From: Verrucomicrobiota bacterium
Lineage (GTDB): Bacteria; Verrucomicrobiota; Verrucomicrobiia; Limisphaerales; UBA1096
Assembly (NCBI GenBank): GCA_030747605.1
Contig: JASLKL010000009.1
Span: forward strand, 1 to 34,253
Direction: 5' to 3'
Length of the DNA stretch: 34,253 nucleotides
Shown here: piece by piece, positions 1 to 34,253 of the stretch
How positions within the stretch are numbered: position 1 is the first letter of the stretch
Layout: the number at the start of each line of letters is the position of its first letter
The notes under the pieces: generated by a model
Databases searched by the model: none
Seen by the model: the letters and a program-made list of their open reading frames with translations, nothing else
What the model was told of the DNA's origin: nothing
Translations under genes and position numbers: made by a program

Positions 1-2
1 GT

Positions 3-2078
3 GTGGTTAAATTAACAGACAAGCGATTTGCATTGCCCAACGATGAAGATCATGTGGTGGGGCGTATCATAATGAATCGGCGTGGAGGAGGTAGAGTTAT
101 TACTACTGATGTTGATAAGTCAGCTATAGAGATTGCACCGAATTCTGCTTCAACAGCAATGCATAATGATCGAGTACTCGTTCTAGTTGATCGAAAAATA
201 CCCGCTTTTCGAACAGTGGGTAAGGCGGACAGGTTTAAGTCACGACTGCGAGGTAAAGTCGTTAAAATATTGGAGAGAGCGAGAACGCAAGTTGTTGGGA
301 CATTAGATAAATCTCGCCAGCTTTGGTTTGTTATTCCGAATGATCCTCGTATATCTCACGATATTTATCTGCCTAGTTTTCGCCAAAAAGGTAAAATCAA
401 AGCCAGGCGAGGGGACAAGGTTGTCGTTGAAATTACTGAGTGGCCTTCGAGGCATAATGCGCCGGAAGGGAAGCTCGTCGAGGTTTTAGGAGGTTCGGGT
501 AAGTTAGGAGTAGATGTTGAGTCTATCATCCGACAATATGAGATAACTTCAAAGTTTCCAGCTAAGGTTTTATCAGAAGCTAAAAGTTTTGGAGTGAAAG
601 TTGTAGATCGCGACTTGAAGGGGCGCTTGGATTGTCGCGATGATATGGTGGTTACGATCGATCCAATTGATGCTCGTGATTTTGATGATGCGATTTCAGT
701 TCAGCGAATAGTTGGTCGGCGTTGGAAGGTGTGGGTGCATATTGCGGACGTCTCCCACTATGTTCCACCCAAGAGCGCCTTGGATCAAGAGGCTCGGCGT
801 CGCGGCAATTCAACCTATCTTATAGATAGGGTTATTCCAATGTTGCCGGAGGCTTTAAGTAATGAATTGTGTTCTCTAAAGCCCAATGTCGATAGGCTTG
901 CTCGTAGTGTTGAATTTATTCTTACAGATAGCGGGAAGATTGAGAAGGTTGGATTTCATTCAACCGTTATTTGTTCTAAGCATCGTTATGCATATGAGGA
1001 GGCGCTGTCTATTCTGCAACGTCCAGCTAAGAATGATAAAGAGCGGATGATTCATTATGCTAATAGGCTTGCGCAGAAACTAAGACAGGTTCGTTTTCGA
1101 TCTGGTGCTCTTAATCTGGATATGCCTGAGCGCAAGGTGTTACTGGATACAAAAGGGAAGGTGAAAGAGGTTAGGCGTGTTGAGAATGATATTTCTCACC
1201 AGCTGATTGAGGAGTTTATGCTTCTGGCCAATGAGGCGGTCGCGAAAGAGATTAAGCGACGCAAGTTAAAAGCTTTGCATCGTATACATGAGGCGCCAGA
1301 CCATGAAAAACTAGATGCTCTTCGTGCTCAGGCAATGTTAATGGGCTTGCGTGCGGGGAATCTTGCGGATCAAAAACAGGCAGGAAAATTTTTGGCTAGT
1401 CTGAAAGGTCATCCGCTCGAGGATGTTTTTCGAGTTGGATATCTTCGTTGTATGAAGCGTGCTTGTTACTCGACACATTCCGTAGGGCACTATGGTTTGG
1501 CAAAAAAAGATTATGTTCATTTCACATCACCTATTCGCCGCTATGCGGATCTAATTGTGCACCGTGTAGTGTATCAAAGTAGGAAGCATCAAGATTCATT
1601 GCTTGAGGAGGTTGCAGATCATATTTCTCTGACTGAACGTAATTCTTCTGATGCAGAGTTTGATAGTAAACTCGTTAAGCTTCTTGCCCATCTACAGTGT
1701 CAGCTTGATCGAGGAAATCCGGAAACGTACTCGGGGCTAGTTACTGAAGTGAGGAGTATCGGTGCGATGATTGATATAGTCGAACTTGGTATAAAAGGGC
1801 TTGTTAAACGCTTTAGTATGACGGATGACCATTACCGCTATGTGCCGGAACGTGGAAGATTAGTGGGACGGTTGAATGGTAACGAGATATCACCTGGTTA
1901 TTTGATGAAGGTTCAGGTCGATGAAGTGAATTTGCATAAGAAGCAGGCTGATTTTCGCATGATTAAGGGGAGGAAATCCAAAGCTAAATCCAAGGCGAAG
2001 CAGAATTCTCGCCAAAGATTTTCCACTAGTAAAAAAAATAAATTAAGACAGCCCGAAAACAAGAGAAAGCGAAAATGA
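3..2078 (+). CDS. rnr: Ribonuclease R (3'-5' exoribonuclease, RNB family), 5' end possibly cut by window
   Basis: This is a processive 3'-5' hydrolytic exoribonuclease of the RNase II/R family, which degrades structured RNA in the cytoplasm. The catalytic RNB core is clear: the motif TIDPIDARDFDDA places D220, D226, D228 and D229 in the family's D-x5-D-x-D-D spacing, followed by HIADVSHYVP and the GNSTYLIDRVIPMLPE block. Cold-shock-like OB folds lie before it and an S1 domain at about residues 577-655. The last 35 or so residues are a Lys/Arg-rich tail typical of RNase R rather than RNase II. The GTG at base 3 is only the first start visible; only two bases precede it, so the real start may lie upstream, where an N-terminal helix-turn-helix would sit in enterobacterial RNase R. 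Its stop overlaps the next gene's start as ATGA. Confidence 0.93.
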   Translation: MVKLTDKRFALPNDEDHVVGRIIMNRRGGGRVITTDVDKSAIEIAPNSASTAMHNDRVLVLVDRKIPAFRTVGKADRFKSRLRGKVVKILERARTQVVGTLDKSRQLWFVIPNDPRISHDIYLPSFRQKGKIKARRGDKVVVEITEWPSRHNAPEGKLVEVLGGSGKLGVDVESIIRQYEITSKFPAKVLSEAKSFGVKVVDRDLKGRLDCRDDMVVTIDPIDARDFDDAISVQRIVGRRWKVWVHIADVSHYVPPKSALDQEARRRGNSTYLIDRVIPMLPEALSNELCSLKPNVDRLARSVEFILTDSGKIEKVGFHSTVICSKHRYAYEEALSILQRPAKNDKERMIHYANRLAQKLRQVRFRSGALNLDMPERKVLLDTKGKVKEVRRVENDISHQLIEEFMLLANEAVAKEIKRRKLKALHRIHEAPDHEKLDALRAQAMLMGLRAGNLADQKQAGKFLASLKGHPLEDVFRVGYLRCMKRACYSTHSVGHYGLAKKDYVHFTSPIRRYADLIVHRVVYQSRKHQDSLLEEVADHISLTERNSSDAEFDSKLVKLLAHLQCQLDRGNPETYSGLVTEVRSIGAMIDIVELGIKGLVKRFSMTDDHYRYVPERGRLVGRLNGNEISPGYLMKVQVDEVNLHKKQADFRMIKGRKSKAKSKAKQNSRQRFSTSKKNKLRQPENKRKRK

Positions 2079-5000
2079 AACGCAGCTTGAATAATGGGTT
2101 GATAATTATCTTGGTTCTAATTGGTCTTGGCGGTTTTGTGTGTTTTGAAGTTAAAAAAAATCCAAATGGTAAGCCAACCTTAGTTCAAAGAACGGATCAA
2201 TCCTCAACCCCTGTTTCAGTTCGAAGTGAATTTGCAAGCAATTCGGATTTCAAGCTTAGAAAGTCTTCTCGAGTGGAGTCTGGTAGTTTAGTTAAAGCGA
2301 TTGATAAGGGTCAGAAGCTGCGGTTAAAATTGGCAGGCCGAGAACCTCTTGATTTTGCTTTTCGTGATTTCCCTCTTTTTACTCGAGATTATAAAACTTC
2401 AATTGGAAGAACTTCATTGCTCGATTCGAAAATCCGTGTGTTTGAAGGTCTGGCGGCAGGTCAGATTGGAGAAGTGCATAGAGCCTCGTTGGTTCTCGTT
2501 GGAGATTCTCTAGCAGGTATTATTACCATGGCTGATGGTTCATTAGTTGAATTACGGGGGACTGATAGACGGTCACTATTGGCATTAAATAGAGAGATTG
2601 GTCAGACAGAGTTGATATGTGTTAGCGATCCTCGGAACGGGCAGTCTCACACTATGTCTTTTGATTCGGAAATTGTATTGCCAGATTGGTCTTCGGCTTC
2701 ATCGGTCTCAATCGATCCAGTCGACGAGTTTACTATGTTGGCCAGTTCAGGCATCGATCCTGTAACTGGCGCGCAGACGTTAGTATTGAATGCTCCAGCT
2801 AATCCACCACGATATGAGGCTTCGTTGAAAGTGGCAACGACTATCGTGGTGCTCGATAAGTCAGCTACTGGTGTAAATACGAAAAATAATCTTACTAAAA
2901 TTACTAGTCAATATCTTGCATTGATGGCGAATGTAGCGGCGATTTATGAAAACCAGTTAGGCATTAGATTGTTGGTGCAAGAAATGATTCTGACACCTGA
3001 TTCTTCTGATTATGAAGACGTGCCGTACGATGATAATGGAGAAACTTTAAAAGAGTTTGCTAGCTGGATTCAGCGTTGGCGGCCGGAATCAACTTACGGT
3101 CAGTCGGCTGCGATTAGATTTGGTGCAGGTTTAAGCGGAGGCACCTTGGGGATTGCCTATTTAAATTCTATTCATACTAGAAATGGTGTTGGAGTTTTGA
3201 GAGCTGGGTTTGGCTGGGCGCTTCCAAGTCATGAAATGGGGCATATGTTTGGCTCAGATCATTCACTAGGAGGCGTTATGAATGCTCAATATAACAACTC
3301 TACTAGGACGTTTTTTAAAGATATCGAAGGGCAGCAAGTCACAGCGGCTAAACAAATCCACGGTCAATCAAGCAGCCGTTTAAGTGGTCCATCTATAATG
3401 CGTAATCCAGTCGAAATGCCATTTGCAAATGATGATGTTGTTTGGTGTGCTATGGGGGAGGAAATTAGGTGCAACATTCTGTCCAACGATATGAAGCAAG
3501 TTTATCGAGGGCAGAAAAATAATCTAACATTGGCAGAGGTTGGGCAAGTGACGCCTCGCTACGCAGGTTCGGTTTCTTTAGAGGATGAGTTTGTCGTTTT
3601 TAAGCCTTCGAGTGATTTCAAGGGGACTGCGTGGTTTAGTTACAGTGTGCAGGGTGATGCGGGAAGAGGATGGCTGCACAAGGGCGATGTGGCCGTTGTT
3701 GTAGGTGATCTCGGGAGTGATTTCTACGAGATGGATTTGGCAGTAGGGCAGGCTAAGACACTTAAATTACCTGGAGATGGTGTGATATCTCAGTTGCGAT
3801 TTCCAAAACAGGCCACAATGCATGAAAGCACTAGTGACTCTGGTGTCTATATTATACGAGTGAATGCAGATGCCGACGGCAGTGATAGGATTCAGTATAG
3901 GGCGGGGAATATACGGCAGACTTTAAAGATTAATTACATCAAATATTTGCCAGTAGCTGAGCCTGATCATTTTACCCTTAGTGCAGGTGAAACATTGCAT
4001 TTCAATCCATTAGTCAACGATTGGGCTGTAGGCTTGAGAGGTTCTTACAAGACCGAGCCAGTTATCGCTGTGGGAACTAGTGGTGAAGGAAAAATTGGAC
4101 AGGATTTTTTGCCTGATGGATTTAGATTGGTAAGTGCGCGATCCAAAGCCACAAGCATTGGAGCCTTAACTGTGCACCGATCTCCGATTGTGAGAAATGG
4201 CCGCCGTCGTAATGACCCCAATGGGTTGCTTAGTTTTAAGGCAAAGGAGAATGCCACAGGATCAGGTGTTGTCGAATACACGATTGAGGATGCTATTGGG
4301 CAACGTTCTAATGGTTTTATAACCATTAGCATATCAGGGCAGATAGATGTTTACCTGGATTCAAGAAGCTATGCTAGAGGCTGGGTTCCACATAGTGGTC
4401 AAAATGATGAAAAATGGACGCAAATCGAATTTAATGATGCTCGTTGGAAACGAGGTCGTAATGGAGCCGGTTATGAGCGCAGTTCCGGTTATCAGTCCCT
4501 GATTAGTTCCATGCTTAACTTTAGGGCGACAATGTATGACAAGAACGAGTCGCTTTATCTTCGATATTCATTTGATGTGGATCAATCTGCAGTGGTTGAT
4601 AAGTTAATGTTACGTATGAAATTTGATGATGGTTTTATTGCTTATCTAAATGGCAATCGAGTTGCCTCGGCTAATGCGCCGTTAAATGCTAGATGGAATT
4701 CTGGTGCAACTGCGTTGCATGATGATCAGTTGGCGCTTGAGTTTCAGTCGTTTGATATCTCGTCTCATAAGAATCACCTGCGTAATGGGAAAAATGTTTT
4801 ATCAATACATGGATTAAATTTTGGGACTACCAGCTCAGACATGCTAATTTTATCTGAGTTAGTTTATTCAATTGAAAAGGACTCAGAGTTGGTTATGCCG
4901 TTTTGCGATCCGCCCTCCGAGCGAACAGCTGAGTCGATCATGCTAAATGGGCGCCTTAGTAAGAGTAGCTCAAAGGTGGACGTTTATTTTGTTTGGGGCA

Positions 5001-6217
5001 AAGCCGATGGAGGACCTGAGAAGGACAACTGGGATCGACATGAGCAGATTAAGCCAAATATTGAGGGGGAATATCGTTATTTAGTTGATGGGTTACCTGC
5101 AGGAGAAGTCTTGTATTACAGACTTTATCTTAATGGAGTGAATGGTCTCATATGGTCGAAGGATACTCAAAAGACATCGACTTTAGCTAAAGGGGTCTTA
5201 GTGGCCAGGCCGGATGAGTTTAATATTTTAATGGATGAAGAGTTACACCTTGCTAATCTAGACGAAGGAGTTTTAGCAAATGATGTTAGTATTACTGAGG
5301 ATACTAATCCGATCCCATTGACTCAGCCATCACATGGAAACTTAATCTTTAATACTAATGGTTCGTTTTCTTATTTTCCGAAGAAAGGGTTTATTGGTGT
5401 AGATTACTTCCTCTATAGATTGGATGACGCTGCAAACACACATAATAGTGGAGCATTGCAAAAAACAATTGTGTCTGTTGGTGACGATTGGAGTTATTAC
5501 GATAAATCTACTGCCCCTAATCGAAATTGGCTGAATAATTCCTTTGACGATAGCGACTGGCCTCGTGGCCGAGGGTTGTTGGGGTATGGCAATGGTAACG
5601 AGGTTACAGAAATTAGCTTTGGGACTAACCCTGATCGAAAAAACGTAACTGCTTATTTTAGGCAAGCATTCCAAATTATTGATAAGGCACTTATTGACAA
5701 AGTAATTTTTAAACTTTTGAGAGATGATGCCGCCGCAATTTACTTGAATGGGAGGGAGATTTATCGAGATAAAAACTTATCCAAAACAGCTAGGCATACT
5801 ACTATGGCCTCGAGCTCAATTGTTGATGAAACAGCTTATGCTGTCTTTGAGCTGGACGGTAGTTTCTTGTCTGAAGGTAATAATGTAATTGCTGCAGAAG
5901 TGCATCAAGCTAGTCGCTCTAGCTCAGATTTGAGTTTTGCTCTTTTTGGTCAGGCTTATCTCATTTCTGGCAACCGAGTAACCATAAACGTTAATTCGAG
6001 TCAAAAAAATAGATTAAATTTAATCTATAACGTTACAGAAAATCAAATTGAGGTCAGTTTTTTGCCTAAAGCAGCAAAAAGCTATATTTTGGAGATTTCT
6101 GAAGATCTTATTAATTGGGATGAGATAAAAATAATTAATGGGAGTGATGGTAAATTGAAATTTATTAATAAAATCGATTTTACTGAGCAAACGCGTTTTT
6201 TCCGATTGAAGGAATAG
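2075..6217 (+). CDS. Large exported metzincin-type zinc metallopeptidase with cadherin-like and jelly-roll-like repeats
   Basis: A 1380-residue secreted or surface protein. Residues about 8-27 are one hydrophobic segment (signal peptide or anchor; no clear lipobox at C23). A probable propeptide follows, then a peptidase domain at about 245-450 with HEMGHMFGSDH, i.e. the metzincin signature HExxHxxGxxH with H386, E387, H390 and H396, and a candidate Met-turn (GGVMN) just after. Downstream are Ig/cadherin-like stretches: around 455 (DDVVWCAMGEEIRCNILSND) and around 1045-1125 (ARPDEFNILMDEEL...GVLANDVS...GSFSYFP). Two similar beta-rich domains, about 757-890 and 1137-1290, share W..FDD/FND..W..G...GYG and DD...YLNG. 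The C-terminus (SEDLINWDEI...FFRL) resembles a module frequent in exported verrucomicrobial proteins. The start overlaps rnr as ATGA, suggesting translational coupling. Substrate unknown. Confidence 0.8.
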   Translation: MKRSLNNGLIIILVLIGLGGFVCFEVKKNPNGKPTLVQRTDQSSTPVSVRSEFASNSDFKLRKSSRVESGSLVKAIDKGQKLRLKLAGREPLDFAFRDFPLFTRDYKTSIGRTSLLDSKIRVFEGLAAGQIGEVHRASLVLVGDSLAGIITMADGSLVELRGTDRRSLLALNREIGQTELICVSDPRNGQSHTMSFDSEIVLPDWSSASSVSIDPVDEFTMLASSGIDPVTGAQTLVLNAPANPPRYEASLKVATTIVVLDKSATGVNTKNNLTKITSQYLALMANVAAIYENQLGIRLLVQEMILTPDSSDYEDVPYDDNGETLKEFASWIQRWRPESTYGQSAAIRFGAGLSGGTLGIAYLNSIHTRNGVGVLRAGFGWALPSHEMGHMFGSDHSLGGVMNAQYNNSTRTFFKDIEGQQVTAAKQIHGQSSSRLSGPSIMRNPVEMPFANDDVVWCAMGEEIRCNILSNDMKQVYRGQKNNLTLAEVGQVTPRYAGSVSLEDEFVVFKPSSDFKGTAWFSYSVQGDAGRGWLHKGDVAVVVGDLGSDFYEMDLAVGQAKTLKLPGDGVISQLRFPKQATMHESTSDSGVYIIRVNADADGSDRIQYRAGNIRQTLKINYIKYLPVAEPDHFTLSAGETLHFNPLVNDWAVGLRGSYKTEPVIAVGTSGEGKIGQDFLPDGFRLVSARSKATSIGALTVHRSPIVRNGRRRNDPNGLLSFKAKENATGSGVVEYTIEDAIGQRSNGFITISISGQIDVYLDSRSYARGWVPHSGQNDEKWTQIEFNDARWKRGRNGAGYERSSGYQSLISSMLNFRATMYDKNESLYLRYSFDVDQSAVVDKLMLRMKFDDGFIAYLNGNRVASANAPLNARWNSGATALHDDQLALEFQSFDISSHKNHLRNGKNVLSIHGLNFGTTSSDMLILSELVYSIEKDSELVMPFCDPPSERTAESIMLNGRLSKSSSKVDVYFVWGKADGGPEKDNWDRHEQIKPNIEGEYRYLVDGLPAGEVLYYRLYLNGVNGLIWSKDTQKTSTLAKGVLVARPDEFNILMDEELHLANLDEGVLANDVSITEDTNPIPLTQPSHGNLIFNTNGSFSYFPKKGFIGVDYFLYRLDDAANTHNSGALQKTIVSVGDDWSYYDKSTAPNRNWLNNSFDDSDWPRGRGLLGYGNGNEVTEISFGTNPDRKNVTAYFRQAFQIIDKALIDKVIFKLLRDDAAAIYLNGREIYRDKNLSKTARHTTMASSSIVDETAYAVFELDGSFLSEGNNVIAAEVHQASRSSSDLSFALFGQAYLISGNRVTINVNSSQKNRLNLIYNVTENQIEVSFLPKAAKSYILEISEDLINWDEIKIINGSDGKLKFINKIDFTEQTRFFRLKE

Positions 6218-6270
6218 ATTTAATTCTAAATTCCTTAGTTTTTGTCACCTATTGTTGCATAAATGCGACT

Positions 6271-6288
6271 TTGTGAAATTTTTCACAA
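6271..6288. promoter_or_regulatory. Candidate Rex (redox-sensing repressor) operator upstream of nuoB
   Basis: The 18 bases TTGTGAAATTTTTCACAA form a perfect 7+4+7 dyad (8-base arms at 6270-6277 and 6282-6289). They differ at one central position from the classical Rex operator consensus TTGTGAAATATTTCACAA. The site lies 60 bases before the nuoB start, in the only sizeable gap before the respiratory operon. Rex is known to repress NADH dehydrogenase and other respiratory genes in several phyla when NADH is low. The sequence match is direct; binding by Rex here is inferred. No rex gene is in the window. Confidence 0.75.
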
Positions 6289-6333
6289 AATCGCTTTCAA
6301 GTAATCCAGTTGGGTTGTACTTTTGTGTTGGAG

Positions 6334-6339
6334 AGGTGA
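6334..6339 (+). promoter_or_regulatory. Shine-Dalgarno site of nuoB
   Basis: AGGTGA, within GGAGAGGTGA, stands nine bases before the ATG at 6349 and matches the anti-Shine-Dalgarno end of 16S rRNA well. It fixes the nuoB start, and with it the beginning of the nuo operon in this window. Confidence 0.6.
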
Positions 6340-6348
6340 ATTATTGTT

Positions 6349-6876
6349 ATGAACGCAACTGAAATCGGTTATAATTCAAAAATCGAGGGTAATGTTGTAC
6401 ATACTCGCCTCGACAACGCTATCAGCTGGTTCAGGAAGAATTCAATTTGGCCAATGCCAATGGGGTTGGCATGTTGCGGGATTGAGCTGATGGCTGTTGG
6501 CGCTAGTCGCTATGATATTTCTAGATTTGGTTCGGAAGTAATGCGTTTTTCGCCACGTCAATCTGATGTGATGATCGTGGCCGGCACGGTAACTTATAAG
6601 ATGGCTATCGCAGTACGGCGTATTTATGAGCAGATGCCAGAACCGAAGTGGGTTATTGCCATGGGAGCATGTGCCTCGAGTGGAGGCATGTATCGCAGCT
6701 ATGCTACATTGCAAGGAGTAGATCGAATTTTACCAGTAGATGTTTATGTTAGCGGGTGCCCACCGCGTCCAGAGGCTCTACTTGAAGCATTAATGAAGCT
6801 GCAGGGTAAGATTTCAAAAGAGCCGCATATTAAAGATAAGAAACCGGCGCGAGATCGAGGTTTGGTCTTGTCTTGA
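6349..6876 (+). CDS. nuoB: NADH-quinone oxidoreductase subunit B
   Basis: Peripheral-arm subunit of complex I that carries iron-sulfur cluster N2, the last electron carrier before quinone. At 175 residues it is a normal family length. The four cluster ligands are present: the adjacent pair C42-C43 (LACCGIEL), C108 (MGACASSGG) and C137 ([11 protein letters not shown]). It is the first nuo gene here and follows the Rex-like operator; nuoA, which normally precedes it, is absent. The stop is seven bases before nuoC. Confidence 0.97.
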
Positions 6877-6883
6877 GATTTAA

Positions 6884-7459
6884 ATGACAGCTAAGCAACT
6901 AGCGAAAAAAATTCAACGTCAGTTCAAAGAGATGATATCCGATGCGATTGAGTTTCGAGGTGAGTTGACAGTTGAGGTTTTAGATGCAAATCAGATTTTG
7001 GAAGTTTGTCGTTATGCTAAAGAGCAATTAGATTTCGATTATCTAGTTGATTTATGTTCTATAGATAACGACGACGAGGCGCCTCGCTGGACTGTCGTCT
7101 ATCATATATATAGTTATAAATATTTTCAGCATCTCCGTTTGAAAGTTAGTGTCGGTGAGGAGGAATCCAAGCTTCCTTCGGTAACTTCAGTTTGGCGTGC
7201 AGCCAATTGGCATGAGCGTGAAGCGTTCGACATGATGGGAATAGATTTTGTTGGGCATCCGGATATGCGTCGTATTTTGATGTGGGAGGGTTATCCATAT
7301 CACCCTTTGAGGAAGGATTTCCCTCTGGCGGGTAAACCTAGTGAAATGCCGGATGTGGCTTTTACCGATCCTGTTCCGCTTGAAGGGGGTCCATTTGTTA
7401 CAACCCCAGGAAACAAAGATTCAGCAGGCAGGGAGCCTCGAGTGAGGAATCCAGAATAA
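6884..7459 (+). CDS. nuoC: NADH-quinone oxidoreductase subunit C
   Basis: The 30-kDa peripheral subunit of complex I, which docks beside NuoD and NuoB and binds no cofactor. The signature stretch ANWHEREAFDMMGIDFVGHP and the following MRRILMWEGYPYHPLRKDFPL are diagnostic. It is 191 residues long and separate from NuoD, unlike the fused NuoCD of enterobacteria. The C-terminus (about residues 150-191) is a short Pro/Gly-rich extension. It lies seven bases after nuoB and five before the nuoD start used here. Confidence 0.96.
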   Translation: MTAKQLAKKIQRQFKEMISDAIEFRGELTVEVLDANQILEVCRYAKEQLDFDYLVDLCSIDNDDEAPRWTVVYHIYSYKYFQHLRLKVSVGEEESKLPSVTSVWRAANWHEREAFDMMGIDFVGHPDMRRILMWEGYPYHPLRKDFPLAGKPSEMPDVAFTDPVPLEGGPFVTTPGNKDSAGREPRVRNPE

Positions 7460-7464
7460 TTATT

Positions 7465-8715
7465 TTGCCAGAAGTAAAGAACATAGAAGTTTCTGAATCT
7501 GCTATTCGTTCAGCTGAGGCTCTTGATGAATTGCAGGATCTGCAGGGGGAAAAGATGACCCTCAATATGGGGCCGTCTCATCCTGCTACACACGGTGTTT
7601 TGCGTTTGTCCTTAGAACTTGACGGAGAAATTATTTCTAAGGCTGATCCGGAAATTGGTTATCTTCATCGTGGCGATGAAAAGATTGCCGAGAATATGAC
7701 TTACAACCAATTTATTCCGTACACTGATAGGTTGGATTACCTTGCTCCTTTAGCGAATAATGTCGCTTATGCACTTGCGGTGGAGAAGTTGCTTGGTGTT
7801 GATAATGAACTTCCTGAGCGTTGTCAGTATATACGGGTAATATGTTGCGAGTTGGCCCGTGTATCTGCTCATTTGCTAGGGTTGGGGGCTTTTGCAATGG
7901 ATGTAGGAGCACTCACTGTTTTTCTGCATACTTTTAATGAGAGGGAAAAAGTTTACAATCTGATTGAAGCGCTTACCGGTGCTAGATTCACTACGACATA
8001 TACACGAATTGGAGGGCTTTCACGTGACTTGCCCGAGGGTTGGACTGATGAATTAAGTAAGTTTACCAAAGAGGTGAGCGAGGCAATTGAAGAAGCGGAC
8101 AAGCTGCTGACTCGTAACAAAATATTCATCGATCGCACTAAGGGTGTGGGCATTATAACGCGTGAGGAAGCGATCGACTTTGGGTTAACAGGCCCTAACC
8201 TTCGAGGAAGCAACATCGAGTATGATCTTCGTAAGGCTCATCCTTATTTAGTTTATGATCAATTAGATTTTGATATTCCTTATGGTGAGGTTGGTGATTG
8301 CTATGACCGATATCTGATTCGAATGGAAGAGATGCGGCAGAGTGTGCGAATTCTTGATCAATGCATTGCTAAATTGCCAAATGGACCAGTAAATTTAGAT
8401 GATGGGAAAATTGTTCTGCCGCATAAACAAAAAGTACTCTCTAGTATGGAGGAATTGATCCATCAATTTATGTTAGTAACTCAGGGGCAGAATGCTCCTG
8501 CTGGAGAAGTTTATTTTGGTGCCGAGAATCCAAAAGGAGAACTCGGGTTTTATATTTTTAGTAAAGGCGGCGGCGTGCCTCATCGCATGAAGATTCGTGC
8601 ACCTTCTTTTGTTAATCTAAGCATACTAAGTCATATGTTACCTGGTCATATGATGAGTGATATTGTTGCTATACTTGGTTCTCTTGATTTTGTGATGGGG
8701 GAATGTGATAGATGA
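7465..8715 (+). CDS. nuoD: NADH-quinone oxidoreductase subunit D
   Basis: The 49-kDa subunit of complex I, homologous to the large subunit of [NiFe] hydrogenases, which with NuoB forms the quinone-reducing site. Motifs include LNMGPSHPATHGVLRL, EIGYLHRGDEKIAE, YTDRLDYLAPL and the C-terminal SLDFVMGECDR. The GPSHPATHG loop carries the conserved quinone-site His. The start is uncertain: the TTG at 7465 gives a 30-residue leader and has no good Shine-Dalgarno site, while the ATG at 7555 is preceded by CAGGGGGAAAAG and would begin at MTLNMGP. NuoD proteins often carry short N-terminal leaders, so I keep the longer form. Its stop overlaps nuoE as ATGA. Confidence 0.95.
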   Translation: MPEVKNIEVSESAIRSAEALDELQDLQGEKMTLNMGPSHPATHGVLRLSLELDGEIISKADPEIGYLHRGDEKIAENMTYNQFIPYTDRLDYLAPLANNVAYALAVEKLLGVDNELPERCQYIRVICCELARVSAHLLGLGAFAMDVGALTVFLHTFNEREKVYNLIEALTGARFTTTYTRIGGLSRDLPEGWTDELSKFTKEVSEAIEEADKLLTRNKIFIDRTKGVGIITREEAIDFGLTGPNLRGSNIEYDLRKAHPYLVYDQLDFDIPYGEVGDCYDRYLIRMEEMRQSVRILDQCIAKLPNGPVNLDDGKIVLPHKQKVLSSMEELIHQFMLVTQGQNAPAGEVYFGAENPKGELGFYIFSKGGGVPHRMKIRAPSFVNLSILSHMLPGHMMSDIVAILGSLDFVMGECDR

Positions 8716-9200
8716 GCTTTGAAGCTTCCAAAACACTTGAGCGTGAGGTTGATAAGCTGGTGAAGAGCTATCCGCAAAAACGTAGTGCTTCCTTAATGGT
8801 GCTACATGCTATTCAAGAAGAGTTTGGTTATATTTCAAGGGATGCAGAGCTTTGGGCTGCAGAGAAATTGGATTTGAAACCTATAAATATTCATGAGCTT
8901 GTGACGTTTTATCCAATGCTTCGAGATCATGATCCTGGCAAAACTGTAGTGCGTGTGTGTCGAACCTTAAGTTGTGCCTTGGCGGGGAGTCATAAGTTGC
9001 ATGGCCATATCTGTGAAAAGCTGGGACTTGATAAAGGGGGGGAGGGGTTGCAGAGAACAAGAGATGGAAAGTTTGGGGTGGAATTTGCCGAGTGCCTAGC
9101 AAGTTGTGGAACTGGTCCCGTGATTATGTGTAATGATGATTTTTATGAGGGTGTCTCGAGTGAAGATGTAGAAAAGATTTTAAAGGAATACGACGGATGA
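8712..9200 (+). CDS. nuoE: NADH-quinone oxidoreductase subunit E (2Fe-2S, thioredoxin-like)
   Basis: The 24-kDa subunit of the NADH-oxidising module, a thioredoxin-like fold carrying [2Fe-2S] cluster N1a. All four ligands are visible in the usual spacing: C83 and C88 (VCRTLSC, C-x4-C) and C128 and C132 (ECLASC, C-x3-C). The helical N-terminal region includes LHAIQEEFGYIS, a family hallmark. It is 162 residues, a normal length, and starts by ATGA overlap with nuoD. Its stop is only three bases from the 3' CCA end of a tRNA gene on the other strand, which separates it from nuoF. Confidence 0.96.
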   Translation: MSFEASKTLEREVDKLVKSYPQKRSASLMVLHAIQEEFGYISRDAELWAAEKLDLKPINIHELVTFYPMLRDHDPGKTVVRVCRTLSCALAGSHKLHGHICEKLGLDKGGEGLQRTRDGKFGVEFAECLASCGTGPVIMCNDDFYEGVSSEDVEKILKEYDG

Positions 9201-9203
9201 AGA

Positions 9204-9277
9204 TGGTTGCCGAACTAGGATTCGAACCTAGACATACGGTGTCAGAGACCGCTGTGCTACCGTTACACCATTCGGCA
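9204..9277 (-). tRNA. tRNA-Gln (anticodon CUG)
   Basis: Read on the minus strand, the 74 bases fold into a complete cloverleaf. The acceptor TGCCGAA pairs with TTCGGCA, the D-stem GTGT with GCAC, and the anticodon stem GCGGT with ACCGT (one G-U) around the loop CTCTGAC, giving anticodon CUG for codon CAG. The T-arm has CTAGG/CCTAG around TTCGAAT. The 3' CCA is encoded. The weak U1-A72 pair is a known Gln-tRNA identity feature. The gene lies antisense inside the nuo operon, between nuoE and nuoF. Confidence 0.95.
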
Positions 9278-9290
9278 GAATGCGCTGCGC

Positions 9291-9320
9291 GATAGAGATA
9301 GATTTAAGACTTAGAGTCAA
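9291..9320 (-). promoter_or_regulatory. Candidate promoter of tRNA-Gln
   Basis: On the minus strand TTGACT (9320-9315) is a near-consensus -35 box. At 17-18 bases spacing lies CTCTAT/TCTATC (9297-9291), a poor -10. The stretch between it and the tRNA 5' end begins GCGCAGCGC, a GC-rich discriminator like those of stable-RNA promoters under stringent control. Transcription would start about seven bases before the mature tRNA. The assignment rests on sequence resemblance only. It overlaps the nuoF leader on the other strand. Confidence 0.45.
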
Positions 9321-9331
9321 GGCGAAATCAG

Positions 9332-10735
9332 ATGCCTAGTGAATATAAACTTGTTTTGAAACACGTCGATAAGACGGGTTACACAAATGGTATAGAGTGT
9401 TACCAAAAGCATGGTGGCTATAAAACCATGAAGAAGGTTTTCAAAATCAAGGCTAAGAAAACCAAGGAGGGTGTAAGCACCCCTCAAGAAGTTATTCGCA
9501 AGGAAGTGCTTGTATCCGGATTAAGAGGGCGAGGTGGAGCAGGTTTTTCGGCTGGCATGAAATGGAGCTTTGTGAATCGTAATTCTGGTAAGCCGATCTA
9601 TCTGATATGTAATGCTGATGAATCTGAGCCAGGAACATTTAAAGATCGTCAGATTATATACAAGGATCCTCATCAGCTTATCGAAGGCATGGTGATTTCC
9701 TGTTATGCCAATGATGTTAATCTCGCTTATATCTATATTAGAGGCGAGTTCCCCGAAGGTGCAAAAATACTAAACCAAGCTATAAATGAAGCCCGTAAAG
9801 CTGGATATTTGGGTAAAGGGATTTGCGGGACTAAATTTAATTTGGATATTCATGTTCACCGAGGAGCTGGAGCTTATATTTGTGGTGAGGAAACCGGACT
9901 GATTGAGTCTTTGGAAGGTAAGCGTCCTTATCCACGTATTAAGCCACCTTACTTTCCGGCCGTGCTAGGTCTTTATATGTGTCCGACCATCGTTAATAAT
10001 GTGGAAACTCTATGTAATGTGCGGCATGTAATGGAAATGGGTGGTGAGGCTTATGCTGCTCTGGGTACCCCGGGTAATACGGGTACTAGAATTGTTAGCT
10101 TAAGCGGTCAGGTGAAGCGTCCAGGGTATTATGAAATTGAAGTAGGAAAAGCTACTTTAGGTGATTTGATTTTTGGTAGAGAATTTGGTCAGGGGATGCT
10201 TGACGGTCGCAAACTTCAGGCAATTATACCGGGTGGTTCATCTTCTAAAGTATTTCGTGAGGGAGAGTCTTTCAAAATTAAAACTAAAGACAAGGCAGGG
10301 AAAGACGTCGAAAAGAAAATTGATTTGTTAGAAATTCCTTACGATTTTGACACGTTGATGAAATGTGGGTCAATGTCCGGATCGAGTGCAATAATTGTAA
10401 TTGATGATTCCGTTGATATAGTTGAGGCACTCGGAAATTTATCGGATTTTTATGCGCATGAAAGTTGCGGGCAGTGCACACCGTGCCGCGAAGGTTCTTT
10501 ATGGATGTCAAAGGCGCTTAAACGGATGAGGAGTGGGCAAGCTCGTAAGGCAGATGCAGATTATTTGAAACACATTGCTCATAACATTCAAGGAAGGACG
10601 ATTTGTGCATTTGGTGAAGCCTGTGCTTGGCCTGTATTGAGTTTTGTAGATAAGTTCAGAGATAAATTTGAGGAACGTGGAGCTACGGATGAAGCCCGTT
10701 CTGCTAAGCAGGAAAACAAGGGAGGAGTGGATTAA
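9332..10735 (+). CDS. nuoF: NADH-quinone oxidoreductase subunit F (NADH- and FMN-binding)
   Basis: The 51-kDa subunit of complex I: it binds NADH and FMN and passes electrons to [4Fe-4S] cluster N3. The glycine-rich GLRGRGGAGFSAGMKW near residue 65 and GAGAYICGEETGLIESLEG form the nucleotide and flavin sites. N3 ligands are C379, C382, C385 (ESCGQCTPCREG) and C425 (TICAFGEAC). At 467 residues it is slightly longer than usual, with a Lys/Glu-rich end. The ATG at 9332 has only a weak Shine-Dalgarno match (AAGGCG). The 131-base gap before it holds the antisense tRNA-Gln, so nuoF onward may need read-through past the tRNA or a separate promoter. Confidence 0.97.
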   Translation: MPSEYKLVLKHVDKTGYTNGIECYQKHGGYKTMKKVFKIKAKKTKEGVSTPQEVIRKEVLVSGLRGRGGAGFSAGMKWSFVNRNSGKPIYLICNADESEPGTFKDRQIIYKDPHQLIEGMVISCYANDVNLAYIYIRGEFPEGAKILNQAINEARKAGYLGKGICGTKFNLDIHVHRGAGAYICGEETGLIESLEGKRPYPRIKPPYFPAVLGLYMCPTIVNNVETLCNVRHVMEMGGEAYAALGTPGNTGTRIVSLSGQVKRPGYYEIEVGKATLGDLIFGREFGQGMLDGRKLQAIIPGGSSSKVFREGESFKIKTKDKAGKDVEKKIDLLEIPYDFDTLMKCGSMSGSSAIIVIDDSVDIVEALGNLSDFYAHESCGQCTPCREGSLWMSKALKRMRSGQARKADADYLKHIAHNIQGRTICAFGEACAWPVLSFVDKFRDKFEERGATDEARSAKQENKGGVD

Positions 10736-10736
10736 T

Positions 10737-12428
10737 ATGGCAGCGAAGGATATATCTATTGAGACCGTTACTGTGAAAGTGGACGGTCGATCTGTTGAAG
10801 TGCCACGCATGATGCTCAACTGGGAAGGGAATCTAGAGCCGACCACGGTTTTGCAGGCATGCAAACTTGCAGGTATTGAGATCCCACATTATTGCTATCA
10901 TCCAAAATTGCCAGTTGTAGGCAATTGTCGCATGTGTCTGGTTCATGTTGGGTCACCAGGTCGTCCTGGTCCTGATGGCAAGTCTCCAGTAAATGAAGAT
11001 GGCACAACAAAAATTTTCCCAATGCAATTGCCGTATGAGCCTCAGACTCCCCGTGGGGTGATTGGATGTGCGACGACTATAGTGCCTGACATGGAGATTT
11101 ATGCCAGTAGCCCTGAGACAAAAGAGATGCGTGAGTCAGTTCTTGAGTCGTTACTTATTAACCATCCTTTAGACTGTTCGATTTGTGATCAGGCTGGTGA
11201 GTGCAAGTTGCAGGAGTATTCTTATGATCATGGTCAGGCCGAGAGTGGGTTTGAGGAGTTTAAAGTTCATAAGCCCAAGGCGGTGGATCTTGGGCCTCGA
11301 ATCACTCTTGATGCAGAGCGGTGCATTTTGTGCACTCGCTGTATTCGTTTTACCAAAGATATTGTAGGTGATGATGCCCTAGGGATAGTTAACCGTGGTG
11401 GCTATAATACAATTTCGACTTTTCCAGGTGAGTCATTTAATAATAATTACACGCTCAACACTGTTGATATATGCCCTGTTGGAGCACTGACATCTGACGA
11501 TTTTCGTTTTCAGATGCGTGTTTGGTTCCTTAAGGAAACCAAGAGCATATGCACTGATTGCGGTTCAGGTTGCAATGTGATGATAGGTTCAAGAGAAAAT
11601 AAAATGTATCGCTATGAGCCACGTCAAAATGATGCAGTTAATGGGCATTGGATGTGCGATTCTGGTCGATTAAATTATAAGTGGATTGGCAGAGAAGATC
11701 GTTTATCGAGTATTACAGATGTGAAAGGTAAAACTAGTTGGCCGATTGCGTTAAAGAATATTTCAGATCACTTGTCGAATGCTGATAAGGGCTCAGTAGC
11801 TATTGTTGCTTCTGCTCGTCAGACGAATGAGGAATTACATCTTCTGAGTAAGCTTGCAAAACACTTTGATGCCATCACGGATTCTATTCCAAGAAAAGGA
11901 AAGGCAGATCATCTTATGATGATTGAGGATCGCAATACCAATACGACAGGGGCTCAACTTATTGGTGTTACTAGCAAGCGAGTTGGTTCAAAGCTTTCAA
12001 TAATCAAAAAGGGAATTGAGTCCGGTAAAGTGAAGACTTTGATTGTTTTTGGTGAGGATGTAACGAAGCATGGTATAGATGCTAAATTGTTAGAGAAGGT
12101 TACATTGATCGTAAGCGATATATTACCTAACGAAACTACTAAGATTGCAGATTTTTTATTGCCTGGATGTGCTCATGCTGAAAAGAGAGGAACCTTTACA
12201 AATGTCAAAGGCCGAGTTCAAAAATTTATGAAAGCCTTGGAGCCGCCGGGTGATGCATTGTCGGAATGGGAGTTTTTACATGAGCTAGCGCATAATGTTA
12301 CAGGTCTAGATGGCTTTAAGACGATTGAGGGTTTGTTTAATCATATGGCGGGTGAAGTTAAGGCTTTCAAGGATGCTGAATTAACTTGGGCCAAATTAGG
12401 TGATCATGGTCTAGATGTGGAATTATAA
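10737..12428 (+). CDS. nuoG: NADH-quinone oxidoreductase subunit G (multi-cluster electron relay)
   Basis: The 75-kDa subunit of complex I, relaying electrons from N3 toward N2. Cluster ligands are visible: N1b by C53, C64, C67 and probably C111; N5 by H143, C147, C150, C156 (HPLDCSICDQAGEC); N4 by C196, C199, C202 and C246. A further C272, C275, C279, C307 fits C-x2-C-x3-C-x27-C, the motif of the extra cluster N7. A segment of about 30 extra residues lies between C67 and C111. The molybdopterin-oxidoreductase-like C-terminal part is short, giving 563 residues against roughly 700-900 in many species. The start is the ATG just after the nuoF stop, preceded by GGGAGGAG; an upstream in-frame ATG at 10668 would overlap nuoF and lacks such a site. 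Its TAA shares one base with the nuoH ATG. Confidence 0.95.
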   Translation: MAAKDISIETVTVKVDGRSVEVPRMMLNWEGNLEPTTVLQACKLAGIEIPHYCYHPKLPVVGNCRMCLVHVGSPGRPGPDGKSPVNEDGTTKIFPMQLPYEPQTPRGVIGCATTIVPDMEIYASSPETKEMRESVLESLLINHPLDCSICDQAGECKLQEYSYDHGQAESGFEEFKVHKPKAVDLGPRITLDAERCILCTRCIRFTKDIVGDDALGIVNRGGYNTISTFPGESFNNNYTLNTVDICPVGALTSDDFRFQMRVWFLKETKSICTDCGSGCNVMIGSRENKMYRYEPRQNDAVNGHWMCDSGRLNYKWIGREDRLSSITDVKGKTSWPIALKNISDHLSNADKGSVAIVASARQTNEELHLLSKLAKHFDAITDSIPRKGKADHLMMIEDRNTNTTGAQLIGVTSKRVGSKLSIIKKGIESGKVKTLIVFGEDVTKHGIDAKLLEKVTLIVSDILPNETTKIADFLLPGCAHAEKRGTFTNVKGRVQKFMKALEPPGDALSEWEFLHELAHNVTGLDGFKTIEGLFNHMAGEVKAFKDAELTWAKLGDHGLDVEL

Positions 12429-13576
12429 TGTTAAATTTTGTAACAGAAATTTTTTCCAGTTATCCATGGTTGATAGTATTGGTTAAGGTGTTGGGGGTTT
12501 TCGCTGTAATTATGCCAATGGTTGCCTATTCTGTAATGGCAGAGCGTCGTATTTCTGCATTAATACAGGATAGGATCGGCCCGAATCGTGTCGGCATTCC
12601 GTTTACAAGAGTTAAATTATTAGGTTTGGGGCAGCCGCTGGCTGACGGTTTGAAATCTTTTTTGAAAGAAGACTTTACGCCTGCTTATGTTAAGCGAATC
12701 TTTTTCTGGCTGGCTCCAGCTGTAGCAATGATCCCATCGTTTGTCGTCTTTGCTGTTATTCCGTTTGGCTCCTTCTTGGGAGCGCAAAAAATGGTGATTG
12801 CTGATTTAAACGTGGGAATATTGTTTACCTTCGGAATTGTATCGCTTGGGGTGTATGGAATCGTTTTGGCTGGATATGCATCCAATTCAAAGTATCCCTT
12901 TTTAGGAGGTATTCGTTCGAGTGCTCAAATGATATCCTATGAGATTGCTATGGGTATGGCAGTAGTTCCGGTTTTTATGCTTGCAGCTGATTCTGCATGG
13001 CAGAGTAATTTGACGGGCACATGGAAAGGATATTTGGACGGAGTTGGGTTATTAAATCTTTCGAGTGTGATTGCCTATCAGAGTGATAGTTTTTTTAGTT
13101 GGATGATCTTCAAACAGCCAATCGCCTTCTGTATCTTTTTGGTTGCGATTTTTGCAGAAACAAATCGATTACCATTTGACATGCCGGAGTCTGAAACAGA
13201 GTTAGTGGCGGGTTATAATACCGAATATAGCTCGATGCGGTTTGCTCTTTTTTTTATGGGTGAATATGCAGCTATGATCGCTGGGTCTGCTCTAATGGTA
13301 GTGTTATTTTGTGGTGGATGGACCTTGCCTCTTGGAGCGACTTTAGATCCTAATGGATATTTTAGCACCCCGGCTGACGGGATTATTCAGGGGGTTTTGC
13401 ATATGGTAGTGTTCATAATGAAGATCGCTGTGTTCTTAGTGTTGATGATCTGGATTCGTTGGATGTTGCCTCGTTTTAGGTACGACCAACTCATGAACAT
13501 TGGCTGGAAGCGATTTCTGCCTGTGAGCTTGGCAAATATTATACTGACAGCAATTGTTTTATGGGCGACTGCATAA
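12428..13576 (+). CDS. nuoH: NADH-quinone oxidoreductase subunit H
   Basis: Membrane subunit of complex I that joins the peripheral arm to the membrane arm and lines the quinone chamber. It has about eight or nine hydrophobic helices. Family signatures seen are ERRISALIQDRIGPNRVG near residue 40, GLGQPLADGLKSFLKEDF, SYEIAMGMAVVPV and FAETNRLPFDMPESETELVAGYNTEYS, the last being the charged loop at the quinone site. At 382 residues it is slightly longer than usual. It starts by a one-base TAATG overlap with nuoG and ends ten bases before nuoI. Confidence 0.97.
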   Translation: MLNFVTEIFSSYPWLIVLVKVLGVFAVIMPMVAYSVMAERRISALIQDRIGPNRVGIPFTRVKLLGLGQPLADGLKSFLKEDFTPAYVKRIFFWLAPAVAMIPSFVVFAVIPFGSFLGAQKMVIADLNVGILFTFGIVSLGVYGIVLAGYASNSKYPFLGGIRSSAQMISYEIAMGMAVVPVFMLAADSAWQSNLTGTWKGYLDGVGLLNLSSVIAYQSDSFFSWMIFKQPIAFCIFLVAIFAETNRLPFDMPESETELVAGYNTEYSSMRFALFFMGEYAAMIAGSALMVVLFCGGWTLPLGATLDPNGYFSTPADGIIQGVLHMVVFIMKIAVFLVLMIWIRWMLPRFRYDQLMNIGWKRFLPVSLANIILTAIVLWATA

Positions 13577-13586
13577 GTAATAAGGT

Positions 13587-14201
13587 ATGAAAGTAGAACG
13601 TGCAAAATTAACATGGTTCGAGCGGCTTTATATTCCGTCAATATTGAATGGGTTCAAGGTGACCTTACGCCATTTTTTTTCATGGAAACGTTCAAAGGTT
13701 TATGGTGATAAACAGTCAAGCTACTCTGCAAAGTTGACCATGCAGTATCCTGAAGAGAAATGGCCTGTACCTGATGGTTATAGGGGGGCTCCATATCTAG
13801 TAAAAGATGAAGACGCAAATACCAAGTGTGTTTCTTGTCAGCTCTGCGAGTTTGTCTGCCCTCCTAAAGCCATTCGAATAACACCGCCTGGGCAGAGTGG
13901 GGAAGCAGATAGAGAGGGTGCGGAGAAGATGCCTAAGGAATTTGATATTAATATGCTCAGGTGTATCTACTGTGGTTTTTGTCAGGAAGTTTGCCCTGAG
14001 GAGGCGATATATTTACTTAAGGACTATGCAATTACTGGTGAAAATCGAGAAGAATTGATATTTAATAAGGAAAAGTTGCTTTCACTTGGAGGGGAAGACA
14101 AGCGTGCTTATGCGCATCATACACAGGATGGTGTGACTGAAGGTATTAAAAAATGGGAGAAAAAAACACAAGAAGCAAAAGATCAGCCTGCCTTTCACTA
14201 A
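13587..14201 (+). CDS. nuoI: NADH-quinone oxidoreductase subunit I (2x 4Fe-4S ferredoxin)
   Basis: Peripheral complex I subunit with [4Fe-4S] clusters N6a and N6b, which feed electrons to N2. Two ferredoxin motifs are intact: CVSCQLCEFVCPPKAI at about residue 81 and CIYCGFCQEVCPEEAI at about residue 129. The N-terminal amphipathic region (FKVTLRHFFSW) and RGAPYLV are normal for the family. It has 204 residues with a charged tail after the second motif. It lies ten bases after nuoH and eleven before nuoJ. Confidence 0.97.
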   Translation: MKVERAKLTWFERLYIPSILNGFKVTLRHFFSWKRSKVYGDKQSSYSAKLTMQYPEEKWPVPDGYRGAPYLVKDEDANTKCVSCQLCEFVCPPKAIRITPPGQSGEADREGAEKMPKEFDINMLRCIYCGFCQEVCPEEAIYLLKDYAITGENREELIFNKEKLLSLGGEDKRAYAHHTQDGVTEGIKKWEKKTQEAKDQPAFH

Positions 14202-14212
14202 TGTTATAATAA

Positions 14213-14788
14213 ATGGAAACGATCTTGTTTAATCTATTTGCTGCCTTGGCAGTGCTGAGTGCATTGTTAGTAGTCGTGAACCCTTTGAGTCGTAATCCGG
14301 TCACTAGTGCGATGTTTCTTGTTACCACAATGATTTCCATTTCTGGGTTGTTTGTTTTGTTAAATGCCTACTTTCTGGCGGCTGTTCAAATTCTAGTTTA
14401 CGCAGGAGCAGTTATGGTTCTCTTCTTGTTTGTTATTATGTTGTTAGATGTGGAAGAAACTGCCCGTAGAAAGTTACGTGTAGTAAGTTTGACCATGGGA
14501 TTACTTTCAGTTGCTGCATTGTTTGGTGTATATAAAAGTTCACTTGAAACAACGTACGAAAAGGATTTAGGTAGTTTTGAAATAGATGGTTTTCGGTCAG
14601 AACATTTCGAATCAGTTAGTTCGATTGGAGAGAAAGAAAGTTTTGTTACTGTTGGTAGTACTCAGGCTCTGGGCCAAGAACTGTTTAGTAGTGTTAATGG
14701 TTTTATTTTGCCGTTTGAAATTGTCTCTATTCTTCTTCTTGTTGCAATGATAGGAGTGATATTGTTGAGTAAAAAAGAGTTAAAATGA
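14213..14788 (+). CDS. nuoJ: NADH-quinone oxidoreductase subunit J
   Basis: Small membrane-arm subunit of complex I with five predicted helices. The third helix contains [23 protein letters not shown], the diagnostic NuoJ stretch with its pi-bulge Tyr. Between helices four and five is a hydrophilic stretch of about 50 residues (residues 115-165), within the range seen in bacteria. The Shine-Dalgarno site is weak. Its stop overlaps nuoK as ATGA, so the two are probably translated together. Confidence 0.95.
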
Positions 14789-15093
14789 TTGAGCCGACAT
14801 TGAGTCATTATTTACTGGTAAGTGGAGCGCTATTTTCGATTGGCCTACTTGGGGTAATAGTACGTCGTAATCTTTTAATTATCTATATGTCCTTAGAATT
14901 AATGCTCAATTCAGCAAACGTAGCATTGGTGGCAATGTCTAGGTTCAATGGTAATTTGGATGGTCAGGTTATGGTTTTCTTTATTATCACAGTTGCTGCT
15001 GCTGAAGTTGCTGTGGGATTGGCATTGATTGTTGCTTTGTACCGAAAACGTCAAACCACTGAAGTGGAGGATTTGGCATCAATGAAATTATAA
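14785..15093 (+). CDS. nuoK: NADH-quinone oxidoreductase subunit K
   Basis: The smallest antiporter-related membrane subunit of complex I: 102 residues and three helices. It carries [29 protein letters not shown] with the conserved membrane Glu (SLELMLN), and [18 protein letters not shown] with the second conserved Glu. These acidic residues belong to the central hydrophilic axis used in proton pumping. ATGA overlap with nuoJ; one base separates its stop from the nuoL start. Confidence 0.97.
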
Positions 15094-15094
15094 T

Positions 15095-16903
15095 ATGGAA
15101 CTAGCTGCTTGGTTAATCCTTTTATTACCCCTGATATCTTCGGGCCTGATTGGTATTGGTGCTTTTCGTTCGAAGCCCGTGAGTGCCGGGTTTTCCATTG
15201 GCGCAGTAACGGGTTCCTTTTTGTTGTCATTGGTTATGGTTGCTAACGTAGAAACTTTACATACAAGTGTTAACTGGTTGGCAATTGAAGGTCTTAAATT
15301 TGATATTGGTTTGCAAATCGACACATTAAGTAAACTGATGCTTTGTGTTGTTACTGGAATAGGTAGTTTAATACATATCTTTTCGCTCGGTTACATGAAG
15401 GATGATAGAGATTTTTCTCGTTATTTCGGATTTCTGAGTTTGTTCATATTTTCAATGTTGGGAATTGTCTTAGCGGATAATTTTGTAATGATGTTTATTT
15501 TTTGGGAACTCGTAGGTGTTTCGAGTTATTTACTTATTGGCTTTTGGTTTGAAAAACCAAGCGCTGCTGATGCAGCTAAGAAAGCATTCCTCACAAATCG
15601 AGTAGGTGATTTTGGGTTCTTGATAGGGATACTAATGGTTTGGATGCTTTTTCAGACGGTTAGCTTTTCTGAATTACAGCTTAATGATCAAAAAGAAGGG
15701 GCTTTGATTCTTTCAGGCTTAGCAGGCTTTCTTATTTTTTGTGGTGCAATGGGTAAGTCAGCTCAGGCTCCTTTGCATGTTTGGTTGCCGGATGCTATGG
15801 AAGGCCCAACTCCAGTAAGTGCGCTAATACATGCAGCAACTATGGTTGCAGCTGGTGTATATATGTTGTGTCGTGTGTTTTTTCTTATTCAAGGCACATG
15901 GGCCATGGAGGTAATCGCTTGGATAGGTGGAGTGACGGCTTTGATGGCTGCTCTGATGGCAGTGCAGCAGGATGATATTAAACGGATCCTCGCCTATTCC
16001 ACACTGTCTCAACTGGGATATATGGTGATGGTGGTTGGTTTGGGAGGAGATCAAGATGATCACTATTTAATCACAGGAGTGGCAGGTACCGATGCCGCTA
16101 TGTTTCATTTAACTACTCATGCTTTTTTTAAAGCTATGTTATTTCTTGGAGCTGGTTCAGTTATTTATGCGTGTCATCACGAACAAGACATCTGGAAAAT
16201 GGGTGGGTTGCGTTTTCGAATGCCAAAAACATATTGGACATTTCTAATCGGCACATTGGCACTTTGTGGGGTTCCTTTATTTAGTGGCTTTTTTAGTAAG
16301 GAGGCAATTTTGGTTGTAGCTTTTAAAGAGAGTATGCCTCTTTTCTTAATTGCTGTTGTGGTTGCCGTATTAACTACTTTTTATATGACTCGATTGTTCA
16401 TTGTTGCTTTTACTGGAGATGCTCGATCGGAACATGCAATGCATGCGAAAGAGAGTCCGAATGTAATGACTCTTCCTCTTTTATTTCTTGCTGTGCCATC
16501 TGTATTTGCAGGTTACTTTAATATGCATGAACCAGATCCAATAATTCTTTTTGCATCTGTGATTGCAGTTGTGTTTGGAGCTCTAATGGCTAGAGCATTA
16601 TATCAGAATGTTGATAAAGACCCGCTCCCAGCAAAACTTGGTATTGTTGCTAAAGCGATGAATAAACGGTTTTGGTTTGATGAATTGTATCAATGGCTTA
16701 TTGAAAATGTGCAGGAGAACTTGGCTAGGATCGCAGATATTGCTGATCGTTGGATAATTTCCGGGTTATTGGTACGAGGCGTTCATGGTTCAACAGAACT
16801 GGCCGGACGCCTATTAAGATTGGCTCAAACAGGAAATTTGCAGACATATGCATTTTGGTTTACTGCGGGATTGGTTGCGGTACTGATTTTTGCATTAAGT
16901 TAG
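15095..16903 (+). CDS. nuoL: NADH-quinone oxidoreductase subunit L (antiporter-like)
   Basis: The most distal, Mrp-antiporter-like proton-pumping subunit of complex I, with many transmembrane helices over 602 residues. Characteristic stretches are FIFWELVGVSSYLLIGFW (conserved Glu), KAFLTNRVGDFGFLIG, GKSAQAPLHVWLPDAMEGPTPVSALIHAATMVAAGVYML and a long C-terminal region matching the lateral helix HL. Family membership is unmistakable from the 'NRVGD' and 'MEGPTPVSALIHAATMV' signatures. It sits one base after nuoK and six before nuoM. Confidence 0.97.
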   Translation: MELAAWLILLLPLISSGLIGIGAFRSKPVSAGFSIGAVTGSFLLSLVMVANVETLHTSVNWLAIEGLKFDIGLQIDTLSKLMLCVVTGIGSLIHIFSLGYMKDDRDFSRYFGFLSLFIFSMLGIVLADNFVMMFIFWELVGVSSYLLIGFWFEKPSAADAAKKAFLTNRVGDFGFLIGILMVWMLFQTVSFSELQLNDQKEGALILSGLAGFLIFCGAMGKSAQAPLHVWLPDAMEGPTPVSALIHAATMVAAGVYMLCRVFFLIQGTWAMEVIAWIGGVTALMAALMAVQQDDIKRILAYSTLSQLGYMVMVVGLGGDQDDHYLITGVAGTDAAMFHLTTHAFFKAMLFLGAGSVIYACHHEQDIWKMGGLRFRMPKTYWTFLIGTLALCGVPLFSGFFSKEAILVVAFKESMPLFLIAVVVAVLTTFYMTRLFIVAFTGDARSEHAMHAKESPNVMTLPLLFLAVPSVFAGYFNMHEPDPIILFASVIAVVFGALMARALYQNVDKDPLPAKLGIVAKAMNKRFWFDELYQWLIENVQENLARIADIADRWIISGLLVRGVHGSTELAGRLLRLAQTGNLQTYAFWFTAGLVAVLIFALS

Positions 16904-16909
16904 AACAGA

Positions 16910-18424
16910 ATGAACTATCTCTTTTTCATAGTGATACTGCCATTACTGGCAAGTTTGGTTATTAGCTTCATTCCTGGAAGTCAGGTTAAAGCCATTCGCA
17001 ATGTAAGTTTAGGAGTGTCTGGCTTGTCCGCGATACTTTCATTGGTGGCCTTTTGCACTTTTCAAGTTGATGGTGGATTGCAATTTGAAACAAAGTGGGT
17101 TTGGGTTGAGAGTCTCGGGTTGAATTTCCATTTGGGTGCAGATGGAATCAACATTGGAATTATTTTTATGGGTGCAGTTGTGTCATTTGCTGCTGTGTGT
17201 TGCGCTGATGATATTACGTATAGATTTAAGGAATTTTATATTTTGCTGAACATTATGATAGGTGGTGTTCTTGGGGCATTCGCTTCAATGGATTTGTTTT
17301 TCTTTTATTTCTTCCACGAACTCGCCTTGGTGCCAACTTTTATAATGATAGGAGTCTGGGGCAGGGGACAGAACCGGAATTACGCTGCTTACAAAATTAC
17401 ATTGTATCTGAGTTTAGGGGCATTACTTGCCTTAATTGGTTTAATAGGTGTTTATGTTCAGGCAGGTGCTGACTCATTTAGCATTCCTGATTTGATCGCT
17501 AAGGTTAAGGCTCAGCCAATTAATGAGTCTGCACAGCAATGGATATTCCCTCTTTTAATGTTTGGTTTTGGAATTCTGGTTTCACTCTGGCCATTTCATA
17601 CTTGGGCTCCACTCGGTTACGGTACTGCCCCGACTGCGACGGCTATGTTACATGCGGGTGTCCTTAAAAAATTTGGACTATATGGTTTAATTCGTGTTGC
17701 TATACCTATGGCTCCAATTGGGGCTCAATTTTGGCTAGGTATTCTTGCATGGCTGGCATTAGCTAATCTGCTTTTCTGTGGTTTGGTGGCTGTAAGGCAA
17801 AGAGACTTAAACCTTTTAATTGGTAATTCAAGTGTTGCTCATATGGGTTTTATATTTTTGGGAATTGCTAGCCTGAATATCATAGGACTGACGGGTGCAG
17901 TCCTAGTCATGATTGCCCATGGATTACTGGCTGCATTAGCTTTTGGTGTGAGTGGGCATTTGTATCAGCAAAATGGTTCGCTTGATATGTCTCAGATGGG
18001 GGGATTACTTCGTAAAATGCCTTTGGCTGGGACTGCCTTGCTTATGGCAATGATGGCCGGGTGCGGGCTTCCGGGGTTTGCTAATTTTGCTGGAGAGATA
18101 ACTATCTTTTTTGCGGCTTGGTCTGCGGGGTTTAAAGTAATAACTGTCATTGCGGCTTGGAGTGCACTAGTGGTAGGTGGTTTATATATGCTCAGGGCCA
18201 TCCGCAATATTTTGCACGGTGCACAACCTGATGTTTGGAAAAAGACAAGAGATTCAAGCCCCTTGCCTACAACTGCATTCGGTTTGTTGTTGGCATTACT
18301 CTTAGTTTTTGGTTTCGCACCTGGTCTTCTGACCAAAGGGATCGAATTAGAAGTTAAAAAAATTGTGTATTTGGTTAAGCCTGAAATAAATGAGGCTAAG
18401 CAGTTGAGTGTAGTGGCAAAATGA
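16910..18424 (+). CDS. nuoM: NADH-quinone oxidoreductase subunit M (antiporter-like)
   Basis: Second antiporter-like proton-pumping subunit in the membrane arm, 504 residues and about 14 helices. Seen are FFHELALVPTFIMIGVWG with the conserved helix-5 Glu, FHTWAPLGYGTAPTATAMLHAGVLKKFGLYGLIR (the NuoM form of the proton-channel signature), and MGFIFLGIASLN. It is distinguished from NuoL by the GYGTAPTAxAMLHAGVLKK variant and the absence of the lateral-helix extension. Six bases separate its stop from nuoN. Confidence 0.97.
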   Translation: MNYLFFIVILPLLASLVISFIPGSQVKAIRNVSLGVSGLSAILSLVAFCTFQVDGGLQFETKWVWVESLGLNFHLGADGINIGIIFMGAVVSFAAVCCADDITYRFKEFYILLNIMIGGVLGAFASMDLFFFYFFHELALVPTFIMIGVWGRGQNRNYAAYKITLYLSLGALLALIGLIGVYVQAGADSFSIPDLIAKVKAQPINESAQQWIFPLLMFGFGILVSLWPFHTWAPLGYGTAPTATAMLHAGVLKKFGLYGLIRVAIPMAPIGAQFWLGILAWLALANLLFCGLVAVRQRDLNLLIGNSSVAHMGFIFLGIASLNIIGLTGAVLVMIAHGLLAALAFGVSGHLYQQNGSLDMSQMGGLLRKMPLAGTALLMAMMAGCGLPGFANFAGEITIFFAAWSAGFKVITVIAAWSALVVGGLYMLRAIRNILHGAQPDVWKKTRDSSPLPTTAFGLLLALLLVFGFAPGLLTKGIELEVKKIVYLVKPEINEAKQLSVVAK

Positions 18425-18430
18425 TACGTT

Positions 18431-19909
18431 ATGAGTGAACAATTAAAATTTGTGCAGCTTGAAATGATGGTTGTAGCTCTGGGCTTAATTGTCTTGATTG
18501 CCGACCTAGTAATGCCTCCTTCAAAACGGCGTCTTATTGGGCATCTCTCTGCAGTAGCTCTTGGGCTGATTTTTCTTTTTAGTCTGCGTGATAGTTATGT
18601 TGGTTTAATAAACGAGAGTACAGACTTATTTTTTAACTCGCGTTATAAAATTGATGGTCTAGCTATATTTTTTAAGAGGTTCTTTATATTAGCAGCAATA
18701 TTCGTGTTAATATTCGCTGTGGATTTTGCAGACAGGATTCGATCTGGGATTTCAGAATACTATGCATTTATTATTTTTGCATTAGCGGGGATGATGTTTG
18801 CAGCTTCGGCGAACGATTTTAGTATGCTGTTTGTCTCAATCGAATTAATTACAGTTACATTTTACATTCTCGTTAGTTACCAACGACATCGATTGCAATC
18901 TCTTGAAGCTGGTGTAAAGTACTTGATCCTTGGCGCGGTTTCTTCTGCCTTTATGATATATGGAATTGCGCTTGTTTTTGGGGAGGCTGGAAGTTTGAAG
19001 TTTGAAGACATAAACGCCAAGCAGTCAGAATTACTTGGCAGTAAGGTGTTCCTTTTTGGCATGTTATTTTTATTTGCAGGATTGGCATTTAAGATTTCTG
19101 CGTTTCCATTCCAGGTTTGGGCGCCGGATGTTTATCAAGGGGCGCCTACCCCTACTACGGCGTTTTTGTCGCTTGGATCAAAAGCTGCAGGTTTTGTTCT
19201 TTTGATTAGGTTACTTGTTTTTACTATTCCTGATTTAACTCGGGAATGGACAGTTCTATTGATTGGCATTTCTGCTGTAACGATTCTTTATGGGAATCTT
19301 TGTGCATTGCCACAGCGTAACCTTAAGCGGCTTTTGGCATATTCGGGCATTGCAAATGCTGGATATTTGCTTATGGGCATTGTTGCCCAGTCTGAAGATG
19401 GTACAGCAGCAATTCTTTATTATTTAGCTGGTTACCTGTTTGCACTGATGACTGTATTTCTAATAATTAATTTAATTACTAAAGAGGGCGAAGGGGAGGA
19501 TATATCTTGTTTGGAAAACTTAAACAAACGTTCGCCTTTTCTTGCTGCTGCAATGACTTTAGCCGCAATCTCTCTAGCCGGCATACCTCCACTAGCAGGT
19601 TTTTTTGGTAAATTTTTATTGATTAAATCAGTTGCTGTTGAGGCCTTTGGTAACACTGGTTATTTTGTTTTACTCGCAGTAGCAGTCTTTGGTGTTGTGA
19701 TATCTATTTATTATTATTTTGGAATTGTTCGAGCAATTTTTTGGAATCATAAAGCCGATGATAAAACTCCTATTTTTGTTGTGGTCCCAATTCGTTTTGC
19801 ACTGATTTGTTGTTTTGCCGGAATGCTTTATCTCGGGCTGCTTCCAAATAAACCGATGAAGTGGGTTGAATCAGCAGCCGTTTCGTTAATTAAAACAACA
19901 GCAGAATGA
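18431..19909 (+). CDS. nuoN: NADH-quinone oxidoreductase subunit N (antiporter-like), last nuo gene
   Basis: Third antiporter-like membrane subunit of complex I, 492 residues. Signatures are FVSIELITVTFYILVSY, FKISAFPFQVWAPDVYQGAPTPTTAFLSLGSKAAGF (the NuoN-specific form with APDVYxGAPTP and SxxSKAA) and RNLKRLLAYSGIANAGYLLMG. It ends the operon. No GC-rich hairpin with a T-run follows, only AT-rich sequence, so the end of the transcript is not visible. Confidence 0.97.
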   Translation: MSEQLKFVQLEMMVVALGLIVLIADLVMPPSKRRLIGHLSAVALGLIFLFSLRDSYVGLINESTDLFFNSRYKIDGLAIFFKRFFILAAIFVLIFAVDFADRIRSGISEYYAFIIFALAGMMFAASANDFSMLFVSIELITVTFYILVSYQRHRLQSLEAGVKYLILGAVSSAFMIYGIALVFGEAGSLKFEDINAKQSELLGSKVFLFGMLFLFAGLAFKISAFPFQVWAPDVYQGAPTPTTAFLSLGSKAAGFVLLIRLLVFTIPDLTREWTVLLIGISAVTILYGNLCALPQRNLKRLLAYSGIANAGYLLMGIVAQSEDGTAAILYYLAGYLFALMTVFLIINLITKEGEGEDISCLENLNKRSPFLAAAMTLAAISLAGIPPLAGFFGKFLLIKSVAVEAFGNTGYFVLLAVAVFGVVISIYYYFGIVRAIFWNHKADDKTPIFVVVPIRFALICCFAGMLYLGLLPNKPMKWVESAAVSLIKTTAE

Positions 19910-19986
19910 GTCTTTAATAATTTCATATTAAGATCTCAATCAGCTCTATTTTTCATATTTGTATAAATAATAAAATTATATTATAT

Positions 19987-20243
19987 TTACATTCCTGAAG
20001 CAGCCCCAGCTCCAGTTATGACCATTGCAATTACGGCAACAGAAATAGATTCAAGCATTTTTAAAAAATCTTTTCCAGCTACATCCCATCTCATAGCAAC
20101 GTAGACAATCATTGAGATTCCAAGAAGAAGGCTAGCAATTCCCCATCCTATGTTTTCTTTGAAATTATGGATTAATATTCGAATGTTGAATATTACTGCT
20201 GCCAGAAGCCTCCTGCCATTAGTATCATTCCTAGTATTGCCAT
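19987..20243 (-). pseudogene. Small membrane-protein gene with an apparent frameshift
   Basis: On the minus strand an ATG at 20243 opens MAILGMILMAGGFWQQ and stops at 20193. Another frame is open across the same place and continues AAVIFNIRILIHNFKENIGW, GIASLLLGISMIVYVAMRWD and on to GAGAASGM before a stop at 19987. Joined at about 20200, the two frames give one hydrophobic protein of about 85 residues with two or three membrane helices. The second frame has no good start of its own. The overall pattern (short N-terminal helix, a GWG motif, then a W-D-x-A-x-K-x-F-L loop) reminds me of small uncharacterised membrane proteins in related bacteria. It could be a pseudogene, a programmed shift, or a sequencing error in the window. 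Confidence 0.4.
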
Positions 20244-20352
20244 AATCGTAATTATTTACGGGTTGAAAAATAAGTTTTATATATATTTTTTGTTAATAAT
20301 AATTCAGAAACCTAATAAATTTTCGTATTAATTACGGTAATAAATTAATTTC

Positions 20353-20367
20353 ACCGCTTAAAGCGGT
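20353..20367 (-). terminator. Weak hairpin downstream of the aldolase gene
   Basis: The arms ACCGCTT and AAGCGGT flank a single A, so six pairs form with a three-base loop. On the minus strand the hairpin lies 34 bases past the aldolase stop and is followed by GAAATTAATTTATT, which is T-rich but not a run. It may be a weak intrinsic terminator. Confidence 0.3.
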
Positions 20368-20400
20368 ATAATATCTTTGATAGAGAATATTGAAGTGCTT

Positions 20401-21384
20401 CTAAACGTCTGCTGTGCAGGCGTCGTAGAAGTCGAGGAACTTATTTTTGTCTTCTGTGTCGCGGATGCGCATTGCCGCTCTTGGATGCTGATTCAAAATA
20501 CCCGTAACCACATATGGTACTAACGCTCCCCACTCTTTGGTTCGTCGTAATGGCATTATGTGATCTTGTAGTAACTTGAAAATAGGCCTTAAGTCGAATT
20601 TTGGGTTTTTGAGAAAGCCTAAGAGCAGTTCCATTGGGCAGTTCCCGGCACCTCGGCCAAGGCCTAACATGGTGGCATCGATACGATTTGCGCCCTGAAT
20701 TATTGCTTCAATGGTATTTGCAAATGCTAACTGCATATTGTTGTGTGTATGTATTCCAACTTCCTTGCCGGTTGCTTTAGCCATTGCGACATATTTTTTC
20801 ACTAATGCCCGAATCTGCTCGTGATAAAGAGCGCCGTAACTATCGACAACTACAACTGTCTCAACTGGAGTCTCAGCCAGTGTTTCCAAAGCTTTGTCTA
20901 TTTCGGAATCAGCCACAGTGCTAATAGCCATAATATTGCAACAGGTTTCGTATCCTTTGTCATGAGCGTCCTTAATCATATCTACCGCAGTCGGAATTTG
21001 ATGTGCATAAGTAGCTACACGGATGCAATTAAGCACGCTTTGATCGAAAGGTAGGATGTCAGTTTTATAATCTGTTTTGCCTGCATCAGCCATGGCAGTA
21101 AGTTTCAGAGGACTATCGTTTTCCTCAACAATACGCCTAATGTCCTCTTCGTCACAAAATTTCCAATCGCCAAAATCGGCTCTTACAAATTGATCCTTAG
21201 AAGCCTTATATCCCAATTCCATATAGTCGATTCCTGATTCAATACAGGTGTCATATACTGCTTTAACAAAGTTATCCTCAAATTGGTGTGCGTTGATCAA
21301 TCCGCCATCTCGGACGGTGCAGTCCAATACTTTAATCTCAGGGCGAAATGTTACCCAGGGTGCATTTTCTTTTGGTTCACTCAT
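20401..21384 (-). CDS. Aldolase-type TIM-barrel protein of the HMGL-like/DRE-TIM metallolyase superfamily
   Basis: A 327-residue protein of the superfamily that includes HMG-CoA lyase, isopropylmalate synthase and 4-hydroxy-2-oxovalerate aldolase, which make or break C-C bonds next to a carbonyl using a divalent metal. Near the N-terminus is LDCTVRDGG, with the metal ligand and catalytic Arg-Asp of the family (D21, R25, D26). H212 and H214 in HTHNNM are the usual pair of metal-binding histidines, followed by GLGRGAGNCPMELL. No C-terminal regulatory or CoA-specific domain is present, so it is most like the aldolase catalytic domain alone. The substrate is not evident, and neither neighbour helps. 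It is transcribed alone; upstream AAGAGAA is a weak ribosome site. Confidence 0.75.
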   Translation of the reverse strand: MSEPKENAPWVTFRPEIKVLDCTVRDGGLINAHQFEDNFVKAVYDTCIESGIDYMELGYKASKDQFVRADFGDWKFCDEEDIRRIVEENDSPLKLTAMADAGKTDYKTDILPFDQSVLNCIRVATYAHQIPTAVDMIKDAHDKGYETCCNIMAISTVADSEIDKALETLAETPVETVVVVDSYGALYHEQIRALVKKYVAMAKATGKEVGIHTHNNMQLAFANTIEAIIQGANRIDATMLGLGRGAGNCPMELLLGFLKNPKFDLRPIFKLLQDHIMPLRRTKEWGALVPYVVTGILNQHPRAAMRIRDTEDKNKFLDFYDACTADV

Positions 21385-21541
21385 GATGTTCTCTTTCTTG
21401 TCTGTATTTAGTGCGAAAATAGGTTAGTCCGTTCGTGTACACACTTGCTGTCAGGCGAAAAGGGCGGCAAATGTCTTAAAAATGAGGGCAAAAGGAAAGA
21501 GCTAAAAACAGAAAAAGTGTTTTTTTTATCCTGTGGCTAGT

Positions 21542-23143
21542 TTATTTGGCATAAATAGCATTGATCGGGTGTATGTCGAGTATGTTTGGGGAGATGCCGC
21601 CAATTCGATCCGGGTGGTAAATGTTGATACCTACATAAAAGAATAAAGGGAAGATTGGCAATTCTTTGTTTATCAAAATATTCTCTGCTTTTTGAAAAAG
21701 TTCGTATCGTTTGATGGAATCGGTAGTCGTATTTGCTGTTCTAATAATTTGGTCATACTGGTTACTTTTCCAGCCAGTCCTATTGTTGCCGTTTTGGCTC
21801 ATGAACATATCTAGGAATGTGTTTGGGTCATTATAATCGCCAATCCAGCTGCTTCTGGAAATATGATAATCAAGTGCACTTTGTGACGCGAGGTAAACTT
21901 TGTTTTCAGCTTGGCGAAGCTTAATTTTTATCCCCAGATTTTCTTTCCACATCCTTTGTAGTTCAACTGCAATATTACGGTTGAGTTCACTTGAGTTAAA
22001 TAGATATTCGAAATTAGTAGGGAAGCCTTTTCCGTCTGGAAAACCGGCCTCGGCGATAAGCTCTTTTGCTAGTTGTATGTCATGGTTTTGGCCTGTGGGA
22101 GAAATGTATTTACCTGTTCCTGGTGGGACAAAGTGGTTAGCCATGCGCTCGCCACCTTTAGTGTATTTTTCGACTATCTTTCTCTTGTTAATAGATAAGG
22201 ATAAAGCCTTGCGTACGCGACTATCGTCTAGAGGTTTCTGTGTCGTGTTAAATCGTAAGAAGTAGCTACCTAAAAAATCGAATTTATGAAATGTAGGCCT
22301 AGTGCTAAGTGCATCAATTAGTTCTGATGGAATAAGGCTTTTATCCCAAATCACATCAGCCTGATTTGCCTCAAAAAGGTTTATTGCGGTTGATGGGGAT
22401 TCGACGGGAAGAAAATCGACTGTGCTATTTTTAGTATTCGATGCGTCCCAATAATTTTCATTTTTAATTAGGCGAATGCGATCGCGAACATTCCAAAAAT
22501 CGAGCTTATGCGAACCACTAACTGGAAGTGGTTTGCTAAAGCACCATTGATCTCCGTATTGCTCTATGGTTTTTTCGGGGACTACGGCTAGTGTCCAGAA
22601 TGCGCACAACTCGAGGAAGAATGGGGTGGGGCCGGTTAATTCTACACGAACAGTTTTTGCGTCTACAGCTGTTACCCCTAGGAGGGTTAGATCTTTAATT
22701 TTCCCGCTGTTTATTGCTTCAGCATTATTTATGTAAAAAAGCATTCCTGCATAATCGCTAGCGGTAAGAGGATTAACGGCGCGCCTCCAGGAATATACTA
22801 CATCCTGAGATGTAATTGGCTCTCCAGTTGACCATCGGATGTTTTCGCGAAGGTTGAAAGTGTAAGTGGTTCCCTTGTTTGAAATATTCCAGTCTTTTGC
22901 TAAGGCAGGTTCTGCTTGAGCTGTTACAGAGTTAAAGCGTGTGAGTCCTTCAAACATCGCAGAGACAATTCTGCCGTCCGCTTGGCTGGTTATGATTGCA
23001 GGGTCCAGTGCCTCAGGGTCGGGGCCATTAATGACTGTGAAGTCCGCCTTGTTATGCTGCTGAAAGCAGCCGGATTGAGTTAATAGTAATAAGCACAAAA
23101 AAAGTGTCCCCGTAAAATGTGCAGGAACACTTTTGAAAGTCAT
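21542..23143 (-). CDS. Peptide ABC transporter substrate-binding lipoprotein (OppA-like, SBP family 5)
   Basis: Extracytoplasmic solute-binding protein, most similar to oligopeptide-binding OppA. A signal peptide of about 25 residues ends in LLTQSGC, making C26 the probable lipidated residue. The family-5 fold follows from about residue 35: NGPDPEALDPAIITSQADGRI, EGLTRFNS, YTFNLRENIRWSTGEPITSQDVVYSWRR, and in the C-terminal lobe DDSRVRKALSLSINKRKIVE. At 533 residues it is normal for the family. A strong Shine-Dalgarno site (GGAGGT, five bases before ATG) sits in the 13-base gap after secG, so it is the last gene of pgk-tpiA-secG-oppA. No permease or ATPase genes are adjacent; the ligand is inferred from family only. 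Confidence 0.85.
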   Translation of the reverse strand: MTFKSVPAHFTGTLFLCLLLLTQSGCFQQHNKADFTVINGPDPEALDPAIITSQADGRIVSAMFEGLTRFNSVTAQAEPALAKDWNISNKGTTYTFNLRENIRWSTGEPITSQDVVYSWRRAVNPLTASDYAGMLFYINNAEAINSGKIKDLTLLGVTAVDAKTVRVELTGPTPFFLELCAFWTLAVVPEKTIEQYGDQWCFSKPLPVSGSHKLDFWNVRDRIRLIKNENYWDASNTKNSTVDFLPVESPSTAINLFEANQADVIWDKSLIPSELIDALSTRPTFHKFDFLGSYFLRFNTTQKPLDDSRVRKALSLSINKRKIVEKYTKGGERMANHFVPPGTGKYISPTGQNHDIQLAKELIAEAGFPDGKGFPTNFEYLFNSSELNRNIAVELQRMWKENLGIKIKLRQAENKVYLASQSALDYHISRSSWIGDYNDPNTFLDMFMSQNGNNRTGWKSNQYDQIIRTANTTTDSIKRYELFQKAENILINKELPIFPLFFYVGINIYHPDRIGGISPNILDIHPINAIYAK

Positions 23144-23156
23144 AATAGACCTCCGC

Positions 23157-23594
23157 TTATTTGTTTCCTTCGCCTTCTACCGGCTTTTCAGAAGGTGCGG
23201 GATCTGCGGCGGTATTTGAAGGTGTTGGTGTTTCGGTTGTGCTCGAAGGTTCAGTAATAGTGGCATTAGGAATAATAGTGCTGCTGGCACCGTTGACGCT
23301 ATTAGTGCTGGTAATTGATTGCGCTCCTAATCGGCCACTAACTAAGTTCTTGCCGCCAGAGTTGCTGATGACGGCTAACACCATGCAAAGTCCAAGGAAT
23401 AAACTAGCAGAAAATTTTGTAATTCGGGTGAGCATATTTCCTGCTCCTGCTCCCAGTGCCATGTCCAGTGCTCCTCCACCAAAAGCTAGGCCGGACCCTG
23501 ATTCTTTTTTAGGTAGTTGAATCAGAATTAGAAAGACCAGAAAGAAACAGTTTAGGACAAGTATCCATGTTAAAAGAGTAATGAGGATATTCAT
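23157..23594 (-). CDS. secG: Preprotein translocase subunit SecG with extended Ser/Thr/Pro-rich tail
   Basis: Small inner-membrane component of the SecYEG protein-export channel. Two hydrophobic helices are seen, at about residues 4-27 and 58-75. The cytoplasmic loop between them contains KKESGSGLAFGGGALDMALGAGAGNMLTRIT, the SecG hallmark of small residues followed by 'LTR.T'. After the second helix there is a 65-70 residue low-complexity tail rich in Thr, Ser, Pro and Ala, making 145 residues in total, longer than typical SecG. It lies 12 bases after tpiA. Confidence 0.9.
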   Translation of the reverse strand: MNILITLLTWILVLNCFFLVFLILIQLPKKESGSGLAFGGGALDMALGAGAGNMLTRITKFSASLFLGLCMVLAVISNSGGKNLVSGRLGAQSITSTNSVNGASSTIIPNATITEPSSTTETPTPSNTAADPAPSEKPVEGEGNK

Positions 23595-23606
23595 GATTTA
23601 GGTTAG

Positions 23607-24371
23607 TTAAATAGAGTTATTAATTAGTTCAGAAAAGCTTCTCAAATCTAGTGATGCGCCGCCTACGAGTGCGCCGTCTACATCCTTTTGGCTCATTAGT
23701 TCTCTGGCATTATCAGGTTTGACGCTGCCGCCGTATTGGATGCGAACTGTACTAGCTGTTTCGGTATTAAAAATTTCCGATAATAAATTTCGAATGAAAG
23801 CATGAACTTCCTGTGCTTGCTCCGCAGTAGCTGTTTTTCCTGTGCCAATAGCCCAAACTGGCTCGTAGGCGATAACAGTGCCGAGCATTTGCTCTTCGGT
23901 CAAGCCCTCCAAGCTGCCTCGAATTTGAGTATTCACAATGTCTTCGGTTTTACCTGCTTCGCGTTCGTCTAGCTGTTCCCCAACACATACGATTGGTTTA
24001 AGGCCTGCTTCGTGTGCGGTCTTAGACTTGGCGGAGATTAGTTCATTTGATTCACGCTGATATTCGCGGCGTTCGGAGTGACCGAGAATGACATATTTCG
24101 TAGAAAACTCTTTCAGCATTCCAGCGGCAATTTCACCTGTGTGCGCGCCGTAATTATTTTGACTCATGTTTTGGGCACCCAGTCGAATGTTCGAATCGAT
24201 GATGGATTTGGAGACTTCACTTAATGCTGTGAAAGGTGGGCAGATAGCAATATCTACCTCCTTGATATCTTTAAGTTCCCGAACCAATCCGTTGGCTAAG
24301 TCTATAGACTCACTCACGGTTTTGTTCATCTTCCAGTTACCTGCGATGATTAGTTTGCGTTCTTTATCCAT
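23607..24371 (-). CDS. tpiA: Triosephosphate isomerase
   Basis: Glycolytic enzyme interconverting dihydroxyacetone phosphate and glyceraldehyde 3-phosphate in the cytoplasm. All key elements are present over 254 residues: AGNWKMNK (N12 and catalytic K14), GHSERR with the catalytic His, [15 protein letters not shown] with the catalytic Glu and mobile loop 6, and the phosphate-gripping [10 protein letters not shown] and [10 protein letters not shown]. It follows pgk by eight bases with no strong Shine-Dalgarno site, so translational coupling to pgk is likely. Confidence 0.98.
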
Positions 24372-24379
24372 TCTAAAAA

Positions 24380-25612
24380 TTATTTTTCGGAAAGTGCTGC
24401 TACACCTGGAAGCTCCTTGCCTTCAAGAAATTCAAGGCTTGCTCCACCTCCGGTACTCATGAAGCTGACCTGACCACCAAGGCCGGCTTTGTTTAATGCC
24501 TTAACACTGTCGCCTCCTCCAATAATGCTTTTCGCACCAGAAGCAGTTGATTCACAAACGGAACGAGCTACGGAGAATGTTCCTTCCGAAAAGCGTTGAT
24601 CCTCGAAAATACCCATAGGCCCATTCCATAAGATTGTTTTTGCTTCTTTGATCACCTTACTGAAAACCTCGATTGATTTAGGACCAATATCAACACCTTC
24701 CATATCGTCTGGTATATTTTCATTATCGTTTACGTGATGGTCTCCAAAAGAAAATTTACCATCAATCTCGATAGGTTTCGCTACGATATTATCTGTTGGT
24801 ATAAGGAACTGTACATTGCGTTCTTTAGCCTTATCAAGCGCGGCTTGTGCAACGTCAATTTTATCTCGTTCAACTAGCGATTTTCCAACATTAAGCCCCT
24901 TAGCAAGCTTGAAAGTATAAGCCATTGCTCCACCTATCAAAACAGTGTCAGCCTTTTCTAGTAGTCGATCGATCACCTTTATCTTGTCCGATACTTTGGC
25001 TCCGCCAAGAATCACCACGAATGGTCCTTGAGGAGATTCAAGTTCTTCTCCAAGAAACTGTAATTCGCGATTCATTAATAGTCCGGCAGCACATTGGCCG
25101 CCACGTGAAGCTATAACACTAGCAACACCAGTGGTCGAAGCATGGGCTCGGTGTGCAGCTCCAAAAGCGTCATTCAAATAAATATTGGCATGAGCAGCGA
25201 GCTGTTTTGCAAAACCTAAATCATTCGCTTCTTCTTCAGCATGATAGCGAACATTCTCCAATAACAGTAGATCTCCATTTCTAAGTTTGCTGACTGCTTC
25301 GGTTGCGGTGTCTCCAACACATTGATCACAGAAACTAACATTTTTTCCAATGATTTCAGTTAGCTTTTCGGCAATAGGGCGAAGGCTTAAAGAAGGTACT
25401 CTCTTACCTTTGGGGCGACCTAGATGGGCCGTTAGAATAATTTTTGCACCCTTATCGATTGCCGTCTTAAGAGTTGGCAGTGTTGCCTGAATACGTGTGT
25501 CATCATTTATAACCATCTTTTCGCCCTGTTCTGCCATGGGCACATTGTAGTCTACGCGAATGAGCAGGTGCTTGCCCTGTAGTTCTAAATCGTTGATGGT
25601 GAGTTTTGCCAT
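24380..25612 (-). CDS. pgk: Phosphoglycerate kinase
   Basis: Glycolytic kinase making ATP and 3-phosphoglycerate from 1,3-bisphosphoglycerate and ADP. The full two-domain protein is present (410 residues). Visible motifs are [21 protein letters not shown] and [14 protein letters not shown] in the N-terminal substrate domain, [20 protein letters not shown], and GGGDSVKAL plus the C-terminal [18 protein letters not shown] of the nucleotide domain. The start has a good ribosome site (GGGGGA, five bases before ATG). It is the first gene of the pgk-tpiA-secG-oppA operon; its promoter should lie in the 317-base region shared with carA. Confidence 0.98.
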
Positions 25613-25929
25613 TTATCCCCCAAAAAAGGGCGCGAAATCATACCGGCGACAACTTTAGTGTCAACGGTTATGTCGGTTAAAATCCTTATTTTAAGGCTTT
25701 TTATTACATCTTAGAGAGAGGGGGGTGAGGTGATGGTTTTTTCTATGTTATGTGAAGAGTAAGTTCACTTAGTTATAATATAATTAATTCGGTCTTGTTA
25801 CTTGAACAAATGTGAATCAATTGGCTGAGAAACTTCGGGTGTATAAAGACAATTTTTATGCTGCTTAAGATGCGCTATAAGTTGTTCACATTTGTGTAAC
25901 GCGCTTGCCGATTTGGTGTTCTCTATTTA
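25613..25929. other. Divergent control region between pgk and carA
   Basis: A 317-base stretch with no supported gene. A perfect TATAAT at 25774-25779 (plus strand) sits in TATAATATAATTAATT but lacks a good -35 at 16-18 bases. An 11-base inverted repeat, ACAAATGTGAA at 25806-25816 and its complement TTCACATTTGT at 25885-25895, brackets the DNA before carA. A dyad GTGAA/TTCAC lies near 25752-25768. No riboswitch or leader-peptide attenuator is recognised. Confidence 0.5.
25806..25895. repeat. 11-base inverted repeat upstream of carA
   Basis: ACAAATGTGAA (25806-25816) recurs as its exact reverse complement TTCACATTTGT (25885-25895), with 68 bases between. The second copy is itself partly palindromic (CACA-TT-TGTG). 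Spacing is compatible with two operator half-sites or a looped repressor complex, but could also be chance in AT-rich DNA. Confidence 0.4.
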
Positions 25930-27120
25930 GTGTCTTTCCCGATGTCTGGATTGGGGCCTAAAGCTATACTTGCGCTCGAGGATGGGACTGTATTCAAAGG
26001 TCAAGCGTTTGGAGCAACTGCATCTGTTGCGGGAGAGGTGTGTTTTAACACTTCGATGACGGGCTATCAGGAAATTCTCACAGATCCTTCCTACAAGGGG
26101 CAGATTGTTACTATGACTTATCCGTTAATTGGTAATTATGGTGTTAATGATCAAGATGTAGAGTCGTATCAAACGCATGCCAGTGGATTTGTTGTTCGCG
26201 AGCTTTCTCCTGTTGTAAGTAACTATCGCTCAGACTGCTCACTTCATGAGTATATGAGTAGCAATAGTATTCCTGGAATACAGGGCATAGATACTCGTGC
26301 CTTGACAAAAAAGCTTCGTGTTCGAGGAGCTATGAACGGATATTTGACTGCCTGTGCTGATGTTTCTGCTGAAGAAGCTTTGGATAAAGCTAGGAACTGG
26401 CCTGGGTTGATTGGAGTGGATTTTGTGAAGGAGGTGACCCACAAGTCTGCTTTCGAATGGGATAAAGAGGATAAGATTAGTCCAGCATTCCGATTGCCTT
26501 ATGGCCCAACTGAATTGGATGGGCGTGTCCAGCGGGAGGTTTTGCCTGATGCAGAGATTCCAATTGTTGCTTATGATTTTGGCATCAAATACAACATTTT
26601 AAGAATGTTGAGGCAGCACGGTTTCAAGGTGGTAGTTTTACCTGCAAGCACCTCGTCTGAAGAAGCTTTAAAACATAAGCCTGCTGGGGTCTTTTTATCC
26701 AATGGTCCAGGTGATCCATCGGCGGTGACTTACGCTGCGCAGGCGGTTGCCGAATTGATTCAAAAAGGTTTACCTACGTTTGGTATTTGTTTGGGGCACC
26801 AAATACTTAGTCTGGCTATGGGAGGGAAGACTAGTAAACTGAAATTTGGTCACCGTGGAGCTAATCAACCAGTAAAGGATTTGGATACAGGACGAGTAGA
26901 AATCACCTCGCAAAACCACGGATTTACAGTTGATGCAGATTCATTGCCGAGTGAAGTCACTGTGAATCGGATAAATCTTAACGATCAAACAGTCGAGGGA
27001 TTACGGCATAAAAATAAACCAGTATTTTGCGTTCAATATCATCCTGAAGCTTCCCCAGGGCCTCACGATTCAAGTAATTTGTTTAATGAATTTCGACAGC
27101 TTGTCGAAAAGCATGCTTAA
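25930..27120 (+). CDS. carA: Carbamoyl-phosphate synthase small (glutaminase) subunit
   Basis: Hydrolyses glutamine and passes ammonia to the large subunit CarB to make carbamoyl phosphate for pyrimidines and arginine. The N-terminal CPSase domain contains [36 protein letters not shown] and [15 protein letters not shown]. The class I glutamine amidotransferase domain has FGICLGHQI with nucleophile C287, and the [12 protein letters not shown] block with H371 and E373. It is 396 residues, a normal length. The start is either the GTG at 25930 or the ATG at 25942; neither has a Shine-Dalgarno site and both retain the whole domain. carB is not adjacent: the next gene is convergent. Confidence 0.97.
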
Positions 27121-27143
27121 TTTCTCTAAGGCTAGACATAAAA

Positions 27144-27168
27144 AAAGCAGGGTAGGGAGCCCTGCTTT
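27144..27168 (-). terminator. Intrinsic terminator of the rplI operon, facing carA
   Basis: The arms AAAGCAGGG and CCCTGCTTT (nine pairs) enclose a seven-base loop. On the minus strand the hairpin is followed by a run of T residues extending from the stem (CTGCTTTTTTTATG), a textbook terminator 20 bases past rplI. In the plus direction the T-run is only three bases, so it may work weakly for carA as well. Confidence 0.85.
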
Positions 27169-27189
27169 AAATAATAATAAAATAAGTTT

Positions 27190-27708
27190 CTAAGCTGCGT
27201 TTTCTTTTCCCTCTTCTGTCTTGACTTCATTGGCAGGACTTTCTGGAAGAGGGTTACTGCTTTCGACTCTAACTTTAAGAGTTGTGCTAACATCAGAATG
27301 GAGACGAACTTCGACATCGTGATCACCTATAGAGCGAATAGGCTCTTCGATATGAAGTTTTTTTCGTTCGATTTTAACATCAAATTGTTGTTTAAGCTGC
27401 TCAACGATATTTGATGGAGTAACAGATCCGTACATTTTTCCGTTATCACCTGTCTTCGCTTTTATAATGAGCATTAAATGTTTGAAGCCTGCTGCCAGTT
27501 CCTTGGCATCTTTTGCTTCTTGTAATTCCCGTTCCTGCCTTTGTTTGCGAAGTGCTGCTAGGTGGCGTTCATTGCCTTGTGTAAGCGGAATAGCTAGGCC
27601 TTGTGGGAGTAGGTAATTGCGTGCGAAGCCAGTAGCGACATTGACTTGATCAGATTCAGCACCTAGTCCTTCTACGTTTTTGATTAAAATTACGTTGGTC
27701 TTTGCCAT
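27190..27708 (-). CDS. rplI: 50S ribosomal protein L9
   Basis: Large-subunit ribosomal protein with two globular ends joined by a long helix. The N-terminal signature VILIKNVEGLGAESDQVNVATGFARNYLLPQGLA is diagnostic, followed by the helix with charged repeats (RKQRQERELQEAKDAKEL) and the C-terminal rRNA-binding domain (KTGDNGKMYGSVTPSNI). It has 172 residues because of a Glu-rich extension of about 20 residues at the end. It is the last gene of its operon and lies 27 bases after ssb; rpsR, usually between the two, is missing. No Shine-Dalgarno site is seen. Confidence 0.97.
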   Translation of the reverse strand: MAKTNVILIKNVEGLGAESDQVNVATGFARNYLLPQGLAIPLTQGNERHLAALRKQRQERELQEAKDAKELAAGFKHLMLIIKAKTGDNGKMYGSVTPSNIVEQLKQQFDVKIERKKLHIEEPIRSIGDHDVEVRLHSDVSTTLKVRVESSNPLPESPANEVKTEEGKENAA

Positions 27709-27735
27709 GTTTATTTTGTTTATTAATGAGTTGAT

Positions 27736-28176
27736 TTAAAATGGAACATCGTCGTCCGATGGGCCATCTTCAAATGGTGGTACTTCTGAAGTTGGAGGCG
27801 GGGCGGATGACTGAGGAGCGTTTGCGCTACCACCAGTTTGTCCTCCTCCTCCGACAAAAGAAAATTTCTCAAGAATTACCCCAAGCTTACTTCGGTTTTG
27901 GCCTGTGTTCTTGTCTTCCCACTGGTCTAGCTTAAGACGTCCTTCAACTAATATAGGGCGCCCTTTTTGCATGTATTGGCCTAGAGTCTCTGCTTGTTTG
28001 CCAAAAGCATCCACATCCACGAACGTGGTTTCATCCTGCTGTTGTCCATCAGCGTTTCGCCAGGTACGGTTCACAGCTAACCCCAATTTTGCAACAGCAG
28101 TTCCTTTGGGGGTATAGCGTAACTCTGGATCCCTTGTAAGGTTTCCCATGAGTATAACTTTATTAAAACTGGCCAT
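27736..28176 (-). CDS. ssb: Single-stranded DNA-binding protein
   Basis: Binds and protects single-stranded DNA during replication, repair and recombination. The OB fold runs from MASFNKVILMGNLTRDPELRYTPKG to about residue 108 (VEGRLKLDQWEDKNTGQNRSKLGVILEKFSF). A flexible Gly/Pro-rich linker leads to the acidic tip DDDVPF, the docking tail for partner proteins such as RecQ, ExoI and DNA polymerase III chi. It is 146 residues long. Its place between rpsF and rplI is the common genomic context for ssb. Confidence 0.97.
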   Translation of the reverse strand: MASFNKVILMGNLTRDPELRYTPKGTAVAKLGLAVNRTWRNADGQQQDETTFVDVDAFGKQAETLGQYMQKGRPILVEGRLKLDQWEDKNTGQNRSKLGVILEKFSFVGGGGQTGGSANAPQSSAPPPTSEVPPFEDGPSDDDVPF

Positions 28177-28218
28177 ATGGAGAGCTTAATGCAGTGTGCG
28201 GATTAAAATCAACTGTCT

Positions 28219-28506
28219 TTAGTCCTGTTTAGTGATGAAAACTCTGAAGATATCTTTGATTTTTAGTAATCGCTTTTTGAGATCTCCGGTATTCTCTGGG
28301 ACAACTTCGAATTCTACCTCAATGTAATAGCCATTTGGGTTTTTTCGATTAGCTACGCGGGAAAACTCTTTAAGGCCATCTGCATTAAACTCGCCAGCTT
28401 TGCCCCCGCTAGAGTCAATTTCAGCTGTGATTAGGTTCTGTAGTTCCTCAACGGTGTTTTCACGTCCCGTTTCTTTAAGGATGATCGTTCCTTCGTATTT
28501 CGTCAT
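28219..28506 (-). CDS. rpsF: 30S ribosomal protein S6
   Basis: Small-subunit protein that pairs with S18 on the platform. The 95 residues begin MTKYEGTIILKETGRENTVEELQNLI and include VANRKNPNGYYIEVEFEVVPENTGDLKKRLL, with the conserved basic-aromatic centre and the closing FRVFITKQD. A modest ribosome site (AAGAAG) lies about eight bases before the ATG. It is in the order pth-rpsF-ssb-rplI on the minus strand. Confidence 0.95.
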   Translation of the reverse strand: MTKYEGTIILKETGRENTVEELQNLITAEIDSSGGKAGEFNADGLKEFSRVANRKNPNGYYIEVEFEVVPENTGDLKKRLLKIKDIFRVFITKQD

Positions 28507-28517
28507 CTGTTTCTTCT

Positions 28518-29108
28518 TTATTTGTTGGGGAAAAGATCCCCGTTGTAATTATTCATGGCCATTTGTAGGCCTTGGTTTATCCAGCAACTAAGCTGATTGC
28601 TGGCGGTTTCAATTACCGTTTCTACTCGATCCATTTCATCTTGACTAAACTGACCTAGTACAAATCCTGAAACTTCTTGTTTGCGGTCAGGACGCCCGAT
28701 TCCAATCCTTAATCTAGGAAAGGAGCAGGTTCCTAAGCATTCACTTATAGATTCAAGTCCGCGGTGACCTCCGTTTCCTCCGTCAGGTCTCATTCGTAGC
28801 GAGCCTAACGGTAAGTCCAAGTCATCCACTACAACCATAACCCGTTCGGCATGGATCTTATAATATCCAGCCAATGGTGCTACAGTTTTTCCGCTCAGGT
28901 TCATGTACTTTTGAGGCTTGGTGAGGAGAATGCTTTTTCCATCCTGATCACCTCTAGCCAAATGCGTGGTGAATTTTTTGTTCACCTGCCAATCAAAACT
29001 AAAATGCTTGGCTAAACGTTCAATTGTCATGAACCCGATATTGTGTCGGGTGTTGGCATATTCCTTACCAGGATTGCCTAATCCCACAATAAGGAAATTT
29101 TCTTCCAT
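28518..29108 (-). CDS. pth: Peptidyl-tRNA hydrolase
   Basis: Releases tRNA from peptidyl-tRNAs that fall off the ribosome. The family core is complete in 196 residues: LIVGLGNPGKEYANTRHNIGF with N12 and catalytic H22, PQKYMNLSGKTV, MVVVDDLDLPLGSLRMRPDGGNGGHRGLESI with the catalytic Asp, and FPRLRIGIGRP. The prs-rplY-pth-rpsF neighbourhood is conserved in many bacteria. It starts at ATG 29108, 55 bases after rplY; that gap contains a small dyad. Confidence 0.97.
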   Translation of the reverse strand: MEENFLIVGLGNPGKEYANTRHNIGFMTIERLAKHFSFDWQVNKKFTTHLARGDQDGKSILLTKPQKYMNLSGKTVAPLAGYYKIHAERVMVVVDDLDLPLGSLRMRPDGGNGGHRGLESISECLGTCSFPRLRIGIGRPDRKQEVSGFVLGQFSQDEMDRVETVIETASNQLSCWINQGLQMAMNNYNGDLFPNK

Positions 29109-29131
29109 AAATGGGCCATCTCAAAGAACAA

Positions 29132-29151
29132 AACGAATCATCTAATTCGTT
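29132..29151 (-). terminator. Weak hairpin between rplY and pth
   Basis: AACGAAT and ATTCGTT form seven pairs around a six-base loop. On the minus strand the hairpin is followed by TTGTTCTTT. It is 12 bases past the rplY stop and could be a leaky terminator or an mRNA-stabilising hairpin inside the operon. Confidence 0.35.
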
Positions 29152-29163
29152 GTTCGAACAAAA

Positions 29164-29835
29164 TCAATCTTCCTTCTTTTCTTCAGGTTTATTTTCTTCG
29201 GAGGCAGCATCTTTACTGTCAGCAGCTTCCGTGGTGCTCTCTCCTTCGGTTTCTTCGGCTTTAGCAGTAATGCGTGAAGCGGCTACAGCGACTACTCGAC
29301 TCTTAGGGTCGCCTACGGTGGTGACTCCTTCAGGTAGTGTTACTGAATTAAGAAGAATACCTTCTCCAACCTGTAAGTGGCTTGTGTCTATCTCAATTTT
29401 TTCAGGGATATCCAGCGCTTTGCCTCTAAGGGTTAAATTATGCGACATCGTCTGCAAGATACCACCCACTTTGACTCCCTCTGGTGTGCCAGTGGTGTGA
29501 AGGGGTATTTTTGCTGTTATAACGCTATCCTCGGTTAAGCGGCGAAAATCAGCATGAATACATAGATTTGAAATAGGGTGCTTCTGTAAATCCTGTACCA
29601 AAGCCATACTTTTAGTGCCGTTAAGATCCAGCTCTACTAGAAAATTCTTTGCCTCAGTTGACTTGATAGCCTTCTCGAATTGGGTGGATTCCAATTCAAT
29701 ATTTGAGGGGTCTCCATTACCGTATAGAGTGCCAGGTATACGACCGGAATTACGGAGTTTTTTACTTCCAGTTGTCTTAATTAATTCTCGCTCGTTGGCG
29801 GCTAAAGAGATCGCTTTCATTTTATAACTATACAA
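29164..29835 (-). CDS. rplY: 50S ribosomal protein L25 / general stress protein Ctc
   Basis: A 5S-rRNA-binding ribosomal protein of the long Ctc/TL5 type. Residues about 1-95 form the L25 domain (RELIKTTGSKKLRNSGRIPGTLYGNG, ALVQDLQKHPISNLCIHADFRRL). About 100-190 form the beta-barrel C-terminal domain (IPLHTTGTPEGVKVGGILQTMSHNLTLRG, IEIDTSHLQVGEGILLNSV). A Glu/Lys-rich disordered tail of about 30 residues ends the 223-residue protein. It lies 30 bases after prs. No Shine-Dalgarno site is visible before the ATG. Confidence 0.95.
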   Translation of the reverse strand: MYSYKMKAISLAANERELIKTTGSKKLRNSGRIPGTLYGNGDPSNIELESTQFEKAIKSTEAKNFLVELDLNGTKSMALVQDLQKHPISNLCIHADFRRLTEDSVITAKIPLHTTGTPEGVKVGGILQTMSHNLTLRGKALDIPEKIEIDTSHLQVGEGILLNSVTLPEGVTTVGDPKSRVVAVAASRITAKAEETEGESTTEAADSKDAASEENKPEEKKED

Positions 29836-29865
29836 ACAAAATCAACAAAGGTTTCCCGGAAAGTC

Positions 29866-30810
29866 TCAGGTGGTGCGTGCTCCCTTAAACCGAAACAGTG
29901 AGTTAACTGAGGAGTTATTGTGAATTCTCTGTATTGCTTCGCCTAGTAAATTGGCAACAGACAGTGTTGTCACGTTAAGCCCCTCAATTTCGGGGCGGGG
30001 CACAGTATCAGTTGTTATCAGTTCGTCAATACAAGAATTTTTTAGGCGTTCGATGCCTAAATCATTGAGAATTGCATGAGAAACACATGCTCGGATGCTC
30101 TCTGCTCCTTGAGCTTTTAGAATTGCAGCTGCGTTGACAAGGGTGCCCGCTGTTTCGGTAATATCATCCACTAAAAGGGCACGTTTTCCTTCAATTTCTC
30201 CAATAATACCAACTGATTCGGTGTCAGTGGCGCTTGTTCGTCGCTTCGCTACTATAGCCAAATCAGCATTAAGCATTTCAGAATATGCATGTGCCATTTT
30301 CAATCCACCTACATCTGGACTAACAACTACTAAGTCGTTGTGTTTGCTGTACTTAAGATAGTCAAAGATAACAGGAGATGCATAGAGATGGTCTACGGGG
30401 ATATCAAAAAAACCCTGAATCTGCTGAGCGTGTAAATCCATGGTTAGGATTCGATTTGCCCCAGCTGCTACTAATAGGTTGGCTACCAATTTGGCTGAGA
30501 TAGGGACTCGAGGTTGGTCTTTTCTGTCCTGTCGAGCGTATCCATAAAATGGCATAACTGCAGTAATTCGATCGGCACTAGCCCTTCTCAGAGCATCAAT
30601 AATAATGAATAGCTCCATCAGGTGATGATTAGTCGGGGGGCAGGAAGACTGTAAAACGAACACGTCCTCTCCACGGACATTCTCCTCAATTTTTGCAAAT
30701 GTTTCCCCGTCTGGAAAGGCCTTGAGCATAATTTTTCCTGGCTCGATGCCTATTGTGTTACAAATAGAATCAGCTAAGGGTTGATTTGAATTACCAGCGA
30801 ATATTTTCAC
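29866..30810 (-). CDS. prs: Ribose-phosphate pyrophosphokinase (PRPP synthetase)
   Basis: Makes 5-phosphoribosyl-1-pyrophosphate from ribose 5-phosphate and ATP for nucleotide, His and Trp synthesis. The 314-residue sequence shows the class I features: FPDGETFAKIEENVRG, the ATP site MPFYGYARQDRKDQPRVPISAKLVANLL, DLHAQQIQGFFDIPVDHL, SPDVGG, and the PRPP loop LLVDDITETAGTL. The start is GTG at 30810 (GTGAAAATATTCGCTGG). Prs homologues normally end near the same place, so length is normal. It heads the prs-rplY-pth-rpsF-ssb-rplI series and lies 150 bases past pheS. Confidence 0.97.
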   Translation of the reverse strand: MKIFAGNSNQPLADSICNTIGIEPGKIMLKAFPDGETFAKIEENVRGEDVFVLQSSCPPTNHHLMELFIIIDALRRASADRITAVMPFYGYARQDRKDQPRVPISAKLVANLLVAAGANRILTMDLHAQQIQGFFDIPVDHLYASPVIFDYLKYSKHNDLVVVSPDVGGLKMAHAYSEMLNADLAIVAKRRTSATDTESVGIIGEIEGKRALLVDDITETAGTLVNAAAILKAQGAESIRACVSHAILNDLGIERLKNSCIDELITTDTVPRPEIEGLNVTTLSVANLLGEAIQRIHNNSSVNSLFRFKGARTT

Positions 30811-30842
30811 TTCGTTTCAGTATTGGTTTGGGAAACTAAATT

Positions 30843-30866
30843 CTATTGCTTGGAATTCCGCAATAG
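30843..30866 (-). terminator. Weak hairpin between pheS and prs
   Basis: CTATTGC and GCAATAG give seven pairs around a ten-base loop that itself holds the palindrome GGAATTCC. It lies about 95 bases past the pheS stop and 33 before the prs start. No T-run follows on the minus strand, so termination is doubtful; it may be a leader structure of prs. Confidence 0.25.
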
Positions 30867-30960
30867 GTGGAAAAAAGTAACAATTAAGCATCACCAATCA
30901 AGCGCATTCAGACAAAATAGATTATTTTTTATGATATTAAACAATGTGATTAGAGGAATA

Positions 30961-31965
30961 TTAGAATTGTTCAAGGAATCGCTTATCGTTTTCATAAAAG
31001 AGTCGAATATCATTGATGCCATAACGAATCATTGCAATACGTTCAATACCAAAGCCAAATGCCCAACCACTCCATTCCTCCGGATCGTATCCGACATTTT
31101 CAAATACTTTTGGGTGTACCATGCCGCATCCTGCTATTTCGAGCCATTCTTTCCCCATTTTGCGAACAAGTGGGCTACTAAAGTCGATTTCCAAACTTGG
31201 TTCAGTATAAGAAAAATAATGTGGTCGAAAGCGGAGTTTTACTTCTTTGCCTAGTAGCTCCTTGAATACAAATTCTACGGTGCCTTTCAAGTCGCTTACT
31301 GTCACGTTTTTGTCGATATATAGGCCTTCGATTTGATGGAATGTCGGGTTATGAGTAGCATCAGCCGTATCTCGTCGATAAACGCGCCCAGGTACGATGA
31401 TTCTTATAGGGGGAGGCATTTTCTCCATTGCTCGAATTTGTACTGACGAAGTGTGAGTACGGAGTAATGGGCGATCTTTAGTATTAATGTAAAATGTATC
31501 CTGAGTATCTCGTGCGGGGTGATCGGCTGGAGTGTTTAATGCATCAAAGCAATAGTATTCAGACTCGATTTCTGGTCCATCAGCGACCGCAAAACCAATT
31601 TTCCGAAAGCTTTTAACAATATCCGCTGTTACTTTAGTGAGTGGATGCTTTTTGCCGAGAGGTCGTCGGCGCCCTGGGGAGGTGAAATCAGTAGCTTGCT
31701 TTGGGGAATCTGCTGCTGCTTCTAATTCTTCTCGGCGTTGATTTAGTGTTTTGGTCAGTTCTGACTTAACTAAATTGATGGCTTTGCCTGCAGCGGGTCG
31801 TTCCTCTTTTGAGAGGCTGCCCATTTGTTTTAGTAAAGCAGTGAACTGCCCATTGGTTCCGAAGTATTGAATTCGGACATCTTCCAAATTATTCAAGCTT
31901 TCGGCAGTCTGTAGGGCTTCGAGCGCAGCAGCCTTAATAGGCTCAATTTGGTCGGTGAATGCCAT
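30961..31965 (-). CDS. pheS: Phenylalanyl-tRNA synthetase alpha chain
   Basis: Catalytic subunit of the (alpha-beta)2 Phe-tRNA synthetase, a class II enzyme. It has the N-terminal coiled-coil arm (residues about 1-90), then motif regions such as HPLTKV, FAVADGPEIESEYYCFDALNTPADHPARDTQDTFYI, LLRTHTSSVQIRAM, GRVYRRDTADATHNPTFHQIEGLYID and the motif 3 block GFGIERIAMIRYGINDIR. At 334 residues it is full length. pheT, usually next, is absent; prs follows instead. The ATG stands 16 bases behind a strong terminator hairpin, with no Shine-Dalgarno site. Confidence 0.97.
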   Translation of the reverse strand: MAFTDQIEPIKAAALEALQTAESLNNLEDVRIQYFGTNGQFTALLKQMGSLSKEERPAAGKAINLVKSELTKTLNQRREELEAAADSPKQATDFTSPGRRRPLGKKHPLTKVTADIVKSFRKIGFAVADGPEIESEYYCFDALNTPADHPARDTQDTFYINTKDRPLLRTHTSSVQIRAMEKMPPPIRIIVPGRVYRRDTADATHNPTFHQIEGLYIDKNVTVSDLKGTVEFVFKELLGKEVKLRFRPHYFSYTEPSLEIDFSSPLVRKMGKEWLEIAGCGMVHPKVFENVGYDPEEWSGWAFGFGIERIAMIRYGINDIRLFYENDKRFLEQF

Positions 31966-31975
31966 TTAAATAAAT

Positions 31976-32005
31976 AAAAAACGAGCGACCATTTAAGGTC
32001 GCTCG
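31976..32005 (-). terminator. Intrinsic terminator between rplT and pheS (possible attenuator)
   Basis: CGAGCGACC (31982-31990) and GGTCGCTCG (31997-32005) form a nine-pair GC-rich stem with a six-base loop. On the minus strand it is followed by TTTTTTATTTATTT. It lies 26 bases after the rplT stop and 16 bases before the pheS ATG, so it either ends the rpmI-rplT message or regulates read-through into pheS. Confidence 0.85.
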
Positions 32006-32031
32006 AAGAAAAAGTCAAACTTGCTTGTTGT

Positions 32032-32394
32032 TTAGCCTTTGGCTTCTAGTGCGCTCTTAGCGGTATTTACTAGTTCCCCGAATGCAGTTGAATCAGTTGC
32101 TGCTAAATCGGCCAACACCTTTCGGTTGACATCGACTTTGGCCGCTTTGAGTCCTTCTATGAATCTACTGTAAGTTATACCAGCTTCGCGTGCTGCAGCG
32201 TTGATTCGAAGGTTCCAAAGGCCACGAAATGTGCGCTTCTTATTTTTTCGGTCTCGATAGGCGTATTGTTGACCATGTTCGAGGGCATCCTTGGCATAAC
32301 GATAGAGTTTGGATCGGCGAAGCCGAAATCCTTTAGCGGCCTCTAGTGTGCGTTTGCGACGTTTGCGGGATGCGGCTGCGTTTGTGGCTCTCAT
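32032..32394 (-). CDS. rplT: 50S ribosomal protein L20
   Basis: Early-assembly protein of the large ribosomal subunit, binding 23S rRNA. The 120 residues include RATNAAASRKRRKRTLEAAKGF, the basic extension, and YAYRDRKNKKRTFRGLWNLRINAAAREAGITYSRFIEGLKAA, which is diagnostic. In enterobacteria and Bacillus L20 represses its own infC-rpmI-rplT message. It lies 23 bases after rpmI and has no clear Shine-Dalgarno site, so it may depend on coupling to rpmI. Confidence 0.97.
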   Translation of the reverse strand: MRATNAAASRKRRKRTLEAAKGFRLRRSKLYRYAKDALEHGQQYAYRDRKNKKRTFRGLWNLRINAAAREAGITYSRFIEGLKAAKVDVNRKVLADLAATDSTAFGELVNTAKSALEAKG

Positions 32395-32417
32395 TTATCT
32401 AGAATATAAAACAGTAA

Positions 32418-32630
32418 TCAGTGGGAAAACGGGAGATTTTCCAATACTCGGGAGTAGTCCGTCTTGTCAACTAAAGCAGAAGTCCCCAATTTACGACGAC
32501 GTTTAGCATTTTTGCTAGCTAACAGATGTCGCTTTCCCGGGCGGCTACGTACAATTTTACCCGAACCGGTAATTTTAAAACGCTTTGCTACCGCTTTGCG
32601 TGTTTTGATTGATTTTGGTTTGCTTTGCAT
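32418..32630 (-). CDS. rpmI: 50S ribosomal protein L35
   Basis: Small basic large-subunit protein, 70 residues: KSIKTRKAVAKRFKITGSGKIVRSRPGKRHLLASKNAKRRRKLG is the family signature. The short N-terminal residues and the C-terminal SRVLENLPFS are typical. Upstream is AAGGGATG, a weak ribosome site. It is the first gene of its transcription unit: infC, its usual partner, is not upstream, and the neighbouring gene is divergent. Confidence 0.96.
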   Translation of the reverse strand: MQSKPKSIKTRKAVAKRFKITGSGKIVRSRPGKRHLLASKNAKRRRKLGTSALVDKTDYSRVLENLPFSH

Positions 32631-32778
32631 CTGTTATCATCCCTTTCCCCCCGAAAAGGCCGGGAAAAGTATTCAAATGATATCATTGAATCAAGCCATT
32701 TTCCTCTATATTATCAATTTTTTGTTGTGGAGTCTGCTTTGTAGAGCAGCTAAGAATACGTCCTGTTTTATATTATCA

Positions 32779-34035
32779 ATGAATAAAAAAGAGATTTTAC
32801 TAGTAACTGCACTAGGTTTAGGCCTTTTTTCAGGCAAAGCGGCAGATGAGGTTATCTTTGAGGATGCCAATTTTTCTAAGGAAGGTTGGAGTAATTATAG
32901 AGATATTGGAGACGGTTGGGAGGTGCGATCTCGTGATTTTGGAGAATTAGTTCAAGGAGTTGTTCAGGAGGTTACCGTTAAGGGATCTGGTGGAATTTTC
33001 TTGAGTTCCAAAACTGATAGCTTTGTTAGTGTTTTTCGGAGTGATGGGACTATTTATGCTATTCGCAGCAGAGATGGCAATCAATCATCAATTGGACAAG
33101 TTGAAGTTGATGGCAAAGTTGATTTAAGGGTTGGTTTCGATGGGGCATTTTTTATTTACGAGTATCGAAATACAGACAAATGGCTTCGACTTGGTAAGTC
33201 CGACATCGTTGGATTGGTCTCATATAAGTGTGGAATTTCAACAAATAGTCGCGCTGACGGTATGGGCAATTATCGAGTAATAAAACTCGAGTCGTTGCAG
33301 GGTGTTCGTTTTGGTTACACTAATACACCAAAGATCCCTGGTACTCCTTGGGTGGTGCATGACCCATTCCGTCCTCAGCCGCATCAGATTGATCCCGGAA
33401 CTATTTCTCCGAGAAACAATCCTGGGACGCCTCCTTCGGATGCGATTGTACTTTTTGATGGATCCAATCTTGATGCATGGGAGAATAATAAGGGAGGCGC
33501 TCCAAAATGGGTTTTAGGCGATGGTTATTTCGAGTGCATGAAGAAATCGGGTACTATTCGGTCAAAGCAAAAGTTTGGTAGTGTGCAACTCCACATTGAG
33601 TGGGCGGCGCCTTCTGAAGTTAAAGGTAGTAGTCAAGGCAGGGGGAATTCTGGTGTTTTTCTGGCTGGTCTGTATGAGGTGCAAGTACAGGATAATTACG
33701 ACAATCTTACTTATCCTGACGGTCAAGCTAGCTCACTGTATGGATTTCGGCCTCCGCGTGTTAATGTTACTCGCCCTCCAGGAGAATGGCAGGCGTATGA
33801 TATTATTTTTGAGATGCCAGAATTTAAAGATGGTAAGCTCTTGAAAAAAGCTAAGATCACAGTGTTGCATAATGGGGTAGTTACCCAACATGGTGTTGAG
33901 ATACCGGGCATTTTAGGTCACAAAAAAACCCAGCCTTATCGAGAACATGGTCCAGGTCATATTCAGTTACAGGATCATGGCAACCCGGTTCGATATCGCA
34001 ATATCTGGGTTCGAGAGTTAAAGGCGATTCAATAG
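32779..34035 (+). CDS. Secreted DUF1080 (3-keto-disaccharide hydrolase-like) protein with an extra N-terminal beta domain
   Basis: A 418-residue exported protein. MNKKEILLVTALGLGLFSGKA is a signal peptide with likely cleavage after KA. Residues about 24-200 form a beta-rich region (DANFSKEGWSNYRDIGDGWEVRS...) I do not recognise with certainty; it looks like a concanavalin-type fold. A Pro-rich linker (HDPFRPQPHQIDPGTISPRNNPGTPPSD) leads to the DUF1080 domain at about 225-415: AIVLFDGSNLDAWENNKGG, RSKQKFGSVQLHIEW, RGNSGVFLAGLYEVQVQDN, the SLYG stretch, PGEWQAYDI and GHIQLQDHGNPVRYRNIWVREL. The domain family is plentiful in Planctomycetes and Verrucomicrobia, where some members hydrolyse 3-keto-glycosides. 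The frame is open upstream to 32464, over rpmI on the other strand, but the signal peptide argues for 32779; the ATG at 32677 is the alternative. Confidence 0.82.
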   Translation: MNKKEILLVTALGLGLFSGKAADEVIFEDANFSKEGWSNYRDIGDGWEVRSRDFGELVQGVVQEVTVKGSGGIFLSSKTDSFVSVFRSDGTIYAIRSRDGNQSSIGQVEVDGKVDLRVGFDGAFFIYEYRNTDKWLRLGKSDIVGLVSYKCGISTNSRADGMGNYRVIKLESLQGVRFGYTNTPKIPGTPWVVHDPFRPQPHQIDPGTISPRNNPGTPPSDAIVLFDGSNLDAWENNKGGAPKWVLGDGYFECMKKSGTIRSKQKFGSVQLHIEWAAPSEVKGSSQGRGNSGVFLAGLYEVQVQDNYDNLTYPDGQASSLYGFRPPRVNVTRPPGEWQAYDIIFEMPEFKDGKLLKKAKITVLHNGVVTQHGVEIPGILGHKKTQPYREHGPGHIQLQDHGNPVRYRNIWVRELKAIQ

Positions 34036-34037
34036 TT

Positions 34038-34253
34038 GTGGTTGATGAGAATCTGAAAGAAGTTTCTTTAGCCCTTGGGTTGGGTGATTTCAAACGTCAT
34101 ATTTTTCTCTGTGCGGATCAAAGCAACCCTAAGTGTTGCTCCAGAGAAACAGGACTGGAGTCTTGGGCTTTTTTGAAGAAACGACTTAAAGAGCTTGGTT
34201 TAGTTGGGGGTTGCCCTGAGGTTTATCGGTCTAAGGTTAATTGTCTTCGTGTT
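34038..34253 (+). CDS. (2Fe-2S) ferredoxin domain protein, thioredoxin-like, 3' end cut by window
   Basis: The first 72 codons of a gene that runs off the window. It starts at a GTG two bases after the DUF1080 stop. After about 20 residues comes HIFLCADQSNPKCCSRETGL, with three cysteines (C25, C33, C34), then ELGLVGGCPEVYRSKVNCLRV. This matches small thioredoxin-fold [2Fe-2S] ferredoxin-domain proteins, where one Cys in the 'hvFvC' strand and later Cys residues hold the cluster; the expected following CxxGP segment is beyond the end. The electron partner is unknown. Confidence 0.65.
   Translation, partial: MVDENLKEVSLALGLGDFKRHIFLCADQSNPKCCSRETGLESWAFLKKRLKELGLVGGCPEVYRSKVNCLRV

Follow-up and report, generated by a model that had tools for sequence, protein, structure and literature searches.

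A putative Rex operator ahead of the complex I operon of a Verrucomicrobiota bacterium and a candidate respiratory Rex regulon in its order

An inverted repeat standing directly ahead of a nuo operon raises the questions of whether it is read by the redox sensor Rex, which other genes Rex would then control in the same genome, and in which direction. The window, by which we mean the whole stretch of 34,253 nucleotides that was analysed, carries at 6271-6288 the sequence TTGTGAAATTTTTCACAA, read directly and taken as a putative Rex operator. A sequence-only reading had reported this 18-mer with exactly these letters and at this position, 60 bases before nuoB, and counting the gap to the ATG at 6349 gave the same 60 bases. 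It had also described the element as a perfect dyad: the two arms of 8 bases each, TTGTGAAA and TTTCACAA, are fully complementary, but the central T/T pair (6279-6280) is unpaired and reading the minus strand changes 2 positions, so the description slightly overstated the symmetry. A match to the consensus at 17 of 18 positions was a small inaccuracy, as the Rex operator consensus TTGTGAANNNNTTCACAA specifies 14 positions and all 14 are matched. The features of this part of the window are as follows.

6271..6288, no strand assigned: candidate Rex operator TTGTGAAATTTTTCACAA, exact match to TTGTGAANNNNTTCACAA and conserved
6295..6300, plus strand: predicted -35 box TTTCAA, at a conserved offset from the operator, weak in the window
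6318..6323, plus strand: predicted -10 box TACTTT after a 17-nt spacer, from the alignment of relatives
6349..6876, plus strand: nuoB (Pfam Oxidored_q6)
6884..7459, plus strand: nuoC (Pfam Complex1_30kDa)
7465..8715, plus strand: nuoD (Pfam Complex1_49kDa)
8712..9200, plus strand: nuoE (Pfam 2Fe-2S_thioredx)
9332..10735, plus strand: nuoF, NADH-binding subunit (Pfam Complex1_51K)
10668..12428, plus strand: nuoG (Pfam Fer4_Nqo3, Molybdopterin)
12428..13576, plus strand: nuoH (NCBIfam NuoH models)
13587..14201, plus strand: nuoI (NCBIfam TIGR01971)
14213..14788, plus strand: nuoJ (NCBIfam NuoJ models)
14785..15093, plus strand: nuoK (NCBIfam NuoK)
15095..16903, plus strand: nuoL (NCBIfam NuoL)
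16910..18424, plus strand: nuoM (NCBIfam NDH_I_M)
18431..19909, plus strand: nuoN (NCBIfam NDH_I_N)

Pfam and NCBIfam profiles thus delimit a nuoB-C-D-E-F-G-H-I-J-K-L-M-N operon at 6349-19909, whose NuoB is closest, among named sequences, to that of Pedosphaera MAGs (83% identity). Immediately upstream of the operator lies a gene (2075-6217) for a 1380-residue protein with an M12-type metallopeptidase and Ig/cadherin-like domains. The operon contains no nuoA. The only nuoA of the assembly (G000:C285:8838-9128) lies inside a second complex I cluster on another contig (G000:C285:1-9438, locus L358), comprising nuoA-B-C-D and H-J-K-L-M-N, with subunits named by sequence and position. Neither nuoE nor nuoF was recognised anywhere on that contig, and no Rex site was found at its nuo cluster; since this cluster has no recognisable nuoE or nuoF and no operator either, the operator marks the complex with the subunits that oxidise NADH. 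Relatives have a second nuoA that is unlinked to nuoB-N, for example adjoining a phosphoglucomutase-like gene, again without the operator. We considered and rejected the possibility that Rex controls the second cluster or the unlinked nuoA, as none of 21 nuoA loci had a site at fewer than 2 mismatches and the sole 2-mismatch site near a nuoA (L362) had no counterpart in related loci.

Of the checks that had been proposed for the Rex reading, three concern genome sequence, namely a rex gene in the genome, further copies of the 18-mer, and conservation of the region upstream of nuoB in relatives. The assembly (G000; 2.53 Mb in 294 contigs, 74% complete) contains a single rex gene, on contig C253 (L001:1033-1665), whose product matches PF06971 with 66.8 bits and the NCBIfam Rex model with 247 bits (cut-off 126). 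The protein aligns to Rex structures of the PDB with an E-value of 2e-44, and its match to the Thermus and Thermotoga proteins (3IKV, 5ZZ5, 7WB3) extends over the full length of about 200 residues. DNA contacts described for Thermotoga Rex include Arg12, Ser33, Lys43, Gln46, Arg48, Lys49, Arg60, Gly61 and Tyr64 (PMC8836258); in the alignment to 3IKV and 5ZZ5 these winged-helix contact residues are retained, and the nucleotide-binding motif GxGNLG, of the GxGxxG NAD(H) type, is present. Locus L014 (3652-6629) has a PSCyt2/PSD1 (DUF1549/DUF1553) gene followed 2 nt downstream by rex on the same strand.

Exact sites occur 3 times in the assembly, against 0 for a control with the reversed pattern. 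Besides the site of the window, one is on contig C14, where about 50 nt separate it from a downstream multihaem cytochrome c gene. Genes for a 1226-residue iron-sulphur protein and an NrfD-type membrane protein come next; from the gene order this is probably an alternative complex III operon, and its first gene is called actA here. The other lies on contig C99 between the divergent genes ctaA (COX15-CtaA, haem A synthase) and gdh (glutamate dehydrogenase), so that both additional copies stand beside respiratory genes. We did not assign gdh as a Rex target because the operator-plus-promoter layout described below is found on the ctaA side only, the gdh start is up to about 150 nt from the shared intergenic site, and another conserved element lies closer to gdh. 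On contig C16 a site with one mismatch falls within the terminal part of a coding frame, ahead of a frame that resembles aldo/keto reductases. Sites with up to 2 mismatches were not enriched (20, versus 23 for the reversed control).

These counts bear on the simplest alternative, a chance palindrome without function. Under a first-order Markov model built from the dinucleotide statistics of the window, the expectation is about 0.0004 exact sites for the window and about 0.03 (0.029) for the 2.53 Mb assembly, versus the 3 observed, each beside respiratory genes. As the position is moreover conserved across dozens of families, coincidence is refuted by conservation and keeps a negligible probability.

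Within the genus, all 21 genomes carry 1-3 exact sites, 39 in total, whereas the reversed control gave 0. By position, 15 precede nuoB, 4 actA and 15 lie at ctaA/gdh, together 34 of the 39, with 5 in other places. One genus site precedes a multihaem cytochrome gene (G007, L048), and in G010 (L052:3001-6018) a gap of 61 nt separates an exact site from a downstream cytochrome c gene whose product has four matched haem domains; a molybdopterin oxidoreductase gene comes next. PF06971 detects rex in 17 of the 21 genomes, and the 4 without it are 61-76% complete.

Across 116 genomes of the order, rex was detected in 79, and TTGTGA-N6-TCACAA occurred 159 times versus 9 for the control. In 99 of these genomes we counted mismatches to the site in the region ahead of the best nuoB, which gave a bimodal distribution with 71 loci at 0-2 mismatches and the others at 3-6, as in controls. 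A site before nuoB was found in 65 of 68 rex-positive genomes versus 6 of 31 without a detected rex (Fisher p 1e-14), and after collapsing to families in 37 of 39 rex-positive versus 4 of 17 rex-negative ones (p 1e-7). In families f51 and f34, rex-negative members have no site whereas the rex-positive G107 and G124 do, a contrast within families which makes shared descent alone an uneasy explanation of the association. Exceptions run in both directions: 6 rex-negative genomes retain the site, five of them 66-90% complete but one (G049) 96% complete, and in 3 rex-positive genomes the site is missing before the nuoB examined. G053, which belongs to the small group of rex-positive genomes lacking the usual nuoB operator, has rex head-to-head with a second-type nuoB (C22:7117-8378). 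Among named genomes, the site is present upstream of nuoB in Pedosphaera, other Verrucomicrobiia MAGs and Roseibacillus, and no site was found upstream of nuoB in the Opitutales loci or in most Chthoniobacterales loci. Ahead of nuoB the site is thus conserved throughout the genus and in most of the order, and its presence follows that of rex. With the rex gene and the further sites, this conservation lends support to the earlier proposal that a Rex operator governs nuo, as far as genome comparison can carry it.

We also read 20 sites from other families of the order that do not precede nuoB. Nine of them, from several families, directly precede a gene for a secreted protein, some 240 residues long and with no assigned function (L308, L310, L311, L312, L318, L320, L323, L325 and L326), with ctaA next in two inspected cases; 4 precede the gene for the ATP synthase a subunit (one identified by Pfam, three by sequence), 1 lies directly before ctaA, and the others are unassigned. 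The members of the putative regulon would thus be nuoB-N, the alternative complex III operon and ctaA, joined in other families of the order by the ATP synthase operon. Since the site stands before several respiratory genes and co-occurs with rex, respiration in these bacteria is very probably governed by redox control of a known type.

TGTGA-N6-TCACA is also the consensus of CRP. Because the core of the site is identical to it, a reading by an activator of the CRP/FNR family called for a test. Such a reader would suit the location of the site upstream of the -35 box (see below), which CRP promoters share along with the core, and in Shewanella CRP is reported to control NADH dehydrogenase genes (PMC12210985). 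The CRP-type helix-turn-helix domain (PF13545), however, had no match in G000, G010, G015 and G017, four genus genomes that all carry sites and the last three of which are 90-93% complete. Across the order, 48 genomes had a strong PF13545 match and 25 of them carried the site; among the 51 that had no such match, 46 carried it. The relation with rex runs the other way. We rejected CRP as the reader on this absence from the tested genus genomes and on the negative association, and consider it very improbable.

The direction of control depends on the promoter. When nuoB loci were aligned on the operator, an offset of 23-26 nt from its start gave the best -35/-10 pair in 69 of 82 loci, and in relatives this pair reads TTGCCT or TTGACG, 17 nt, TAGNTT. 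The operator ends 5-8 nt upstream of the conserved -35 box without overlapping it, with a spacing that varies by 3-4 nt. The same layout is found at actA (TTGCCG-N17-TAAACT), at ctaA and at the ctaA-type operons of other families; atpB differs. In the window the corresponding pair, TTTCAA and TACTTT, is a weak match, and a simple sigma-70 consensus scan of the window reported no promoter, so the promoter assignment there rests on the alignment. Judged by the predicted -10 box, transcription of nuoB would begin near 6330, which would put the operator at about -59 to -42.

This geometry, with the operator upstream of the -35 box, is compatible with either sign of control, and simple repressors less often bind in that position. 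NAD+-bound Rex could instead act as an activator that aids RNA polymerase where the -35 box is weak (TTGCCT), in which case the respiratory genes would be on at low NADH and turned down when NADH accumulates in the absence of oxygen. The layout without overlap at nuoB, actA, ctaA and the ctaA-type operons fits such a role and differs from Streptomyces avermitilis, where the nuoA1 and atpI operators overlap the -35 box and the Rex footprint at nuoA1 covers -42 to -16 (PMC5355995). On the other side, the spacing is variable and atpB departs from the pattern, a footprint reaching 4-5 nt past the 18-mer would touch the -35 box and could repress sterically, and the characterised Rex proteins are repressors (PMC5355995, PMC8836258). 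A literature search for Rex as an activator returned nothing useful. We regard activation as unlikely and prefer repression, given both the precedent of characterised Rex proteins and a footprint that would extend to the -35 box.

Under the repression that we prefer, NAD+-bound Rex would occupy about -59 to -42 when NAD+ is plentiful, abutting the -35 box and lowering transcription. A build-up of NADH would release Rex from the DNA, nuo would be expressed and its product would reoxidise NADH, closing a negative feedback loop. We infer the binding, the NADH response and the repressive sign of Rex at this locus. That the 18-mer is a site of the organism's own Rex, part of a small respiratory regulon repressed by NAD+-bound Rex and relieved by NADH, is in our judgement probable, at roughly 0.78 from the sequence comparisons.

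Another point that weighs against this reading lies in the sensor itself. In Thermus Rex, the partner of Asp188 is Arg16' when NAD+ is bound and Tyr98' when NADH is bound (PMC6125430). The equivalent of Asp188 is Asn in all 27 Rex proteins that we read from the order (17 from the genus, 10 others), whereas the equivalents of Arg16 and Tyr98 are kept in the same 27, and Asp188 is kept in 7 Rex proteins from the phylum outside the order, 4 of them from the same class. Rex of this order therefore shares with the Thermus and Thermotoga proteins the DNA contacts, GxGNLG and the first two switch residues but has the third replaced, leaving the Thermus-type switch incomplete. Thermotoga Rex for its part lacks the switch Arg (PMC6125430), which indicates that the complete Thermus switch is not a strict requirement of the Rex family. 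The replacement of Asp188 by Asn may nonetheless mean that the NADH response differs. Taken together with the upstream operators, it allows the speculative and fairly unlikely view that the Rex of the order is a re-tuned sensor, with an altered response to NADH/NAD+ or with the aerobic chain under its activation.

The Rex regulon of S. avermitilis comprises nuoA1-N1, atp, cydA1B1CD and rex-hemAC1DB, and control of nuo and atp by Rex is proven there (PMC5355995). The order shares with it the operator consensus, Rex and the complex I target, and in other families also ATP synthase. Unlike in S. avermitilis, we saw no cyd or rex-hem site, the alternative complex III and haem A synthase are included instead, the operator stands ahead of the -35 box and does not overlap it, and Rex has Asn for Asp188. 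The ATTT core of the 18-mer is also compatible with the Staphylococcus aureus operator TTGTGAAW4TTCACAA, every specified position of which is identical in the window site (PMC2883068); the targets in S. aureus are anaerobically induced genes, whereas those found here are aerobic respiratory genes.

Our literature search found no described Rex regulon for Verrucomicrobiota. The comparisons above give good support for adding a putative respiratory Rex regulon in this phylum to those known from actinobacteria. They supply a regulator, an operator and targets, and hence a testable redox circuit, for an uncultured lineage within a common phylum. With Asp188 replaced throughout and the operators retained, the order as a whole would offer a natural test of the Rex switch.
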